The notes below the pieces were generated by a model. It saw only the letters and a program-made list of their open reading frames with translations, was not told where the DNA came from and did no database searches. From assembly GCF_003344625.1 (NCBI RefSeq), contig NZ_QPKJ02000006.1:1-64000 (forward strand): a DNA stretch of 64,000 bases, written 5' to 3'. Source of the DNA: Solirubrobacter deserti. GTDB taxonomy: Bacteria > Actinomycetota > Thermoleophilia > Solirubrobacterales > Solirubrobacteraceae. Positions 1 to 64,000 of the stretch are shown here, piece by piece; positions within the stretch are counted from its first letter, which is position 1, and each line of letters opens with the position of its first letter. A program made the position numbers and the translations under genes.

Positions 1-47
1 AACGCCGCAGCCCACGTTCCGGCTTCCGGCTCCCCGCCTCGAGGCAC

Positions 48-59
48 AGGCGAAAGTGG
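48..59 (+). repeat. 12-bp dispersed motif AGGCGAAAGTGG, copy 1
   Basis: AGGCGAAAGTGG occurs here, at 751-762 on the same strand, and at 1144-1155 in the opposite orientation. Copies 1 and 2 also share surrounding bases (GAGGCA before, GTC/TCCGACG after), so the similarity extends beyond the 12-mer. Nothing else is seen in 1-178. It may be the trace of an old duplication around the NTF2-like genes; function unknown. Confidence 0.4.
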
Positions 60-178
60 TGTTTGTCGACGATTCCATCTCTTTGAGCTGGAGAGTCGCC
101 CGCCGGATCCGCGCCCGCTATCGGACGGAAGCGATCGTGCGGGACGAACGGCCGGACACGCGCCGCCGCCAGCCGTCG

Positions 179-538
179 TCAGCGTGGCGTCTGCTGATGG
201 AAGACCAGCTTCCACTCGTCGTCCCGGAGCACGTACACGCTACTCATCAGGGCCGAGTATTCCTGTTCGTCCCGCCGAGCCACGACGCCGTAGGTCACTA
301 GCGCGGTGTCCTCCGTGGGTTGGAACGATCGAAGGTCTTCTAATTCAAACGAGGACCAGGGAGGCCCGGACATCGACTTCAAGATCGCCGCACGCTCCCT
401 CAGCACGAGTCCCCCCGGCAAGAGCATGACCACCTCGCGATCAAGGACTCGCTCATAGAACGTCCGCGCGGCCTCTCCGCCCGTGGACAGCGCTTTCCAG
501 CCCTGTTCCTCAAGGGCACTCACCTGACTGTCGGACAT
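179..538 (-). CDS. NTF2-like (SnoaL/DUF4440-type) protein
   Basis: A 119-residue protein with the pattern of small NTF2-fold proteins: an N-terminal helix (EEQGWKALSTGGEAARTFYE), a central strand pair (VVMLLPGGLVLRERAAIL) and a C-terminal strand motif (EWKLVFHQQTP) typical of DUF4440/SnoaL-like domains. The family covers enzymes and ligand binders, so no reaction can be assigned. The open frame extends upstream to 715, but the ATG at 538 is preferred because GAAGGAGAT lies just upstream as a ribosome binding site and the fold begins there. No signal peptide, so cytoplasmic. It stands alone; the nearest neighbour is a decayed gene of similar type. Confidence 0.7.
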   Translation of the reverse strand: MSDSQVSALEEQGWKALSTGGEAARTFYERVLDREVVMLLPGGLVLRERAAILKSMSGPPWSSFELEDLRSFQPTEDTALVTYGVVARRDEQEYSALMSSVYVLRDDEWKLVFHQQTPR

Positions 539-750
539 CGGGATCTCCTTCGGTGCACTAGCGGCCACCAGGTCGCATTCCCCGGTCGTCAGACGAGCGA
601 ACATCGCGGCACTGCTCATGCGCGCAGTGAACCGCTCCCTCCGGTTCACACAGCAATCGGCACACGGCTGGCGCCGACCCTCATGAAGGGCGAACTTGGC
701 AGCGTGCCCGCCCACCGGTTCGTCGCGCCCGCGCTATCGCAACGAGGCAG

Positions 751-762
751 AGGCGAAAGTGG
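751..762 (+). repeat. 12-bp dispersed motif, copy 2
   Basis: Second direct copy of AGGCGAAAGTGG, followed by CGTTCTCCGACGG, which resembles the flank of copy 1. It lies in non-coding sequence downstream of the pseudogene at 785-1094. Confidence 0.4.
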
Positions 763-784
763 CGTTCTCCGACGGAACGAGCGT

Positions 785-1094
785 TTACGAGTGTGTGCCC
801 GTGACATCCCAGTCGCCGTCGATGCGGAGCATCACGGCAGGATCAGGGTTGGCCGAGACTTCACCTCCGCGGCGTCTCCGCTGACCCGTACCCGCGTCAC
901 CTCAGCCTCGCGGAACTCCTCCCGCTCGCTCCTCGAGCGCCCTGCGCCCGACTCAGCGTCTTGCTCGAGCATCCGCACGCAGTTCTCAGTGCGGAAGGCC
1001 CGAGGATCGATACGAGCTCTTGAAGGTCCTCGACGAGCGGCAACATCCACGCGAAGGCCTCCCGCGCCCACGAAACTCCTCGGAGCGAGGGCAC
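785..1094 (-). pseudogene. Decayed small gene with NTF2-like C-terminus
   Basis: Three reading frames on the minus strand join into one plausible protein tail. The first frame gives AREAFAWMLPLVEDLQELVSILG, read upstream of about 1005. The second gives NCVRMLEQDAE then EVTRVRVSGDAAEV. The third gives DPAVMLRIDGDWDVTGTHS and a TAA at 787-785. The end pattern (VTRVRV.GD then RIDGDWDVTG) is what NTF2-like lipoprotein or enzyme tails look like. At least two frameshifts separate the pieces, hence pseudogene. The N-terminal part is not recognisable. It could instead be chance similarity in GC-rich DNA. Confidence 0.35.
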
Positions 1095-1143
1095 TGACCC
1101 AGTCTCCCCATTCCCGACGGACGCGCGCCTTTCGACGATTGCG

Positions 1144-1155
1144 CCACTTTCGCCT
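1144..1155 (-). repeat. 12-bp dispersed motif, inverted copy 3
   Basis: CCACTTTCGCCT on the plus strand, the reverse complement of the motif at 48-59 and 751-762. With copy 2 it brackets the decayed gene at 785-1094 as an imperfect inverted pair. Confidence 0.4.
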
Positions 1156-1185
1156 TCGCGTGGAGGGGTAGCGAACGAACGTCAC

Positions 1186-1674
1186 CCCGGAGGCGACGGT
1201 TGAGCGTCATCCAGCCGGCACCTCACGACCGCTTCGCGTGAGTGCAGGAGCGTCGGAGCATGCCGGCGAGGAATCTCCGACCGACCGGAGCGCTCGCGCA
1301 CCGTGTTCGTGCCGCCAGCTTGGGTCTATGCCACCCGGTCCGCGCCTGAGAGCGCCGAAGGACCAGAGATGTCAGGGAGGCGCTCCCGAGGGCAGGGTCA
1401 AAAGAACGCCGCGGCGCTCAAGCGGGAGGGCCGACTTGATCTCCGGGAAGCCAAGGAGGCGCAGTGCCACGGCGCACTCCTCAGCCTCCACGCCCCACCA
1501 CAGAGCAGGCGCCGCGCCGGGAGGTGCCGACGCCGGCCGACTCCCAACGCCATTCCGTCTTCGTGCAAGCGCGCGAGCCCGTGACGTCGCGTCCGCGACC
1601 GGACACGAGTTGACAGACAGTCACACACGCGGAATAGTTGCTCGAGGGGTCGAATAGCGATCGGGGGAGAGCCC
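1186..1674. other. Non-coding stretch upstream of the GH67 gene
   Basis: About 490 bases in which no reading frame has normal codon use or recognisable protein composition; the open frames are Arg/Ser/Pro-rich shadows. The last 60 bases presumably hold the promoter of the GH67 gene, and GGGGGAG at about 1663-1669 is its ribosome binding site. No repeat or RNA is seen. Confidence 0.5.
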
Positions 1675-4600
1675 GTGCGTGTCCTGATGGTGCTGCTGCT
1701 GTTGCTGCTCGCTGCGCCGGCTTCGGCCGTGGCGCAGGAGGACACGTACAACGGGTCGCAGCTGTGGCTGCGGTACACGCCCGTGCCGGACGCGGAGCGC
1801 TACCGGGCGACGGTGTCGAACATCGTCGTGGAGAACGCGTCCGCGAATCCCGTGTACCGGCACACGGCGAACCTCAGCACCGAGGCGGGCGGGTCGGAGA
1901 AGCTGGTGCGTTCGTCGCTGGAGGCCGCGCGCGAGGAGCTCACGCGCGGGTTGTCCGGGTTGCTCGGGACGTCGATCCCGGCGGTCGAGACTGCGTCAGA
2001 GGGGTCCGTGGTGGTGGGGACGCGGGAAAGCTCGCCGTTGGTCGCGGCAGCGATTCCCGCGTCCGACCTCCTCGCGTCCGAGGGCTACGTGATCCGGTCC
2101 GTCGGCTCGCGCACGATCATCGCCGGCCGGACGGAGCTGGGCGCGCTGTACGGGACGTTCGCGTTCCTGCGGCTGATCCAGACCGCGCAGCCGATCGCGA
2201 CTCTGAACGTGACGTCCGCGCCGAAGATCAAGCACCGGCACCTCAACTACTGGGACACCGAGCGCCTGTACGCGGGCAACAACGCCAACGGCACGGGCGG
2301 CCTCAACGGCGAGAACGGCGCGCTCTTCAACTTCGCCGCCACCGGCGCCAGCGCGGCGCGCAACCTGCCCGTGATCCTCGACCGCTACCTCGTCTTCGCG
2401 CGCGCGGTGGCCTCGCTCGGCATCAACGGCATCACGATCAACAACGTCAACGCCAACAACGCCTACCTGACGAACGCGTACATCGCGCAGGAGGCCGCGC
2501 TGGCCGACGCGCTGCGCCCCTACGGCGTGCGGCTGGCCCTGTCGGTGCGCTACGACGCGCCAACCGACAACCGGTTCGCACCCGACACGCTGACCAACGC
2601 GCAGCTGGAACCGGAAGGCGCCGCCTTCCGCAGCTGGTGGACGCGCAAGGCGACCCAGCTCAAGGCCTCGATCCCCGACTTCCTCGGCTTCACGGTCAAG
2701 GCCAACTCCGAGGGCCAGCCCGGCCCGCAGGACTTCGGCGACGACCACGGCGACGGCGCGAACGGGATCGGCGCCGCGGTCGCCGATCTGGGCATGAAGG
2801 TGTTCTGGCGCACGTTCGTCTACAACGCCGACGTCGACAACGACCGGCTCAAGCGCCCGCTCCTGGAGTTCGGGCCGATCGACGACGAGCGTCGCTTCGC
2901 GAGCAACGTGTTCCTGCAGACCAAGAACGGCCCGCTGGACTTCCAGGCGCGTGAGCCCGTGCACCCGATGTTCGGGCGCATGGAGAACACCAACCAGGCG
3001 ATGGAGCTGCAGATCACGCAGGAGTACACCGGCCAGAACCGGATGCTCACCTACCTCGGCCCGATGTGGGAGGAGGTGCTGAAGACCGATACCGGCGGCG
3101 CGGGGCTGGTCGGCGCGGTCGTGGACGGGACGTCACAGGGGCACGCGGATTCGGCGCTCGTCGGCGTCGCCAACGTCGGAAACCACGAGAACATGACCGG
3201 CCACCATTTCGGGCAGGCGAACCTGTACGCGTTCGGCCGGCTCGCGTGGGACTGGACGACGGACTCGGAGACCATGGCGCGCGAGTGGGTGCGCATGACC
3301 TGGAGCCAGGACCCGGCGGTGGTGGACACGATCGTGGCCATGATGATGGGCTCCTGGGAGGCGCACGTGAGCCATCACACGCCGCTCGGCGTCGCGCACC
3401 AGTTCACCAACGACGTGCACTACGGCCCCAACCCCGGGCAGTGGTTCCAGCGCGACGACTGGAGCCCGGTCTACTACAACAAGGCCGACTCGGCCGGCCT
3501 GGGCTTCGACCGCTCGCCGACGGGCTCGAACTTCGTCGCGCAGTACCTGCCGGGACTGCGGGAGAAGTACTCGAGCATCGAGACCACGCCCGAGAACCTG
3601 CTGATGTGGTTCCACCACGTGCCGTGGGACCGGCGCATGGCGAGCGGGCGGATCTTCTGGGACGAGCTCGTCTACCGCTACCAGATGGGCGTCCAGTACG
3701 TGACCTGGATGCGCGAGACGTGGGAGACGCTGCAACCGGTGATCGGTGCGCGGCGCTGGGCCGAGGTGCGGGCCAAGCTCGCCCAGCACGAGGCGGACGC
3801 GATCACGTGGCGCGACGCGAACGTCAACTACTTCCGCGAGCACAGCGGGCGGCCGATGCCGGTGGACGGCGCGCCGCTGTCGCTGGCCGTGACGGTCGGC
3901 GGCGTCGAGCGACGCGGGTTCGACCTGTCGGCGTCCTCCTACACGGTGCCCGGGCCGATCACCGCGGTGCGGCCGCTGGACAGCGGGGCGCGGGCCGAGC
4001 TCGTGTCCCAGTCGGCCACCCAGGCCGTGGTCAAGGTGACCAAGACCGACTTCTTCGGGCCGCTGGTGAAGAACTACGTGTTCGACATCGTGCCGGACAC
4101 GTCGCTGCGGTCGCTGCGCGTGAACCGGCGCGCGTTGACGCTGAAGCCGGGCGTGCTCAGCTACAACGCCCTGATCGAGCCGGGCGCATGGCCGGCGCCC
4201 GTGATCGACGCGGTGGCGACCGACCCGGCCGCGACGGTGAGCGTGGACGGGACGCGCGTGACGGTCACCAACGGGGGCGCGTCCTCGGTCTATGTGGTCA
4301 ACGTGAACCGGGCCATCCGCGGCGGGGCGTGGTCGGTGGTGCGTCCGGACGACGCGCGCCGGCGCGTGCGCGACGACGGCGCGGTCGTGATCACGTCCCA
4401 GGCCGGAGACCTGCAGGGCGCGACCAACACGGCGCGCAACCTCGTGCTGCAGGACGTCAACGGCGACTGGGTGATGCAGTCGAAGGTCGTCTTCTCGCGG
4501 GCGCTCGCCGCCAACAACGAGCAGGGCGGGATCGTGGCCTACGCCGACGACCAGAACTACGTCAAGCTCGCCTGGGAGATGAGCTCGGTGACGCAGCCGA

Positions 4601-5283
4601 TCAACAAGCTCCGGGTCGTGTTCCTGCGCGAGCAGAACGGCACGGCGCAGACGTTCCAGGTCACGGGTGCGGACGCGCAGCGGATCGTCGGCGCGGGCGG
4701 CGCGATCTGGCTGCGGGTGGCCAAGTCGGGCTCCACCTACAAGGCGTACTACTCCTCCGACGGCGCGATCTGGAAGTACTTCGCGACCACGTCGCTGAAC
4801 GTCGAGCCGGCGCGGGCCGGGCTGCTGGCGTTCAACCGGGCCGGCACGTCGACGGATCTCGACGTCGCGTTCGAGGGGTTCCAGGTGGAGAGCGTCGGCG
4901 AGGTCGTGCCGACGCTGATCGCCGAAGCACCCGCGACGGTCGGCGGCACGGTGCCGGCGACGCTCGCGCTGACGGTCGGCTCGGCGTCGTTCCCGGCGTT
5001 CGTGCCGGGCGTCGCGGGCGAGTACACGGCCACCACGACCGCAACGGTGACCTCGAGCGCCGGCGACGCCGCGCTGAGCGTCAGCGGCGGCCACCTGGTC
5101 AACGGTGCGTTCTCGCTCGCGCAGCCACTCGGCGTGTCGCTCTCGCGAGCGGCATGGAGCGCGCCGACGTCCCGTGAGGAGGTGGGCGTCACATTCACGC
5201 AGGCGATCGGCGCCAGCGAGCCGCTGCGGACCGGGACATACTCGCGAGCGGTCACGTTCACGCTCTCGACGACGGCTCCGTAG
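1675..5283 (+). CDS. Secreted GH67 alpha-glucuronidase-like enzyme with C-terminal modules
   Basis: Predicted to remove 4-O-methyl-glucuronic acid from xylo-oligosaccharides outside the cell. The 1202-residue protein starts at a GTG after GGGGGAG and has a Sec signal peptide of about 22 residues. Residues 25-720 follow GH67: the N-terminal WLRYTPV region, the barrel with VKANSEGQPGP (Glu346, candidate acid), VVDGTSQGH (Asp484) and NHENMTGHH (Glu505) as candidate bases, then the helical WMRETWETLQP part. GH67 enzymes are about 700 residues, so 480 are extra: an Ig-like segment, a concanavalin-like module at about 880-1070 (DDQNYVKLAWE), and a 120-residue terminal domain shared with the M14 peptidase at 30469-33246. 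Exact catalytic residues are inferred. Confidence 0.88.
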   Translation: MRVLMVLLLLLLAAPASAVAQEDTYNGSQLWLRYTPVPDAERYRATVSNIVVENASANPVYRHTANLSTEAGGSEKLVRSSLEAAREELTRGLSGLLGTSIPAVETASEGSVVVGTRESSPLVAAAIPASDLLASEGYVIRSVGSRTIIAGRTELGALYGTFAFLRLIQTAQPIATLNVTSAPKIKHRHLNYWDTERLYAGNNANGTGGLNGENGALFNFAATGASAARNLPVILDRYLVFARAVASLGINGITINNVNANNAYLTNAYIAQEAALADALRPYGVRLALSVRYDAPTDNRFAPDTLTNAQLEPEGAAFRSWWTRKATQLKASIPDFLGFTVKANSEGQPGPQDFGDDHGDGANGIGAAVADLGMKVFWRTFVYNADVDNDRLKRPLLEFGPIDDERRFASNVFLQTKNGPLDFQAREPVHPMFGRMENTNQAMELQITQEYTGQNRMLTYLGPMWEEVLKTDTGGAGLVGAVVDGTSQGHADSALVGVANVGNHENMTGHHFGQANLYAFGRLAWDWTTDSETMAREWVRMTWSQDPAVVDTIVAMMMGSWEAHVSHHTPLGVAHQFTNDVHYGPNPGQWFQRDDWSPVYYNKADSAGLGFDRSPTGSNFVAQYLPGLREKYSSIETTPENLLMWFHHVPWDRRMASGRIFWDELVYRYQMGVQYVTWMRETWETLQPVIGARRWAEVRAKLAQHEADAITWRDANVNYFREHSGRPMPVDGAPLSLAVTVGGVERRGFDLSASSYTVPGPITAVRPLDSGARAELVSQSATQAVVKVTKTDFFGPLVKNYVFDIVPDTSLRSLRVNRRALTLKPGVLSYNALIEPGAWPAPVIDAVATDPAATVSVDGTRVTVTNGGASSVYVVNVNRAIRGGAWSVVRPDDARRRVRDDGAVVITSQAGDLQGATNTARNLVLQDVNGDWVMQSKVVFSRALAANNEQGGIVAYADDQNYVKLAWEMSSVTQPINKLRVVFLREQNGTAQTFQVTGADAQRIVGAGGAIWLRVAKSGSTYKAYYSSDGAIWKYFATTSLNVEPARAGLLAFNRAGTSTDLDVAFEGFQVESVGEVVPTLIAEAPATVGGTVPATLALTVGSASFPAFVPGVAGEYTATTTATVTSSAGDAALSVSGGHLVNGAFSLAQPLGVSLSRAAWSAPTSREEVGVTFTQAIGASEPLRTGTYSRAVTFTLSTTAP

Positions 5284-5299
5284 CTCGGATTCTGACCAT

Positions 5300-5331
5300 C
5301 CCGGTTCTGGCGAGCCTGCGCCAGAACGGGG
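5300..5331 (+). terminator. Hairpin after the GH67 gene
   Basis: GTTCTGGCG at 5304-5312 pairs perfectly with CGCCAGAAC at 5319-5327 across a 6-base loop. Three more C-G pairs lie outside one G-G mismatch. It begins 17 bases after the stop codon. There is no U tract, so it may be a weak or Rho-assisted terminator, or an attenuator before the next gene. Confidence 0.6.
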
Positions 5332-5377
5332 TGGTGTTAGCTTGTCGCCATCCGGACTTCTTACGGGAGGAGAACGA

Positions 5378-6325
5378 ATGGATGATGTGAATCGCCGACG
5401 GTTCCTGGGGGCCGCGATCGGCACAGGAGCGGCGGCGGCGGCCGCGGGAGCGTGGACTCCGGCGGCGCGGGCCCAGCAGGGCGGAGGCGGCGGTGGGCGG
5501 CGCAATGTGCCGAACAACCGCATCGGCATCCAGCTGTACTCGCTGCGGCGGTTGATGCCGAACAATGACCGGCAGGCGGTCCGCCGGATGTTCAACTGGC
5601 TCGGTCGCGCGGGCTACACCGAGGTCGAGATGGCCGGCTACTACGGCTTCACGGCGCAGCAGGTGCGCAACTGGGTCGACGCCGCGGGCCTGCGCGCGGT
5701 GTCCGGCCACGACGGCTTCGACCTCAACGCGCCCGACGGCCAGTGGGAAGCGGCCTACGAGAAGACGCTCGAGGGCGCCAAGACGATGGGCCAGCAGTAC
5801 ACGGGCCTCGCGTGGTTCCCCGGCCCGTACACGGCCGACTACTTCCACCACCTCGCCGAGCGGATGAACAAGGCGGCCAAGATGGCGTCCGAGGCCGGGC
5901 TGCAGTTCTTCTACCACAACCACGACTTCGAGTTCTCGAACAAGGATGAGGCGGGCAAGCCGCTCTACGACATCCTGCTCAACGAGACCGACGCGAACCT
6001 GGTCAAGTTCGAGCTCGACCTGTACTGGATCGTGGTCGGCGGCGAGAGCCCGATCGACTATCTGTCGCGCGACCCCGCCCGCTACCCGCTCTACCACGTG
6101 AAGGACAAGACGTGGAAGGACCGGCCGAACGAGCAGGACTGGGAGGACGTCGGCCCTGGCGCGATCGACTTCCCGGACATCTTCGCCGCAGGCCATCGCA
6201 ACCGGCTCGACAAGCACTTCATCATCGAGCACGACTGGCCGCTGCTCTCGCATCCGGATGACCCGGACGCCGAGTACAAGACGGCGCAGACCGGCTTGAA
6301 CTACCTGCGCGAGGTGCGCTGGTAG
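5378..6325 (+). CDS. Tat-exported sugar phosphate isomerase/epimerase-like protein
   Basis: A 315-residue TIM-barrel protein of the xylose isomerase-like (AP endonuclease 2 superfamily) type. The N-terminus carries a twin-arginine signal (NRRRFLGAA then an Ala-rich stretch and ARAQ). The barrel begins at NRIGIQLYSLRR; metal-site type motifs include FFYHNHDFEF, KFELDLYWI, YHVKDKTW and HFIIEHDW. The ATG follows GGGAGGAG by six bases. Such exported homologues are often annotated as sugar phosphate isomerases, but the real substrate is unknown; export argues for an oligosaccharide or sugar acid outside the membrane. Position after the GH67 gene suggests a shared role in glucuronoxylan use. Confidence 0.85.
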   Translation: MDDVNRRRFLGAAIGTGAAAAAAGAWTPAARAQQGGGGGGRRNVPNNRIGIQLYSLRRLMPNNDRQAVRRMFNWLGRAGYTEVEMAGYYGFTAQQVRNWVDAAGLRAVSGHDGFDLNAPDGQWEAAYEKTLEGAKTMGQQYTGLAWFPGPYTADYFHHLAERMNKAAKMASEAGLQFFYHNHDFEFSNKDEAGKPLYDILLNETDANLVKFELDLYWIVVGGESPIDYLSRDPARYPLYHVKDKTWKDRPNEQDWEDVGPGAIDFPDIFAAGHRNRLDKHFIIEHDWPLLSHPDDPDAEYKTAQTGLNYLREVRW

Positions 6326-6347
6326 GGACCTGCGGCAGAATCGGGGA

Positions 6348-6767
6348 GTGACCGAAGCCGAGCTGATCGAGCTCCTCACGGAACTCCCCGATACTGACGT
6401 CCTCACGGCCGACGAGGCCAGCGGCGCACCGGAGATCGCCTGGGGCGACACGTTCGCGACCTACACCGGCGCCAAGCAGCCGTTCGCGACGATCGTGACC
6501 AAGGACTACGGCGACTTCGACGCCGCGTCGAAGCTGAACCGGCCGGGCGTGTTCCGCCTCAACGTCGCGGTCGGCCGCGAGCGCTTCACCGAGCTGCTCG
6601 GCTACGCGCCGGGCGCGGTGCCTCCTGGGATCGACTACACCGCGTTCGACGTCGTCCTCCCCCACCCCGTCTACGCGCCGCAGGCCTTCGTGTGCGTGCT
6701 CAACCCGGGTGAGCAGGCGCGCCAGCTGATCGAGTTCGCGCACGCCCGCGCGGCCGCCCGCGGCTGA
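6348..6767 (+). CDS. DUF6194-type protein
   Basis: A 139-residue soluble protein of an actinobacterial family of unknown function (DUF6194 as I remember it). Recognisable features are the opening ELIELLTELPDTDV, the core TFATIVTKDYGDFD, GVFRLNVAVGRERF, DVVLPHPVYAPQAFVCVLNPG, and a helical end. The fold resembles luciferase-like/DUF1801 type small domains but this is a guess. The start is GTG inside GGGGAGTGACC, 22 bases after the preceding stop, so it may be cotranscribed with the isomerase. Confidence 0.7.
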   Translation: MTEAELIELLTELPDTDVLTADEASGAPEIAWGDTFATYTGAKQPFATIVTKDYGDFDAASKLNRPGVFRLNVAVGRERFTELLGYAPGAVPPGIDYTAFDVVLPHPVYAPQAFVCVLNPGEQARQLIEFAHARAAARG

Positions 6768-6843
6768 GTCGGCACGCTTTCGGCACTGATTCGTTGCACC
6801 CGCGTCTTGTTCCGCGACAGCGGAACGCGCGATCGTTCCGGGC

Positions 6844-7743
6844 ATGCCCACCAATTGGTCAGTTGAGGCCCGTATAGGACCCAAAGTGACCGTCGACCCG
6901 GTGCAGGCGCTGGCGAAGTTCGCGGCCGGGCAGTGGGGCGTCGTCTCGCGCGCCGAACTGGCGGCCTGCGGCCTGAGCGACAAGCAGGTGAAGCGAATGG
7001 TGGCGCGCGGGCACCTGCACCCCCTACACCGGGGCGTCTATGCGGTGGGCCATCGCAACGTCGTCACGGAAGGCCGCTTCCTCGCGGCCGTGAAGGCGTG
7101 CGGCCCGGAGGCGGTGTCGAGCCACCACGCGGGCTGCTGTCTGCGCGGCTGGCTCCGCTACGACGGGCGCCCGATCGACGTCACGGCGCCGACGAAGCGC
7201 ACGCGCCCGACGATCAAGACGCACCGCAGCGAGCTGGTCGAGCGAGTGATCGTCCGGCAGATCCCCACGACGCCTCCGCTGCGGACGATCATCGACCTCG
7301 CGCGCGTCGAGGAGGAGCGCACGGTCAAACGAGCACTGCGAGCCGCCCGCTTTACCGAAGCCGAGCTCCAGCTCCTCCCCCGCACCGGGCTGCTCGGCCG
7401 CATCCTCGATCTTTCCGCTGCGCCGACCGCCAGCGGCAACGAAGACGAGGTCCTCGACCTCGTCCTGAAGGCCGGCTTCACCCATCCGCTCGTCAATGCC
7501 CGATACCCGGGCAGCGGCTACATCCCGGACCTGTGGTGGCCCGAGCAGTGCCTGCTCGTCGAAGTCGACAGCCTCGAGTGGCACAGCGACCCGCTCGCCC
7601 AACGGGCCGACCTCGACCGGCAGGCGTGGCTCGAGGCCAAGGGCGAGCGTGTGCTCCGCACGACCAGGGCCCAGGTTCGACGGGACCCCGCGCGCTTCAT
7701 CGCGCGACTCCGAGCGGCCGGAGCCCCGCTGCGTGGGGCCTAA
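6844..7743 (+). CDS. AbiEi-like winged-helix protein with DUF559 nuclease-fold domain
   Basis: 299 residues. Residues 15-70 are the AbiEi-type N-terminal DNA-binding domain (GQWGVVSRAELAACGLS, then LHPLHRGVYAVGH). The C-terminal part (about 200-290) is a DUF559/Vsr-like restriction-fold domain, with GYIPDLWWPEQCLLVEVDS and HSDPLAQRADLDRQ. Asp and Glu-x-Asp of the fold are present, so nuclease activity is possible. Families named type IV antitoxin AbiEi are numerous in this order and usually have no AbiEii toxin next to them; none is here either. Its true role is unknown. It converges on the polymerase gene, overlapping by four bases. Confidence 0.8.
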   Translation: MPTNWSVEARIGPKVTVDPVQALAKFAAGQWGVVSRAELAACGLSDKQVKRMVARGHLHPLHRGVYAVGHRNVVTEGRFLAAVKACGPEAVSSHHAGCCLRGWLRYDGRPIDVTAPTKRTRPTIKTHRSELVERVIVRQIPTTPPLRTIIDLARVEEERTVKRALRAARFTEAELQLLPRTGLLGRILDLSAAPTASGNEDEVLDLVLKAGFTHPLVNARYPGSGYIPDLWWPEQCLLVEVDSLEWHSDPLAQRADLDRQAWLEAKGERVLRTTRAQVRRDPARFIARLRAAGAPLRGA

Positions 7744-8759
7744 TCCTCGGGGACCGCGCGGGCGCGGCTCGGGGCGACCCGCGGCGGCTCGTTGGGCATC
7801 TTCGGATAGACCGGCGGCCACGGGGCGTCGAGCAGGCCCGCGGCGGTGTCGCGCTCGTGCCACTCCAGCAGCGGCTCGAGCGTCTGCGGGCCGATGTCGA
7901 TCCACGGGTCGCCGTCGCGTTCCAAGCGCTCCAGCACGACCGGGATCGTGAGGTCGTCGGGGTGGATGTCGTCGAGCTCGTCCCAGCGGATCGGCGCGGA
8001 CACCTGCGCGCCCTTGCGCGCGCGGACCGACCAGGCGCCGAAGACCGTCTTGTGGGGCGCGTTCTGGTTGTAGTCGACGAAGATGCGCTCGCCGCGCTCC
8101 TCCTTCCACCAGGCGGCGGTGAGCAGGTCGGGTCGCCGGCGTTCGAGCTCGCGCGCGACCGCGACGGCGCAGGAGCGCACCTCGTAGGGCGTCCAGCGCG
8201 GCTCCAGGCGCACGTACACGTGCAGGCCCTTGCTGCCGGTGGTCTTGGCGTAGGACGCGATGCCGAGCTCGTCGAGCAGGGCGCGCAGCTCGCGCCCGGC
8301 CTCGCGCACCATCTCGAAGGTCGTGCCCGGCATCGGATCCAGGTCGAGCCGCAGCTCGTCGGAGTGCTCCTGGTCGTCGGCCATGGACGGCCACACGTGA
8401 AAGCCGAGGCAGGCGAGGTTCACCGCCCAGGCGACGTGCGCGAGGTCGGCGATCACGAGCGCGCGCGAAGGCGTGCCGTTGACGGTCTGCACGATGGTCG
8501 TCGCCAGCCACTCGGGTGCGTTGTCGGGCACGCGCTTCTGGAAGAACGACTTGCCGGACGCGCCCTGCGGGAAACGCTGCATCAGCACCGGGCGCCCGCC
8601 CATCGTGCGCAGCAGCGGGTCGCCCACGGCGGCGTAGTAGCGCACGAGATCGAGCTTGGTCTCGCCGCGCTCTTCGAACAGCACCTTGCCGGGGCTCGTG
8701 ATGCGCACCTCGCGCCCGCCGAGCTCCAGGATCTCCGCTTCATCGGCCACGATCGTCAC
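7740..8759 (-). CDS. ligD: Stand-alone LigD-type DNA polymerase/primase
   Basis: 339 residues of the archaeo-eukaryotic primase family as found in the polymerase domain of LigD, which fills or extends ends during non-homologous end joining. Family motifs visible are SPGKVLFEERGETKLDLVRYY near the N-terminus, QKRVPDNAPEW, the metal-binding LRLDLDPMPG, the KTTGSKGLHVYVRL block, and the YNQNAPHKTVFGAWSVRA block. There is no ligase or 3' phosphoesterase domain, and no ku gene nearby. It starts with GTG at 8759, whose TG also forms part of the TGA stop of the glyoxalase gene (GTGA), so the two are translationally coupled. The gene symbol refers only to the homologous domain. Confidence 0.88.
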   Translation of the reverse strand: MTIVADEAEILELGGREVRITSPGKVLFEERGETKLDLVRYYAAVGDPLLRTMGGRPVLMQRFPQGASGKSFFQKRVPDNAPEWLATTIVQTVNGTPSRALVIADLAHVAWAVNLACLGFHVWPSMADDQEHSDELRLDLDPMPGTTFEMVREAGRELRALLDELGIASYAKTTGSKGLHVYVRLEPRWTPYEVRSCAVAVARELERRRPDLLTAAWWKEERGERIFVDYNQNAPHKTVFGAWSVRARKGAQVSAPIRWDELDDIHPDDLTIPVVLERLERDGDPWIDIGPQTLEPLLEWHERDTAAGLLDAPWPPVYPKMPNEPPRVAPSRARAVPED

Positions 8760-9154
8760 GGTACCGTCGCGACGATCAACACGGAGTTCCCGTCGGGATC
8801 CCAGACGCGGAACTGCGGCGGGGAGCCGGCCAGCGGCGCGCCCGCCCACAACACGACCTCGCCGCGAGCGAGCGGCGCCTCGTCGACCCGCGCGCCGCGC
8901 TCCCGGAACGTCGCGAGGTCGCCCGGCACGTCGTCGCTGCAGAGCGCGATCCCGGTCTCCACCCCGGGCGCGTCCGAAGCCACCAGGCACAGGCTGATGA
9001 TCTGGCCGGGCGGCGCGACCTCCACCCAGCGCTCCCCGCTCTCGTACGTGAAGTCGAGGACCTTCTCGAGCCCGAGAACCTCGCTGTAGAACGCGATCGC
9101 CGCGTCCTGGTCGCTGACGGGCACCACCACGGTCGAAAGCTCTGTGATCGGCAT
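8756..9154 (-). CDS. Glyoxalase/bleomycin resistance-type (VOC) protein
   Basis: 132 residues with the two beta-alpha-beta-beta-beta repeats of the vicinal oxygen chelate fold: LSTVVVPVSDQDAAIAFYSEVLGLE in the first half and PQFRVWDPDGNSVLIV at the end. Metal-ligand residues of true glyoxalase I are not clearly conserved, so the reaction is open. ATG at 9154 is chosen because the fold starts there; the frame runs on to 9370 without protein-like composition. Its stop overlaps the LigD-type polymerase start, and it diverges from the gene at 9194. Confidence 0.8.
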   Translation of the reverse strand: MPITELSTVVVPVSDQDAAIAFYSEVLGLEKVLDFTYESGERWVEVAPPGQIISLCLVASDAPGVETGIALCSDDVPGDLATFRERGARVDEAPLARGEVVLWAGAPLAGSPPQFRVWDPDGNSVLIVATVP

Positions 9155-9193
9155 GTACAGCACAGACCGGGCACAGCCAGCAAACTCATCGTC

Positions 9194-9619
9194 ATGAGGC
9201 TGCGCCGCGCCAAACCGGAATTCGACCTCGAGATCCCGGACGGCTTCCCCGTCTATCACGACACGGACGGGTGCGACCTGATGCTGTGCATCGGCGCGCC
9301 GCTCGGCGACCCGCAGGCCACGGTCATCGGCGTCACCAAGGGCGAGCGCGCCGCGTCGCGGGAGGAGCACGTCGCGCGCGTCCGGGCCGCGCGCCCCGAG
9401 GCGCAGCTGGTGGACGAGGCGCCCATGCCGCTCGCGGGGCTCGAGTCGTGGTGGACGATCGACACGTCCGTGGTCGCGCAGGACACGCTCGTGCGCGACT
9501 CGTGGATGCTCGTGCGCAGCGGCGTCGGCTGGACGGTCACGGCGCAGCTGCCGTGGACGCAGGTCAACCGCCAGCGCAAGGGCGCGATCGCGATCGTCTC
9601 GACCCTGCGGTTCCTGTGA
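9194..9619 (+). CDS. Conserved hypothetical protein
   Basis: 141 residues, no signal peptide or membrane span. Alternating strands (FDLEIPDGFPVYHD, TVIGVTKGERA, SWMLVRSGVGWTVTAQLPW, AIAIVSTLRFL) suggest an alpha/beta fold like the DcrB/PsbP-type proteins, a low-confidence resemblance. Its TGA overlaps the GTG start of the next gene, so the two products probably act together. It is divergent from the glyoxalase, with 39 bases between start codons, so the promoters must overlap. Confidence 0.6.
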   Translation: MRLRRAKPEFDLEIPDGFPVYHDTDGCDLMLCIGAPLGDPQATVIGVTKGERAASREEHVARVRAARPEAQLVDEAPMPLAGLESWWTIDTSVVAQDTLVRDSWMLVRSGVGWTVTAQLPWTQVNRQRKGAIAIVSTLRFL

Positions 9620-10398
9620 CCGCCTTCGCGCCGGAGACGGGCATGCTCACCGCCTCACGCGGGCTGATCAACGCGCTCGTGCAGGCGACGGTCACGGGTG
9701 AGGGCGACACGCTCGCGGTCGACGCGCTGCTGGCCGAGGTGGGCGCGGGCTCGCTCGCCGCGCCGCACCCGGCGCTCGCCGCCGCGCTGGAGCCGCTGAC
9801 CCGGCCGATCATCGGCGTCCGGCTCGCGAAGACCGGGTTCGTGATGCCGGGCTGGATCGGCGAGGGCCGGTTCACGCTGCACGTGCATCGGCGCCCGACG
9901 GGCGAGGACGACCAGCTCGTGTCGATGCCCGCCGGCCAGCTGCTGCACTTTCTCGTGTGGCTGCTGGACGTGGGCCCGCGTCCGCGCGACCCGCGACCGC
10001 CGGAGACGACCGTGCCCAGCGAGGCGCTCAACCGCGCGATCGCGTTCCAGCTCGGCGACCGCGCGACGACGGGCCTGCTGCCCGAGCCGCTCGACGCCGC
10101 GATCGCCGGCGGCTTCCGGGACTGGTGGCTGGCGTCGGCGCGCTGGCCGGCCGCACCCGACCGTCCTGGCAGCTTCACGGTCGAGGTCATCGACACCGAC
10201 GCCGGCCTGTGGAGCGTCGAGCAGCGCGAGGACGGCACGGCGGTGGTGCGCCCGCTCACCCCGCTCGGCACGTTGCTCGCGCTCGCTGAGCTCGTCCCCG
10301 ACAACGACCTCGTCGACCAGACCGCGCCGCGGCTGCCGGTCCAGGACACGCCGATCGTCGGCGGCCAGGTCAAGTGGGTCGGTGATGCGCTGCGGTAG
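9616..10398 (+). CDS. Conserved hypothetical protein, coupled to preceding gene
   Basis: 260 residues, soluble, starting at GTG within GTGA shared with the upstream stop. No domain recognised. The first half is helical (LINALVQATVTG); the middle holds strands RFTLHVHRRP and FLVWLLDVG; the end (GSFTVEVIDTDAGLWSVEQRED) is a beta-hairpin. The general look recalls two-lobed chaperone-like proteins of the EspG kind, but I would not name it so. The last 29 bases overlap the convergent CDF transporter gene tail to tail. Confidence 0.6.
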   Translation: MTAFAPETGMLTASRGLINALVQATVTGEGDTLAVDALLAEVGAGSLAAPHPALAAALEPLTRPIIGVRLAKTGFVMPGWIGEGRFTLHVHRRPTGEDDQLVSMPAGQLLHFLVWLLDVGPRPRDPRPPETTVPSEALNRAIAFQLGDRATTGLLPEPLDAAIAGGFRDWWLASARWPAAPDRPGSFTVEVIDTDAGLWSVEQREDGTAVVRPLTPLGTLLALAELVPDNDLVDQTAPRLPVQDTPIVGGQVKWVGDALR

Positions 10399-11302
10399 CG
10401 GCGCGGTCGAGCTCGGTGTCGGCGAACGACTTCGGGTCCTCGACCGGCTCCAGGTGGGTGAAGATCGTGGCGTGCGGGAGCCGCGCGCGCAGGTCGTCCT
10501 CGAAGCGCTCGACCAGGTCGTGGCCGTGCTGGACGGTCCACGCGCCCGGCACGAGCACGTGCACGGACACGAACGCGCGGGAGCCGGCCTGGCGCGTGCG
10601 CAGCGCGTGGAAGTCGATGCCCTCGTGCTCGCGGAAGGCGGCGATCACGGCGTCGATCTGCACGCGGTCCTGGCGGTCGAGCGCGCGGTCCATGAGGCCG
10701 CCGACCGAGCGCCGCACGAGCGCCCCGCCCATGACGACGATGTTGACGGCGACGGCGAGCGCGATGAGCGGGTCGAGCACCTCCCAGCCGGTGAGGGCAA
10801 CCGCCGCGACGCCGGCGATCACACCGACCGACGTCCACACATCGGTGAGCAGGTGCCGGCCGTCGGCCTCGACGACGATCGAGCGCTCCGCCCGCCCGGC
10901 CCGCAGGAGCACGACGCCGACGGCGAGGTTGATCAGCGTCGCGCCCGCCGAGACGGCGAGGCCCAGCCCGGCGCTGTCGATCGGCTGGGGGTCGAGCAAC
11001 CGGCCGAGCGCGGCGATGATGATGCTCACCGCCGCGACGAGCACGAGCGTCCCCTCCACGCCCGCCGAGAAGTACTCCGCCTTCTGGTGCCCGTAGGCGT
11101 GCTCCTCGTCTGCGGGCTTGCGCGCCCAGCGCAGCGCCGCCATCGCCACCACGGCCGCGACGAGGTTCACGACCGACTCGGCCGCGTCCGAGAGCAGGCC
11201 GATCGAGCCCGTCAGCAGGTAGGCGACGGTCTTGAGCGTGATCGTCGCCAGCGCGGCGGCGATCGACAGCCACAGCAGCCGGATCAGCCGGTCGGATCGC
11301 AC
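10370..11302 (-). CDS. Cation diffusion facilitator (CDF) metal exporter
   Basis: 310 residues, inner membrane, exchanging divalent metal (Zn, Fe, Co or Mn) for protons. Six membrane segments are visible in the first 210 residues. The metal-site motifs are in place: SDAAES in TM2, HAYGHQKAEYFS after it, and DGRHLLTDVWTS in TM5. The C-terminal 90 residues form the cytoplasmic ferredoxin-like domain (FREHEGIDFHALRTRQAG, FVSVHVLVPG, ATIFTHLEP). The DGRHLLTD pattern differs in detail among Zn and Fe/Mn subgroups, so the metal is not assigned. GTG start. Confidence 0.88.
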   Translation of the reverse strand: MRSDRLIRLLWLSIAAALATITLKTVAYLLTGSIGLLSDAAESVVNLVAAVVAMAALRWARKPADEEHAYGHQKAEYFSAGVEGTLVLVAAVSIIIAALGRLLDPQPIDSAGLGLAVSAGATLINLAVGVVLLRAGRAERSIVVEADGRHLLTDVWTSVGVIAGVAAVALTGWEVLDPLIALAVAVNIVVMGGALVRRSVGGLMDRALDRQDRVQIDAVIAAFREHEGIDFHALRTRQAGSRAFVSVHVLVPGAWTVQHGHDLVERFEDDLRARLPHATIFTHLEPVEDPKSFADTELDRAATAAHHRPT

Positions 11303-11318
11303 CCGGTGACGGTACCCG

Positions 11319-12653
11319 TCAAAGCAGCTTGAGTGTCAGCCCGGTGGCCGCCAGCAGCGCGCCGGCGCCGACCAGCAGCGCGATCGAGAGCCCGTCGGCG
11401 TAGGCAGCCGCGCCGCCCTGGGTCGCGTGCGCGATGACGATCGAGCCGAGCGCGGCGACGCCCAGCGTCGCGCCCACCTGGCGGCCCGCGTTGTGGATCG
11501 CGGACGCCATCCCGGTGCGCTCACCGGGCACCGACGAGACGGCGGTCGCCGTCGTCGGCGGGAACGCGACGCCGGCGCCGGCGCCGATCAGCAGGAGCGC
11601 GAGCCACAGCTGGGCCGGGCCGTCGTCGCCCCCGATCCGGCTCAGGACGACGCTGCCGGCGGCGGCGCAGAGCAGGCCGAGCGCGATCAGCGTCCGCGGC
11701 CGGATGTGCGCCGTGAGGCGTCCCGAGACGGGCGCGAGCAGCGCCACCGCGCCGCCCAGCGGGAGCAGCGCGAGGCCGGTCTGCAGGGGCGTCAGCTCCC
11801 GGAAGGTCTGCAGGAACGCGGACAGGTACACGGTCGTGGCGAGCAGGACGAACATCACGGTCGCGGCCGCGAGGTTGGCCGCCGCGAACGCGGGTGCGCG
11901 CAGCAGGTCGAGATCGATCAGCGGCGCCGGGTGCCGGCGCTCGGCCGCGAGGAACGCGGCCAGGGTGAGCGCGGCCAGCGCGAAGCTGCCCAGCACCTCG
12001 GCGGACGTCCACCCGCGCGCCGGGCCCTCGATGAGGCCGAACACGAGGGCGCCCAGCGCGAACGTGACCAGCAGCGCGCCCACATGGTCGAACCGGTGCG
12101 CGGGCCGGGCCGGGCGGTGCTCGGGGATCACGCGCACGGTGGCGAGCGCGAGGCCGGCCGCGACGACGACGTTGACGCCGAACGCCCACCGCCAGCCGAG
12201 CCCGGACACCAGCGCGCCGCCCAGCACCGGCCCGATCGCGACGCCGAAGCCCGACGCCGCGCCCCAGAACCCGATGGCGCGGGCGCGCTGCACCGGGTCG
12301 GTGACGTTCGCGGTGAGGATGGCCAGCGAGGCTGGGAGGATGAGCGGCGGGCCGAGGGCCTGGACCACGCGCGCGGCAATCAGCACCGACGGGTTCGGCG
12401 CGAGCGCGCTGCCGAGGGCGCCGAGCGCGAACAGCGCGAAGCCGGCGATCAGCGCGCGCCGCCGCCCGTAGCGGTCCGAGAGCACGCCGCCGGCGACGAG
12501 CAGGGCCGCGAACACGAGCACGTACGCGTCGACGATCCACTGCTCCTGCGTCGGGGAGGCGTGCAGGTCGGCGCTGAGCGGCGGCAGTGCAACCGCGATC
12601 AGGTTCGCGCTCGCGACGCTCATGACCTGCGCGATGACGAGGATCGCGAGCAT
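11319..12653 (-). CDS. MFS exporter, DHA2 drug-resistance type
   Basis: 444 residues with about 12-14 membrane segments. Motif A is present in loop 2-3 (GGVLSDRYGRRRALIAG), and the antiporter motif C is seen in TM5 (GFGVAIGPVLGGALV). The opening AQVMSVASANLIAVALPPLSADL and WIVDAYVLVFAALL are typical of EmrB/QacA-type exporters. The ATG immediately follows the stop of the DapA-like gene without any spacer, so it is the third gene of the MocR operon. Likely exports the product or substrate of the aldolase, or an antibiotic; substrate unknown. Confidence 0.85.
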   Translation of the reverse strand: MLAILVIAQVMSVASANLIAVALPPLSADLHASPTQEQWIVDAYVLVFAALLVAGGVLSDRYGRRRALIAGFALFALGALGSALAPNPSVLIAARVVQALGPPLILPASLAILTANVTDPVQRARAIGFWGAASGFGVAIGPVLGGALVSGLGWRWAFGVNVVVAAGLALATVRVIPEHRPARPAHRFDHVGALLVTFALGALVFGLIEGPARGWTSAEVLGSFALAALTLAAFLAAERRHPAPLIDLDLLRAPAFAAANLAAATVMFVLLATTVYLSAFLQTFRELTPLQTGLALLPLGGAVALLAPVSGRLTAHIRPRTLIALGLLCAAAGSVVLSRIGGDDGPAQLWLALLLIGAGAGVAFPPTTATAVSSVPGERTGMASAIHNAGRQVGATLGVAALGSIVIAHATQGGAAAYADGLSIALLVGAGALLAATGLTLKLL

Positions 12654-13481
12654 CTACAGCTTCAGCTGCTCCAGCACGGGCGCGACCTCGTCGGCGGGCG
12701 CGGCGCGCAGCGGGCGCGGCAGGTTCGGTTCGCTCGTGAGGCCGCGCAGCGCGGCGGCGGTGGCGACGACGCGGACGCTTCCGTGGCGGCGGAACAGGTC
12801 CCACAGCGGCTCGAGGTCGGCGCCGTCCATGACCGCTCGCGCCGCCTCCGGGAACAGGCCGCCGAGGACGCTGAACCAGACGTCGGCGCCGTTGGCGAGC
12901 GCTTCGGCCGCGAACCAGTCGCCGCTCACCCCGAGCCTGACGTGAGCCGGGACGAGCTTGCGCAGCGTCGCGATGCGCTCGCCGCCGGGGAGCTTGATCG
13001 CGCCCACGTGGGGCAGGTTGGCGATTGCGGTGTGGAGCTCGTCGCTGAAGGTGAAGCCCGTGGTGGTCGGGTTGTCGTAGACCGCGAGCGGGATCGAGAT
13101 CGCGCGCGTGACGTCCTCGAACAGGCCGAAGACCTCCTCGTCGGTGAGCCGCTGGTAGGAGACCGGGGCGAGCAGGAGCCCGTCGGCGCCGGCGGTCTGG
13201 GCGTCGTGCGCGTGCTGGAGGACGTCGCGCGTGCGCAGCGCGCCGATTCCCACGATCACCGGCTTGCCCTGCGCCGCCTGCACCGTGATGCGCGCGACCT
13301 TGGCTCGCTCCTCGCTGGTGAGGTACGCGTAGCTGCCGGTGCTGCCGAGCGCTGCGATCGCGTCCACGTCGGCCGTGGCGAGCCGCGTGACCAGGCGCGT
13401 GAACGCAGCCTTGTGGATGCCGTCCTCGTCGAGCGGCGTGAGCGGGAAGGCGCTGAGTCCGGTGAACATGGCGGGGCTCAT
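12654..13481 (-). CDS. DapA/NAL-family aldolase
   Basis: 275 residues, (beta/alpha)8 barrel of the dihydrodipicolinate synthase / N-acetylneuraminate lyase superfamily, which uses a Schiff-base lysine to join or split pyruvate and aldehydes. Lys163 (GAIKLPGG) is the predicted Schiff-base residue and Tyr135 (AVYDNP) the catalytic tyrosine. The usual GTTGE substrate motif reads GSTGS here, so it is probably not the lysine-pathway enzyme. The ATG overlaps the stop of the MocR gene (ATGA). Regulation by the MocR protein is likely from the arrangement. Confidence 0.85.
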   Translation of the reverse strand: MSPAMFTGLSAFPLTPLDEDGIHKAAFTRLVTRLATADVDAIAALGSTGSYAYLTSEERAKVARITVQAAQGKPVIVGIGALRTRDVLQHAHDAQTAGADGLLLAPVSYQRLTDEEVFGLFEDVTRAISIPLAVYDNPTTTGFTFSDELHTAIANLPHVGAIKLPGGERIATLRKLVPAHVRLGVSGDWFAAEALANGADVWFSVLGGLFPEAARAVMDGADLEPLWDLFRRHGSVRVVATAAALRGLTSEPNLPRPLRAAPADEVAPVLEQLKL

Positions 13482-14860
13482 TTCGTGGCGGAGTGGAGGG
13501 CGGCGACGAACGCCTCGGCCTGGCCGGGCGTAAGGGTCGAGGTGGTGACGCGGACGGCCTGGCGCGGCGGGCCGCCGACGGCGAACGCGGACGACGGGCG
13601 GACGAGGAAGCCGAGGGCGGCGAGCCGCTGGGCGACGAGGTCGGCGTCGCCGGGCACGTCGACCCACACGTTGAGGCCGTCGGGCGGGATGGAGACGCGC
13701 GGGCGCGCCGCGTCGTGCGGGGGCGGCGACGGGCCGTCCGGCGGCGACGAGCCGTTCAGGCCGGACGGAACCGCCGCCCCCGCGCGGAATCTGCGCGGCG
13801 CGAGGCGGACGGCCAGCAGCGCGGCCCGTTCCGCGTAGGCCCCGCGGGCGCGCGCGACGAGCGCGGTCGTCGCCGGGTCGGCGAGCAGGTCGCGCGCGAG
13901 GCTCTGCAGCAGGTGACTGACCCAGGCGGGCGCCAGGCGCGCGTGCATGCGGGCGGCGGTGCGCTCGTCGGTCGCGACGACGGCCACGCGCAGGTCCGGG
14001 CCGAGGAACTTCGTCACCGAGCGGACGAGGGCCCAGCGGGCGGTCTCGGGGGGCGTGCTGCGCACGTACGGGCAGCTCGACAGCGCGGAGAAGTGGTCGT
14101 CCTCGATCACGAGCACGTGCGGGTGGGCGGCGAGGACCGCCCGCAGCTGCTCGGCGCGCGCCCCGGTCACCGCCGCGCCCGTGGGGTTGTGGGCGCGCGG
14201 CGTGACGACGACGGCGCGGGCGCCGGCGCGCAGCGCGGCGTCAAGCGCCGCCGGGCGCATGCCCTCGGCGTCGACCGCGACGGGGACCGCGGTGAACCCG
14301 TTCAGGCGCAGCGTGCCGATGTGCGCGAGAAAGCACGGGTCCTCGACCGCGACCGCGTCCCCGCGCGTGAGGTGCACGGCCAGCACGCGCTCCACCGCGT
14401 CGACCGCGCCGTGCGTGACGACGACGTCGAACGCCCGCTCCAGCTCGGCCTCAAAGCGCTCGCGCGCCCACCGCACCAGCCCCGGATCCTCGGCGGTCAC
14501 GCCGTACAGGACCGGCTCGTATACGGCCCGCCACGCACGCAGGTCCGGTAGCAACGCCGGGTCGGGGTTCCCGCTCGCGAGGTCCACCGGGGCGCCGAGC
14601 CCGCGCGGCCCGGCCGCCCCCTCGCGCTCGAGCTCCGGCACGTCCGCGATCGCGGTCCCGCCGCGGCCGTGCGTCTCCGCGACGCCCGCCGCGACCAGCT
14701 GCCGGTAGGCCGCCGCGACCGTGTTGCGGTTCACACCGAGGTCGGCTGCCAGTGCCCGGATCGGCGGCAGCGTCGCGCCCGCGACCAGCGTCCCGACGCT
14801 CACCAGATCGCGCACGCTGCCCGCGATCTCCTCCGCCGTGTGCCCGCTGATCCGTGTCAT
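13478..14860 (-). CDS. MocR-type PLP-dependent transcriptional regulator
   Basis: 460 residues: a GntR winged helix at about 5-75 (LPPIRALAADLGVNRNTVAAAYRQL), then a type I aminotransferase domain in which PLP serves as effector. Lys284 in SVTKFLGPDLR is the predicted PLP lysine; HNPTGAAV and the aspartate of VIEDDHFS also match. A Pro/Ser-rich insert of about 30 residues (GSSPPDGPSPPPHD) sits in the C-terminal lobe and is unusual. It heads an operon with the aldolase and MFS exporter, and most likely regulates itself through the palindrome at 14877-14894. Confidence 0.88.
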   Translation of the reverse strand: MTRISGHTAEEIAGSVRDLVSVGTLVAGATLPPIRALAADLGVNRNTVAAAYRQLVAAGVAETHGRGGTAIADVPELEREGAAGPRGLGAPVDLASGNPDPALLPDLRAWRAVYEPVLYGVTAEDPGLVRWARERFEAELERAFDVVVTHGAVDAVERVLAVHLTRGDAVAVEDPCFLAHIGTLRLNGFTAVPVAVDAEGMRPAALDAALRAGARAVVVTPRAHNPTGAAVTGARAEQLRAVLAAHPHVLVIEDDHFSALSSCPYVRSTPPETARWALVRSVTKFLGPDLRVAVVATDERTAARMHARLAPAWVSHLLQSLARDLLADPATTALVARARGAYAERAALLAVRLAPRRFRAGAAVPSGLNGSSPPDGPSPPPHDAARPRVSIPPDGLNVWVDVPGDADLVAQRLAALGFLVRPSSAFAVGGPPRQAVRVTTSTLTPGQAEAFVAALHSATK

Positions 14861-14876
14861 CGGCCGCTGATCATAT

Positions 14877-14894
14877 CTTTGTCCTAGGACAAAG
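14877..14894 (-). promoter_or_regulatory. 18-bp perfect palindrome, probable MocR operator
   Basis: CTTTGTCCTAGGACAAAG is a perfect inverted repeat centred 26 bases before the MocR start codon. It directly abuts TATGAT (14876-14871 on the minus strand), a good -10 hexamer, so a dimeric regulator bound here would cover the -35 region. The -10 spacing puts the transcript start close to 14863, so the mRNA may be nearly leaderless. MocR and GntR regulators commonly autoregulate at such sites. Confidence 0.6.
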
Positions 14895-14929
14895 TCGAGC
14901 GATCCCCCACCACGCGAGTCGAAAGGTTC

Positions 14930-15042
14930 CGTTAAGCCGGGGCCCTAAGCTGCCGGTGCACACATGAGTCGCCGCTCCCCCGGTCGATGACCGACGACCC
15001 CAGCTGTAGTCCCAAGCGCGTCCCCCTGCGGGAGGGCGCGCG
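14930..15042 (+). promoter_or_regulatory. Possible structured leader of the CNNM genes (weak M-box resemblance)
   Basis: The 5' part reads GTTAAGCCGGGGCCCTAAG, then CACACATGAG, GCCGCTCCC and a small hairpin CGGTC-GAT-GACCG at about 14990. The order GUUA..GGCuCCUA, ACACAUG, GCCGCUgCCC, GUC-loop-GAC resembles the first half of actinobacterial M-box magnesium riboswitches, and the genes downstream are of the magnesium-transport-linked CNNM family. The second half of an M-box is not recognisable and the leader is short, so this is only a suggestion. GGGAGG near 15029 is the ribosome binding site. Confidence 0.25.
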
Positions 15043-16371
15043 ATGATCGAGGTCCTCCTCATCCTGGGCGCGCTCGGGCTCGTCGTGGCGTGCGGCGCGT
15101 TCGTCGCGGCCGAGTTCTCCTTCGTGACGGTGGACCGCGGCTCGGTCGACCGCGCCGTCGAGGCGGGTGACCGCGGCGCCCGCGGCGTCCAGAGCGCGCT
15201 CCGGACGCTCTCGACCCAGCTGTCGTCCGCGCAGGTCGGCATCACCGTCACCAACCTGCTGATCGGCTACATGGCCGAGCCGTCGATCGCGCGGCTGATC
15301 GATGGCCCGCTCGAGTCCGCCGGCGTGCCGGAGGACGTGGTCCCGGGCGTCGCGCTCGCGATCGCGCTGATTCTGGCGACCGGCATCACAATGGTCTTCG
15401 GCGAGCTCGTGCCCAAGAACCTCGCGATCGCCAGGCCGCTCGCGACCGCCCAGGCCGTCCAAGGCTTCCTGCGCGGCTTCACCGGCGCCGCGCGACCGAT
15501 CGTGTTCGCCTTCAACAACACCGCGAACGCGATCCTGCGCCGGATCGGGATCGAGCCGCAGGAGGAGCTGGCGTCCGCGCGCTCCGCCGAGGAGCTCGCC
15601 TCGCTCGTGCGCCGCTCCGCCGAGCAGGGCACGCTCGAGACCGGCACGGCGGCGCTGCTCCAGCGCAGCCTCGCGTTCGGCGAGCGGACCGCGCACGAGA
15701 TCATGACCCCGCGCGGGCGCGTCGTGACGGTGAGCGAGGACGACCACGTCACCGCCGTCACCGAGGCCGCGCGCGAGAGCGGGCGCTCGCGCTTTCCGGT
15801 GCTGGGTGAGAACGGAGCGATCACGGGCATCGTGCACGTCAAGCACGCGGTCGCGGTGCCGTTCGAGCGCCGCAGCGAGGTGCGGGTGAACGAGGTCATG
15901 TCCGACCCGGTGCTCGTCCCCGCCAGCCTGGAGCTCGACGATCTGCTCGACCAGCTGCGCGCGGGCGGCCTGCAGATGGCGCTGGTCGTCGACGAGTTCG
16001 GCAACGTGGACGGGCTCGTGACGCTCGAGGACCTCGTGGAGGAGATCGTCGGCGAGGTGCGCGACGAGCACGACGAGGGCGAGCAACGCGCGCGCCGCGA
16101 GGGCGACGCCAACTGGGTGCTGTCCGGGCTGCTGCGGCCGGACGAGGTGCAGCAGCTCGTGGGCGTCAAGCTGCCCGAGGACGACGACTACGAGACGATC
16201 GCGGGCCTGATCGGCGACGAGCTCGCCCGCATGCCCGCCGAGGGCGACGCCGTGACCGTGCGCGCCGGCGACCAGGTCGTGACGCTCACCGTGCTGGCGA
16301 TGGACGACCTGCGCGTGGACGTGGTGCGGCTCACGCACGAGCCGATCGCGGACGCGGAGGATGCGGCGTGA
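15043..16371 (+). CDS. CNNM/CorC (hemolysin C-type) membrane protein
   Basis: 442 residues. Residues 1-190 are the DUF21/CNNM membrane domain (GAFVAAEFSFVTV, SAQVGITVTNLLIGYMAEP, GITMVFGELVPKNLAIA); two CBS domains follow (EIMTPRGRVVTV to VDGLVTLEDLVEEIVGE), and a CorC/HlyC C-terminal domain from about 345 (ANWVLSGLLRPDEVQ, DYETIAGLIGDEL). The family is linked to magnesium or cobalt efflux and homeostasis, and the CBS pair binds adenine nucleotides. The older name hemolysin is misleading. First gene of a coupled pair with 16368-17408. Confidence 0.88.
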   Translation: MIEVLLILGALGLVVACGAFVAAEFSFVTVDRGSVDRAVEAGDRGARGVQSALRTLSTQLSSAQVGITVTNLLIGYMAEPSIARLIDGPLESAGVPEDVVPGVALAIALILATGITMVFGELVPKNLAIARPLATAQAVQGFLRGFTGAARPIVFAFNNTANAILRRIGIEPQEELASARSAEELASLVRRSAEQGTLETGTAALLQRSLAFGERTAHEIMTPRGRVVTVSEDDHVTAVTEAARESGRSRFPVLGENGAITGIVHVKHAVAVPFERRSEVRVNEVMSDPVLVPASLELDDLLDQLRAGGLQMALVVDEFGNVDGLVTLEDLVEEIVGEVRDEHDEGEQRARREGDANWVLSGLLRPDEVQQLVGVKLPEDDDYETIAGLIGDELARMPAEGDAVTVRAGDQVVTLTVLAMDDLRVDVVRLTHEPIADAEDAA

Positions 16372-17408
16372 GCACCAGCCTCGCCATCGGCATCAGCGTC
16401 TTCCTGCTGGCCGCCAACGCGTTCTTCGTCGGCGCCGAGTTCGCGCTGATCTCCGCGCGCCGGTCCGCCATCGAGCCGCGCGCCGCCGAGGGCAGCCGCG
16501 CCGCGCGCACGACGCTGCGCGCGATGGAGAACGTGTCGCTGATGATGGCCGGCGCGCAGCTGGGCATCACGATCTGCTCGCTGGGCCTGGGCTACCTCGG
16601 TGAGCCCGCGATCGCGCACTTCCTCGAAGGACCGTTCGAGTCGCTCGGTGTCCCTGAGGGCCTCGTGCATCCGATCGCGTTCGCGATCGCGCTCGGCCTC
16701 ATCGGGTTCCTGCACGTCGTGCTGGGCGAGATGGTGCCCAAGAACATCGCGCTCGCCGGGCCGGACCGCGCGGCGATCGTGCTCGGCCCACCGCTGGCGC
16801 TGGTCGTGCGCGTGCTACATCCGGCGATCGCCGTGCTGAACTGGATCGCCAACCGCACGCTGCGGGCCGTGGGCGTGCAGCCGCAGGACGAGGTCACGAG
16901 CGCGTTCACGCGCGACGAGGTCGCCGGGCTGGTCTCCGAGTCCGGCCGCGAGGGCATCCTCGACGCGAACGAGCAGCGGCTGCTGATCGGCGCGCTCGAG
17001 TTCGAGGAGCGCCGCGCGCGCAACGTGCTGCTCGAGCTCGACGACGTCGAGGCCGTGCCGGTGGACGTGACGCCGGCGCAGGTCGAGGACGTCGCCGGCC
17101 GCACGGGCTACTCGCGCTTCCCGGTGCAGGAGAACGGCGAGCTGATCGGCTACCTGCACCTCAAGGACGCGCTCGAGTTCGAGGACCGCCACCGCAACCG
17201 GCCGATCGCGCGCGCCTGGATCCGCGACCTGGCCGTGGTCGACGCGGCCGACCCGCTGCGCGTCGTCCTGGCCACGATGCAGCGCTCCAACGCGCACCTC
17301 GCGCGGGTGGATGACGCGGACGGGCGCGTGCTGGGCGTCGCGGCGCTCGAGGACGTGCTCGAGGAGTTGGTGGGCGAAATCCGCGACGACGCGGCACTGC
17401 GCACGTAG
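16368..17408 (+). CDS. Second CNNM membrane protein, lacking the CorC domain
   Basis: 346 residues, paralogue of the preceding gene. DUF21 domain at 1-190 (ANAFFVGAEFALISARRS, GAQLGITICSLGLGYLGEP, LGEMVPKNIALAGP) and a CBS pair ending LEDVLEELVGEIRDD. It stops where the first protein begins its CorC domain, about 95 residues shorter. Start is GTG overlapping the upstream TGA (GTGA). Tandem long and short CNNM genes are a common actinobacterial arrangement and may form heterodimers; that part is inference. Confidence 0.87.
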   Translation: MSTSLAIGISVFLLAANAFFVGAEFALISARRSAIEPRAAEGSRAARTTLRAMENVSLMMAGAQLGITICSLGLGYLGEPAIAHFLEGPFESLGVPEGLVHPIAFAIALGLIGFLHVVLGEMVPKNIALAGPDRAAIVLGPPLALVVRVLHPAIAVLNWIANRTLRAVGVQPQDEVTSAFTRDEVAGLVSESGREGILDANEQRLLIGALEFEERRARNVLLELDDVEAVPVDVTPAQVEDVAGRTGYSRFPVQENGELIGYLHLKDALEFEDRHRNRPIARAWIRDLAVVDAADPLRVVLATMQRSNAHLARVDDADGRVLGVAALEDVLEELVGEIRDDAALRT

Positions 17409-17459
17409 CGCCTTCGAGCCTTACCTGTCGGCACGCAGCGCGTCTTGGCGCGTTGACGC

Positions 17460-17485
17460 TGTCGAAGTGGCGCCGCTCGCTCGTC
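17460..17485 (+). promoter_or_regulatory. ECF42-type promoter (TGTCGA-N16-CGTC)
   Basis: TGTCGA at 17460-17465, 16 bases, then CGTC at 17482-17485. This agrees with the promoter pattern known for ECF42 sigma factors (TGTCGA in the -35 and CGA/TC in the -10), and it stands upstream of the DGPF gene and the ECF42 gene. The transcript would begin near 17492, giving a leader of about 40 bases. It implies autoregulation. Confidence 0.6.
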
Positions 17486-17532
17486 CCCTGCATGATCCGC
17501 GAGAAGACGCGGCGTGCAAACGGAGGTGCGAG

Positions 17533-17934
17533 ATGAAGGTGCTGCTGACGTTCTACGGCGAGGAGAAGACAGGGCTCGACTCCTCGCCCGAGCAGATCGC
17601 CGAGACGTTCAAGACGTGGGGCGAGTTCGACGCGGCGACGCGCGCCGCGGGCGCGATGATCGCGTGTGAGGGGCTGGAGGGCGGGCACGCGGCGACGACG
17701 GTCCGCATCGCCGGCGACGACCGCCGGGTGACCGACGGGCCGTTCATGGAGACCAAGGAGCAGCTCGGCGGGTTCGCGCTGCTCGAGGTCAGCGACCTCG
17801 ACGAGGCGCTCGAGTGGGCGGCTCGCACGCCCTGGAACCGCGACGGTCACGTGACCGAGATCCGCCCCGTGATGGATTACAGCCAGTACGCCGCCCGGCT
17901 CGAGGGCACGGGCCTGGAGGGCGCGATCTCCTGA
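17533..17934 (+). CDS. DGPF-domain (YCII-related) protein
   Basis: 133 residues of the YCII/DGPF family, a small dimeric alpha+beta fold. The signature [14 protein letters not shown] is intact; the N-terminus [11 protein letters not shown] is typical. The biochemical role is unknown. DGPF proteins are the conserved partner of ECF42 sigma factors, and the sigma gene follows at once with overlapping codons. The ATG follows GGAGGTG; a longer frame exists but lacks protein-like sequence. Confidence 0.88.
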
Positions 17935-19178
17935 GCGTCGCGGCCGCCTACCGCGAGCACTTCGGCCGCGCGGTCGCGGCCCTGATCCGCGCCTACGGCG
18001 ACTGGGACGTCGCCGAGGAGGCGGTGCAGGACGCGTTCGCGACGGCCGTGGAGCGCTGGCCGCGCGACGGCATCCCCGACGATCCGCTGGCGTGGATCGT
18101 CGCCGTCGCGCGCCGCCGCGCGCTGGACCGGTTCCGGCGCGAGCGCACGCTGCGCGCCCGCGTGCTCCCGGAGCTCGCCGCCGAGCCCGCGGCCGACGCC
18201 GCACCCCCGCCACCTGAGGAGACCACCCGCGTGCCCGACGAGCGCCTGCGCCTCATCTTCACCTGCTGCCACCCCGCGCTCGCGCGCGAGGCGCAGGTCG
18301 CGCTCACGCTGCGCCTGCTCGGCGGGCTCACGACCGCCGAGGTCGCGCACGCGTTCCTGGTGCCGGAGCCGACGATGGCGCAGCGGCTCGTGCGGGCGAA
18401 GGCGAAGATCCGCGTCGCGCACATCCCGTTCCGGGTGCCGCCCGACCACGAGCTGCCCGAGCGGCTCGCGGCCGTGCTGGACATCGTCGCGCTGATCTTC
18501 AACGAGGGCTACGCGGCGAGCGCGGGCGAAGCGCACATCCGCCGCTCGCTGTGCGCCGAGGGCTTGAGGCTCGCCACGCTGCTCGCGCAGCTGATGCCGG
18601 ACGAGCCCGAGGCGCTCGGCTTACACGCGCTGCTGCTCACGCACGACGCGCGGCGCGAGGCGCGCGTGGACGCCGCCGGTGAGCTCGTGCTGCTGGCCGA
18701 ACAGGACCGCTCGGCCTGGGACCGAGAGCAGATCCGGCAGGCGACGCAGATCGCCGCGCAAGCGATGCGCCTGCGCCGGCCGGGCCGCTACGCGACCCAG
18801 GCCGCGATCGCGCTCGAGCACGCCAACGCGCCGACCGCGCAGAACACGCGCTGGGACCGGATCGCGGCCTACTACGCGCACCTCGCCGGCCTCTCGCCCG
18901 ACCCGGTCGTCGAGCTCAACCGCGGCGTCGCGATCGCGCTCGCCGGTGACGCCGACGCGGGCCTCGCCCACATCGACGCGCTCGCGCCTGCACTGGAGCG
19001 CTACCACTACTTCCACGCCGCCCGCGCCGACCTGCTGAGCCGGCGCGGGGACGTCGCCGCCGCGTCGGCGGCCTACACGAGCGCGCTCGCGCGGGTCGGC
19101 AACGCCGCCGAGCGCGCGTTCCTCGAGCGCCGGCTCGCGTCGATCGCCGCCGCCGACCACTCGCCCGGCTCGGCGTAG
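17931..19178 (+). CDS. ECF42-group RNA polymerase sigma factor
   Basis: 415 residues. Sigma region 2 at about 5-75 ([30 protein letters not shown]), region 4 at about 120-180 ([36 protein letters not shown]), then a 220-residue helical, TPR-like C-terminal extension (DUF6596; [23 protein letters not shown]). These sigma factors have no anti-sigma factor; the extension is thought to control them. No ATG, GTG or TTG fits the N-terminus; CTG at 17931 does, within CTGA shared with the DGPF stop and ten bases after GGAGG. The 3' end overlaps the convergent gene by 106 bases. Confidence 0.87.
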
Positions 19179-20290
19179 ACGCCCGCGGCGGTCACGCGCA
19201 CGATCCAGCGGTCGCCGTTGACGTCGCGCCACAGCAGCACGTGACCGTCCGCGCCGTGCAGCGCGGCCACCGCGCGCCCGCGGACGGGGCAGTCGAAGCG
19301 CCGCTGCACCTGCGCGGGATCCTCGACGGCCAGCCCGCGGGACGCCGCGTACCCCTGGACGAACGCCTCCAGCCCCCACGGCCGGGCACGGGCGTCGCGC
19401 TCGGCGGCGGAGAGCTCGCGCGCGGTGCCGACCGCCGCGCGGGCGATCCGCCACAGTGCCCACGCGGCGAAGGCGGCGGTGATGGCGCCGCCCGCGGCGA
19501 GCTCGGTTCGAACGCCGACGTAGAGCGCCGCCGCTGTCAGGACCGCCGCCACGACGAAGAACAGCAGGCCCGAGATCACGCCGAACCGCCGGGCCCGGCT
19601 CCGCACGAGCGGCGCGTAGGCCGCCACGGCGCTGTCGACGTCCGCCGGCGGCGTCGTCCATCGCACCCGCGCGGCGCCCGCCTCAACCCACTGCCGCCAC
19701 TCGGAGCGCGGCGGCGGCGCGACAGCGGTCTCAGCCTCCAGCTGAGGTTGACGCATCACCTCCGCCTGTATCGCCTCGGCCACGTCCAGCGCGGTCTGAC
19801 ACAGCGTCTCCATCGCCGCCGGGTCGGTCACGCGACCCTTCGTCCATACGCACAGCGCGCCGTGCTCGAGCTCGACCTCGATCCCGTCCGGCACCAGGTG
19901 CGACAGGGACAGATCTGCTCCCGGCGCCACCGGAACCGGATCGCGGCGCTTGAGCGTCAGCGTGCCCATGGCCTTCACCGGCTCGCGACGACCGAGGCTC
20001 GCCCGGCCGATGACCCGGTTCGCCGCCGGCAGCTCGGCGTAGACGACGGTGTGCGTCCAGGCCGCCCAGCCGACCGACTCGCCCGGCGCCTCGCCGAGAT
20101 GCGTGTGGTGCGCCAGCACCCCCTCGGCGCCGTTCGGCAGCGGAAAGCGCCGAAGCTCCTGGCTGTCGCGCTCGGGCCGCCTGCTGGGCGCGTCGAAGGT
20201 CTGGATGCGACCGAACGTGGCGGTGTAGGCGCGGCGCGTGCCAATGCCGAGGCCACGACGCAGCAGCGGGGTATGAGGCGGGAGGAGCAT
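19073..20290 (-). CDS. Membrane protein of unknown function
   Basis: 405 residues, no family recognised. The first 230 residues are soluble and beta-rich ([51 protein letters not shown]). Two membrane segments follow at about 250-295 ([20 protein letters not shown] and [15 protein letters not shown]). The tail contains a second soluble part ending [22 protein letters not shown]. The layout suggests a membrane-anchored protein with a large cytoplasmic N-terminal domain. The gene converges on the ECF42 sigma gene and overlaps its last 35 codons. Confidence 0.65.
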
Positions 20291-20359
20291 GCCCCAACGG
20301 TCCCGGATCGGGCCGTCGGAGCCGATGCGCCTATCCCCCGTCCGCCTGGCGGGAATCCG

Positions 20360-21004
20360 TCAGGTCTTCATGTAGGCCAGTACGGCCAGCACCCGCCGGT
20401 GGTCCTCGTCGGTCACGGGGAGGTCGAGCTTGGTGAAGATCGCCGTCACGTGGCGCTCCACCGCGCGCTCGGACATGTACAGGGCCTTGGAGATGGCGCG
20501 GTTCGTCTTGCCCTCGGCCATCATCGCCAGCACCTCGCCCTCGCGGTCGTTGAGCTGGGCGAGCGGGCCGCCGCCGTCGCGCGAGCCGATCATGTGCGCG
20601 ACGACCTCTGGGTCGAGCACGGACCCGCCGGCCGCCACCTGGCGGATCGCATCGGTGAAGCGCTCGACCTCGGAGATGCGGTCCTTGAGCAGGTAGCCGA
20701 CGCCCGCCGCGCCCTGCTCGAGCAGCGTGTTGACGTAGCGCTCCTCGACGTACTGGGACAGCATCAGCACGCCGACCTTCGGCAGCTCGGCGCGGATCGT
20801 CGCCGCCGCCACCAGGCCCTCGTCGAGATGGTTCGGCGGCATCCGGATGTCCACGACGGCGACGTCGGGATGCTCGGCCCGGACGAGGTCGAGCAGCTCC
20901 TCGGCCGTGCCGCACTCGCCCACGACGTCGAGGCCGGCGTCCTCGAGCAGGCGGATCGCGCCGCGCCGCAGCAGCACGGAGTCCTCGGCGATCACGATGC
21001 GCAT
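20360..21004 (-). CDS. LuxR/NarL-type response regulator
   Basis: 214 residues. Receiver domain at 1-120 with phosphoacceptor Asp52 (VVDIRMPP), Asp8 of the acidic pocket, and Lys in LLKDR. LuxR-type helix-turn-helix at about 150-210 (LNDREGEVLAMMAEGKTNRAISKALYMSERAVERHVTAIF). It overlaps the 3' end of the histidine kinase gene by 13 bases, so the pair is coupled and it is the natural phosphoryl acceptor. Target genes are unknown; nearby secreted-protein genes are candidates only by position. Confidence 0.9.
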   Translation of the reverse strand: MRIVIAEDSVLLRRGAIRLLEDAGLDVVGECGTAEELLDLVRAEHPDVAVVDIRMPPNHLDEGLVAAATIRAELPKVGVLMLSQYVEERYVNTLLEQGAAGVGYLLKDRISEVERFTDAIRQVAAGGSVLDPEVVAHMIGSRDGGGPLAQLNDREGEVLAMMAEGKTNRAISKALYMSERAVERHVTAIFTKLDLPVTDEDHRRVLAVLAYMKT

Positions 21005-22008
21005 GGCAGCTCCGCGCGCAGCAGGGTCCCGACGCCTTCCGGGCTCTCGACGAACAACGTGCCGCCGATCGCGCTCACGCGGTCGAGCAGGCCTCGCAGG
21101 CCGCTGCCGCCGTTCATCGTCGCGCCGCCGCGGCCGTTGTCGCGCACCTCGACGTGCAGGACGCCGCCGATGTGCCGGACGGAGACGTCCGTGCGGCTGG
21201 CCCCGGCGTAGCGGGCGACGTTGGTGAGCGCCTCGGCGACCACGAAGTAGGCCGTGATCTCGACCGTCGGCGGCAGCCGCTCCTCCGGCACGTCCGCGAT
21301 CGTCACGGGGATGCCCGCGCGCTTGGCCAGGCTCGCGAGCGCAGGCTGCAGACCGCCCTCGGTCAGCACGGCCGGGTGCAGGCCGCGCGCGAGCTCGCGC
21401 AGCTCGTCCGTGGCCGTGGCCAGGTCGGACAGCGCCTCGTCCAGGAGCTCGCCGACGAGTGCCGGGTCGCTCCCGAGCTTGCGGCGCGCCAGCCGCAGCG
21501 TCAGCGCGAGACCGACGAGGTGCTGCTGCGCGCCGTCGTGCAGGTCGCGTTCCAGCCGCCGGCGGGCCTCGTCGGCCGCGCTGACGATGCGCGCGCGGGA
21601 CGCGTGCAGTTCGGCCTCGGCCAAGTGGCGCTCGGTGATGTCGCGCAGGTAGCCCACGAACACCGGGTCGCCCGGCTGGACGATCCGCGTGATCGTCAGC
21701 TCGCACGGGAACTCGCTGCCGTCGCGGCGCATCGCGGTGATCTCGATGCGGCGGTCCAGCACGACCGGCTCGCCGCCGGCGACGTAGCGCGCGAGCCCGG
21801 AGCGGTGGCGTTCGCGCAGCGCGGGCGGAACGATCAGCTCGCCCATCTCGCGCCCGACCGCTTCCGCGGCGGACCAGCCGAACGTGCGCTCGGCCGCGGG
21901 GTTCCAGTCGATCACGCGCCCGGTGTGGTCGATCGCGACCACGCAGTCGAGCGCGGCCAGCAGCAGTGCCCGGTACCGGACAGAGGGATCAGCATCAATC
22001 AGCGCCAT
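20992..22008 (-). CDS. Cytoplasmic PAS-domain histidine kinase (HisKA_3 type)
   Basis: 338 residues. PAS domain at about 10-125 (DCVVAIDHTGRVIDWNPAAERTFGW, FVGYLRDITERHLAEAE), HisKA_3 dimerisation helix with phosphoacceptor His157 (ERDLHDGAQQHLVGLAL), then HATPase_c (VVAEALTNVARYAGA as N box, EVRDNGRGG as G1, GSGLRGLLDRVSAIGG). No membrane segment, so an intracellular signal (redox, light or a small ligand) is read by the PAS domain. The ATG at 22008 is chosen since the PAS fold starts there; the frame remains open upstream through the receiver gene but without protein-like sequence. Confidence 0.88.
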   Translation of the reverse strand: MALIDADPSVRYRALLLAALDCVVAIDHTGRVIDWNPAAERTFGWSAAEAVGREMGELIVPPALRERHRSGLARYVAGGEPVVLDRRIEITAMRRDGSEFPCELTITRIVQPGDPVFVGYLRDITERHLAEAELHASRARIVSAADEARRRLERDLHDGAQQHLVGLALTLRLARRKLGSDPALVGELLDEALSDLATATDELRELARGLHPAVLTEGGLQPALASLAKRAGIPVTIADVPEERLPPTVEITAYFVVAEALTNVARYAGASRTDVSVRHIGGVLHVEVRDNGRGGATMNGGSGLRGLLDRVSAIGGTLFVESPEGVGTLLRAELPCAS

Positions 22009-22040
22009 CGCGGCGCGCGAGCCTACTCGGTACGCGGGCG

Positions 22041-22385
22041 CTAGGGAAGGAGCTCTTCGATCGCGGCGCCGGAGAGCTCGGCCTTGCTCACGAAGCCGCA
22101 GGCTCCGGAGCGGCGTGCGCGGGCGTCGTACTCCTCGTCGTCGCGCGTTGACGTGATCACGACGGCGGTTTCGCCCGCGATCGCCCGGGCCACGTCGAAC
22201 CCCGTCGTGTCCGGCAGTTGCAGGTCGAGCAGGACCACGTCCGGCGCCAGCCGCTTGGCCGCATCCACACCGGACGCACCGTCGGCGGCCTCGCCCACCA
22301 CTTCGAAGCCCTCGGCCTCGAGCATGCGCTTCGCCCGCGAGCGGAACGCGTTGTGGTCGTCGACGATCAAGACCGTGGTCGCCAT
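22041..22385 (-). CDS. Stand-alone receiver-domain protein
   Basis: 114 residues, a single CheY-like receiver without output domain. Asp54 (VLLDLQLPD) is the phosphoacceptor, Asp9-Asp10 the metal pocket, Thr/Ser in VVITSTRDD and Lys in FVSKAEL complete the site. It sits 32 bases before the PAS kinase gene on the same strand. It could be a phosphate sink or an upstream input for the kinase-regulator pair. Confidence 0.87.
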   Translation of the reverse strand: MATTVLIVDDHNAFRSRAKRMLEAEGFEVVGEAADGASGVDAAKRLAPDVVLLDLQLPDTTGFDVARAIAGETAVVITSTRDDEEYDARARRSGACGFVSKAELSGAAIEELLP

Positions 22386-22578
22386 GGCTCTTCATTATGG
22401 CCTCAACTCCCTGTCGGTTTTCCGCCAACCTGCAGCGAGCCGGTCCAGCCGAGCCAGTAGCTCGGGCCCGCGAGCGTGACCACGACCGCTGCATCATGCA
22501 GGACTTCGCGGTGGCGTTGCCGGGGGCGAGCACGACGATCAGCGCCGTGAACCGCGCGACGAGGAGCAGGCGCATGGC

Positions 22579-24675
22579 TCAGATCCCCGCGCGGACGCCC
22601 GCGCCGCCGGGCTGGCCGCCGGCCGTGCCGCCGGCACCAGGCTTGCCGAAGGTGAGGGTGCCGCCGGTGACCGTGAGCTTTCCATTGACGCCGAACAGCG
22701 CGTAGCTCGGCCCGCCGGCGCCGCCGCCACCCTGCCCGCCCTTGCCGCCCGCACCGCCGTTACCGCCGTTGCCGCCCGCGCCGACCTCGCCGAGGCACGT
22801 CTTCGCACCCGGGCCGCCCGCGCCACCGGTGCCGCCGACGCCGCCGTGACCGCCCGAGCCGCCGGCGCCGCCCGCGGTCGCCGTGATGGTGGAGTCGACG
22901 ATCTCGAGCCCGTGCGAGCCGACCGCGAAGACGCCGAACGACCCGCCGCCCCCCTTGCCGGCGCTTCCCCCGTCGCCGCCGTGGCCGCCCTGGCCGCCAC
23001 CGCCACCACCGTTGCCGCCGCCGTAGTTGGCCCACACGTCCTGGCCGCCACCGCCGCCACCGCCCGCGCCGCTGGTGCCCGCGACGCCGTTCTGCGCCGT
23101 CGTGCCGTCCGCGCTGCGCCAGGACTGGTCGACGATGCTGCCGCCCGTGCCGCCCTCCCCGTTGCCGCCCATGTAGCCGAACTGGCCGTGGCCTCCGTGG
23201 CCGCCCGCGGCGCCTGGGTCGCCCGTGGCGCCGCCGAAGCCGCCGATCGCGCCGCCCGACCCGGGCAGGCCGTCCGCGCCGCCGTTCGGGGAGGAGCCGA
23301 GGCCGCCGGCACCGCCGTGGCCGCCCGGCTGGGCCCACGCCGGGCCGCCACCCGCGCCACCCGCGCCGCCCGCGCCGCCGACGTTGCCGTCACAGGACCC
23401 GGACTTGCCCGGAGAGCCGTTCGCGCCCGGCGCACCGGGGCCGCCGGCGAGGCCGTCCGCGCCCTTGCTTCCGTTGCCCGCGACGATCGTCACGCGCTCC
23501 AGCCGCAGGCGCGACGCCTCGATCGCCTTCAGCCCGTACGCACTGCGACCACCCAGCGCGTTCGGCGACTTGATCGTGAGCTGCTGGACCGTCGTCGCCG
23601 TCGTGATGTTCTCGGCCTTCGCGCCGATCGCGCTGAAGTCCGCCAGCAGGACGCCCGTGGACTGCGAGACGAGGTCCGCGCGGCGCTGCCACGTGTCCGG
23701 GTCGTAGCCGCCGTACAGGCTGATCGCGTTGTAGATCGCGGGTGCCTCCGGGTACGTGCCGGCCGCGATCAGCACCGTGTCGAGCCCGCCTGCCTTGGCC
23801 AGCGACTCGCCGGCCGCGATCGTGCGCACCGGCGCGGCCATCGTGCCCGCGTTGGCGTTGTCGCCCTTGGGCGAGACGAAGATCGCCTTGGCCGCGGTGC
23901 CGTCGATCCCGTCACAGTCGCTGTCGACGTAGGCGAGGTCGGGCACGTCCGTCGCGGCGCACGTGGCCGTGGAGGAAGCGGGCGCCGGCGACGGGGGCGC
24001 GGGCATCGCGGGTGCGGGAGCAGGCGGCGCGGGCGCAGCGGGCGCCGGCGCGCCGGGCGCGGCCGGCCCCGGCGAGGCGGGCGTCGCGGCGGCGACGAGC
24101 GCGCGGCAGTTGTTGCCCTCGCGCGCCTCACGCACCGTGCGCAGGTCGTCCGCGCACACGAGCAGCCGCCGCGCGCCCGCGGCGGCGGCCGTGGCCGCGC
24201 CGCCGGGCGCCGCGCTCGCGGCCGTTGCCGCGCCGCCATGCGGCGCACCCGCCGCCGTCGCCGCACCGCCGCGCAACGCGCCCGCGGCCGCACCGGCGGC
24301 CGTCGCCGCACCGCCATGCGGCGCACCCGCCGCCGTCGTCGCGCCCGCCGCCGCGCCGCGCGCCACGCCCGCGGCCTTCATCGCCGCCGCGGGGACGCGG
24401 ACCTTGACCACCGCGGACTTGCCGCGCGCCAGCGCGCGCGTCGTCGCGCGGGCGACCACCTTGTCGCGGCGATCGCGCTTGGCGTCGGCGGAGAGGACGA
24501 GGCGCACCGTCGAGCGCGCCGCTCGCGCCCGGCCGACGTTGCGGACGGTCACCTTGACCGTCGTGGACGTCGCCGAGGCGGCCGGCACGCGCAGGTCGGG
24601 GCGAGCGGCGGCGTCGGCGGTGGACGGGACGAGCGCGAGCAGGATCAGGGTCAACGAGCACGAGGTCGACTTCAT
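22579..24675 (-). CDS. Secreted Gly-rich beta-helix protein with CARDB domain
   Basis: 698 residues with a Sec signal (MKSTSCSLTLILLALVPSTADA). Residues 28-190 are a CARDB-type beta-sandwich (PDLRVPAASATSTTVKVTVRNVGRARA; end CADDLRTVREAREGNNCRA). Before its last strand lies an Ala/Gly-rich tandem repeat insert. A Pro/Ala linker follows (about 195-230), then a DUF1565 / pectate-lyase-like start (AIFVSPKGDNANAGTMAAPVRTIAAG) and a long right-handed helix. From about 400 to the end it is a PE-PGRS-like sequence of GGxGGxGG turns. Probably a cell-envelope protein; catalytic residues of lyases are not evident. Confidence 0.8.
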   Translation of the reverse strand: MKSTSCSLTLILLALVPSTADAAARPDLRVPAASATSTTVKVTVRNVGRARAARSTVRLVLSADAKRDRRDKVVARATTRALARGKSAVVKVRVPAAAMKAAGVARGAAAGATTAAGAPHGGAATAAGAAAGALRGGAATAAGAPHGGAATAASAAPGGAATAAAAGARRLLVCADDLRTVREAREGNNCRALVAAATPASPGPAAPGAPAPAAPAPPAPAPAMPAPPSPAPASSTATCAATDVPDLAYVDSDCDGIDGTAAKAIFVSPKGDNANAGTMAAPVRTIAAGESLAKAGGLDTVLIAAGTYPEAPAIYNAISLYGGYDPDTWQRRADLVSQSTGVLLADFSAIGAKAENITTATTVQQLTIKSPNALGGRSAYGLKAIEASRLRLERVTIVAGNGSKGADGLAGGPGAPGANGSPGKSGSCDGNVGGAGGAGGAGGGPAWAQPGGHGGAGGLGSSPNGGADGLPGSGGAIGGFGGATGDPGAAGGHGGHGQFGYMGGNGEGGTGGSIVDQSWRSADGTTAQNGVAGTSGAGGGGGGGQDVWANYGGGNGGGGGGQGGHGGDGGSAGKGGGGSFGVFAVGSHGLEIVDSTITATAGGAGGSGGHGGVGGTGGAGGPGAKTCLGEVGAGGNGGNGGAGGKGGQGGGGAGGPSYALFGVNGKLTVTGGTLTFGKPGAGGTAGGQPGGAGVRAGI
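24180..24366 (-). repeat. 78-bp-spaced tandem repeat inside the CARDB domain
   Basis: CCGCCATGCGGCGCACCCGC plus eight more identical bases recur at 24233-24260 and 24311-24338, a period of 78 bases or 26 residues. Degenerate copies fill the interval. The protein units read GAPHGGAATAAG, GALRGGAATAAG, SAAPGGAATAA. The repeat is in frame and separates two strands of one domain, so it is likely a length-variable loop. Confidence 0.75.
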
Positions 24676-24890
24676 GTCCGGGACTCTCCCGACCGGACCA
24701 TCCCGTTCCGATGCGCCTAACGCGCGGCCGCATGGCGCCGCGCCGCCACCCGGCGGCGGCTAACCGCACGCAGGTGCGGGAGCAGGCTCGACCTCGGGTG
24801 TCCCCCACCCCCGCGACGCCGGACCGCCTCAGGGCGAGACGGTCGTCCGCTCCACCGACACGGCGCCGGCCCGGCCGTAGCTTGCATCGC

Positions 24891-25460
24891 ATGCGCTCCC
24901 TGCTCGCCCTGCCGCTCCTCGCCCTGTCTTTCGCCGCGTGCGGCGACGACGGCCCGCGCACCGCGCAGAGCCGCGACGTCGCGCCCTTCACCAAGCTCGT
25001 CAACGACACGTCGGTGGACGTGCGCCTCCACGTCGGCGGCGAGCCGCAACCACTCCGGGTCCGTGCGGGCGAGAACGTGATCGACGACGTCCGCACCGAG
25101 GTCCGCGACGGCACGCTGCACATCGCGTTCGACCACGACGGCTGGGGCGGAGACGACGTCCAGGTCGAGGCCTGGACGCCCACGCTGGACGCGATCACCG
25201 TCGACGGCTCCGGCAACGTCGAGGCCCGCGGCAGCACCCCGCGCCTGCAGGTCGTGTCCGACGGGTCGGGCGACGCGAAGCTCGCGGACCTTGAGGCGGA
25301 CGCGGCCAAGGTGAACGCCGACGGCTCTGGCAACGTCGAGGTGCGCGCCGCCGACACGCTCGACGTGTCGCTCGACGGCTCCGGCGACGTTCGCTACCAC
25401 GGCGAGCCGCGCCTGACCCAGCACGACGACGGCTCCGGCGAGGTCGAACGCGCCCACTGA
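24891..25460 (+). CDS. Lipoprotein with GIN (DUF2807) beta-solenoid domain
   Basis: 189 residues. The signal ends in LSFAAC, a lipobox, so Cys is expected to be lipidated and the protein held on the outer face of the membrane. The rest is a short beta-helix of the putative auto-transporter adhesin (DUF2807) family. It opens with LHVGGEPQPLRV and repeats turns like TVDGSGNVEARG, VSDGSGDAKLAD, NADGSGNVEVRA, SLDGSGDVRYHG. Function of the family is unknown. ATG chosen because the lipoprotein signal starts there. Divergent from the beta-helix gene. Confidence 0.85.
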   Translation: MRSLLALPLLALSFAACGDDGPRTAQSRDVAPFTKLVNDTSVDVRLHVGGEPQPLRVRAGENVIDDVRTEVRDGTLHIAFDHDGWGGDDVQVEAWTPTLDAITVDGSGNVEARGSTPRLQVVSDGSGDAKLADLEADAAKVNADGSGNVEVRAADTLDVSLDGSGDVRYHGEPRLTQHDDGSGEVERAH

Positions 25461-25535
25461 AGCAAAGGCTTTCCGCTCTAGGAGAGTTGTCCAGTCGCGG
25501 CCACTCGAGGTCCGCCGGGACCCGATGCACACTGC

Positions 25536-26156
25536 ATGAAGTTCCTGATGGTCGCCGCGCTCGCCGTTCTACTCCTCCCCGCCGCCGCTCAAGCCGCTCC
25601 CGTGGAGTGGGCGCCCGGCGACCATCCGCTCGGCCGTAGCCAGCTGAGCCCGGCCAACGTCGCCAAGCGCGGCAGCACGTTCCGGCTCAACCTGCCGGCC
25701 GGGACGACCGACGGCGCCGAGATCCGCAGCGCCCAGCAGTACGCGTCCGGCGTCGTGCGCTCGCGCATCCGCGTGGCCAACGCGCCGTCCTCGCTGACCG
25801 GCTTCTTCCTCTATGCGGCGCCGGACTACGCCAGCGAGATCGACATCGAGATCATGAATGACCGTACGGGCACCGTGCTGTTCTCGACCTACTCCGGCGG
25901 CAGCCAGACGCACACCGAGACCACCAACCTCGGCTTCGATCCCACGGCCGCCGCGCACACCTACGAGATCGCGTGGGGCGCGGGCCGCGTGCAGTTCACC
26001 GTCGACGGCGTGGTCCGCCGCGTCTGGACGGACGGCGTGCCCACCGCCCCGATGAACCTCTACGCCAACGCGTGGTTCCCCAAGTGGCTCGACGGGCTCG
26101 CGCCCGCCGGCACCCGCACGACCGTGATCGATCGCATCGAGTACCGGCGGCGCTGA
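25536..26156 (+). CDS. Secreted GH16 family glycoside hydrolase
   Basis: 206 residues with a signal peptide (about 21 residues, ending AAAQA-AP). The jelly-roll of GH16 is compact. The catalytic motif EIDIEI is intact within ASEIDIEIMNDRT (nucleophile and acid/base Glu with assisting Asp), and HTYEIAWGAGRVQFTVDGVVRR and NLYANAWFPKWL are further family strands. Substrate could be beta-1,3-1,4-glucan, xyloglucan or an algal galactan; not decidable here. It starts 75 bases after the GIN lipoprotein gene on the same strand. Confidence 0.88.
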   Translation: MKFLMVAALAVLLLPAAAQAAPVEWAPGDHPLGRSQLSPANVAKRGSTFRLNLPAGTTDGAEIRSAQQYASGVVRSRIRVANAPSSLTGFFLYAAPDYASEIDIEIMNDRTGTVLFSTYSGGSQTHTETTNLGFDPTAAAHTYEIAWGAGRVQFTVDGVVRRVWTDGVPTAPMNLYANAWFPKWLDGLAPAGTRTTVIDRIEYRRR

Positions 26157-26163
26157 CCGGCCG

Positions 26164-27177
26164 CTAGAAGATCCGGCGCGTGATCCGCATGCTCCCGTAC
26201 TGGGTGCCGCGGGTGACGGCGGGACCGCCGCTGTAGGAGAAACGCACGCGGTAGGTGCCGCGCGCGAGCCGGAAACGCAGCTTGAGCACGCCCTGGCTGT
26301 TCACGCGCGCCTTGCCGAGCGTGCGGAAGCGCTTGCCCTTCTTGCCCTTGGCCACGGCGACGGTGACGCGGCCGCCGGCGATCGCCTTCTCGCGCACGGT
26401 GGCAGCCAGCTGGTAGCTCGGCCCGCGCGAGTCCGGGAACGAGACGCTCGAGATGTCGAACGGGGACTGCATGTTGATCGTGATCGGCGCGCTCCACGGG
26501 GTCGCAGCCCCGAGGTAGGTCGCGCGCGCGACCATCACGTAGGCGCCCGGCCCGTCGTAGGGCGAGAACGCGACCTTGCCCGTCGCGTCGTCCACGCGAG
26601 CCGGGTTGCTCGGGCCGGCGATCGCGCCGTCCGGGCCGATCGTGCCGCCCTTGGCGTAGCGGACCTCGTAGACCGACGTGCCGGGGTTGCCCGCGAAGTC
26701 GATCAGGTGCGTATTGGTCGTGAGGCTGTTCGCCGGGCGCAGCAGCAGCGGACCGCCGGGCTGGCCGAGCGAGACGCCGGCGTTGACCGACCAGCTGTAG
26801 GCGGTGCTCTTCGCCCCGCTGGTGCAGCGCGTGTCCGTGTAGGTGGACAGCGTCAACGTGTACGGGCCGTTGCCGGCGTACACGATGCGGCCGCTGTCCT
26901 TGCGGATCGTCGACCAGCAGTTGTCGGTGGAGATCGACGTGGCCGTGGTGCCCGAGGGCCCCGTGGCGATCCACTTGTACGACGCGCCGTCGCCCTGCGG
27001 CACGTCCAGCGCGACCGTCTGGTTGATGGTGCGCAGCGGCGTGGCCACCCCCGGGGTCAACGCCACCGGGTTGCCGTCGTCGCCCGTGACGGTCACCGTC
27101 GCCGCGCTCGCGCTCGCCGGCGCGAACAGCCCCAGAGCCACGGCGACCGTGGCGAGAGTCCTTCCCCCTACCTGCAC
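26164..27177 (-). CDS. Secreted Ig-like protein of unknown function
   Basis: 337 residues, GTG start after GGAGG, signal peptide ending in ASASA. The mature protein is beta-rich and looks like two or three Ig-like modules: a PKD-like first part (SYKWIATGPSGTTATSISTD), a middle part (TSVYEVRYAKGGTIGPD) and a basic C-terminal module (KGKKGKRFRTLGKARVNSQG, GTYRVRFSYSGG) of a kind frequent in exported proteins of this order. Convergent with the GH16 gene (8 bases apart). Confidence 0.7.
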   Translation of the reverse strand: MQVGGRTLATVAVALGLFAPASASAATVTVTGDDGNPVALTPGVATPLRTINQTVALDVPQGDGASYKWIATGPSGTTATSISTDNCWSTIRKDSGRIVYAGNGPYTLTLSTYTDTRCTSGAKSTAYSWSVNAGVSLGQPGGPLLLRPANSLTTNTHLIDFAGNPGTSVYEVRYAKGGTIGPDGAIAGPSNPARVDDATGKVAFSPYDGPGAYVMVARATYLGAATPWSAPITINMQSPFDISSVSFPDSRGPSYQLAATVREKAIAGGRVTVAVAKGKKGKRFRTLGKARVNSQGVLKLRFRLARGTYRVRFSYSGGPAVTRGTQYGSMRITRRIF

Positions 27178-27221
27178 GTACTGCCTCCTGCTGGATTTCT
27201 GACTTGTGAAGCCAGGGAATC

Positions 27222-27440
27222 CTAGGCGAGTGGACTCGACGGTCCGCCGGTTCTCGACTCGTCAGCGGTGAAGACGGCCAGCACCTGGCCGCCCAGCGCG
27301 TTGACGCGATGGCCGAGATCGATCAGGTCGAACGGGCCCGAGACCACGGAAACATCGCCGGTCCGGACGATGATCGACTCAGGGAAGGCGATCGGGACGA
27401 TGTACGGCGGGAGGCCAGAAACGTGCACCTCGTACTGCAT
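27222..27440 (-). CDS. Small hypothetical protein
   Basis: 72 residues from ATG 27440; a TTG at 27503 would add 21 residues. The composition (EVHVSGLPPYIVPIAFPESIIVRTGDVSVVSGPFDLIDLG) is protein-like and all-beta, suggesting a small barrel, but no family is recognised. The ribosome binding site is weak at either start. Confidence 0.45.
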   Translation of the reverse strand: MQYEVHVSGLPPYIVPIAFPESIIVRTGDVSVVSGPFDLIDLGHRVNALGGQVLAVFTADESRTGGPSSPLA

Positions 27441-27521
27441 TCGGAGCCGTACATGTCCCGACCTCCGAGCCGGGAAACCGACCAACCTTCCCTGAGCGAT
27501 CAAAAGCTCACGCGGGGTCTG

Positions 27522-28988
27522 TCATCCAGAAGACCGCGCGCCGAACTCCTCGACGCCGATCACGGGCCGCAGGCCGCGTTCCAGCGCGCGATCGGCGAAC
27601 GCGTGGCGCAGGACGTCGCGCTCGAGCGCGTTGCCCAGCGCGGCCATGATCATCCCCTGGTCCAACGACAGGTACGAGTTCGAGACCACCCCGCTGTCGA
27701 CGTTGACGGCGTCGCGGAAGCCCCACTTCGTGTACAGGCCCGGGAAGTCCCGCTGCAGCTTCGTCAGGTTGCGCAGCGTCGCCTCGGGCGCGTAGCGCAG
27801 GCCGAGGAAGGCGGCGTGCGGCGTGACGACGCCGTTGGTGTAGGCGGATTGCGGCGGGTCCGGGAGGGCCGGCCGGTCAGGGCAGCCCGGGAAGCCGCGG
27901 TCGATCAGCGTGCGGTCGTTGTTGGACGGGTTGCCGTTCGGGTCCATGCCGGTGCCGTCGACGCCGTAGACCGAGTAGCCGCCCTCAGGCACGTTCGACG
28001 GCGAAAAGCCCCAGTAGCCGTAGCCGGCCTCCACGAGCCCGTGGTGGATCTGCGCGCGCACCGTCAGCGGGTGGTTGACGCCCCAGGAGCGCGGCGCCCA
28101 CTGGGCCTCGGGCACGAACAGGTCAGGCATCAGCGCCTCGAACATCGATCCGCCCCACGACGGCGTCACGAGCGTCCCGGCGTACGGGTACGCACCCTCG
28201 AACACGTCCACGCCGTAGTACTTGCGCCACTTGCCGATCGGCTTGGTCTCCTGCCAGCTCCACTCGCAGGTGTCGGGGAACGTGCGCCACGTCCCGTAGT
28301 AGCTCTTGGCCGGCAGCTGACCGCGCACGATCCCGATGTACGTGGCGATGCGGCTCTCGCTGACCACGGTGTCGTAGCAGCACGGCGCCGCGCCGGTGTC
28401 CGGCTCGATGTGGAACAGGATCCGGTTGACGTCGGCCCGGTAGTAGACGCCGAAGTTCATCGACTCGTAGAGCGCGCCCGCACGCCGTGACAACTGCGGG
28501 ACGGCGTTCTGCACGATCCGCAGCCCGACGGCGAGCCAGCCGTTGTCGACCGAGGACAGGATCGGGTTCCGCGGCTCCCCGGAAGGCGGCCAGACCGTCA
28601 GCTTGGCCCCCGTCCGGTGGTCGTACCAGTTGTAGAACTGGCCGCCGGTCCCGCGCTCCATGACCTCGAGCGTCGAGAGCGTCCGGTCGAGCCGGCGCAC
28701 GAGCTCGCGCTTGTGGATGAACCCGAGCCGCTCGGCGACGATCGCGCTCCACATGTAGGCGCCGATGTTGGTCGTGCTCGTCTGGACGCTGCGCGAGCCG
28801 TCGGCCTCCAGGATGTCGGCCGGCAGCCCGGACCGCTCGTCGGTCATCGCGACGAACGAGGACCACGTCGTGCGCGCGTACTCACGCAGTTGCCGATCAC
28901 CACCCCCGTGGCGACCGTCCGCGGCGGCCTGGCCCGCCGGCACCAGCACGAAGGCCGCTACGAGCGCGACCACGAATTTGCTTCGCAT
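27522..28988 (-). CDS. Secreted glucoamylase-like (PF10091/GH144-type) glycosidase
   Basis: 488 residues with a signal peptide (MRSKFVVALVAAFVLVPAGQAAA) and an (alpha/alpha)6 barrel. Family sequence: NIGAYMWSAIVAERLGFI, YNWYDHRTG, SVDNGWLAVGLRIVQN, MNFGVYYR, TPSWGGSMFEALMPDLFVPE, HHGLVEAGYGYWGFSPS, GVVTPHAAFLGL, VDSGVVSNSYLSLDQGMIMAALGN. The relatives include endo-beta-1,2-glucanases (GH144) and uncharacterised glucoamylase-like enzymes, so hydrolysis of a beta-glucan outside the cell is likely. ATG after GGGGGAG. Confidence 0.87.
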   Translation of the reverse strand: MRSKFVVALVAAFVLVPAGQAAADGRHGGGDRQLREYARTTWSSFVAMTDERSGLPADILEADGSRSVQTSTTNIGAYMWSAIVAERLGFIHKRELVRRLDRTLSTLEVMERGTGGQFYNWYDHRTGAKLTVWPPSGEPRNPILSSVDNGWLAVGLRIVQNAVPQLSRRAGALYESMNFGVYYRADVNRILFHIEPDTGAAPCCYDTVVSESRIATYIGIVRGQLPAKSYYGTWRTFPDTCEWSWQETKPIGKWRKYYGVDVFEGAYPYAGTLVTPSWGGSMFEALMPDLFVPEAQWAPRSWGVNHPLTVRAQIHHGLVEAGYGYWGFSPSNVPEGGYSVYGVDGTGMDPNGNPSNNDRTLIDRGFPGCPDRPALPDPPQSAYTNGVVTPHAAFLGLRYAPEATLRNLTKLQRDFPGLYTKWGFRDAVNVDSGVVSNSYLSLDQGMIMAALGNALERDVLRHAFADRALERGLRPVIGVEEFGARSSG

Positions 28989-29037
28989 GAGCTCCCCCTG
29001 AGAGTCGGACGAGGCCACATGTACCCCGATCCCGGGT

Positions 29038-29658
29038 ATGCGCACTTCAACGATGCCCGCGCCGCATCTCCGTTGGCAAGCACTCGAGGTCGACAAGGAC
29101 GCCCACGCCGCGCTCAACGGCCACCGGCCGCGGGTGCTGTGGCTCACCGGGTTGTCCGGCGCGGGCAAGTCGACGATCGCGAACCGGCTGGAACACGAGC
29201 TGTTCGCCGCCGGCGTGCACACGTGCGTGCTCGACGGCGACAACGTGCGCCACGGCCTGTGCGGCGACCTCGGGTTCAGCGACGCGGATCGCGACGAGAA
29301 CATCCGCCGCGTCGCTGAGGTCGCGAAGCTGATGGTCGAGAGCGGCCTGGTCGTGATCGTCGCGTTCATCTCCCCGTTCCGAGCCGAGCGCGAGGCCGCC
29401 CGCGCGCTGTTCGAACCGGACGAGTTCGTCGAGGTCTTCGTCGACGCGCCGCTGGACGTGGCCGAGGCGCGCGACCCGAAAGGGCTCTACCGCAAGGCGC
29501 GCGCCGGCGAGCTGAATGGCTTCACCGGCATCGACGCGCCGTACGAGCCACCGCAAGCGCCCGAGCTGCGCGTGGACACGGCGCGGCTGAGCCCTGAGGC
29601 CGCCGCCCAGGTGATCCTCGACCACCTGGCGCGGACCGGCCTCTACGCGGCGCGGTAG
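29038..29658 (+). CDS. cysC: Adenylylsulfate (APS) kinase
   Basis: 206 residues; phosphorylates APS to PAPS, the activated sulfate donor. Walker [10 protein letters not shown] at 38-46, the APS-binding [39 protein letters not shown], and the [19 protein letters not shown] loop are all present and unmodified. There is no CysN/CysD sulfurylase in the window, so it is an orphan in this region. An ATG at 29053 is an alternative start. Its end overlaps a PAPS-dependent sulfotransferase gene in convergent orientation. Confidence 0.93.
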
Positions 29659-30320
29659 TCCCGGATCGCGTCCAGCGCCCCGTCGACGAGCATGTCGCCG
29701 AAGGACTCGCTGTCGTTGACGTGTGGGAACGGCGCGTCGGGCACCGGCACCTCCAGGAACGCGCACAGCGGCTCCCAGCCGTCCTTGGGCAACCACACGA
29801 GCAGCCGGTCGGCGGGCACCAGGCGCCGCATGTCCTGCGTGTAGCGCTCACACGCGGCGGCCATCTCCTCGTCGCTGGAGTCCTGGGTCATCAGCTCGCT
29901 GCGCGCCCACATCTCGCGCATCGTGTCCGAGTACTCGGCCCACAGCGGGTCCACCTTCGTGCGCGCCCGCGCCATCAGGCCGACGAGGTCCTCGCCGTAA
30001 AGCGCCTGCCAGATCGTCGCGCGCATACTCTTGGCCCACGCCGCGCCGTCGCGGGCGCTCAGCAGCACCTTCGCGTCCGGGAAGTCCTCCATCAGCTCGT
30101 GCGTGAAGTACGAGCCTGGCCAGTCCACGGTCGCCGGGAACTCCCGCAGGATCTCCGACGCGCGCAGCTCACCGTCCAGTGCCGCGCGCCAGCGCCGCGC
30201 GACGGGCAGGTCCGCGAACACGCTGACCATGTGGTAACACGGCGCGAACCCGAGCATCTCGAGCGCGACCTTCTGCGACAGCGTGCCGGTGCGCGGCAGT
30301 CCGGCTCCGATGACCTTCAT
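29643..30320 (-). CDS. Sulfotransferase family protein
   Basis: 225 residues with the PAPS-binding P-loop [11 protein letters not shown] at 5-15, and the 3'-phosphate region [20 protein letters not shown]. The rest ([40 protein letters not shown]) matches the bacterial and eukaryotic single-domain sulfotransferase-like family (Sulfotransfer_4). Acceptor unknown. ATG at 30320 is preferred over upstream frame because the strand before the P-loop begins there. Shares 16 bases with cysC tail to tail. Confidence 0.87.
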
Positions 30321-30468
30321 GTCGCGGACCTTACTCGGACACCCAAAAGGTCCTAAACCCAGTCGGGTATTTGACATTCGTCTGGGACGCGAGTAAGGAT
30401 GAGACGCGTGTTAGAGGGCGGCGGTTGCGCCCTTTCTCCGGTCCATCCCAGTGGAGGTCCTCCTCTCA

Positions 30469-33246
30469 GTGCCCCATGTCATGCCCGTGCGGCTCGCGAA
30501 GGCCGCGGCTGCCGTCGCCGCCGCAGCCTCGCTGCTGCTCGCGCCGGCCGCCGCCTCGGCCGCGTGGCCGCAGCAGAACGTGCTGCCGGTCTATCCGGAC
30601 AATCCGAACGACGCCTCGATCCCGATCGGCGTCATCCCGTACGACGAGATCGCCCCGAAGCTGAACGCTCTTCAGGCCGCCAGCAACCGCGTGTCGGCGC
30701 GAGTAGCGGGCAAGTCCTCCGGTGGCCGCGACCTCTACGTCGTCACGGTCACGTGGCCGGAGACCGACGCCGAGTCTGCGCAGCAGGAGGCGTGGAAGGA
30801 CAAGATCGAGGACGACCCGGTCGCCGCGCGCACCGACGAGGCGCTGCTCGCGGGCTACAAGACGCCGCTGTTCGTCAACGGCAACATCCACGGCAACGAG
30901 TGGGAGGGCACCGACGCCATCCTGCGCGTGATCGAGAAGTGGGCGACGGCCACCGACGCCGCCACCGAGACGCTGCTCAAGCGCAACCGGATCACGCTCA
31001 ACGTCACGTCCAACCCGGACGGCCGCGTGCTCGGCACGCGCCCGAACGAGGCGGGCTACGACCTCAACCGCGACCTGACGATCATCTCGCAGCCGGAGTC
31101 GCGCCTGATCCGCGACCTGACGGTGCAGACGCAGTCGCTGTTCCTGCTCGACCTGCACGGCTACGTCTCCCCGACGCTGCTGTGGCCGAGCACGCCGCCG
31201 CACAACCCGAACAACGACTACGACCTCTACATCAAGCACGGCCTGCCCGCCGCGCTGGACATGGAGCAGGGCCTCAAGGACCTCGGCTACCCCGAGACCC
31301 AGCGCGCCCGCATCCCGTTCCGTGACGACGAGGCCGGCGTGTGGGACGACTACCCGCCGATCTACGTGCCGTCGTTCGCGCTCTACCAGGGCACGATCCC
31401 GTACACGATCGAGGCGCCGCTGAACCCGCGCGGCGGCAGCCTCTCGCTCGAGGAGCGCAAGCGCCGCTCGGGCATCAACACCGACGTGCACGAGGTCGCC
31501 ATCAACAAGGCGCTCGCGTACATGCAGACCAACCGCAACCAGCTGATCTTCGACCAGGCGGAGCTGTTCCGCCGCGGCTGGGCGGGCGAGCCGACCAAGG
31601 ACATCCCGGACAACTTCGTCCCGGGCTGGGGTCCGGAGGACAACTACAAGACGACGTTCCCGCGCTCGTACGTGATCCCGGTCGGCGCGGGCCAGCGCTC
31701 CAACGCGGCCGCCAAGCGCCTCGTCGACCTGATCATCGAGAGCAACGGCCGCGTCACGCAGGCCAAGGCCGCGTTCACCGCCGGCGGCAAGTCCTACGCC
31801 GCGGGCTCCTACGTGATCGACATGCACCAGCCGCTGCGCGGCATCGTGAACACGCTGCTGGAGCCGGGTCTGGACATCACCGACCGCGTCGACGACCTCT
31901 ACGCCGGCCCGGCCGGCTGGAGCCACGCGCTGACGTGGGGCGCGACCGTCGACACGCTCACCAGCGAGCTGCCGACCGTCCAGACCGAGCGCATCTTCTC
32001 GGCCCCGGCCGTGTCGTCGGTCCCGACCGCGCAGACGAACCTCGTGCTCGACCCGCGCGACGCGCAGGACCTGCTCGCGATCAACGCGCTACTGGCCAAA
32101 GGCATCAAGCTCACGCGCCTGAGCGACGGTTCCGTGCTGATCCCGGCGAGCGCCCGCGCCGACGCGCTCGAGGAGGCGCAGACGCGCGGCCTCACGCTCA
32201 CGTCCGCGCCCGCCTCGTTCGCGGGCGCGACGCTCGAGGACAAGATCGTCGTCGCCTACAACGGCGGCGCCGAGGTGCGTGACGTGCTCAAGGCCCTCGG
32301 CTTCGAGGCCAAGGCCTTCACGGCCGCGACCCTGGGCACGACGCTGACCGACGACGTCGACGTGCTCGTCGTCCGCGACACACTCGACCCGGCCGCGCTC
32401 ACCGGAGCGAACAAGGCCGCCTACGACGCGTTCATCGCGCGCGACGGCGGCGTCGTCGGCCTCGGCGACCGCGCCGCGACGTACACCACCAACGCGGGCC
32501 TGCTGACCGCGACCGGCCAGGCGGGCGCGAGCCTCACGTCGGGTGTTGCCAACGTGGTCAACCATGGCGGCCCGGTGGTCAACAGCGCCCAGTCGACCGC
32601 GTGGATCTTCCAGCCCTCGTGGTACTCGAACCTCGGCCCGAACGCCGTCGTCGAGCAGTCGTTCGCCGCCGACCCGCTGCTCGCGGGCTGGTGGCCGGTG
32701 GACGGCAACCAGGGTCAGACCAACGCGGCCGGCAAGGCGAGCGTCGTGCGCGGCGTGTCCGCGGGCGGCAACGGCGTGGTCCTGATCGGCACGAGCGTCG
32801 TCACGCGCCTCCACGCCAAGGGCCTGAACGCGACGTTCGGCCGCGCGATCCTGTTCGCCGCCGATCCGGTCTCGAAGACCAGCGTCCCCGGCACGGTCGG
32901 CGGCACCGTCCCGGCGACGCTGTCGCTCGCGCTCGGCGCTCCGGCGGCGTTCCAGCCGTTCATCCCGGGCGTGCTGCAGGACTACACGGCCGAGACGACC
33001 GCCAAGGTCATCTCGACCGCGGGCAACGCGACGCTCTCCGTGAGCGAGCCGGGCCACCTGACCAACGGCGCGTTCCAGCTCGCCGAGCCGCTGCGCGTCG
33101 AGTTCTCGAAGTCGACGTGGGACGGCCCCGTCTCCAACGACGAGGTGGACGTCGCGTTCAAGCAGCTGATCAAGGCGAACGACCCGCTCCGCACGGGCAC
33201 GTACTCCAAGACGCTGACCTTCACGCTCAGCACCACCCAGCCGTAG
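30469..33246 (+). CDS. Secreted M14 zinc carboxypeptidase-like protein with C-terminal shared domain
   Basis: About 925 residues with an Ala-rich signal peptide. The M14 fold fills about 45-400: zinc ligands His141 and Glu144 in HGNEWEG, His230 in LDLHGY, the NPDGR and DLNRD substrate motifs, and Glu315 in YTIEAP as likely general base. From about 540 to 790 a class I glutamine amidotransferase-like fold may follow (DVDVLVVRDTLDP). The last 120 residues match the GH67 protein's end. Starts possible at GTG 30469 (GGAGG 11 bases upstream) or ATG 30481; 30469 taken. It acts outside the cell on unknown peptides or amide-linked envelope material. Confidence 0.85.
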   Translation: MPHVMPVRLAKAAAAVAAAASLLLAPAAASAAWPQQNVLPVYPDNPNDASIPIGVIPYDEIAPKLNALQAASNRVSARVAGKSSGGRDLYVVTVTWPETDAESAQQEAWKDKIEDDPVAARTDEALLAGYKTPLFVNGNIHGNEWEGTDAILRVIEKWATATDAATETLLKRNRITLNVTSNPDGRVLGTRPNEAGYDLNRDLTIISQPESRLIRDLTVQTQSLFLLDLHGYVSPTLLWPSTPPHNPNNDYDLYIKHGLPAALDMEQGLKDLGYPETQRARIPFRDDEAGVWDDYPPIYVPSFALYQGTIPYTIEAPLNPRGGSLSLEERKRRSGINTDVHEVAINKALAYMQTNRNQLIFDQAELFRRGWAGEPTKDIPDNFVPGWGPEDNYKTTFPRSYVIPVGAGQRSNAAAKRLVDLIIESNGRVTQAKAAFTAGGKSYAAGSYVIDMHQPLRGIVNTLLEPGLDITDRVDDLYAGPAGWSHALTWGATVDTLTSELPTVQTERIFSAPAVSSVPTAQTNLVLDPRDAQDLLAINALLAKGIKLTRLSDGSVLIPASARADALEEAQTRGLTLTSAPASFAGATLEDKIVVAYNGGAEVRDVLKALGFEAKAFTAATLGTTLTDDVDVLVVRDTLDPAALTGANKAAYDAFIARDGGVVGLGDRAATYTTNAGLLTATGQAGASLTSGVANVVNHGGPVVNSAQSTAWIFQPSWYSNLGPNAVVEQSFAADPLLAGWWPVDGNQGQTNAAGKASVVRGVSAGGNGVVLIGTSVVTRLHAKGLNATFGRAILFAADPVSKTSVPGTVGGTVPATLSLALGAPAAFQPFIPGVLQDYTAETTAKVISTAGNATLSVSEPGHLTNGAFQLAEPLRVEFSKSTWDGPVSNDEVDVAFKQLIKANDPLRTGTYSKTLTFTLSTTQP

Positions 33247-33259
33247 TTCGCATGTAGGT

Positions 33260-33289
33260 GGGCGGCGATCCGTCACAGGATCGCCGCCC
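33260..33289 (+). terminator. Terminator hairpin after the M14 gene
   Basis: GGGCGGCGATCC (33260-33271) pairs perfectly with GGATCGCCGCCC (33278-33289) across the loop GTCACA. It starts 13 bases after the stop codon. The 12-bp GC stem without U tract is the usual terminator form in this kind of genome. It separates the peptidase from the sigma gene 20 bases downstream. Confidence 0.75.
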
Positions 33290-33308
33290 CCGCGCACTCT
33301 GGGGGTGG

Positions 33309-33878
33309 ATGCCGGACGACACGACACCCCTCGGCGCGCCGCTGACGACGCCCGACGGCTTCGTCGCCCTCTACCGCCGCGAGGCGGAGCTCGTCCTGCG
33401 CTTCTGCACCCGCCGGGTGCTCGACGCCGAGACCGGCGTGGACCTGTGCGCCGAGACGTTCGCCCAGGCGTTCCGCTCGCGGCGCTCGTTCCGCGGCGCG
33501 ACGCAGGCCGAGGCGCGCGCGTGGTTGCTCACGATCGCCCGCCGCCAGGTCGCCCGCTACCTGAAGAGGGGCGCGTTGGACCGCCGTGCGCGCGAGGCGC
33601 TCGGGATCGTCACGCCCGTGCTGCAGGAGGGCGAGGCGGAGGAGATCGAGCGGCTCGCCGGGCTCGCGCCGCTGCGGGCGGCGCTGGCCGAGGAGCTGGC
33701 TCGGCTGGGCGGCGACCAGCGCGAGGCGCTGCGCCTGCGCGTGGTCGAGGAGCAGCCGTACCCCGAGGTGGCACGGTCGCTCGGCGTGACGGAGGCGACG
33801 GCACGAGCGCGGGTGTCACGCGGGCTGCGGACGCTCGCCGCGTCGTTGGAACTGCGATGGGAGGGCGAGCGCCCATGA
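33309..33878 (+). CDS. ECF sigma factor
   Basis: 189 residues: region 2 at about 15-80 (FVALYRREAELVLRFCTRRVLDAETGVDLCAETFAQAF, ARAWLLTIARRQVARYL) and region 4 at about 115-175 (ALRLRVVEEQPYPEVARSLGVTEATARARVSRGLRTLA). No C-terminal extension. The ATG at 33309 lies 20 bases after a terminator stem with GGGGGTGG before it, so the leader is short. The stop overlaps the start of the next gene (ATGA), whose product is the likely anti-sigma factor. Signal unknown. Confidence 0.87.
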   Translation: MPDDTTPLGAPLTTPDGFVALYRREAELVLRFCTRRVLDAETGVDLCAETFAQAFRSRRSFRGATQAEARAWLLTIARRQVARYLKRGALDRRAREALGIVTPVLQEGEAEEIERLAGLAPLRAALAEELARLGGDQREALRLRVVEEQPYPEVARSLGVTEATARARVSRGLRTLAASLELRWEGERP

Positions 33879-35152
33879 GGATCCTCGACGAGCTGGAACG
33901 CGAGATCGAGCGGGTGGCGCACGCGGCGGGAGAAGCGCGGCCGCGCCGCCGCTGGTGGCGTTCGGGCGCGCTGCTCGTGCTGGCGCCGCTGCTGGCCGGC
34001 ACCGTCGCGGTGGCGGCGACGACCGGGATCCTGTCCGGCGAGCCGGTCTCCAGCGACCCGCACGCGCCGCGGGACCCGAACGCCGGGATCGGCGTCAACG
34101 CCGGTCCGGGCAAGCTGCTGGCGGTCCGCGCCGCCGATCCGGCCGGCGGCCCGGAGTGGGGCCTGCGACTGGTCAAGACCTCGCGCGGGCTGGGCTGCCT
34201 GCAGGTCGGCCGCGTCGTCGACGGTCGGCTCGGACGCCTCGGGCAGGACGGCGCGTTCGGCAACGACGGCAAGTTCCACGAGCTCGGCCCCGAGATCCTG
34301 GAGACCTCCAGCGAGTGCCAGCAGCCCGACGGCGCCGGGAACGTCTTCTTCGCGATGACGTCGATCGGGCAGCCGGCCAGCGCCGACCCCGCGAGCTGCG
34401 CCGTCCGCCCGCGCGGCGAGGACAAGCGCCCGGCGTGTCCGCGCGGCTCGCTGCGCGACGTCTTCTACGGCCTGCTCGGGCCGGAGGCGGCGGCGATCAC
34501 CTACCGCGAGGGTGGGAAGACCGTGCGCCAGGCGGTCGAGCGCCCCGCCGGCGCCTACCTCGTCGTGCGCGCCACCGACCCGGACCGCCGCGACGTCGGC
34601 TGGTGGTCCCCCAGCGTCACCCCGAGCTGGGTCGAGTCGATCGAGTTCCGCGACGGCACCGTCTGCCGCCCCGACGAGCGGCCGCGCCGCCACGGCCGCC
34701 ACGAGTGCCCGCTCAAGGGCTACGTGAAGCCGCGGCTCGACATCGCCACGCGCGCCGAGCTCGCCACCCCGATCACCGTCCGCGTGGGCACCGCGCGCGA
34801 GAAGCCCTACCCCGAGATGGACCGCAAGTCGCTGGAGCGCATGGAGTGGCAGCGTCGCGTCACGATCAGCTTCCGCGCCCGCCGCGCCGCAGACGCCCGG
34901 TCCTTCTACAAGCTGACCGCCGAGATCCCGGGCCGTCCCCCGAACTGCGGCGTCGGCCTCGGCAGCCCGATCGCGCGCGACATCGCCGCCGGCGAGACGG
35001 TCACCGAGACCCTGTGGGTCGCGCACCGCTGCTCGGGCACGATGACGATCCGCATCGGCTACGAGCAGCAGACCGCTCCGTCCCAGATGCCGTTCCACGG
35101 CGACGGGCCGCCCAACGCGAAGGTCGGGACGGCCCGCGTGCGGATCCCCTAG
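33875..35152 (+). CDS. Single-span membrane protein, probable anti-sigma factor
   Basis: 425 residues. A basic cytoplasmic segment of about 38 residues (ELEREIERVAHAAGEARPRRRWW) is followed by one membrane span (GALLVLAPLLAGTVAVAATTG) and a 365-residue exterior domain with several Cys (LGCLQVGR, SSECQQPDG, CAVRPRG, CPRGSLRD, CRPDERP). Coupling to an ECF sigma gene by ATGA and the topology argue for an anti-sigma factor sensing envelope conditions. The cytoplasmic part is shorter than a classic zinc-finger or ASD domain, so this is inference. Convergent with, and overlapping by 4 bases, the giant operon. Confidence 0.7.
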   Translation: MRILDELEREIERVAHAAGEARPRRRWWRSGALLVLAPLLAGTVAVAATTGILSGEPVSSDPHAPRDPNAGIGVNAGPGKLLAVRAADPAGGPEWGLRLVKTSRGLGCLQVGRVVDGRLGRLGQDGAFGNDGKFHELGPEILETSSECQQPDGAGNVFFAMTSIGQPASADPASCAVRPRGEDKRPACPRGSLRDVFYGLLGPEAAAITYREGGKTVRQAVERPAGAYLVVRATDPDRRDVGWWSPSVTPSWVESIEFRDGTVCRPDERPRRHGRHECPLKGYVKPRLDIATRAELATPITVRVGTAREKPYPEMDRKSLERMEWQRRVTISFRARRAADARSFYKLTAEIPGRPPNCGVGLGSPIARDIAAGETVTETLWVAHRCSGTMTIRIGYEQQTAPSQMPFHGDGPPNAKVGTARVRIP

Positions 35153-38100
35153 TTGCCGCCCGGGTTCTCGCCGATCAGGGTCGCGAAGCGCAGCAGGTAC
35201 TCGTCGGAGGTGCCTCCGTCCGGGTCGGCGACGTGGTCGCTCTGAACCGCCACATCCGTGTCGGTCGGGCCTTCCCAGAACGGCGCGAGCCGCCCCAGCC
35301 CGCCCTGCGCGACGAGGTCGCCCACGAGGTCGACGCATGAGCGCGTTCCGCCCAAGCGCGACCAGTCCGCGTCCGTCGCCGGGGCGACCGGCGCCGTCAC
35401 CCCGGTCAAGGACGCGAGCAGCGCCTGGCGGAAGGTGCGGATGCGGGCGCTCGCGCCGCCGCCGTCGGTCGTACGGTCGAAGCCGACGATGTCCACGCCG
35501 TCGTCGAACGTCATGCCGCGCCGGCGCCAGTGGGAGGTGCCGACCAGCGCCCACGCGTCGTCGACGACCACGGTCGTGGAGCGGATCGCGACGGCGCGGC
35601 CCGGGAAGCCGTTTGGGTGGAACGCGACCACGCGCGCCGGGTCGACGTCTTTGAGCACCTGCAGCGCCGCGTTGCGGGCCTTGAACGCCTGCCGCACCCA
35701 GCCGCCGTAGAGCGGGTCGGCGTCGGGCCAGCGCGGGACGCACACGAGCACGAGCAGTGACTGCTGCTCGTTCATGCGCAGCGCGAGCTCGGCCACGAGG
35801 TCGAGCTCGTGTGGCGCGGCGGGCCCGGGCGGGTCCTTCTCGTGCTTGGTGGCCGAGAACGCGGGCGAGCTGATGAACACGAGGTCGCGCGCCTGGCGGA
35901 CGGCGCGCCGCAGCGCCCACTGGGCGTCGCGCGAGCCGAAGCGCTGGGTGTGGAACTCGCGCCGGATCTCGCGGACGATCTGCGCCTCGTTGGTGAGGTC
36001 GACGTCGTCCACGTCGTCGGGGTCGAAGCCGAACTTCTGCACGATCACGTCGATCAGGTCGTTGATCGACGCGTCGGCGGCCGGGATGTCGTCGATCAGG
36101 GCGAGCTCGGGCGACTCGCACTTGACCGCGATCGTGCGCAGCACGGCGGCGGCACACGAGCGCGGCGCCGTCTGACCCGCGGGCGCGGTGTCGTTCGCGG
36201 GCTCGGCGGGCGCCGCCCAACCCGTGTTGGCCACCACGGGCAGCCAGCCGACGCCGGCGCTCGCCAGGAAGGGCAGCAAGGGCTGCGCGCGCCGCGCCGC
36301 GATCTGCGCGACGTCGAACGCCGCCGCCCCGTCCACGCGCACCCCGGCGGCGTGCACGTCCGGCCCGGCCGGGTTCCCGGGGTTGCCCAGCGCGTGCATC
36401 GCGCTGCGCGTCTCGCGCGCCCAGCGCCCGCCGCTGACGACGGCGTCCCAGGTCATCGGCGCGGCCGTGTCCCCCGTGCCGACCGTCAGCAGCGACGCAA
36501 AGCGAGCCTGGGTCGGCAGCCGCGGCCCTTCCCGCGGGTCGCTCTCGCCCCCGAGCCGGCGCAGCATCTCCAGGATCGACGTCGGCAGCGCCGGGTCCAC
36601 CTCCGGCGCCGGGATGCCGAACACGGGCGCCGCCGCGACCGCCTTCAGCACCGCCCCGTTCCCCGCCATCGGGTCGGGCGTGCCGAAGGCGTCGACCGGC
36701 GTCGCGCCGCTCGGCGCCCCGATCGGCACGATCACGTTGCCGAACGTGCGCGTCGCGTTCATCCGGTCCGTCACGACGAGGTCGAAGATCAGCCGGCGGC
36801 CGGGCGGCTGCACGGCGCCGACGGGCAGGTCGAGCGGGTTCGTCAGCAGCAGCGAGAACGCGTTGTTGTCAGCCACGACGTGCGCGGCGCCGTCGCCGCG
36901 CAGGAAGCTCGGCGCCGGCCCGATCGACTCGATGCGCTTGAACACCTGGGGGTACACGCGCACGTGCCAGTCGAGCGGGATGGTCCCGCCCGGGAAGGTC
37001 AGCAGCACGTCCTGGTCGCCCGACCAGGACGCCACCAGCCCCGTGTCGGGCTGCCCGGACGGCGGCGCCCCGCCGCCCAGCGCCACCGGGAACGCCGGCC
37101 AGTGCCCGCCCGGCAACCCGACGCCGTCGTCGATCACCGGCGAGGACGCGAACGCGAGCCCCTGCCAGCCCGCCCCGATCGCCCCCAGCACGCTGCCCGA
37201 CGCGCTCAGCACGTCGACTCCGTCGACCAGGAAGTCGAGCCGCACGCGGTCACGCACCGCGGGCCGGAACTCCTCCGGGATCGCCTGGTCCGCGCCGTCG
37301 ATCCCGTAGACGACCGTGTTGGAGCGGTTGCCCAGCAGGTGCCACTTGAGGTCGACCGCGGTCACGCGCAGGAACTGGCGCGCGATCCCCGCGGGCACGC
37401 CGGCGGGAACGGTCAGCGTCGTGCGGTCGAGCACGCCGTTGTGCGTCCACCCCACCCGGATCCGCGCGGCGCCGTCGCCGGAAGCCGGGATGCCGATGCC
37501 ATCGGCCGCGTTGAGCGCGACGAGCCCGACCGCGTCGCCGGAGTCGGTGCCCGACACGAACTTGCGCGGCGCGAGCGAATCGACGGCCCGGAACGGCGCG
37601 CCGTGCGGATCGACGACCTGCACGACGATCCCGGTCGCCTTCCCGGCGATGCTCGTGACGCCGCCCGGCGTGTTGAGCACGCCCAGCGGCGCGAGCGCGG
37701 GGAACGCCGTCGCCAGGTCGTTGAACAGCGCCGCGACCGCGACGGGGTCGACGATCAACCCGCGCGCGTCGTGGAAGCTCATCACCGGCGTGTCGGCCGG
37801 GTCGATGTCGATCGACTCGCCGGGCGCGAACCAGCGCGCGGTCAGCGCCGGGTTGGTGGCGCAGCGCACGACCATCGTGTGCGGCACCGGCCGGATCGGT
37901 CCGGCGGCGCCCAGCCGCGTCGCCACGAGCTGGTCCAGCCGCGTCGCCGCCTGCGGGTGCAGCCGCAGCACGGCGCCGATCCCGGTCAGCGGCAAGCCGC
38001 TCACGTCATAGACCCCCGCGCGCCGCAGGTCGGCGACCCACGTCCGGATGCCGAGGAACGGCGGGCGCGCGCCGCCGCCGGGCGTCATCGTGAGCGTCAG

Positions 38101-38241
38101 CGCGGCATTGTCGAACGTCGCGTCCGCGTTCGACCACGACGGCCCCAGCAGCGGCACCGTCAGGCCCAGCGCGAGCAGCCCGTCGTCCGTCAGCCGCTGC
38201 TGCGCGTCGTTGGGCGTGATCACGGGCGGCAGGGCGGTCAT
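35149..38241 (-). CDS. Giant-operon gene C: 1030-residue protein with degenerate PLD-like domain
   Basis: No signal peptide or membrane span. Residues 1-650 are of unknown family, beta-rich, with possible Ig-like modules (GVTSIAGKATGIVVQVVDPHGAPF, RRLIFDLVVTDRMNATRTF). Residues about 750-940 resemble a phospholipase D lobe: ALRRAVRQARDLVFISSPAFSA, then RSTTVVVDDAWALVGTSHWRRRGMTFDD, aligning with the second HxKxxxxD motif. The His is replaced by Arg and the Lys by Thr, so classical catalysis is unlikely. ATG overlaps the stop of gene B (ATGA) after GGAGGTG, so coupled translation. Possibly a structural or binding part of a complex with A and B. Confidence 0.75.
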   Translation of the reverse strand: MTALPPVITPNDAQQRLTDDGLLALGLTVPLLGPSWSNADATFDNAALTLTMTPGGGARPPFLGIRTWVADLRRAGVYDVSGLPLTGIGAVLRLHPQAATRLDQLVATRLGAAGPIRPVPHTMVVRCATNPALTARWFAPGESIDIDPADTPVMSFHDARGLIVDPVAVAALFNDLATAFPALAPLGVLNTPGGVTSIAGKATGIVVQVVDPHGAPFRAVDSLAPRKFVSGTDSGDAVGLVALNAADGIGIPASGDGAARIRVGWTHNGVLDRTTLTVPAGVPAGIARQFLRVTAVDLKWHLLGNRSNTVVYGIDGADQAIPEEFRPAVRDRVRLDFLVDGVDVLSASGSVLGAIGAGWQGLAFASSPVIDDGVGLPGGHWPAFPVALGGGAPPSGQPDTGLVASWSGDQDVLLTFPGGTIPLDWHVRVYPQVFKRIESIGPAPSFLRGDGAAHVVADNNAFSLLLTNPLDLPVGAVQPPGRRLIFDLVVTDRMNATRTFGNVIVPIGAPSGATPVDAFGTPDPMAGNGAVLKAVAAAPVFGIPAPEVDPALPTSILEMLRRLGGESDPREGPRLPTQARFASLLTVGTGDTAAPMTWDAVVSGGRWARETRSAMHALGNPGNPAGPDVHAAGVRVDGAAAFDVAQIAARRAQPLLPFLASAGVGWLPVVANTGWAAPAEPANDTAPAGQTAPRSCAAAVLRTIAVKCESPELALIDDIPAADASINDLIDVIVQKFGFDPDDVDDVDLTNEAQIVREIRREFHTQRFGSRDAQWALRRAVRQARDLVFISSPAFSATKHEKDPPGPAAPHELDLVAELALRMNEQQSLLVLVCVPRWPDADPLYGGWVRQAFKARNAALQVLKDVDPARVVAFHPNGFPGRAVAIRSTTVVVDDAWALVGTSHWRRRGMTFDDGVDIVGFDRTTDGGGASARIRTFRQALLASLTGVTAPVAPATDADWSRLGGTRSCVDLVGDLVAQGGLGRLAPFWEGPTDTDVAVQSDHVADPDGGTSDEYLLRFATLIGENPGGN

Positions 38242-41200
38242 GACACCTCCACGTCGATCGTGTGGGAGCGCCCGTCCGGCGCCGTGAGCCGGAGCTTGAA
38301 CGCCTTCACCGGCACGCGCGCGAGCACGGCGTAGGCGCGCTTGCGCCCACCCGCTCCGCGCCGCACCTGCAGCGGCTCGTTGCCCGGCGGCTGGCCCTGG
38401 TCGCGCGGGATGTCCGGCAGCGCGATCTCGAGCAGCAGCGTCTTGGCGAGCGGCGGGCCGAACGGCGGCTTGACCACGACCGCCGTCCCTCGGTCCCGCG
38501 ACGGCACCAGCGCGCCCGGGCGCTCGACGACCGGGAACGGCTTGACCACCGCCGCGCTCTCGGGCGTCGCCTGCACGCGCAGCATGTACGCGAGCCCGTG
38601 GTAGCGCTCCAGCGGCGCGTCGCACGCGAACTGGAGCACGATCCCGCCCGGCGTCTTCGACAGCTGCGGCGACAGCAGCTCCGGCGCGGGCAGGACGGAC
38701 CCCGCGGGCACGTGCAGCGTGCGCGTGCGCGACCGGCCGAGCGGGTCGATGACGCGCACGGAGACGTCGATCGCCGGGTCGTTCACGGCCCGTCGCACCA
38801 GCGCGCGGAACGACCCGCCGCCCACGCGGAAGAACCCGTTCTCGCTTGCCCCCGGCGGGTCGGTGGGCGCGCGCCCGAGCTCCCCGAAGTACGAGAACAG
38901 CGGGTCGGCCGCGCCGACCGAGCGCACCACCACTTCCAGTTTGTGGGGCCCGAGCGCCGTCGGCGCGAGCGGTGCGGTGGTCGTCCAGTCCAGCTGCACG
39001 TCGGCGGCGGCGCTGCCCGGCCACGAGGTGGTGATCGCCGACAGGTTCGGGTCTCCGGCGGGCGGCGTCACCACCGACACCGGGTTCGACGGCGCCGAGC
39101 GCCCGCGGACCAGCCCGCGCTCGGCGATCTTGTACGGCAACGGCCCGCCCGTGTCGAACTCCTCGTCGGCCCACGCGACCGCCCGGTACCAGACGCGCTT
39201 CCAGCTACCGCCGGGCACGTCGGTGCACGTGAACGTGTCGCCGTTGACGTTCCAGGCCGGGTTCAGCGGCGGGCCCATGGTGTCCAGCGAGCGCGCGGCG
39301 TCGTCGACCCGCACGCGGTAGAGGTCGACCTCCCCCACGCGGTGCCCGTCGCGCGCGGTGACCGTCAGCTTGACGCTGCCGTCGGCCTTCGCGAGCGCCT
39401 CGAGCATCGGCGGCGCGGGCGTCGCGATCCGCGGCGCGGCGCGCAGGATCACTGCTTCGCGCACGTCCGGCCCGGCCGGCCACGGCCCTTCCACCCCGCC
39501 CGGCGAGAGGGAGACGACCGCGTAGGCGTGGATCGCCGTGGAACCGGCCGGGAGCGCGACATCCAGGCTCGTCCCGGTCAGCGGCTTCGTGTTCACGCGC
39601 GTGAACGGCCGCCGGTCCGGGCTGGCCTCCCACAGGTCCAGCAGCGCCGTCGCGCGGTCCGACAGCGTTGCCGACAGGTCCGGCTCGGGCGCGCCGTAGT
39701 GCGCGAGCATCGTCAGCTCGTCGGAGGTGTAGACGACGTAGCCCGCCGCGCCGTGGGCCACCGGCCAGGAGATCCGCGCGTGCGAGCGCCCCTCGGCGTC
39801 GGGCAGCGACGCGAGCGGGACGAGCTCCGGCGGCACGGGCGGCGCGACCGGGTCCGACGCGTACGCGATCACCGGCGCGCTCGCAGCGGCCGGATGTTCC
39901 GGCGCGATCAGCTCGGTGCCCGAGAGCCACAGCACGAGCCCGATGTGCGGGGTCGCGGTGAAGTTCGCCTGCAGGCCCTCGATCGTGAGCCGGTAGCGCC
40001 GCACGTCCTCGCCCTGCTCGCCCGGGTCGACGGCCTCGTCACCCTCCGGGTTCAGGTAGACGAGATCGCCCTCGCTCTGGACGGCCGCGTCCCCGCCGGA
40101 GAACGTCAGCGTGACCGCCTGGTCCCCGGCGGCGCCCCCGATCGCCCGCTGCAGGACCGCGGGTGCAACGGTGCTGGGCGGCGGCGCGGCCCGGTCGGCG
40201 GCCGCGTACATGCGGCCGACGAGCCGCAGCTCCTTCGGCCGGCGGTCCGTCCAGTCCCACGTGACGTCGACGGTCAGCTCGCCCGTGCACAGCTTGCCGC
40301 TGGCGGGCGCCGTGACCGCCAGCGTCGCAGCGACGATCCGCGGCGCGGGCGTGAGCGGCTGCTGGGCGTCGAACCCGACGCCCAGCCACGGGCTCCAGAG
40401 CGAGAAGATCGACTGGGTCGCCACGGAGTAGCGCACGTTGCGCTCGCCCGGGTTGTTCGGGATCATCAGCCGGCGGTCGGCGAGGTGGACGAAGTTGGAC
40501 TGCGGGTCCTTCTCGGCCTGCCCGGGCGCGATCGGCTTGTGGCCGCCGCTCGGCCGCGGCTCCATCAGCGGCGCGGCCACGGCCGCCGCCGTGTCGTTGC
40601 GCGCCGCGGCGTAGCTCGCGACCCGGATCAGCGTGTTCGACGGCGGCCGGTTCCAGCGCACGATCGCGCTCGCCGCCCAGTCCGCGTCGCGCGCCGCCGG
40701 GGCGATGAACGCCGAGTGCTCGCTCGCGAGCTGCGCGGGCGGGAACGGCGGCAGCGCGGCGATCGGCCGCAGCGCGTAGGCCACGAGCTCGACCGGCGCC
40801 GAGTTGCCGTCGAGGCCCTTCGCGTACGGCGCGGTGATCATCCAGTCCCAGCGCGAGCCGTCGTGGTAGGCCTTGCCCTCCGGCTGGGTGATCTCGGGCA
40901 GGTTGGTGCCGTAGCCGAGCGCGAGGCTCAGGAACGGGTCGGCCGCCGTGGCCACCCGCAGCAGCATCAGCGGCGAGACCTTCGCCTTCGTCGGGTTGGC
41001 GTTCATCGCGTCGCCGTCCAGCGTCGCGGGCGGCGGCACCTCGACGTCCATCAGCGTCGCCGCCTGATCGCGTTGCGGGCGGGTCAGCACCGTCCGCAGC
41101 GCGGGCACGACGTCCTCGTTGACCTCGTCCACCAGCTTGGCCGGGACCGGCGGCTTCCACACCGGCGCCGCGACGCCGGCCATCACCTGCGCGTCCCACC

Positions 41201-41894
41201 CGAACCCGGGCGTGCCGCGGTCGATGCGGCTGATCGCGGCGTCGCGCGGGCTCATGAGCGGCGGCCCGACCGGCCCCTGCGGCGAGAAGTGCGTGCCGAT
41301 CCCGCTCCAGGAGGTGTCGACCGGCATTCCGACGATCTCGACCGGCTGCCAGTTCGGCAGCGCCTCGTACTTGGCCACGGGGATGCCGGTCACGCCCGTG
41401 ACGCTCATCCCGCTCGGGATCAGCAGGCCGTTCATGTAGCCGCCGTGGATCTCGACCGACGTCGCGCCGCCGGGCGCGTGGCTCGTCGTGACCAGCGAGT
41501 ACAGCGACGGCGCGTTCGAGAGGCCGTGGATCGCTCCGCCGCTCGCGCTGTTGATGCTCAGCCGCGCCCACGCCACGGGCTGGTGGAAGAGCACGAGCCG
41601 CCCGCTCAGCAGGAACGTCGCCGTCAGCGAGTAGCCGATCGGCACCTCGGCGCCGCCGGAGAACGACGGCCGCCGCCAGACCGTGAACGGTCCGGTCGGG
41701 AGGCCCACCCCGCGGTCCTTGCCGTCCGGCCCGAGGTTGCCGGCGGCGCCGTTGATGTGCCAGCGCAGGGCGACCACGCGCGGGAACCCGCGCGGCTTGA
41801 CGTCGAGCTTGCGCCGGCGCGCCTCGACGTTCCAGTCGATCATGGCCGCCTCGACGATGAACAGCCGGGGATCGACGATCCGCGTGACGGCCAT
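38238..41894 (-). CDS. Giant-operon gene B: 1218-residue Fn3-like protein
   Basis: Unknown family without signal peptide or membrane spans. The first 480 residues have little internal pattern (VALRWHINGAAGNLGPDGKD, MNGLLIPSGMSVTGVTG). From about 530 beta-sandwich modules appear. One is LTVDVTWDWTDRRPKELRLVG; another is SHARISWPVAHGAAGYVVYTSD, a typical Fn3 strand B-C pair near residue 705. Further modules are VKLTVTARDGHRVGEVDLYRV and ADVQLDWTTTAPL. The C-terminal DGRSHTIDVEVS is again a sandwich edge. Begins one base after the stop of gene A with GGAGGAGG inside A's last codons. Likely binds partner proteins through the modules; no catalytic motif seen. Confidence 0.75.
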   Translation of the reverse strand: MAVTRIVDPRLFIVEAAMIDWNVEARRRKLDVKPRGFPRVVALRWHINGAAGNLGPDGKDRGVGLPTGPFTVWRRPSFSGGAEVPIGYSLTATFLLSGRLVLFHQPVAWARLSINSASGGAIHGLSNAPSLYSLVTTSHAPGGATSVEIHGGYMNGLLIPSGMSVTGVTGIPVAKYEALPNWQPVEIVGMPVDTSWSGIGTHFSPQGPVGPPLMSPRDAAISRIDRGTPGFGWDAQVMAGVAAPVWKPPVPAKLVDEVNEDVVPALRTVLTRPQRDQAATLMDVEVPPPATLDGDAMNANPTKAKVSPLMLLRVATAADPFLSLALGYGTNLPEITQPEGKAYHDGSRWDWMITAPYAKGLDGNSAPVELVAYALRPIAALPPFPPAQLASEHSAFIAPAARDADWAASAIVRWNRPPSNTLIRVASYAAARNDTAAAVAAPLMEPRPSGGHKPIAPGQAEKDPQSNFVHLADRRLMIPNNPGERNVRYSVATQSIFSLWSPWLGVGFDAQQPLTPAPRIVAATLAVTAPASGKLCTGELTVDVTWDWTDRRPKELRLVGRMYAAADRAAPPPSTVAPAVLQRAIGGAAGDQAVTLTFSGGDAAVQSEGDLVYLNPEGDEAVDPGEQGEDVRRYRLTIEGLQANFTATPHIGLVLWLSGTELIAPEHPAAASAPVIAYASDPVAPPVPPELVPLASLPDAEGRSHARISWPVAHGAAGYVVYTSDELTMLAHYGAPEPDLSATLSDRATALLDLWEASPDRRPFTRVNTKPLTGTSLDVALPAGSTAIHAYAVVSLSPGGVEGPWPAGPDVREAVILRAAPRIATPAPPMLEALAKADGSVKLTVTARDGHRVGEVDLYRVRVDDAARSLDTMGPPLNPAWNVNGDTFTCTDVPGGSWKRVWYRAVAWADEEFDTGGPLPYKIAERGLVRGRSAPSNPVSVVTPPAGDPNLSAITTSWPGSAAADVQLDWTTTAPLAPTALGPHKLEVVVRSVGAADPLFSYFGELGRAPTDPPGASENGFFRVGGGSFRALVRRAVNDPAIDVSVRVIDPLGRSRTRTLHVPAGSVLPAPELLSPQLSKTPGGIVLQFACDAPLERYHGLAYMLRVQATPESAAVVKPFPVVERPGALVPSRDRGTAVVVKPPFGPPLAKTLLLEIALPDIPRDQGQPPGNEPLQVRRGAGGRKRAYAVLARVPVKAFKLRLTAPDGRSHTIDVEVS

Positions 41895-41895
41895 C

Positions 41896-44800
41896 TCAGT
41901 CCTCCTCCCACGGAGCCTTGGTGAACGCCACGTCGACGAGCTTGGGCAGATGGTCGCTCGCGCCGGGCCCGTCCAGGTAGCCCTCCTTGAACGCGAGCCG
42001 TTTGAGCACGAGCGAGAGCGTCTTGCCGCGCGAGCCCGGCTTGAGCAGCACGATCGCGCGCTGCCCGCCGGGCGCGCGGACGATCCGCTGCACCACGTCG
42101 TCGGAGCCCGAGCCCTCCTCCGGGAAGATCCAGTCGTCGCGCGTGAGCTCGTAGTGCTTGACGTCGGTGCCGGTGAGCGTCTCGAGCGTGGCGCGCTCGC
42201 GCTCGCGCCACAGGGGCTCGGTGGAATCGATCACGACCGCGGTCGGCTGCGGCGTGCCCGCGCCCTCCCACCACACGATCACGCGCGGCTTGTCCGGCAC
42301 CGGCATCGGCTCCAGCCCTTGCCCGGCGAGCACCTGATCGAGCTCCTCACCCTCGGGCTGGTGGGACGTGAACGCGAGCTTGACCGCGTTCGCCAGCCCG
42401 TTCGGCACGGCGCGATGCGTCACGCGCGAGCCGCGCACGAACGCCGCCATCGCCTCCAGCGACGCGAAGCCGGAGGTCGCGAACGCGCGCCGGAACACCC
42501 GCTCCTCGGTCTTGCCGGTCGTGCCCTCGTCCGGGACGCGCCAGATGTCGAGCAGGTAGTCCGTCGCCGGGTCGAGCGGGATCGGGATCTTCGTCACCGA
42601 GTGGCGCTGACGGTCCTCGTCGACGTCCACGCAGTCCGGGTCGATCACGTCGAGCACGGTCGACTCCCAGGGCGAGAAGATGTCGCCCGGGATCTGCTCG
42701 ACGTTGGCGTTGACGCCCTCGGTGGCGAGCACGATCGGGTACGGGAACGGAAGCTCGTCCGGGTCCGGATGGCGTGCCGAGGCCGCCAGCAGCCGCAGCT
42801 CGAGCGTGTAGCCGTGCGCCTTGAACAGGTCGAACAGGTCGTGCGTGGCGAACGCGATCTGCAGCGGCTCGCCGCCGAACACGTGCCGCTCGCCCTCATA
42901 GGGCAGACACGCCAGCACCCACGGGTCCAGCCGCAGCGGCGCGTCCTCCTGGGTCCTGAACCAGAAGCTCTGCGTCGCGCCGTCGCTCGCGATCTCCCCC
43001 GCGGCGTTGGACGCGTCCGCCGACCACGTCACGTCGACCCGGTAGGCCGTGCCCGGCGTCATCAGCGGCACGTCCGCGCTCTCGGCCCCGAGCGCGGCCT
43101 CCAGCACCTCGTGGTTCTTGGTGACCGTGTGCTCGTCGTGGTCCGAGCGCGCGATCTCGGCCTCGAGCAGGGCCTCGAGCGCGGCGACGTAGTAGATCGG
43201 GCCGCTCAGCGTCTCCTCCTGCTTGCCCTCCGGCGGCATGCCGACGACGATCCGGTCGGCCTTCAGCGCGCCGCCGACGTCCACCAGCACGGCGACGTAC
43301 TGCTCGCTGTCGGGCAGGGCGAGCAGGTGGTTCATCACGAGCGTGACGTCGTCGTCCCACGGCCCGGCGGCGTCGACCCACGGGCTCGGGAGCGTCACCC
43401 AGCTCACGGCCATCGAAGCGTCCACCTGCTCGGCGAACACGATGTCGTCGTCGGGGGTGACGGCGCGCACCACGATCCGCTTGTTGAGCACGCGCTTGTG
43501 CACGAACAGCAGCAGCCGCGCGCGGTCGAACACGCCCGGCTCGAGGATGACGGCGTCGGCGAGGTCACCGGGCTTGAACTTCAGTGCGTCCCAGCGCTTC
43601 TGGATGTCCTGCTCGCGCGCCGGATCGCCGGTCGGCGGCTTGAGCGTGTCGAAGCGCGGCGCGGCGAGGATGCGGCTCGGGCACGTGCGCGCGGGCGCCT
43701 GGGCTTCGGCCACGACGCCGCGCAGCGCCGCGTTGCTCATCGGCACGCCGAGCTTGAGCCGGCGCTGGATGTCGGTGATCGAGAGCCCGCGCTCGTCGAG
43801 CACGTCGGGGGTCTTGAGGCCCTTCACGCGTTCGGTGCCGGGGCGGGCGAGCGCCGGCTTGCCGGGCTCGGGCTGCGGGCAGGCGACGATCGCGCCGACG
43901 ACCTCCGCGGGCAGGATGCCGCGGAACGGGTCGACCATCGGGTCGCCGCAGCGCCAGCGCTCCTCCACGTCCAGCCGGGTCGGCGTCGGCAGCGACCGTA
44001 CGGTCTCCGGCGGGTCCGGCCACGCCTCACCGAACACGATCCAGCCGTCCTCGGACGGGCCGAGCGGCTCGTAGCGGAACGTCCACAGCACGGGCGTCGG
44101 TGGCGCGGCCTGGTAACACACGGTGCCCCAGCGGTCCTTGACCGTCTCGGTCAGCTGCTCGGACGCCTGCAGCGCCTTCGGCGTCGGGTTCGGCACCCAC
44201 GACAGCAGCGCGAGCTGCGCCGCCTCGTTGGCCTCGGTCGGCGGGCGCAGCGTCCACCACGTGGCCGGGCCGCCCGGCTTGGACAGCGGGCCGGCGATGT
44301 CGACCGCGGTCAGCGTGTAGGAGAGCTTGTCCGAGCTGCGCTGGATCTCGCGACCGCCGCCCGAGCCGCCGAGCGCGTCACCGCGGAACTTGAGGTCGTT
44401 CTTCTCGAACGGCGGCGCGGTGAACTCGATGACCGGGATGGCGTTGATCGGAACGACCGGGATCTTCGGGTCGTCCTGGGTCGCCGTGGCCTTGCCCAGG
44501 CCCCCGTCGACGGGCTCGTCGGAAGCCGTGCCGTGCACCAGCGCAGGCGTGCGGCTGACGAGGGTCACGCCGCCCACCAGGGCCGGGATCGCGATGTCCG
44601 GCGGCTGGTCCTCCTCGAGCGTGAAGTCGACGCAGCCCTCGATCTCGAAGAAGAACAGGTCGATCGACCCGCACACCTCGCCGTGGATGCGGTAACCGGT
44701 GGAGTCCGGGTCGTCGGGCAGCTCGCCCAGCCGCACGTTCAGCTCGGCGCTGGCCGAGATCGAGACGATGAACAGGCGCAGCTCGCCGCGGCCGTAGAGG

Positions 44801-47800
44801 ATGCCGGCCACCAGCAGGGGCGAGAAGCCGAGGATGGCGTCGAAGCCCGCGGCCAGCTCGGCGTACAGGCCGACCGACTTCGAGCCCCAGACCATCGAGA
44901 CGTGCAGGCCGGCGGAGATCGCGAACCCGTGCGGCACGGGCAGCTCGGGCATGAAGTCGTCCGCGCTGTTCTTCCCGTCCCCGACGAGCATGAGGTAGCC
45001 CGAGCCCTTGAAGACCTCGAAGATCTCGGCGCGGATCGGGTCCGGGTACTGGCCGAGGTACAGGTGCCAGTTCTGCGGCTCCTTGCCGTCGAAGAACGCC
45101 TCGACCGGGATCCGCAGCTTCAGGATCGGGTCGATCGTGTAGTCGATGACCAGCCCGATCGTGAGCGTCTCACGCCCGACGTCGAGGTCGACGACGGCGA
45201 GCAGCGTGCCCTCCGCCTCGGTCTCGAGCTCGGGCATCGGCACGAGCAGGTTCGCCTTCATCATCAACAGCAGGCGCGGTCCCGGCAGCTCCAGCAGGAC
45301 CATGCCCTTCATGTTGAAGACGATCGAGCTGCCCATCGTGCCGACGAGCGCGCCGACGCCGAACGCCCAGCGGTCGATCTGCGGCTTCCACAGCGCCGGG
45401 TCCTCGACCTTGGTGATGTCACCGCCCGCGCGCTTGAGCCAGGACAGCGCCTTCGTGGTCGAACCGGCGTCGGGCTCCTCGTTGCGCGCGAAGTGCATCG
45501 CAAACAGGCCGATGAAGCCGTAGATGCCCAGCCCGGAGGACCACAGCGGGATCGCGACCGGGAAGTTGACCTCGATGCCCACGGCGACGCCCGTGGCCGG
45601 GCCGCCCTGGTCCTCGGGGATGTTGCGGATCGCGAGCGACGCGGCGATGCGCAGGCTGAGCGGGACGAGCGTGATGTCGATGCGGCCCGCGAAGCCCGTC
45701 TCGTCGAAGGCGAGGTAGCCCGAGCCGGCCAGCACGCCCGGAATGTCGACGCCGACGCCGAGTGCGGTGAGCTCGACGCCGAACGGGTCGCCGAGCGTGA
45801 TCCGCACCCCGGCGCGCTCGAGCGCGACCACGCCGAGGTCCACGGCCGAGGCGAGGTTGACCTCGAGGTAGGTCGGGTTGGTGCGCGAGATCTTCGCGCC
45901 GTCCACGCGCAGCACCTGGCCGAGCGGGTCGGCGACGGTCAGCGAGCCGGGCTTGGAGACGTCGAGCGTGTAGCCCTTGGAGGAGTCGAAGACCGGGTGG
46001 AAGATCGGCTCGCCCGTCGGGCCGGCGCCGAAGCGCACCCCGATCGCCTTGTAGCGGGCGACGAGCGGCTTGTCGCGCGCGATCGTCAGCAGCCGCAGCG
46101 GGCCGATCTTGATGTCCGCGCTGACCGCGGTCTCGATGTCGGCGAGGATCGCCGTCGACCACGCGCCCGCGTGCTGGCGCACGACCAGCTCGCCGCCGTA
46201 CCAGACGACGCGCTCGACGGTGAACCAGTCGGTCGCGGTCAGCAGCGCGGGCAGCCCCGCCGCCGCGGCGCCGAGGACCAGGTCGGTGACTTCCGCGCTG
46301 CCGGGCTTCTCCGGCGCGAGCTCCGCCAGCAGCGGCCAGAACAGCAGGTACAGGCCGAGCAGGTTGCGCGCGGTGGACGGCTCCGCGAGCGGCTGGCCGG
46401 GCAACGAGCCGGTGGCCGCGAGCCCGTCCACGTCGGACGGATCGGCGCCGAAGAGCACGCTCAGCTGCCACTCGTCGCTGCCCGGGTTCTGCGTGTACAC
46501 GCCGCGGAAGGCGACGATGCCGTCGCCCGGGTTCTGGTGGCCGAGGCCCTGGAACTCCGGCCCCTCCCCCGCCTGCACGCCGCTTTCACGCAGCGTGCGC
46601 TCGGCCGCGGTGTCGACGTCGATCTCGCCGTGCAGCTCGACCGCCACGAAGTCGTCGCGGACGATCCGCACCTTTGCGCCGATCGAGCGCAGGAAGTCGG
46701 GCGGCTCCGGCGGGTCGTCGGTCGGCGGCGGGTCGGGCAGGTCGATCGTGATCTCTTCGTTGATGACCGGCGGGCGCTTGACGACGGCGGTCGTGACCGG
46801 GCCGGCGAACGCGATCGGCGTCAGCAGCTCGGCGCGCCACCAGCGCCGGCGCGGGTTGTTGGCCGGGTCGCCGATCTGCGCGGGCTTGGCCTGGGTGAAC
46901 CCGCGCGGGTCGGTCTCGATGATCAGGCGCCCGGCGCCAGCGAGCTGGTCGTAGAGCCGGCGCGCGACCTTGGCCCGGCGCTCGGACAGCGCCTGGTTGT
47001 AGCCGGCCTTGGCGTCGTCGCCCTCCCAGGAGGCGTGGCCGACGACGGTGATCTCGTCCTGCGCCGCGAGCGAGCGCAGCGCGTCGCCGTACTCGGAGGA
47101 CGCGAGCACCGACATGCCGCCGGGCGTCCAGCCGCTGTCGATCGTCTGGTCCAGCGACTCGGTCGTGTGCGTGAGATCGGCGTTGTTGGCGTACTCGTTG
47201 AGCTGGGCGTCGGTGAGCTGGTCCGGCTCGTCGTAGTGGAAGTAGACGGGCGCCTTGGTCGTCGTGCCGGGCACCGTGGCCTCGACCGTCTGCTGGCTGT
47301 CGGGCGCGAGCGGGAACGTGGCGGAGGTGGCCGGGCCGCCGGGGACGGTCACGCCGCCGACCTCCCAGGTGGCGGCCGAGTTGTCCTCGAGCGCGACCGT
47401 GACCGTCGTGTCGGTCTGGCTGCGGATGACGAGCCGCGGGTTGGTGACCGTCGCGCCGCCGCGCATGGTCGTCGACGACTCGACGTGCGCGGACGGGATC
47501 GCGCCCGGGATGGTGATGGTGCCCGAGCTGCCGCCGGGCGCGTTGCGCTGCGCGTCGATCGTGAGGATGACCGGCTCGTCGCCCTGCGCGGTGACCTCGA
47601 CCTCGATCTTGATCTCGTCGGTCTGGCCCCAAGCGTCGATCGTCTTGATCCGCTCGGTCTCCCACGCGCCGCCGTCGATGCGGATCCTGGAGAGGTACGG
47701 CGGCCTGCGGCCCTCGATGTCGACCACCATCGTGGACTCGTCGGGCAGCACCACGGACAGGTGCAGGTCGTCGATGCGGCGGACGTTGATCGGCTCGCCG

Positions 47801-48807
47801 AACAACGTGTAGAAGCGCGCGCCCAGGTGCAGCTCGCCGCCCTGGTTGACGACGTCGAGCATGAAGTCGCCGGTCACGCCGGGCGTGTTGCCGATGCCGA
47901 TCAGCAGGTTCGTCGCGCCCGCGCTGACCGCCCAGCCCTCCGCGCCCTGCGGCGAGACGAACAGGCGGATCTCCGGGAAGTAGACGCCGGTCCAGTCCTG
48001 GTCGTAGCCGAACTGCTCGAGCACGGCCGGCGGCGTCGAGCCCTGCGAGAGGTCGAGCACGGCCGAGCGGAAGCCGAAGCCGACCACGCGGCCCGTGCCG
48101 ATGAACGCGTACGGCGGGTCCATCGTGACCATCTGCGCGACGCCGATGTCCCCGGGGTCGTCCAGCCCGGAAGCGCCGAACGACAGCAGCTGGATGGTCG
48201 GCTGCGAGCCGAGCGCGGAGCCCTGCGTGATCCGCAGCTTGACCTTCGGCAGCGTCAGTTTGACCTCGGTGGCCGTGTCGTGCGGCTCGAGCACCTGGTC
48301 GGTCGGGCGCAGCTGGGCGGGCTTGAGGAACGGCGGGCGCAGCACCGCGGACGTGATCACCAGGTCGAGCACGAACTCGGTGCTCGGGTAGTCCGAGACC
48401 GCACCGATCGGCGGCGGGTCGAACGCGTCGAGCACCGCGTCGACCGGCGTGCCGTTGAGCGGCCCTGCGCCCTGCACGATGATCGCCGAGCTCGCCCGGG
48501 GCGCGAGCAGCTGGAAGTCGATCGTCGTGTCGCGCAGGTCGATCCACGGCTGCCGGCGCGACGGGTCGTCCTGCGGGTGGCCCTCCGTGTTCTCGGCGCG
48601 GACGCCGAAGCTGAACGTCATCGGGTCGAAGTAGACGTCGACGTCGGCGTGGATGCGGGCGCGGCCGCGGAGCACGCTCGCCGACGGGTCAGCGCCCTCC
48701 TCGTACTCGTCCACGGCGAGCGTGGCGAGCGCGGCGTGGAAGTTCCCCGCGGCGTTGCCGAGCAGGAAGTACGGGCTGACGAGGTCCCACAGCGCTACGT
48801 CCGGCAT
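41896..48807 (-). CDS. Giant-operon gene A: 2303-residue beta-rich protein with OmpA-like domain
   Basis: First gene of the operon. No signal peptide. Residues 1-550 are beta-rich (WVDLRDTTIDFQLL-like strands). Residues about 560-660 form an OmpA-like domain (ITVVGHASWEGDD, NQALSERRAKVARRLYDQL, NNPRRRWWRAEL). Residues about 890-1400 are long alternating amphipathic strands and Gly turns (GSGYLAFDETGFAGRIDITL, LYAELAAGFDAILGFSPLLV, HGEVCGSIDLFFFEIEGCVD). This recalls the uncharacterised DUF6603 type, a recollection only. The last 900 residues are mixed alpha/beta without recognised family. Exterior or scaffold role is guesswork. Confidence 0.75.
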   Translation of the reverse strand: MPDVALWDLVSPYFLLGNAAGNFHAALATLAVDEYEEGADPSASVLRGRARIHADVDVYFDPMTFSFGVRAENTEGHPQDDPSRRQPWIDLRDTTIDFQLLAPRASSAIIVQGAGPLNGTPVDAVLDAFDPPPIGAVSDYPSTEFVLDLVITSAVLRPPFLKPAQLRPTDQVLEPHDTATEVKLTLPKVKLRITQGSALGSQPTIQLLSFGASGLDDPGDIGVAQMVTMDPPYAFIGTGRVVGFGFRSAVLDLSQGSTPPAVLEQFGYDQDWTGVYFPEIRLFVSPQGAEGWAVSAGATNLLIGIGNTPGVTGDFMLDVVNQGGELHLGARFYTLFGEPINVRRIDDLHLSVVLPDESTMVVDIEGRRPPYLSRIRIDGGAWETERIKTIDAWGQTDEIKIEVEVTAQGDEPVILTIDAQRNAPGGSSGTITIPGAIPSAHVESSTTMRGGATVTNPRLVIRSQTDTTVTVALEDNSAATWEVGGVTVPGGPATSATFPLAPDSQQTVEATVPGTTTKAPVYFHYDEPDQLTDAQLNEYANNADLTHTTESLDQTIDSGWTPGGMSVLASSEYGDALRSLAAQDEITVVGHASWEGDDAKAGYNQALSERRAKVARRLYDQLAGAGRLIIETDPRGFTQAKPAQIGDPANNPRRRWWRAELLTPIAFAGPVTTAVVKRPPVINEEITIDLPDPPPTDDPPEPPDFLRSIGAKVRIVRDDFVAVELHGEIDVDTAAERTLRESGVQAGEGPEFQGLGHQNPGDGIVAFRGVYTQNPGSDEWQLSVLFGADPSDVDGLAATGSLPGQPLAEPSTARNLLGLYLLFWPLLAELAPEKPGSAEVTDLVLGAAAAGLPALLTATDWFTVERVVWYGGELVVRQHAGAWSTAILADIETAVSADIKIGPLRLLTIARDKPLVARYKAIGVRFGAGPTGEPIFHPVFDSSKGYTLDVSKPGSLTVADPLGQVLRVDGAKISRTNPTYLEVNLASAVDLGVVALERAGVRITLGDPFGVELTALGVGVDIPGVLAGSGYLAFDETGFAGRIDITLVPLSLRIAASLAIRNIPEDQGGPATGVAVGIEVNFPVAIPLWSSGLGIYGFIGLFAMHFARNEEPDAGSTTKALSWLKRAGGDITKVEDPALWKPQIDRWAFGVGALVGTMGSSIVFNMKGMVLLELPGPRLLLMMKANLLVPMPELETEAEGTLLAVVDLDVGRETLTIGLVIDYTIDPILKLRIPVEAFFDGKEPQNWHLYLGQYPDPIRAEIFEVFKGSGYLMLVGDGKNSADDFMPELPVPHGFAISAGLHVSMVWGSKSVGLYAELAAGFDAILGFSPLLVAGILYGRGELRLFIVSISASAELNVRLGELPDDPDSTGYRIHGEVCGSIDLFFFEIEGCVDFTLEEDQPPDIAIPALVGGVTLVSRTPALVHGTASDEPVDGGLGKATATQDDPKIPVVPINAIPVIEFTAPPFEKNDLKFRGDALGGSGGGREIQRSSDKLSYTLTAVDIAGPLSKPGGPATWWTLRPPTEANEAAQLALLSWVPNPTPKALQASEQLTETVKDRWGTVCYQAAPPTPVLWTFRYEPLGPSEDGWIVFGEAWPDPPETVRSLPTPTRLDVEERWRCGDPMVDPFRGILPAEVVGAIVACPQPEPGKPALARPGTERVKGLKTPDVLDERGLSITDIQRRLKLGVPMSNAALRGVVAEAQAPARTCPSRILAAPRFDTLKPPTGDPAREQDIQKRWDALKFKPGDLADAVILEPGVFDRARLLLFVHKRVLNKRIVVRAVTPDDDIVFAEQVDASMAVSWVTLPSPWVDAAGPWDDDVTLVMNHLLALPDSEQYVAVLVDVGGALKADRIVVGMPPEGKQEETLSGPIYYVAALEALLEAEIARSDHDEHTVTKNHEVLEAALGAESADVPLMTPGTAYRVDVTWSADASNAAGEIASDGATQSFWFRTQEDAPLRLDPWVLACLPYEGERHVFGGEPLQIAFATHDLFDLFKAHGYTLELRLLAASARHPDPDELPFPYPIVLATEGVNANVEQIPGDIFSPWESTVLDVIDPDCVDVDEDRQRHSVTKIPIPLDPATDYLLDIWRVPDEGTTGKTEERVFRRAFATSGFASLEAMAAFVRGSRVTHRAVPNGLANAVKLAFTSHQPEGEELDQVLAGQGLEPMPVPDKPRVIVWWEGAGTPQPTAVVIDSTEPLWRERERATLETLTGTDVKHYELTRDDWIFPEEGSGSDDVVQRIVRAPGGQRAIVLLKPGSRGKTLSLVLKRLAFKEGYLDGPGASDHLPKLVDVAFTKAPWEED

Positions 48808-48954
48808 GACCCGACCAACGACATCGACGAACCCCCTCGGCTGGTTTCGGCGACCTTTCCCGGCATGGGCGGCCCGGGGGAACTAACTCAGTGGTGGGAC
48901 GCTACGGCGTGAAGCGCTGCTCTCCGGTCTGTAAGGACCCGGACAATTCACATC
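48808..48954 (-). promoter_or_regulatory. Presumed promoter region of the giant operon
   Basis: The 147 bases between the stop of the PBP gene and gene A are the only non-coding space before the 13.7-kb operon. No clear -35/-10 pair or ECF-type motif is visible on the minus strand, and there is no strong terminator stem for the PBP gene. Read-through from the PBP gene is therefore possible. Confidence 0.3.
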
Positions 48955-51126
48955 TCAGTCGGCGCCAGCGCCGGCGCGGAAGCCGCGGTCGGCGACGCCG
49001 AACCAGTGCGCGAGGAGGCGGCGCGCGGCGGGCGCGGCGGTGGCGGCGCCGAAGCCGCCGCGCTCGACCGTCACCACGACCACGATCGGGCGCTTGCGAT
49101 CGTTGACGAAGGCCGCGTACCAGGCCTGGTCGGGATGGTCGATCCCGCGCTCCGCGGTGCCGGTCTTGCCGAACACGGGGTAGCGGCGCATGGGCCAGCC
49201 GGCGAACACCTCGGCGGACGTGCCGTCCTCCTCGCGCGCGGCGCGGCGTAGGCCGTCCAGGACCGCCCGGTGGTGCGCGGCGTTGAAGCGGATCCTGCGG
49301 CGCGGCTCGGGACGGAAGGACTGGATCGGGATGCCCTGGCCGTCGTCGACGGACTGGGCCAGGTGCGGGCGGACGACCGTGCCGCCGTTCGCGAGCGCCG
49401 CGTAGGCCACCGCCACCTGCGTCGGGGTCGCCTCCAGGTCGCCCTGGCCGACGGCGAGGTTGACGTTGTCGCCGGGCGTCCACGGCTTCTCCATCCCGCC
49501 GCAGGTCACCAGGGCCCGCTCGGTGCCGCGCGGCACGTTCTCGCGCTCGGTGCACGCGAGGTAGCGGGCGTGGCCGGCTTGGCGCCACCTGCGGTCCGGC
49601 ACCCGCCCCGGCGCCTCGTTGGGCAGGTCGATGCCGGTGCGGCGGCCGTAGCCGAAGCGCTCCGCCCAGCTCTGGATCAGCCGGCCGCGGTCGTCGGCCT
49701 GCGCGCCCAGCTTGAAGAAGAAGATGTCGGACGACACCTTCAGCGCGTCCGCCACGTCGATCGAGCCGAACCGCGCCTCGCGCGCGTTCTGGTAGTCGCG
49801 GCCGCCGAACTTCCAGTGACCGTCGTCCTGGAGCTTGCGCGTCGGCGTGATCAGGCCGTCGGCGAGCGCGGCGAAGGCCGTGACGGGCTTGAACGTGGAG
49901 GCGGACGGATATGGATATTGGGTGGCGCGGTTGATGAGCGGCGCGGCGGTGCGGTCGGACGTGAGGTAGCGCCAGGTCCGCTCGGTGAACGGCCGCGCGA
50001 AGAGGTTGGCGTCGAACGAGGGCGCCGAGCCCATCGCGAGCACCTCGCCGTTGCGCGGGTCGAGCGCGATGAACGCGCCCGCGCGGGCCTGGTGCTTGGA
50101 GGCCTGGATGGCTTGCTCGAGCGCCTGCTCCCCAGCGCGCTGGAGGTCGAGGTCCAGCGTGAGCCGCAGCCGCGATCCCTGCGCGGGCCGCTCGGTGACG
50201 ACGGCGCCCTGGTCGTCGCGGACGCCGTGCGCATCGACCGTGTAGCGCGCGGTGCCGTCCGCGCCGCGCAGGAACTTGTCGTACCGCGCCTCCAGGCCGG
50301 ACTGCCCGATCCGCGTGCCCGGCTCCACGTCCTTGAAGCGGGGCTCGCCGAGCTGCGCGTCGGTGATCTCGGAGATCGTCCCGAACAGCTGCGCCGCGAG
50401 CCGGCCGCGCGGATACTCGCGGATGAAGCGGTTGGTCACCACGACGCCGGTGAACTCCTCCGGCCGCTCGCGCATGTAGTTGAACTGCGCGAGCGGGACG
50501 TTCGTGCGGACGGTGACGTTGGCGAACGGACGATCGGCGACGCTGCGGATGACCCGTTCGTGGATGGACTTCGGGGAGATTCGGAGCGTGTCGCCGATGC
50601 GGGCGTAGCGGGTGGCGAGCTCGGTCTCGGAGGCGGGGAGCGGCGGGATCGGGACCTCGCGGGCCGTGTCGGCGAGCGCGCTCAGGCGGCGGCGCTCGCG
50701 CTTCTCAGCGGTGGTCGAGGCGCGGCCGTCGTCTCGCAGCCGGCGGCTCAGCGCGTCGTAACGGGCCTTGTGGCGCAGGCGCTCCGTCTCGGCCGCCGCG
50801 AGGCGTTGACGGAACTCGTCGGCCTGGTCGAGGACCGCCTCGGGGAGCGTCGCGGGCACGAGCTGGACGACCGCCGCCTTGCGGGTGCGCACGAGCTGGC
50901 GGCGCTCGCGGTCCACGATGTCGCCACGCGGCGCCTCGATCCGCTCCGTGCGGACGCCGTTGCGATTGGCCGCGGCCCGCTGTACGTCGCCCGTGAGCAC
51001 CTGCAGGTACCAGAGCCGGAAGAAGATGATCGCGAACAGCACGAACGCGAGGCCCCCGAGCACGGCGACGCGCCACGCGAGCTGGGGCGTGATCGGCCGC
51101 AGGCGATCCTCCATACGCGGGGGCAT
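48955..51126 (-). CDS. Class B penicillin-binding protein (PBP2-type transpeptidase)
   Basis: 723 residues. An N-terminal membrane anchor at about 17-40 (AWRVAVLGGLAFVLFAIIFF), a dimerisation domain with a coiled insertion at about 100-160 (EFRQRLAAAETERLRHKARYDALSRRL), then the transpeptidase. SxxK is Ser410-Lys413 in PSASTFKPVTA, the second motif is VSSDIF, and the third is GKTGTAE at about 652. The enzyme cross-links peptidoglycan in elongation or division. There is no mreC/rodA next to it, so its assignment to mrdA or ftsI is open. ATG at 51126 with upstream M-P-P-R start. Confidence 0.9.
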   Translation of the reverse strand: MPPRMEDRLRPITPQLAWRVAVLGGLAFVLFAIIFFRLWYLQVLTGDVQRAAANRNGVRTERIEAPRGDIVDRERRQLVRTRKAAVVQLVPATLPEAVLDQADEFRQRLAAAETERLRHKARYDALSRRLRDDGRASTTAEKRERRRLSALADTAREVPIPPLPASETELATRYARIGDTLRISPKSIHERVIRSVADRPFANVTVRTNVPLAQFNYMRERPEEFTGVVVTNRFIREYPRGRLAAQLFGTISEITDAQLGEPRFKDVEPGTRIGQSGLEARYDKFLRGADGTARYTVDAHGVRDDQGAVVTERPAQGSRLRLTLDLDLQRAGEQALEQAIQASKHQARAGAFIALDPRNGEVLAMGSAPSFDANLFARPFTERTWRYLTSDRTAAPLINRATQYPYPSASTFKPVTAFAALADGLITPTRKLQDDGHWKFGGRDYQNAREARFGSIDVADALKVSSDIFFFKLGAQADDRGRLIQSWAERFGYGRRTGIDLPNEAPGRVPDRRWRQAGHARYLACTERENVPRGTERALVTCGGMEKPWTPGDNVNLAVGQGDLEATPTQVAVAYAALANGGTVVRPHLAQSVDDGQGIPIQSFRPEPRRRIRFNAAHHRAVLDGLRRAAREEDGTSAEVFAGWPMRRYPVFGKTGTAERGIDHPDQAWYAAFVNDRKRPIVVVVTVERGGFGAATAAPAARRLLAHWFGVADRGFRAGAGAD

Positions 51127-51171
51127 TTCATCTGTCTAGTTCGCGCGGGCCGCGATTTTGTGACCGGCCGG

Positions 51172-51834
51172 CTACGGGAGGATGTCGCGCAGCGTGACTT
51201 CGTAGCGGCCGCTGCTCTCCTGCAGCTCGCCCTCGATGTGCAGCTGCGCAGGGCCGTCCTCGGCCCACAGCTCCAGGAAGAACGTCCAGCCCTCCTGGTC
51301 GGGCTCGTCGATCACCGTCAACGCCTCGACCCGATAGACCTCGCGCGGCGGCATCACGTACGCGGCCGGGCAGTCGTCGTCCACGCGCCGGCGGATGTCC
51401 TCGATCTCGAGCGTGTCGCCGGACAGCTCGCGGACCTCTTCGTAGTCGCCGTCGACGATCAGCTCCACGAGGTCCTCGAGCACCTTGATCATCGGCTCGG
51501 GCATCGGCTCCAGGCCCGGCGGGATGTTCTGCAGCGGCGTGAGCGCGAGATCCGGCTGCAGTTCGAGCCGGTTGTAGAAGTAGTCCTCGCACGCGGCGCG
51601 CGCCTGGCGCCGGATGGCCTTGGGCACGCCGGCCTGGGCCAGCGCGAAGTTGCCCGCTTCGATCGCGTCCTCGAGCGTGTCGTGACGGCGCGTCAGCTGG
51701 GCCGCGACGGCGCGCCCGTGCTCGGTGTCGGTGGCCAGCGAGGTCCCGTCCATGAGCATGGAGGGCGCCTCGTGCCGGTCATAGCCCGGGCAGGCACGCA
51801 CCGCGGCGTGCTGGACGATCAGATGGTCTCCCAC
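51172..51834 (-). CDS. Conserved hypothetical protein
   Basis: 220 residues, soluble. No family recognised. A helical first half (RRHDTLEDAIEAGNFALAQAGVPKAIRRQARAACED) is followed by an acidic middle (EDLVELIVDGDYEEVRELSGDTLEIEDIRRRVDDD) and a beta-rich end (WTFFLELWAEDGPAQLHIEGELQESSGRYEVTLRDIL) like a small NTF2 or SRPBCC edge. The frame is open to 52008, but the GTG at 51834 has GGATGGAG at the right distance and the sequence before it is not protein-like. Internal ATGs at about residue 36 are alternatives. It lies 45 bases upstream of the PBP gene. Confidence 0.6.
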   Translation of the reverse strand: MGDHLIVQHAAVRACPGYDRHEAPSMLMDGTSLATDTEHGRAVAAQLTRRHDTLEDAIEAGNFALAQAGVPKAIRRQARAACEDYFYNRLELQPDLALTPLQNIPPGLEPMPEPMIKVLEDLVELIVDGDYEEVRELSGDTLEIEDIRRRVDDDCPAAYVMPPREVYRVEALTVIDEPDQEGWTFFLELWAEDGPAQLHIEGELQESSGRYEVTLRDILP

Positions 51835-51879
51835 GCCGCTCCATCCTACGAGCGTGACGTCGATCACTGGTGGGGTGGA

Positions 51880-52019
51880 CTCGTCGGCCCGCTTCGCTAC
51901 TCTCAATGGCGTCGGATAGCGAAGGCAACCAGAGGGCGAGACCTTCTTCTGAACGTCCCCTTGCCAGCGAAAGCCGCCTGATCTTCCGATGGCCGAGAGT
52001 CCACCCACGGGTGGGCTTT
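51880..52019 (+). ncRNA. Candidate small RNA ending in a hairpin and short U run
   Basis: On the plus strand CGTCGGA (51910-51916) can pair with TCCGATG (51985-51991), enclosing GGCAA (51924-51928) with TTGCC (51961-51965). A strong hairpin AGTCCACC-CACG-GGTGGGCT at 51998-52017 is followed by TT, with another TTT at 52025. The 3' hairpin may simply be the terminator of the convergent photolyase-like gene, whose stop is at 52039. No known RNA class recognised. Confidence 0.3.
51998..52017. terminator. Hairpin between the photoproduct lyase and the hypothetical gene
   Basis: An eight-pair stem with the tetraloop CACG (52006-52009), 22 bases beyond the stop of the minus-strand lyase gene. It can serve that gene; the T-rich side follows on the plus strand, which would also suit a plus-strand transcript. 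Confidence 0.6.
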
Positions 52020-52038
52020 CCGCGTTTAAGGGCCCGTT

Positions 52039-53094
52039 TCAGGTCCAGTAGAGCAGCCGCGCGTTCGGAAGCGTGGCGGCGAGCGCGCGCTCGAAGAAGG
52101 CCTTGAGCGCGGCCATCACGGGCTTGGGATAGACGTGCTTGACACCGCCGAACTTCGTGCGCTTCTGGGCGCGCAGGTCGTCGTCCATCTCGAGTGTCGA
52201 GGCGGGATACCAGCTCCGCAGCACCGCCCGCGAGGTGTCGGTGAAGCGGTGCGTGATGCATTCGACGGTCAGGTCGGCGTCGAGTCCCTCGAGCGCGGCC
52301 GCGACGCGGTCCAGCAGCTCCTGATAACCAGCGTCCCAGTCCTCGAGCGGCATGATCGGTGCGATCGTCAGGCCCACCGGATAGCCCGCCGCGGCCAGCC
52401 GGCGCAGCGCCTGCAGGCGGGCGTCGAGCGGCGCCGTTCCGCCCTCGTAGCGCTTGGCCACGAGCGGCGCGTTGACGGACATGCGCGCCCGCGTGCGGCC
52501 GCCGTGGTCGAGGCGCAGGAGCTCGTCCACGGCATCGAACTTGGTCGTGAACCGCAGCTGCGTGCCGGGCCGGTCGGCGAAGTGCTCGATCGTCGCCGCG
52601 AGCGAGCCCGTGAGGTGCTCGATGCCCAGCGGGTCCGTGTAGCAGGAGGCCTCGAAGGTCGTGCCCTCATGCGCGCGTGCGTCCTGCTTGGACGTCACCG
52701 TCCCCCGTCCCTCATAGGCCGCGAGCTCGCCGAGGATCTCGTCGAGGTTCGCGAAGGCGCGGGTGACCGGGGCGCCCGGCAGCGAGCCGGCCAGATAGCA
52801 GTATTGGCAGTGCGCCGGACACCCGCGCGCGATGTGGAACTGCCAGTCGGCGCTCGGCGGGATCGGCTGCGGGCGCCGCGCGCTCGGCGGAGCGACGACG
52901 ACCGCGAGCGTCGACTTCGCGCGCCGGTACCGGTCGCGTTCATTGCCCTGTCTGAGGCTCGGCAGCCGGTCGGACGCCAGCCGCTCGACGGGGATGCCGA
53001 GCCGCTCGCAGCGCGCCGCGATCGCGTGCCCGTGCTCGAAGTCCAGCGCGGCGCGCGTGACCAGCACGTGCTTCGGCGTCCACAGCTTCGCCAT
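52039..53094 (-). CDS. splB: Spore photoproduct lyase-type radical SAM enzyme
   Basis: 351 residues. Radical SAM enzyme that reverts the thymine dimer called spore photoproduct. Cluster motif CPAHCQYCYL near residue 92-101 follows the CxxxCxxC form of the family. The H-atom-donor cysteine region FEASCYTDPLGIEHLT matches the Bacillus enzyme's EASC site. Other matching blocks are NERDRYRRAKSTL, LRFTTKFDAVDELL, RMSVNAPLVAKRYEGGTAPLDAR and GYPVGLTIAPIMPLEDW. It starts MAKLWTPKHVLV, with the family's usual beginning. Genes for sporulation are not seen in this window. Confidence in the family is high; physiological role here is inferred. Confidence 0.9.
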   Translation of the reverse strand: MAKLWTPKHVLVTRAALDFEHGHAIAARCERLGIPVERLASDRLPSLRQGNERDRYRRAKSTLAVVVAPPSARRPQPIPPSADWQFHIARGCPAHCQYCYLAGSLPGAPVTRAFANLDEILGELAAYEGRGTVTSKQDARAHEGTTFEASCYTDPLGIEHLTGSLAATIEHFADRPGTQLRFTTKFDAVDELLRLDHGGRTRARMSVNAPLVAKRYEGGTAPLDARLQALRRLAAAGYPVGLTIAPIMPLEDWDAGYQELLDRVAAALEGLDADLTVECITHRFTDTSRAVLRSWYPASTLEMDDDLRAQKRTKFGGVKHVYPKPVMAALKAFFERALAATLPNARLLYWT

Positions 53095-53139
53095 CCCAGT
53101 TGGTACGGCCGTGGGCGCGGCCGCGCTTACTTCGGCCGT

Positions 53140-53697
53140 TCAGCGCTTCGGCACGAGGATCTGCGCGAGGGCGCCGCTCTTGAAGCGCTCCTCTTCGACG
53201 ACCTCGAACTTCAGGTGCGACCCGAGGTCGGCGAACGGGCTGCGTCCCGCGCCGATGGCGATCGGGACCGTCATCAGCTGGTACTCGTCGACGAGGTCGA
53301 GACGGGTCAGCGACTGGGCGAAGCCGGGGCCGCCGTGAACGAGGACCGTGCCCGCATCGTCGCGGGCCTTGAGGTCCGCGATCGCCGCGGCCAGGTCTGC
53401 GCCGAAGAACTCGACCGGTCCCCAATCGCCCTGCGCCACGGTGCGGGAGAACACGGCCTTCGGCTTCTCGTTCATCGCCGTCGCGATCGGCCCCTCGGAC
53501 GCGGCCCAGTGCGGACCCATGATCTCGTAGCTGCGGCGCCCCATCGCGTGCACGCCGGCCGCGTCGAGCGCGCGCCGGTTCCACGTGCCCGAGTCCTCGC
53601 CGAAGAACTCGAACATCCACTCGTGCGTCCCGTCAGGGCTGGTGACGAAGCCGTCCAGGGACATGACCATCTTGAGAACCACTTTGCGCTCGCTCAT
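53140..53697 (-). CDS. Dihydrofolate reductase-fold (RibD C-terminal) protein
   Basis: 185 residues of the RibD_C/DHFR-like family. N-terminus KVVLKMVMSLDGFVTSPDGTHEWMF, middle MGRRSYEIMGPHW, and the NADPH-binding VLVHGGPGFAQSLTRLDLVDEYQLMTVPIAIGAGRS are all typical. Such proteins reduce unknown substrates with NADPH and are not true folate reductases. The ATG begins the first strand, so the start is well set. Alone between the lyase and the DMT exporter on the same strand (62 bases from the latter). Confidence 0.87.
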   Translation of the reverse strand: MSERKVVLKMVMSLDGFVTSPDGTHEWMFEFFGEDSGTWNRRALDAAGVHAMGRRSYEIMGPHWAASEGPIATAMNEKPKAVFSRTVAQGDWGPVEFFGADLAAAIADLKARDDAGTVLVHGGPGFAQSLTRLDLVDEYQLMTVPIAIGAGRSPFADLGSHLKFEVVEEERFKSGALAQILVPKR

Positions 53698-53759
53698 GCG
53701 GGCAAGGACGCCGCCGCGGCTCAGAACTCATCGCTGAGGTCGCCGGGTACCGCGTGCTT

Positions 53760-54641
53760 TCAGGCGGCAGTGCGACGGCGCGAGGGGTGCAGCTGCGCGG
53801 CGAGGATCGAGGCCAGCGCGACGACGAACCCAAGCGTCTGCAGCGCCGTGAGCGGCTGGTCGAGCACGAGCCATCCGAGCGCCGTGGCCACGACGGGCGA
53901 CAGCAACACGAGAAACGACACGGCGGTGACGGGGAGCCGGCTGAGGCCCTGGAACCAGAGCGCGTACGCGACGAGGCCGCCCATCACGGCGAGCCACGTG
54001 TAGCCGCCGATCGCGGCACCGTCCAAGGACGGCAGCGGCCGCTCGAAGACCAGCACGAGCGGGATGAACAGCAGCCCGCCGGCCGTGAGCTGCCAGCTGG
54101 TGAAGGCGAGCAGCCCGACGCGCTCCGGCCGGCCCCAGCGGCGCGTGAGCACGATGCCGGTGGCCATCGACACCGCCGCGCCCGCGGCGGCGAGGATGCC
54201 GACCAGGTCGAACGTCGCGTTCCCACGCAGGACCAGCAGCGAGACCCCCGCGACGCCGGCCGCGCCCCATCCGAGCCGCCACCCGGTCGGTCGCTCGTGG
54301 AGCAGCAGCAGGGCGAGCCCGGCCACGAGCAGCGGCTGCGTCGAGGTCACCGTGGCGGCAACGCCTCCCGGCAGCCGGTAGGCGGCGACGAACAGCAGTG
54401 CGTTGAAGATCCCGATGTTGAGCAGGCCCAGGATCAGCGAGCGCCACCACCACTCGCCGTGCGGCAGACAGCGGGCGATCGCCAGCAGCACCAGGCCGCC
54501 CGGCAGCGCCCGCAGCACGCAGGACAGCAAGGGTGCGTCCGGCGGCAGGAACTCGGTCGTGACGAGATAGGTCGTGCCCCAGACGCAGGGCGCGATCGCG
54601 GCCAGCGCGACGGCGCCTCGGTTCAGACCTGAAAAGTTCAA
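53760..54641 (-). CDS. DMT-superfamily (EamA) exporter
   Basis: About 293 residues with ten membrane segments in two EamA repeats. The first begins IAPCVWGTTYLVTTEFLPP and includes TQPLLVAGLALLLLHERPT; the second begins VGILAAAGAAVSMATGIVL and ends PVVATALGWLVLDQPL. Family members export amino acids, purines or drugs. The start is uncertain: no ATG is in frame near the N-terminus; TTG at 54641 lies inside the palindromic operator, and a CTG is five codons later. Divergent from a MarR regulator, which suggests control by it and a drug or metabolite as substrate. Confidence 0.83.
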   Translation of the reverse strand: MNFSGLNRGAVALAAIAPCVWGTTYLVTTEFLPPDAPLLSCVLRALPGGLVLLAIARCLPHGEWWWRSLILGLLNIGIFNALLFVAAYRLPGGVAATVTSTQPLLVAGLALLLLHERPTGWRLGWGAAGVAGVSLLVLRGNATFDLVGILAAAGAAVSMATGIVLTRRWGRPERVGLLAFTSWQLTAGGLLFIPLVLVFERPLPSLDGAAIGGYTWLAVMGGLVAYALWFQGLSRLPVTAVSFLVLLSPVVATALGWLVLDQPLTALQTLGFVVALASILAAQLHPSRRRTAA

Positions 54642-54649
54642 CGTTGAAC
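54636..54649. promoter_or_regulatory. 14-bp palindrome, probable MarR operator
   Basis: GTTCAACGTTGAAC, a perfect palindrome, between the divergent DMT exporter and MarR genes. It is 30 bases before the MarR ATG and lies over the start region of the exporter. MarR dimers typically recognise palindromes of 14-18 bases with TTGAA or TTCAA arms, and repress both directions. Confidence 0.65.
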
Positions 54650-54678
54650 ATTTTAGGCCGGGCGGTAGGGTTCCGTCA

Positions 54679-55200
54679 ATGGACGACCACCTGGACCGGG
54701 TGCTTGCGCAGTGGAGGTCCGAGCGTCCGGACCTGCAAGCAGCGTCGATGGGCGTCGTCGGCCGCATCCAGCGCGCCAGCCGCCTGCTCGAACGCTCGCT
54801 GGCCGAGAACTTCGCTCGCCACGGCCTGGAGTTGTGGGAGTTCGACGTCCTCGGCACGCTGCGCCGCTCAGGGCCGCCGTACCGGCTCACGCCCGGCGCG
54901 CTGTCGGAGAGCTCGATGGTCACCGCCGGGGCGATCACCAACCGGATCGACCGGCTCGTCCGCAAGGGGCTCGTGACCCGGGATACCGATCCGGACTCCC
55001 GCCGCTCGGTGATCATCACCTTGACCGAGCAGGGGCGCTCGATCGTCGAGGACGTGCTCGTCCCGCACATCGACCACGAGGACCGGCTCCTCGCGGTCCT
55101 GGACCGCGACGAGCGCGAGCAGCTGGCGGCTGTGCTGCGCAAGCTCCTGCTCGAGCTCGGCGACCGCCCCTCCCCCGCGATGCGCGTGCCCGAGCGCTGA
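54679..55200 (+). CDS. MarR-family transcriptional regulator
   Basis: 173 residues. Winged helix at about 45-125 with recognition region LTPGALSESSMVTAGAITNRIDRLVRKGLVTRDTDPDSRRSVIITLTEQG, and flanking dimer helices at both ends. The AxxNRIDRL pattern and the wing DPDSRRSV are diagnostic. ATG chosen because the first helix begins there. It diverges from the DMT exporter over a 14-bp palindrome, and the ACT-domain gene starts one base after its stop, so the two are cotranscribed. Confidence 0.9.
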   Translation: MDDHLDRVLAQWRSERPDLQAASMGVVGRIQRASRLLERSLAENFARHGLELWEFDVLGTLRRSGPPYRLTPGALSESSMVTAGAITNRIDRLVRKGLVTRDTDPDSRRSVIITLTEQGRSIVEDVLVPHIDHEDRLLAVLDRDEREQLAAVLRKLLLELGDRPSPAMRVPER

Positions 55201-55201
55201 C

Positions 55202-55564
55202 ATGAGCGACCGGACGCAGGACCTGCGCGTGCTGGACGGGCGCTACGTGATCGAGCCCTCGACACCACCCGCCGGGGCGGAGCTCCTGGCCGTCGTCTTC
55301 GGTCCGGACGGCCAGACGACGATCCGCCGCGACGACGCTGCCCGGGACGGCTGGGCGGCCCTGTGGAGCGGGGACCATCCTCACGACCCTTCGGCGACGG
55401 GGATGCTCAGCGCCATCGTGGCGCCGTTGGCGGCCGCCGACACGCCGGTGATGGTCGCTTCGACCTTTCACGCCGACCTCGTCCTGGTGCCCGCGGCCCG
55501 GCTGGACGACGCGCTCGCCGCGCTGCGCGCCGCCGGCCACCGCGTCGCGCTCGCCCAGGGGTGA
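55202..55564 (+). CDS. ACT-domain protein (CASTOR/ACT_7-type)
   Basis: 120 residues. The C-terminal half is an ACT-like domain of the type that binds amino acids: GMLSAIVAPLAAADTPVMVASTFHADLVLVPAARLDDALAALRAAGH. The first half is a shortened, related lobe (YVIEPSTPPAGAELLAVVFG). Begins one base after the MarR stop. It may sense the amino acid or other molecule that the divergent DMT exporter handles; inference from context. Confidence 0.85.
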   Translation: MSDRTQDLRVLDGRYVIEPSTPPAGAELLAVVFGPDGQTTIRRDDAARDGWAALWSGDHPHDPSATGMLSAIVAPLAAADTPVMVASTFHADLVLVPAARLDDALAALRAAGHRVALAQG

Positions 55565-55700
55565 GCAGGTTCACCCCCAGGGTCGGTTGGAGCCCCGCCC
55601 GCCGGCCACCAAGATGTGCCTCACAGCGGCTGACCACCGCACGACAGACAAGGCCCCGGGCAGTTCCCTCCTCCCCCCGACACCCGCCGCCTTCCTCTCC

Positions 55701-55729
55701 GGCCGCCGCGCCTGACCAGCGCGGCGGCC
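55701..55729. terminator. Bidirectional terminator between ACT and GAF-LuxR genes
   Basis: GGCCGCCGCGC (55701-55711) pairs perfectly with GCGCGGCGGCC (55719-55729) with loop CTGACCA. It lies 8 bases from the stop of the minus-strand LuxR gene and 137 bases after the ACT gene. The rest of 55565-55736 holds nothing else recognisable. Confidence 0.7.
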
Positions 55730-55736
55730 ACCCCTC

Positions 55737-56804
55737 TCAGCCCTCGAGCGCCGGCAGGAAGTGCTCCGCGAACAGCTTCGCGGTGAGCTCCGGCCGGCTG
55801 GCGACACCGACCTTGGCGAAGATCGACTTCACGTGATCGCGCACGGTGTGGCGTGAGAGCCACAGCGCCGAGGCGATCTCGTCCGTGGCCAGGCCGCGCA
55901 CGAGCAGCTGGGTGACCTGCTGCTCGCGTTCGCTCAGCTCGTAGAGCTCGACCACGAGCGACGCGAGCTCGGCGCGCCGCGCGGGCTCGATCATCACGGC
56001 GACGCGTTCGCCGGAGCCGCCGCGGTCGCGCAGGCACGCGGCGTGCAGGACCAGCCAGCGACCCGTGCGGGTGGCGACGCGGGCGCGCGGGACGCCACCG
56101 GCGGCGTGGCGGGCGCGCAGGGCCACCGCGTGCACGGCGTCGGGCAGCTCGAGCCCGCCCGTGCCGATCTCCGCCAGCAGCTCCTCCGCCACGAGGCTCA
56201 CCGACTCGACCGCGCCGTCGGGCCCGAGGACGACCATGCCGGGAGCGTCCGCCGGCCGCGACTCGTCGACCGCCGCGAGCAGCAGCGCGGTACGCAGTCC
56301 GTGCGCGACGTGGTCGCACAGCGAGCCGACGAACTCAGCTTCCGCGCGCGTGAAGTCCGGGTCGCCCTCGCGACGGGTGAGGCAGGCGACGCCCCAGCAC
56401 GCGCCGCCGGTCGAGAACACGGCGCGCAGCTCGCCGCTGTAGCCGTTCGGGACGTGCAGGCGGCGATGGCGGGCGCTCAGCTCGGGGTCCCCGGCCGTCG
56501 CCTCGCTGAGGATCGCGACGCGCTCGGGCCGGCGGACGATCTCGCCGAACTTCGCAAAGTCGGGGGCCGTCAGCTCGTTCTCGAAGAAGTCGAGATGGAG
56601 CGCACCGTCGACGTTCTCGACCATCGCGTCCGTGTACAGCATCGTCGCCGGGTCGGTCGACAGCCACCCGGCCGACTGGTAGGGGACCAGTGGCCGCAGC
56701 TTCTCGCCGACCTGCGCGAACAGCTCACGCGCGGGCAGCCCGCTCGTACACGTCCGAATGATTGCGTCACGGGCGAGGTCACCTTTGAGGCCGAGCGGTC
56801 CCAT
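55737..56804 (-). CDS. LuxR-family regulator with GAF-like sensor domain
   Basis: 355 residues. N-terminal GAF-like region at about 20-180 (GLPARELFAQVGEKLRPLVPYQSAGWLSTDP, WGVACLTRREGDPDFTRAEAEFVGSLCDHVAHGLR), a PAS-like middle (GMVVLGPDGAVESVSLVAEELLAE) and a LuxR helix-turn-helix at about 285-345 (LSEREQQVTQLLVRGLATDEIASALWLSRHTVRDHVKSIFAKVG). ATG at 56804 is where protein-like sequence begins. It diverges from the cupin gene with 88 bases between start codons, so the cupin is the most likely target. Ligand unknown. Confidence 0.88.
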   Translation of the reverse strand: MGPLGLKGDLARDAIIRTCTSGLPARELFAQVGEKLRPLVPYQSAGWLSTDPATMLYTDAMVENVDGALHLDFFENELTAPDFAKFGEIVRRPERVAILSEATAGDPELSARHRRLHVPNGYSGELRAVFSTGGACWGVACLTRREGDPDFTRAEAEFVGSLCDHVAHGLRTALLLAAVDESRPADAPGMVVLGPDGAVESVSLVAEELLAEIGTGGLELPDAVHAVALRARHAAGGVPRARVATRTGRWLVLHAACLRDRGGSGERVAVMIEPARRAELASLVVELYELSEREQQVTQLLVRGLATDEIASALWLSRHTVRDHVKSIFAKVGVASRPELTAKLFAEHFLPALEG

Positions 56805-56892
56805 GGCGGGATCGTACGGGCGCCACCGCCGCGCGTGGAATCCCTCAGCTGCGGGATTGGACGGATGGCCAGGACCACGGACCATCCTGGCC

Positions 56893-57366
56893 ATGACCAC
56901 GACGCTCTCCACCGCAGAAACATTCGCCTTTATGGGCGAGGTCGTCGCCGTCCGGCTTCCCGCCGAACGCACGGCCGGCGCCGTCTCGATGCTCGAGCAC
57001 CTCGCACCGCAGGGCATGGCCACGCCCCTGCACGTCCAGCCCAACGAGGACGAGGTCTTCTACGTCCTCGACGGCCGCATCACCGTCCACCTCGACGGCG
57101 AGGTCTCCGAGGCGGGCGCGGGCGACGTCGTCCTCCTCCCGCGTGGCGTCCCCCACGCCTTCCGGGTCGACTCCGAGCGGGCGCGCATCCTCGCGCTCTC
57201 GGTGCCCGGCCACCACGAGCGCTTCTTTCGGCTCGCGGGTGACCCGGCCGACACCTTCGAGCCCGCCGCGGCCGCGACCGCCGACCCGCCGGACTTCGCC
57301 CGCATGACCGCCGCGGCCGCCGAATCGGGGTTCGAGATCCTGGGGCCGCCGCCGTTCGAGGGCTAG
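56893..57366 (+). CDS. Cupin-domain protein
   Basis: 157 residues with a single cupin barrel at about 25-115. Motif 1 is PLHVQPNEDEVFYVLDGRITVHLDG (His48, Glu52/54 type metal ligands) and motif 2 PRGVPHAFRVDS with its His. A metal-dependent dioxygenase or isomerase, or a sensor, is possible. A Pro/Ala-rich C-terminal segment ends in a short helix (DPPDFARMTAAAAESGFEILG). ATG after a weak site; divergent from the GAF-LuxR regulator. Confidence 0.87.
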   Translation: MTTTLSTAETFAFMGEVVAVRLPAERTAGAVSMLEHLAPQGMATPLHVQPNEDEVFYVLDGRITVHLDGEVSEAGAGDVVLLPRGVPHAFRVDSERARILALSVPGHHERFFRLAGDPADTFEPAAAATADPPDFARMTAAAAESGFEILGPPPFEG

Positions 57367-57497
57367 GCGAGGATCGGATTGTCGTCTGCGTCGGTTACGG
57401 ACAGCACGCTGATTGGAAGCTTGCCCGCTGCGTCCTGAACGAGCGCGCGCTCTCGGATGACGATCGCCGAAGCGAACTCCGCCGTCGAGACCCTCAT
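57363..57497 (-). CDS. Small hypothetical ORF, doubtful
   Basis: 44 residues (start RVSTAEFASAIVIRERALV, end SVLSVTDADDNPILA). The composition is protein-like and it lies 55 bases after the FkbM gene on the same strand, but the ribosome binding site is poor and no family is recognised. It could be the tail of a lost gene. Overlaps the cupin stop by four bases. Confidence 0.35.
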   Translation of the reverse strand: MRVSTAEFASAIVIRERALVQDAAGKLPISVLSVTDADDNPILA

Positions 57498-57552
57498 GCA
57501 TCCCACCGGCTGGAGCGGTCTCTTGACGAGCACGCCCAGGCGGCCCGGCTCG

Positions 57553-58419
57553 TCAGCGGGCGGCGCGCCGGCGCAGTTGGGCCACGCGCCGGCCGACGGC
57601 AGTTTCGGCAAGGCCGGGCAGCGAGGTCAATGCCTGGCGGAGGCCTGGGGCAGCGACCGCGCGCGCGTACCGCGAGCCCTCCACCTTCCGCAGCCGCCGC
57701 GGGTGCCGGTTGACGAGCACGAGCACGCCGTACTCGTCGGTCTGCGCCCGCTCGCGGTAGCGGTCGTCGCCCAGATACGGAGCCCAGGGGTACGCCGTCG
57801 AGCGCTCGACGACGAACGTCTCGGCCGTCACGCGCTCGATCTCGCGACGCCGCTCGAGGTCGTGGTACTCGAGCATGATCAGCGACACCGCGGTGAGGTC
57901 GAGCGCAACGAGAATGGCCAGCTCGCACCCTTCGACGTCGAGCTTGATGATGTCGGCGGGGGGCAGGTCACGCGGGTGCACGACCGGGACCTCGATGCTC
58001 TCCGCGGCGTCTGCGCCGGAGAGGAACTCCGTCGCGACCGGCGCCAGCGCCGCCTCGATGTCGCCGCCGCCGCGGCGAACGAGCCCGGTCGAAGCCGCGT
58101 CCATCGGGTAGACGGCGGCGTGCACGCGGTGGATTTTCGGATGGTCCCGTGTGTTGCGCTTCAGCAGCGCGAACGTCTCCGGATCGGGTTCGTAGGACGT
58201 GATCGTGCTGCCCGGCCAGCGCAGCTGCGCCCACAGCGCGAACGCACCGACGTTGGCGCCCAGGTCGAGTATGGCCAGGTCCCGGCCGGCGTATGGAGCG
58301 TCGTACTCGCCTCCGAAGACGTCTTGTGCCGCGGACGCGACCTCCGATCGCATGATCGGCGAAAGCCCACTCAGGTCGAGCGCGACCGGGATGACCGCCT
58401 CGAAGACGTGCTCGCCCAT
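57553..58419 (-). CDS. FkbM-family SAM-dependent methyltransferase
   Basis: 288 residues. SAM-binding motif I ILDLGANVGAFALWAQLRWPG at about 49-69, the acidic YEPDPETFALLKRN, and the FkbM signature DIIKLDVEGCELAILVALDL. The C-terminal 50 residues (RRLRKVEGSRYARAVAAPGLRQ) are basic and extra to the core. Members O-methylate sugars or small natural products; the acceptor is not predictable. ATG start. No glycosyltransferases are nearby. Confidence 0.87.
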   Translation of the reverse strand: MGEHVFEAVIPVALDLSGLSPIMRSEVASAAQDVFGGEYDAPYAGRDLAILDLGANVGAFALWAQLRWPGSTITSYEPDPETFALLKRNTRDHPKIHRVHAAVYPMDAASTGLVRRGGGDIEAALAPVATEFLSGADAAESIEVPVVHPRDLPPADIIKLDVEGCELAILVALDLTAVSLIMLEYHDLERRREIERVTAETFVVERSTAYPWAPYLGDDRYRERAQTDEYGVLVLVNRHPRRLRKVEGSRYARAVAAPGLRQALTSLPGLAETAVGRRVAQLRRRAAR

Positions 58420-58536
58420 GGCGGGAGCGTAACCGCTTGGGCGCGGCGCGGGGGACGGTCGAACCCCGGTGCGTGCGCCGTCCGGTCGCAGGGGTCCTCA
58501 GCGGCGCAGGTCGAACGGGAAGGGCGTTTCGATGCA

Positions 58537-58820
58537 ATGGATGAGGTCTTCAAGCGCGACCAACGCGCGACCGACATCTGCGACGAGAACCCCGGCGCCC
58601 TGCTCCAGTGGCCGTGCTACGGCGGCCTCGGCCAACGCTGGGAGTTCGATCAGGTTGGGCCGGGGGCGTTTTACAGCGTCATCAAGAACGTCTACACCGG
58701 CTTGGCCATCAACCAGGCCGGCCCCACGACGGCGCCGGGCGGTCGTCATCCAATGGCCGCCGACGTCGGGCGACAAACGAGCGGCTCGTGATCGCGCCCG
58801 TGCAGTCCTCCACCCACTGA
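58537..58820 (+). pseudogene. Ricin-type beta-trefoil lectin fragment
   Basis: The first frame gives DICDENPGALLQWPCYGGLGQRWEF and YTGLAINQAGPTTAPG, which is a ricin B QxW repeat. The sequence then continues in another frame as AVVIQWPPTSGD and in a third as NERLVIAPVQSSTH before TGA. So the gene has lost its N-terminus and carries two frameshifts. Ricin-type domains normally bind galactose or xylan and are joined to secreted hydrolases. Confidence 0.6.
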
Positions 58821-58861
58821 CGTCGACCACCTGATCGGAACAACGCTCGCGGTGAGTCGGG

Positions 58862-59298
58862 ATGGCAAGACGCAGGGCGGTATCCGGCGGAGGTCCGCGA
58901 GCCGGTGCGGATGGTGTTGGACATGAGCGCGAGTACGCGTTGTCGTCTGCGGCAAATCGCGGCGCACGACGAGCCCCGATGAGGCCGCAGATCGTCCGGC
59001 CGCTTTCGGCCGAGCGTGACTTCACCGCGTCTGCGCCCAATCGCTTGCGGTGGCGGATTTCACGTAGTCGGGCTACCGGCTGGCGCGCAGTTGATCTGCC
59101 ACAACGACGCCGGCAGTCAGTACCTGAGCTTCGCCTTCACCCAACGGCTCATCGACGCCCGCGTCGACGCCTCCGTCGGCGCGTCGGCGACGCTTACGAC
59201 AACGCCTCGCCGAGACCACGATCGGCCTGTTCGAACCGAGAAGATCCGCCGCGAGAGCCGCTGGAAGACCCCTCGCCGGTATCGAGCTGGCCGCTCGG
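58862..59298 (+). mobile_element. Remnant of an IS3-family insertion sequence
   Basis: Scattered pieces, in order, of an IS3-type OrfA/OrfB. The OrfA part is GRYPAEVREPVRMVLD then, in another frame, HEREYALSSAANR. The OrfB part is RPLSAERDFTASAPNRL, then LICHNDAGSQYLSFAFTQRLIDARVDASVG (DDE core), GDAYDNA, IGLF, EKIRRESRWKT, and IELA. Each junction is a frameshift, and the OrfA tail to OrfB middle is deleted. No terminal inverted repeats are seen. Non-functional. Confidence 0.75.
59070..59290 (+). pseudogene. IS3-family transposase OrfB fragment
   Basis: The catalytic-core half of OrfB. HNDAGSQYLS corresponds to the second Asp of DDE, and the frameshifted DAYDNA, GLF and EKIRRESRWKT to the region around the final Glu. 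At least three frameshifts; not expressed as a transposase. Confidence 0.7.
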
Positions 59299-60258
59299 TC
59301 AAAGGCCGTGTGCGAGGCCCTGTCGCCAGGTTGCGTAGCGCGGCTGCCAGCCGAGTTCGCGCTTGGCCTTTGCGTTGGAGGCGCCCCGCACCTCGGTCAT
59401 CATGACGGTGGCCATCTCGCCGGCCGCCATCCGCCCGAGCCAGCGGGGAACGCGCCGAGGCGGCTTGGCGTCCAGCGCGCTTGCCACCGCGGGGAGCCAC
59501 TCGCGGACGGCTACGGGCTCGTCGTCGACGATGTTGTAGACGCCCGGCGCGCCGCGCTCGATCGCGGCGACGGTCGCCGCGGCAGCGTCGTGGATGTGCA
59601 GGTGCGACCAGACGCCGCCTCCATCCCCGATGATCGGAAGCCGGCGCTTGCGGATCGCCGTTGCCATCACGGCATCCGGCGCGAGGCTCAGTCCGGTCTC
59701 GGGTCCGTAGAAGCCGCCGAAGCGCAGCGCGAGGCCCGCTCCCCAATCGATCGTCGTGACCGCCGTCTCGAGGTACTGGTATCCCGCTTGAACCGCCCGA
59801 AGCGCAGCCGGAGGGTCGGGCTCCAGCGGATCGGCCTCGGTCAGGACCGGCCCGCCCATCCGCGCGTAGCGAAACGCCCCGAAGCTCTGCGCGACCACGC
59901 GCCGCGCACCCACGGCGCGGCCGGCGGCGACCAGGTGGTCCGTTGCTTGCGTGCGCAGTCGGTTGGTCATCGTCGCCGCGAGCGAGCGGTCCGGGTGCCG
60001 CGCATCGCGGAGGCTCATCGGACCCGACAACGCCGTGAGCTGATGCACGATCACCTCGGGCTCGGCGGACGCCACCGCCCGCATGACCGCCTCAGGGTCC
60101 AGGGCATCCGCCACCACCGGGTGCGCGCCCAGGTTGAGCAGGAGGTCCTGTTTGGACGCGCTCCTGGTCATGCCGACCACGTCGTGGCCTCGCGCCACCA
60201 GCTCGGGGACCAGCGTTCTGCCGATGGCGCCCGTGGCGCCGGCGAGGAAGATCTTCAT
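59299..60258 (-). CDS. NAD-dependent epimerase/oxidoreductase (ECF41 regulon)
   Basis: 319 residues of the extended SDR family. Rossmann motif GATGAIGR at 7-14, a Tyr-containing stretch (VQAGYQYLETAV, YxxxE rather than clear YxxxK) and GVWSHLHIHDAAAATVAAIERG. The strand MKIFLAGATG sets the ATG; CAGGAG precedes. It is one of the oxidoreductase/epimerase (COE-type) proteins that are the standard partners of ECF41 sigma factors, and an ECF41 promoter lies just upstream at 60291-60317. Substrate unknown. Confidence 0.87.
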   Translation of the reverse strand: MKIFLAGATGAIGRTLVPELVARGHDVVGMTRSASKQDLLLNLGAHPVVADALDPEAVMRAVASAEPEVIVHQLTALSGPMSLRDARHPDRSLAATMTNRLRTQATDHLVAAGRAVGARRVVAQSFGAFRYARMGGPVLTEADPLEPDPPAALRAVQAGYQYLETAVTTIDWGAGLALRFGGFYGPETGLSLAPDAVMATAIRKRRLPIIGDGGGVWSHLHIHDAAAATVAAIERGAPGVYNIVDDEPVAVREWLPAVASALDAKPPRRVPRWLGRMAAGEMATVMMTEVRGASNAKAKRELGWQPRYATWRQGLAHGL

Positions 60259-60290
60259 CGCGTGCTCCTGTGGTTGTCTCTGCTGTCTGA

Positions 60291-60317
60291 GACGAGCCAG
60301 AGGCGGCCGATGTGACA
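60291..60317 (-). promoter_or_regulatory. ECF41-type promoter (TGTCACA-N16-CGTC), leftward
   Basis: On the minus strand TGTCACA (60317-60311), 16 bases, CGTC (60294-60291). It is an exact match to the known ECF41 promoter pattern. A transcript would begin near 60284, giving the SDR gene a leader of about 25 bases. Confidence 0.75.
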
Positions 60318-60337
60318 TGGAGCCCGCGGGGTGCGGA

Positions 60338-60364
60338 TGTCACGCTCGCGCCGGCTGCCTCGTC
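60338..60364 (+). promoter_or_regulatory. ECF41-type promoter (TGTCACG-N16-CGTC), rightward
   Basis: TGTCACG (60338-60344), 16 bases, CGTC (60361-60364). One base off the ECF41 -35 (G for A at position 7). The ATG at 60373 is only 9 bases past the -10, so the transcript is nearly leaderless. The two ECF41 -35 boxes face away from each other, 20 bases apart. Confidence 0.75.
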
Positions 60365-60372
60365 AGGGGAGC

Positions 60373-61275
60373 ATGAGCGAAATCGTCATCACCGGAGCGA
60401 CCGGCGTGATAGGACGCCGGGTTGTGCAACGGCTCGTCTCGGCGGGCCACGACGTCGTGGGCGTGACCCGGTCGGCGCAGGGCCGCGGGGCCGTCGAGGG
60501 TCTCGGGGCGCGCGCCGTGGAAGTCGATGTGTTCGACCAGGACGCACTGACCGTCGTGTTCTCCACCGCCGACGCCGTCGTGAACCTGCTCACGCGCATC
60601 CCGGACGCCAAGCACATGAGCACGCCCGGAGCGTGGCACGAGAACGACCGGCTCCGGCGCGAGGCGTCCGCCGTCATCGCCCGCGCCGCCCACGCCGCCG
60701 GCGTCCCGCGGCTGGTGCAGGAGTCACTGGCGTTCGTCTACGCGGACGGCGGTGACGAGTGGCTCGACGAAGACGCGCCCGTGCACGCGACCGGCCCGAC
60801 CGAGACCGCGCTGGTCGCCGAGGCGAACGCCGCGCAGCTGTTCGCGGGCGAGACGGTGGTGCTGCGGTTCGGCCTGTTCATCGGGCCGGACAGCGCGCTC
60901 ACGCGCTCGGACATCGACGCCGCACGGGCCGGTCTCTCGCCCAGCCTCGGACGGCGGTCGGCGCACCGGCCGACCGTCTGGCTCGACGACGCCGCCGCGG
61001 CAGTGATCAGCGCTCTCGCCGCACCGCCCGGCATCTACAACGTCGCCGACACGCACCCACCGACGCGCGCCGAGATCGACGCTGCACTTGCCGCCACCGT
61101 CGGTCGCGGATCTCTGCGTCCGGCATTCGACGAGGTACCGCCCGCAGTCGAGGTGATCGCGCGCTCGCAGCGCGTCTCGAGCTCGCGGCTGCGCGAGGCG
61201 ACCGGCTGGACGCCGTCCGTGCGCGGCGGAACGGAGGGCTGGTCGCTCATTCTCGGGCAGCGGAGGGCGGCATGA
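60373..61275 (+). CDS. NAD-dependent epimerase-type protein, coupled to ECF41 sigma gene
   Basis: 300 residues. Rossmann motif ITGATGVIGRRVVQRL at 5-20; the active-site region is atypical (AFVYADGGDEWLDED, ATGPTETALVAEANA), without a clear YxxxK. VWLDDAAAAVISALAAPPGIYNVAD and RLREATGWTPSVR at the end are family typical. The ATG at 60373 follows the ECF41 promoter; its stop overlaps the ECF41 start (ATGA). It resembles the divergent oxidoreductase at 59299-60258, so both may be one duplicated pair. Confidence 0.87.
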   Translation: MSEIVITGATGVIGRRVVQRLVSAGHDVVGVTRSAQGRGAVEGLGARAVEVDVFDQDALTVVFSTADAVVNLLTRIPDAKHMSTPGAWHENDRLRREASAVIARAAHAAGVPRLVQESLAFVYADGGDEWLDEDAPVHATGPTETALVAEANAAQLFAGETVVLRFGLFIGPDSALTRSDIDAARAGLSPSLGRRSAHRPTVWLDDAAAAVISALAAPPGIYNVADTHPPTRAEIDAALAATVGRGSLRPAFDEVPPAVEVIARSQRVSSSRLREATGWTPSVRGGTEGWSLILGQRRAA

Positions 61276-62150
61276 CGGCCGCGCAGCGTTTCGCCGAGCT
61301 GCGCCCGCGCCTGGTGCGCATCGCCTACAGCGAGCTCGGCGATCTCAGTGAAGCCGAGGACGTCGTCCAGGAGGCGTGGCTGCGGCTGGAGCGGGCCGGG
61401 GCCGACTCGGTCTGCGATCTCGAGCGCTGGTTGACCGTCGTCGTGGCCCGCTTGGCCCTGGACGCGCTGCGCTCGGCCCGGGCACGGCGCGAGACGTATG
61501 TCGGCCCGTGGCTGCCGGAGCCGCTGCTCTCGCCGGACGCGACGGAGGACCCCGCCGACCGCGTCACGCTCGACGAGACCGTCAGCTACGCCCTGCTCGC
61601 CGTGCTCGAGCAGCTCTCGCCCGCGGAACGCACGGCCTTCGTGCTCCACGACGTCTTCGACGTCCCGTTCGACGAAGTCGCCGACGTCGTCGGTCGAACG
61701 CCGCAAGCGGTGCGCCAGCTCGCGTCCCGGGCCCGCCGGCACGTCGAGCACCAGCGGCCGCGCTTTCAGCCGACCCGCGCCGAGCACGACGATGCCGTGC
61801 GCGCGTTCGCGAGCGCCATCGCCGAAGGCGACCTCGCCGAGCTGATCGCGGTGCTCGACCCGGATGTGATCTGGACCACCGACGGCGGTGGTCAGGCGAC
61901 CGCCGCGCGCAAGCCGCTGCGGGGCGCCGATCGCGTCGCACGCGCGTGGATGGCGCTCCGTCGTAAGCCGGCCATCGCTCCCGAGGCCACGCCGGTCGCC
62001 GTCAATGGCCATCTTGGCCTGACGATCGCCGTCACCGACGGCCACGCGATGGTCCTGTCGTTCGTCGTCGAGCGGCGCCGGATCACCCGCATCGACGCCG
62101 TCCGCAACCCGGACAAGGTCCGGCATGCGCTGGCGCGAGCTCGACCGTGA
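61272..62150 (+). CDS. ECF41-group (SigJ-like) sigma factor
   Basis: 292 residues. Region 2 (LVRIAYSELGDLSEAEDVVQEAWLRLE) and region 4 (LEQLSPAERTAFVLHDVFDVPFDEVADVVGRTPQAVRQLASRARRHV) are followed by a SnoaL-like C-terminal extension from about 170. Its two conserved ECF41 motifs are recognisable as DGGGQ at about 203 (DGGGK in most members) and NPDKV at about 279 (NPDKL). The extension regulates activity in place of an anti-sigma factor. Coupled to the epimerase gene by ATGA; transcription from the ECF41 promoter gives positive autoregulation. Confidence 0.9.
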   Translation: MTAAQRFAELRPRLVRIAYSELGDLSEAEDVVQEAWLRLERAGADSVCDLERWLTVVVARLALDALRSARARRETYVGPWLPEPLLSPDATEDPADRVTLDETVSYALLAVLEQLSPAERTAFVLHDVFDVPFDEVADVVGRTPQAVRQLASRARRHVEHQRPRFQPTRAEHDDAVRAFASAIAEGDLAELIAVLDPDVIWTTDGGGQATAARKPLRGADRVARAWMALRRKPAIAPEATPVAVNGHLGLTIAVTDGHAMVLSFVVERRRITRIDAVRNPDKVRHALARARP

Positions 62151-62803
62151 CTCGGCAGCGCCACCGCTGCGGCCTCCAGGCGTCGACACCCGCGCGATCG
62201 ATGGCGGCGAACTCGCCGACCCTCCCAAGCCCCGAGCCCGGTCGTTCGCTCACCTGGGCCGGCTACGCGGCGTTCGTCTGGGCGACCGGTTACGCGATCG
62301 CGGTGCGCGGTTACCACGGGCTGGGCGGAACTGTCGGGATCGCCGGCAGGTTTGATGACCCAGCGACCATGCGGCGGGCCAGTCTCATCGCCGGTGCAGG
62401 CATCCTGCTCGTGGGCCTCGGGGCACTCGCGCTGGTGCGGCCGTGGGGCCTGCGCATCCCGCGACGACTGCTCATCGTTCCGGCGATCACCGGCTCGGCA
62501 TACGTCATGGCCCACGCACTGACCGCATACGTGACCAAGCCACTCCATGCGCTGGGCGTCATCGAATTGCGATTCGACGGCTGGGCGAAGCGCGACCAGA
62601 CGGCGCAATTCCTCTGGGACCTGTTGTTCTATGAGCCCTGGTTCCTCGGCCTCGGCGTCCTCGTCACCCTCGCCGCGCTCCACCACCATCGCCGCTCCGG
62701 CGGCACCGAACGCGCCGCAAGGCAACTGATCCTCGCTTCGGCGCTGGCGACGCTCGCATTCACCGCCATCGCCTGCACGCTCGTCGTCGTACGAGGGCGC
62801 TGA
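62147..62803 (+). CDS. Small membrane protein (DUF3995-like)
   Basis: 218 residues, GTG start overlapping the sigma gene stop (GTGA). Four membrane segments: TWAGYAAFVWATGYAIAV, ASLIAGAGILLVGLGALAL, LLIVPAITGSAYVMAHAL and LILASALATLAFTAIACTLV, with a fifth possible at FLGLGVLVTLAAL. The layout resembles the DUF3995 family. The N-terminal 30 residues before TWAGY are not typical, so an ATG at 62201 is an alternative start. It is the third gene of the ECF41 transcription unit. Confidence 0.7.
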   Translation: MTRQRHRCGLQASTPARSMAANSPTLPSPEPGRSLTWAGYAAFVWATGYAIAVRGYHGLGGTVGIAGRFDDPATMRRASLIAGAGILLVGLGALALVRPWGLRIPRRLLIVPAITGSAYVMAHALTAYVTKPLHALGVIELRFDGWAKRDQTAQFLWDLLFYEPWFLGLGVLVTLAALHHHRRSGGTERAARQLILASALATLAFTAIACTLVVVRGR

Positions 62804-62897
62804 GCGGCGACCGCTGAACCGGTTCATCGGGGTGCGCTCTAGCGCGAGAAGTCGCGTGTGTCGACGATCTGGTCGCTTCGGTGGTTGTGGTGTCGCG

Positions 62898-63353
62898 CTA
62901 GTGCCCGCGCCGCGATGAATGGGCTCGTCGCGAGACACGCTGAGGAGGCTCGTCGCTCGCTACCCGGCTGAGCCCTCGCGCCAGCACGCCGATGCCGACA
63001 CCGGCCGTCAAGGCCGCGGTCATTGGAATCAGCGCGAAGGCGATGAAGAAGAAGTGGTAATTGCCCCAGTCCTCGTCGGAGCCGCAGACTGAGCAGGTTC
63101 CCGCGAGCAGGTCGTAGATGCGCAGGACAGCCAAGAACAGCAGTGACCAGATCGTCGGCAGCAGCAGCACCCACGCCCGTGCAATCACAGCTCCGAAGAT
63201 TGCGATGGGAATGAGAAAGACGGCCGCCGCGACAGCATCAAGCTCGTCAGAGCCCATGAACGCTAGAGCGACGCTCGACACGGCCACGATGAGTGGGAAC
63301 GTCAAGACCGTGATCGCAATTCTGCGTTTTCGGCGCCCGGGCGCATCGCTCAT
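62898..63353 (-). CDS. Hypothetical membrane protein
   Basis: 151 residues, four predicted membrane segments (ITVLTFPLIVAVSSVALAFMG, AVAAAVFLIPIAIFGAVIA, VLLLPTIWSLLFLAVLRIYDLL, FFFIAFALIPMTAALTAGVGIG). Between the third and fourth lies CSVCGSDEDWG, a two-cysteine element that might bind a metal. The C-terminus is basic (RRAHSSRRGH). No family recognised. ATG start. The 94 bases before it, 62804-62897, contain only a short GAACCGGTTC palindrome. Confidence 0.6.
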   Translation of the reverse strand: MSDAPGRRKRRIAITVLTFPLIVAVSSVALAFMGSDELDAVAAAVFLIPIAIFGAVIARAWVLLLPTIWSLLFLAVLRIYDLLAGTCSVCGSDEDWGNYHFFFIAFALIPMTAALTAGVGIGVLARGLSRVASDEPPQRVSRRAHSSRRGH

Positions 63354-63511
63354 CGCTCCGCAGGTACCCGTCTACGGAGGTCGGCAGCCTCAAGACCTTG
63401 CCCGGTCGTTCGGACTGGCCATACGCGGTCTCCTACGCTGGCAGTCTTCACTGGACGTCGGTTGACGAAGCAGCAACTTTCGACGAAGTCGCGCGTCAGG
63501 AAGGCGTTGCG

Positions 63512-64000
63512 TCAGCGCCACTTGCGGTCGTAGATGCCGTCGTAGGCCCCGAAGCCACCGCGACCGTCATTGACGTGTTGGCGGCCAAGCAGACGGCCCT
63601 GAGCGTCAAGTGCCACGATGTCGTTGGCGTGTACGAGGCTGAGACCGTCCACAGGCACGTGAACGGCGAACACGCGTTTAGAGGAATCGCCGGGCATCGG
63701 GGCCGTCGGAGCGCGTAGCGCGTCGCGCCCCTTGCCGAACCGCACCGCGGCGGCTTCAGGGATCGTGACGCCGACGAGGGCATCGCCCGTTTCGGTTCGG
63801 AGCAGCTCGGATTCAACGGCCCAGCCGGAAGTGAACGTGCGTCCACCGCCCACGCCGGCGCCATAGTGGAGAATCATCGGCTTCCCGTCACCCCGACGAC
63901 CGATGGCCAGCTTGATCCCCGTTCCGGCGAGCGCTTCGGGCTCCCACCGGACAGCGCTCTCGCCAGGGTGGCCGAACTCCTTCGCGATGTCCTTCGGATC
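63512..64000 (-). CDS. Hypothetical protein, N-terminus cut by the window edge
   Basis: The last 162 codons of a gene that runs off the right edge; the frame is open without a stop up to base 64000, so the ATG at 63877 is probably internal. Sequence such as GVTIPEAAAVRFGKGRDALR, RVFAVHVPVDGLSLVHANDIVALDAQGRLLGRQHVNDGRGGFGAYDGIYDRKW suggests a beta-rich extracellular domain. No family recognised. 158 bases lie between it and the membrane protein gene. Confidence 0.6.
   Translation of the reverse strand, partial: DPKDIAKEFGHPGESAVRWEPEALAGTGIKLAIGRRGDGKPMILHYGAGVGGGRTFTSGWAVESELLRTETGDALVGVTIPEAAAVRFGKGRDALRAPTAPMPGDSSKRVFAVHVPVDGLSLVHANDIVALDAQGRLLGRQHVNDGRGGFGAYDGIYDRKWR

Follow-up and report, generated by a model that had tools for sequence, protein, structure and literature searches.

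A translationally coupled operon of three giant genes in Solirubrobacter deserti and its distant kinship to DUF6603-type operons

Two questions are raised by the locus described here, namely what a set of coupled genes of 1000-3000 codons can build without export signals, and why such giant genes travel together with phospholipase D (PLD), peptidase and phosphatase-like genes. In Solirubrobacter deserti a tightly coupled three-gene operon occupies positions 35149-48807 on the reverse strand of the window, by which we mean the whole analysed stretch of 64,000 nucleotides. Its genes, denoted A, B and C, and the junctions between them are as follows.

41896..48807, reverse strand: gene A, open frame with an ATG start, 2303 amino acids
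38238..41894, reverse strand: gene B, open frame with an ATG start, 1218 amino acids
35149..38241, reverse strand: gene C, its ATG overlapping the stop codon of B, 1030 amino acids
41901..41908, reverse strand: GGAGGAGG, likely ribosome-binding site of B, within the 3' end of A
38244..38250, reverse strand: GGAGGTG, likely ribosome-binding site of C, within the 3' end of B
38238-38241, reverse strand: ATGA overlap at the B/C junction

At the A/B junction TGA is followed by a single base and ATG, with GGAGGAGG lying just before. The frame of C extends further, as a GTG-started frame at 35149-39174 to which the ATG at 38241 is internal, and the start was set at this ATG because of the ATGA overlap with B and because the alignment with the C homologue of Rhizobium tropici begins at residue 1. 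The GC contents of the three codon positions are coding-like for A (0.70/0.47/0.98), B (0.72/0.55/0.97) and the C-containing frame (0.79/0.58/0.87). Frames, junctions, internal ribosome-binding sites and codon-position GC thus all agree with the operon of three giant genes proposed in the initial annotation, and both the operon and its kinship to the relatives considered below are solid.

A, B and C are found in the same order in R. tropici, an unrelated soil bacterium of another phylum. There the A homologue is full length (32% identity over 2384 columns), the B homologue adjoins it directly (25% over 1122 columns) and the C homologue is collinear end to end (30%). Plasmid records with a match to A number seven, of which five were examined (H1, H2, H3, H5 and H7). 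In all six A-type loci a second giant gene is present in the same gene run, directly after A in four and with a PLD gene in between in two, and the third slot is filled by a C-type gene in two loci and an intact-looking PLD gene in two, with neither seen in the remaining two. Where A comes first (window, R. tropici, Paracoccus, Azospirillum) the spacing to the next gene is at most 4 bases in all four loci. It is well supported that A, B and C form a functional set, given the order kept in R. tropici and the constant association of A with a giant partner. The homologues are not usually found apart, an outcome that had been named as damaging to this proposal, as far as A and its partner are concerned; C is the variable member.

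Gene A encodes an N-terminal region, an OmpA-like module, a DUF6603-like core and a C-terminal region, the two recognisable parts being located as follows.

46768..47244, reverse strand: OmpA-like module of A, residues 522-680, delimited by the alignment with R. tropici and Paracoccus
44545..45879, reverse strand: DUF6603-like core of A, residues about 977-1421, from hhalign and amphipathic alternation

When compared with DUF6603 proteins by hhalign, the core gave 98.1% (E 1.1e-13) and 98.5% (E 2e-15), with blank controls. Of the 15 DUF6603 proteins, a profile of A-type proteins detected 8 at E<0.01 and missed the other seven, and it matched none of the decoys (62 other proteins of the loci, 750 shuffled and 15 reversed sequences); in the reverse search a profile built from DUF6603 proteins only found the A protein of R. 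tropici at 1.4e-9 and that of the window at 5e-4. The Pfam gathering score of PF20248 was reached neither by A nor by four A-type relatives, and several other proteins exceed 400 bits against it. These sequence comparisons provide a solid case for A being a distant relative of the Pfam family DUF6603, with profile-level homology of the core. In searches of the Pfam, NCBIfam and PHROGs families, A showed weak similarity to OmpA-like entries, and all other matches of A, B and C were isolated and weak.

For the OmpA-like module, single sequences fell below the Pfam OmpA cut-off, and a profile of three homologues matched solved OmpA/Pal-type domains of OprF and Pal (best E 6.6e-8). In OmpA-like domains, the Asp of the GHxD motif and an Arg are the peptidoglycan-binding residues. 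The Arg is kept in all three aligned A proteins but the Asp is missing in two, those of the window and R. tropici, and present in that of Paracoccus; the module also differs from known OmpA/Pal domains in being part of a giant protein that has no evident export signal.

The fold of the A core has been carried over from a DUF6603 relative encoded in the same genome (20% identical in the alignment) because the core's own model was poor, with a mean pLDDT of 38.7. The relative's core gave a good model, a long amphipathic beta-meander, one face of which is hydrophobic and almost free of charge, and amphipathic alternation is also present in A on strands taken from the poor model. The earlier description of the proteins as beta-rich is putative, its basis being models only, the good one of the relative and the poor one of A itself. 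Soluble beta proteins also show alternating hydrophobicity.

In its matches to porins, ushers and ApoB the relative's model scored no higher than 0.33 in TM-score by Foldseek, and the rmsd values in VIA were 8-15 Å; ApoB100 occupied Foldseek ranks 3-5 and was second in the VIA list, where its rmsd of 9.5 Å lies below those of the adjacent rows. The predicted likeness to ApoB100, outer-membrane barrels and ushers reflects a common arrangement, the long amphipathic beta-meander, and not a common fold, for the TM-scores are low and no sequence relation was found. Moreover, DUF6603-type genes also occur in organisms without an outer membrane; actinobacteria and haloarchaea lack one. The viral structure library contained no match to the relative's model at E 0.001. 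Bridge-like lipid transfer proteins, with their repeating beta-groove fold, were absent among the VIA rows listed, and Chorein-N had no Pfam match in A; neither absence carries weight against a relation to them. Sequence searches of solved structures with A alone and with A-core, B, C and DUF6603 alignments gave nothing significant, the search with C reaching a plant PLD at E 0.45, and when the remaining B-type proteins were aligned and searched, the hits were marginal (best E 0.14).

No recognised domain was found in B. The gene following A in Paracoccus aligns with B at 26%, yet gives no blast match at E 0.01. The N-terminus of B shares an LRW...P...RR-like pattern with the B-like partner of the type II modules (77.7% over 35 columns), and an identification of the two was considered; the comparison over the whole length gave 6.4%, and the link is unproven because sequence-profile searches performed no better than shuffled decoys.

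In C, an N-terminal region without a recognised fold is followed by a C-terminal half PLD-like domain.

35263..35925, reverse strand: half PLD-like domain of C, residues 773-993, from hhalign
35572..35583, reverse strand: RSTT, residues 887-890, in place of the H-S/A-K of PLD relatives

When this domain was compared by hhalign with PLD proteins from related modules and from Nonomuraea, it gave 98.2% (E 4.7e-14), and two of the aligned PLD relatives come from sister modules. The last ~220 residues of C match the second PLD half of the phospholipase D superfamily (PLDc_2, PF13091), but C differs from that superfamily in having the half domain only, the first half being unmatched, and R-S-T in place of H-x-K. 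The RSTT sequence is also found in the C protein of R. tropici, whereas the PLD relatives keep H-x-K, and C contains neither of the two H-x-K-x4-D motifs needed. With H-x-K replaced, PLD catalysis is unlikely, and RSTT would be the signature of a pseudo-enzyme. The window's branch is useful precisely because a pseudo-enzyme appears to occupy the place of the sister modules' enzyme.

In actinobacteria, proteobacteria and haloarchaea, DUF6603 genes likewise belong to coupled operons of giant genes, accompanied by assorted enzymes. Fifteen contexts were read, comprising one in the window's own genome (L012), six genome loci (L026-L030 and L046) and 8 of 13 plasmid records; L031, which was too short, L047-L050 and the other five plasmid records lie outside this set. 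A partner family, P2, is present in 13 of the 15 loci, four of those 13 having built its profile, and P3 occurs in nine, P3 and P4 being single-linkage blast groups. Other DUF6603 operons hold an M64 peptidase, a protein annotated as an S8 peptidase and proteins with weak PhoD-like and metallo-beta-lactamase-like matches; one relative's operon includes a gene annotated as peptidoglycan-binding, and in a haloarchaeal operon neighbours are annotated with BGTF-surface and lamin-tail domains.

With these operons A-B-C shares the profile-level homology of the core, a coupled further large gene and one gene common to both kinds of locus, since the third gene of the Azospirillum A-type locus has a homologue in a Streptomyces DUF6603 operon. 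It differs in that A lies under the Pfam cut-off and carries the OmpA-like module, and in that the P2 profile finds neither B nor C (profile comparisons with the P2 family gave 0.2% and 0.05%, respectively). By sequence, A-B-C is a divergent branch within a wider family of giant-gene operons. The terms "DUF6603" and "PF20248" were unmentioned in the open-access literature searched, subscription papers and preprints being mostly out of reach, and no open-access paper naming the family was found. The system can in this sense still be called undescribed, as it was initially, although it is not isolated: what would be new is the kind of system, as the DUF6603 domain is already a Pfam entry without an assigned function.

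No classical signal peptide was seen in A, B or C by hydropathy, in line with the initial annotation, the maximum Kyte-Doolittle means over 19 residues being 1.79, 1.44 and 1.59, respectively; nor was a signal peptide or anchor evident in the A, B and C homologues put through the same scan. Near the start of C there is a short hydrophobic stretch with a 12-residue maximum of 2.14. Nine neighbouring genes were scanned, among them those for PBP2/MrdA, spore-photoproduct-lyase-like and DMT-type-transporter-like proteins and an ECF sigma factor, with four further ones giving no match at E 1e-5; no secretion machine was seen among the nine, which agrees with the initial annotation.

The reading that we tentatively prefer, possible rather than probable, is that the products of A-B-C, taken as a divergent operon of the DUF6603 type, form a leaderless multi-subunit particle acting at a cell envelope. 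Through translational coupling the three proteins would be made together and then assembled. A would provide the backbone, with an amphipathic sheet that faces a membrane or wraps around lipid and an OmpA-like module that docks on peptidoglycan, and B would be its obligate partner. The third slot would hold an enzyme, the intact-looking PLD, in some modules and the pseudo-enzyme C here, which may bind a ligand without cutting it, for example phospholipid head groups or phosphodiesters. We infer this mechanism as a whole. Given the lack of signal peptides, such a particle would leave the cell by lysis or through a machine encoded elsewhere, or else work inside it; the missing signals themselves leave export unexplained.

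An intracellular lipid-handling complex is a rather unlikely alternative. The sheets of A would here coat or bridge lipid in the manner of ApoB or of bridge-like lipid transfer proteins, the PLD-like subunits would recognise that lipid or act on it, and the complex would have no part in attack or delivery. The amphipathic meander, the place of ApoB100 among the top structure matches, the PLD-like subunits and the unseen export signals are all consistent with it. However, the OmpA-like module and the peptidoglycan-binding annotation point to the cell wall, and the M64 and S8 peptidases and the weak PhoD-like and metallo-beta-lactamase-like matches have no evident link to lipid.

It is unlikely that a contractile injection system encoded at another place in the genome uses A, B and C as cargo or accessory parts, an arrangement that would account for the missing signal peptides. 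The same genome does carry one contractile sheath gene and two tube genes, and across 396 genomes of the phylum, 6 of the 12 with DUF6603 also have the tube family, compared with 34 of the other 384 (Fisher p 4e-4, rising to 2e-3 when the window's genome is left out, uncorrected for genome size and kinship). Yet the locus itself holds no sheath or tube gene; in this genome they were found on another contig only (C390), A-B-C being on C399 and the second DUF6603 operon on C1. Furthermore, A matches two phage families of unknown function weakly and in the OmpA-like region, B and C match none, and proteins of 1000-2300 amino acids are large for tube cargo.

The variety of enzymes beside constant large partners (PLD, M64 and S8 peptidases, PhoD-like), together with a distribution that is partly plasmid-borne and patchy, as judged from genome tallies that are lower bounds because only a few candidates per genome were scored, would suit an antagonism system in which the enzymes are toxins within a giant shell, working in a Tc- or Rhs-like manner. 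We consider this quite unlikely, as up to E 1 neither A, B nor C matched a Tc or YD-repeat family, PADLOC matched none of the three and the PLD of the window is apparently a pseudo-enzyme. That they are ordinary secreted surface, adhesin or S-layer proteins with overlooked export signals is very improbable, despite their great size and the BGTF-surface and lamin-tail annotations, since hydropathy reveals no evident signal peptide or anchor in them or in the homologues scanned.

Extended from the envelope-acting particle of the window to the whole family, the preferred reading becomes unlikely to hold in full: DUF6603 operons would then encode an undescribed bacterial and archaeal protein-lipid particle, made without signal peptides and targeted to cell envelopes. 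It would have an ApoB-like amphipathic beta-belt on its giant backbone, large partners that are obligate, and a further subunit, enzyme or pseudo-enzyme, that can be exchanged. If true, a multi-gene assembly of unusually large proteins would span actinobacteria, proteobacteria and haloarchaea.

One of the nine neighbours scanned, 33305-35152, is an overlapping frame that may not be a real gene. A placement of A-B-C after an mre cell-shape operon was rejected; mrdA is present, and the preceding gene is spore-photoproduct-lyase-like.

Three giant genes, A (2303 aa), B (1218 aa) and C (1030 aa), occupy one strand of a contig of 767,891 bases and are arranged as follows:

41896-48807, minus strand, open frame of gene A
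A/B junction, minus strand, TGA, 1 base, then ATG, with GGAGGAGG upstream
38238-41894, minus strand, open frame of gene B
B/C junction, minus strand, ATGA overlap, with GGAGGTG upstream
35149-38241, minus strand, open frame of gene C

The initial annotation had described them as an operon of unexported giant proteins and a candidate undescribed system, and the genes, the 1-base gap, the overlap and the upstream sites were all borne out. Codon-position GC is coding-like for the three frames and, as claimed, hydropathy showed no evident signal peptide or membrane-spanning segment in their products. Neither a sigma-70-like promoter nor a terminator-like site was found between mrdA and A (48600-49200). 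An open frame of 2409 aa that runs antisense to A (window 41683-48912, plus strand) is probably a by-product of high GC content, and near mrdA there is a spore-photoproduct-lyase-like protein (52039-53094, minus strand) whose score of 288 bits falls short of the curated cut-off (400).

The A-B-C set is real and is conserved across two phyla. Plasmid pRtrCIAT899c of Rhizobium tropici CIAT 899 carries all three genes in the same order (L008 13824-28217), with identities to the window proteins of 32 % for A (2384 columns), 25 % for B (1122) and 30 % for C (1107). On Paracoccus aminophilus pAMI4, A is followed directly by a large gene whose product is 26 % identical to B in alignment but gives no blast match at E 0.01, and the 2 kb beyond it hold no frame of >175 aa ahead of a transporter gene. 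In Azospirillum oryzae an A-like gene is coupled to a second large gene, and the locus also holds a 786-aa gene. Sister modules, ordered large partner, phospholipase D-like (PLD) gene and A, occur in the sampled genome G481 and on Mycetohabitans plasmids. From these gene orders, therefore, a second giant gene is present in the gene run of A at all six A-type loci, adjoining A downstream in four and separated from it by the PLD gene in two. Thus the supposition that A, B and C homologues travel together holds in full for R. tropici and, over the six loci, for A and a giant partner; C is more variable, with a C-type gene at two of the loci, an intact-looking PLD gene at two and neither seen at the remaining two. 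Adjoining the G481 module, on the opposite strand (L006 170-5766), are genes for a BTAD/AAA regulator and a protein resembling animal haem peroxidase; annotation likewise places a BTAD regulator close to the DUF6603 (Pfam PF20248) operon of Streptomyces sp. NBC_01724.

None of the family libraries searched names A. In profile comparison, its core (residues about 977-1421) matched DUF6603 proteins over 408 columns (98.1 %, E 1.1e-13) and, with a fuller alignment, at 98.5 % and E 2e-15; three such comparisons that paired other families from these operons reached 0.05-0.2 %. As an independent check, the A-type profile was tested only on proteins absent from its construction and, at E<0.01, it matched eight of 15 DUF6603 proteins, leaving seven unmatched, and none of 62 other locus proteins, 750 shuffled decoys (best E 0.68) or 15 reversed sequences (best 0.15). 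Conversely, a profile built from DUF6603 proteins alone detected R. tropici A at E 1.4e-9 and window A at E 5e-4. A falls below the Pfam DUF6603 threshold and is, therefore, called a distant relative rather than a member. A also carries an OmpA-like module (residues about 522-680), for which a three-sequence profile matched OprF, Pal and OmpA structures (best E 6.6e-8).

A-B-C belongs, as a divergent branch, to a giant-gene operon family on which we found no paper; a full-text search of 5.39 million papers of the open-access literature, with subscription papers and preprints largely outside it, yielded none naming DUF6603 or PF20248. DUF6603 genes occur in 12 of 396 actinobacterial genomes, including the host of A-B-C (where the gene lies elsewhere, at C1:1470262), and in 13 plasmid records, among them those of haloarchaea, Gemmatirosa and proteobacteria. 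The partner family P2 was detected by profile at 13 of 15 DUF6603 loci, four of the 13 having built the profile; the partner at a 14th (L026) was linked via blast to one of these 13, and the 15th (L027) meets a contig edge on the partner side. Families P3 and P4 are present at nine and five of the 15 loci, respectively. The DUF6603 gene overlaps the next gene or lies within <=40 bases of it at 10 of 11 measured junctions (362 bases at the other), six being 4-base overlaps. Among the neighbours on the same strand, an M64 peptidase and a WD40 protein pass their Pfam cut-offs, PhoD-like and metallo-beta-lactamase-like proteins match more weakly, and an S8 peptidase and a peptidoglycan-binding protein are named by annotation; one locus has a PLD-like gene on the opposite strand. 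The third gene of the Azospirillum A-type locus is homologous, at E 2e-49, to a Streptomyces DUF6603-operon protein annotated as peptidoglycan-binding, so that the two branches are connected by gene content in addition to sequence. An S8 peptidase and a PLD protein of two DUF6603 loci (L043 21646-25356 and L044 2598-4544) have a stretch of ~95 residues in common, 59 % identical, perhaps a shared tag for targeting or binding that different enzymes carry. The A-B-C host has a second DUF6603 operon, of typical form (L012 10883-16914, contig C1), which encodes proteins of 1063 and 947 aa with a 4-base overlap and, a few kb away, two large paralogous genes have, by eye, the look of ATPase-type regulators.

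Within the collections searched, the A-B-C branch is rare and patchy. Relatives of A were found in three of 201 genomes of the order, all of the same genus: the host genome (Solirubrobacter deserti), G481 and G406, the last being labelled S. deserti, carrying a 100 % identical A and probably representing the same assembly. Record NZ_JAPCID010000046.1 (S. deserti strain CPCC 204708) also carries an identical A (100 %). R. tropici A as query likewise matched three of seven Solirubrobacter genomes and had no match among phage records. B was found only in the host among 296 genomes of the phylum, and a six-sequence A-type core profile matched two of 396, the second weakly and to a DUF6603 gene. 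Among 72,556 plasmid records, A matched seven, B one and C four, three of the latter only in the PLD-like part. The relatives found beyond the genus come from plasmid or megaplasmid records, the sole collection searched there.

No recognised domain was found in B or in residues 1-750 of C. The C-terminal 220 residues of C matched the second half of an alignment of sister-module PLD proteins and one Nonomuraea protein (98.2 %, E 4.7e-14), and the first half of the fold is unmatched in C. H-x-K is invariant at two places in this alignment; the strict H-x-K-x4-6-D/E pattern occurs only at the second site in the two sister-module PLD proteins. The H-S/A-K of the PLD relatives is replaced by R-S-T-T in C, in Solirubrobacter and R. 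tropici alike. Given the altered site and the unmatched first half, a pseudo-enzyme is the likeliest reading of C, since a PLD domain without H and K would be expected to be inactive.

We hypothesise that the products form a co-translated particle directed at the envelope, in which A is the backbone. The reasons are that gene order and coupling are conserved, that A has a module of wall-binding type and a core modelled as amphipathic, and that the third slot encodes a PLD or pseudo-PLD protein. The core of A would contact membrane or lipid, its OmpA-like module would dock to the wall, C might bind a ligand and a release step would free the particle. As main alternatives, the products might handle lipid inside the cell, form a toxin shell or be delivered by a contractile injection system. 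Consistent with the last are a contractile sheath gene and two tube genes in the host genome (G000:C390:705116-711182) and the tube family PF06841, which is commoner in genomes with DUF6603 (in the 396 phylum genomes, six of 12 compared with 34 of the other 384, a raw count that ignores genome size and kinship); however, the apparent injection-system locus lies on another contig, unlinked to A-B-C.
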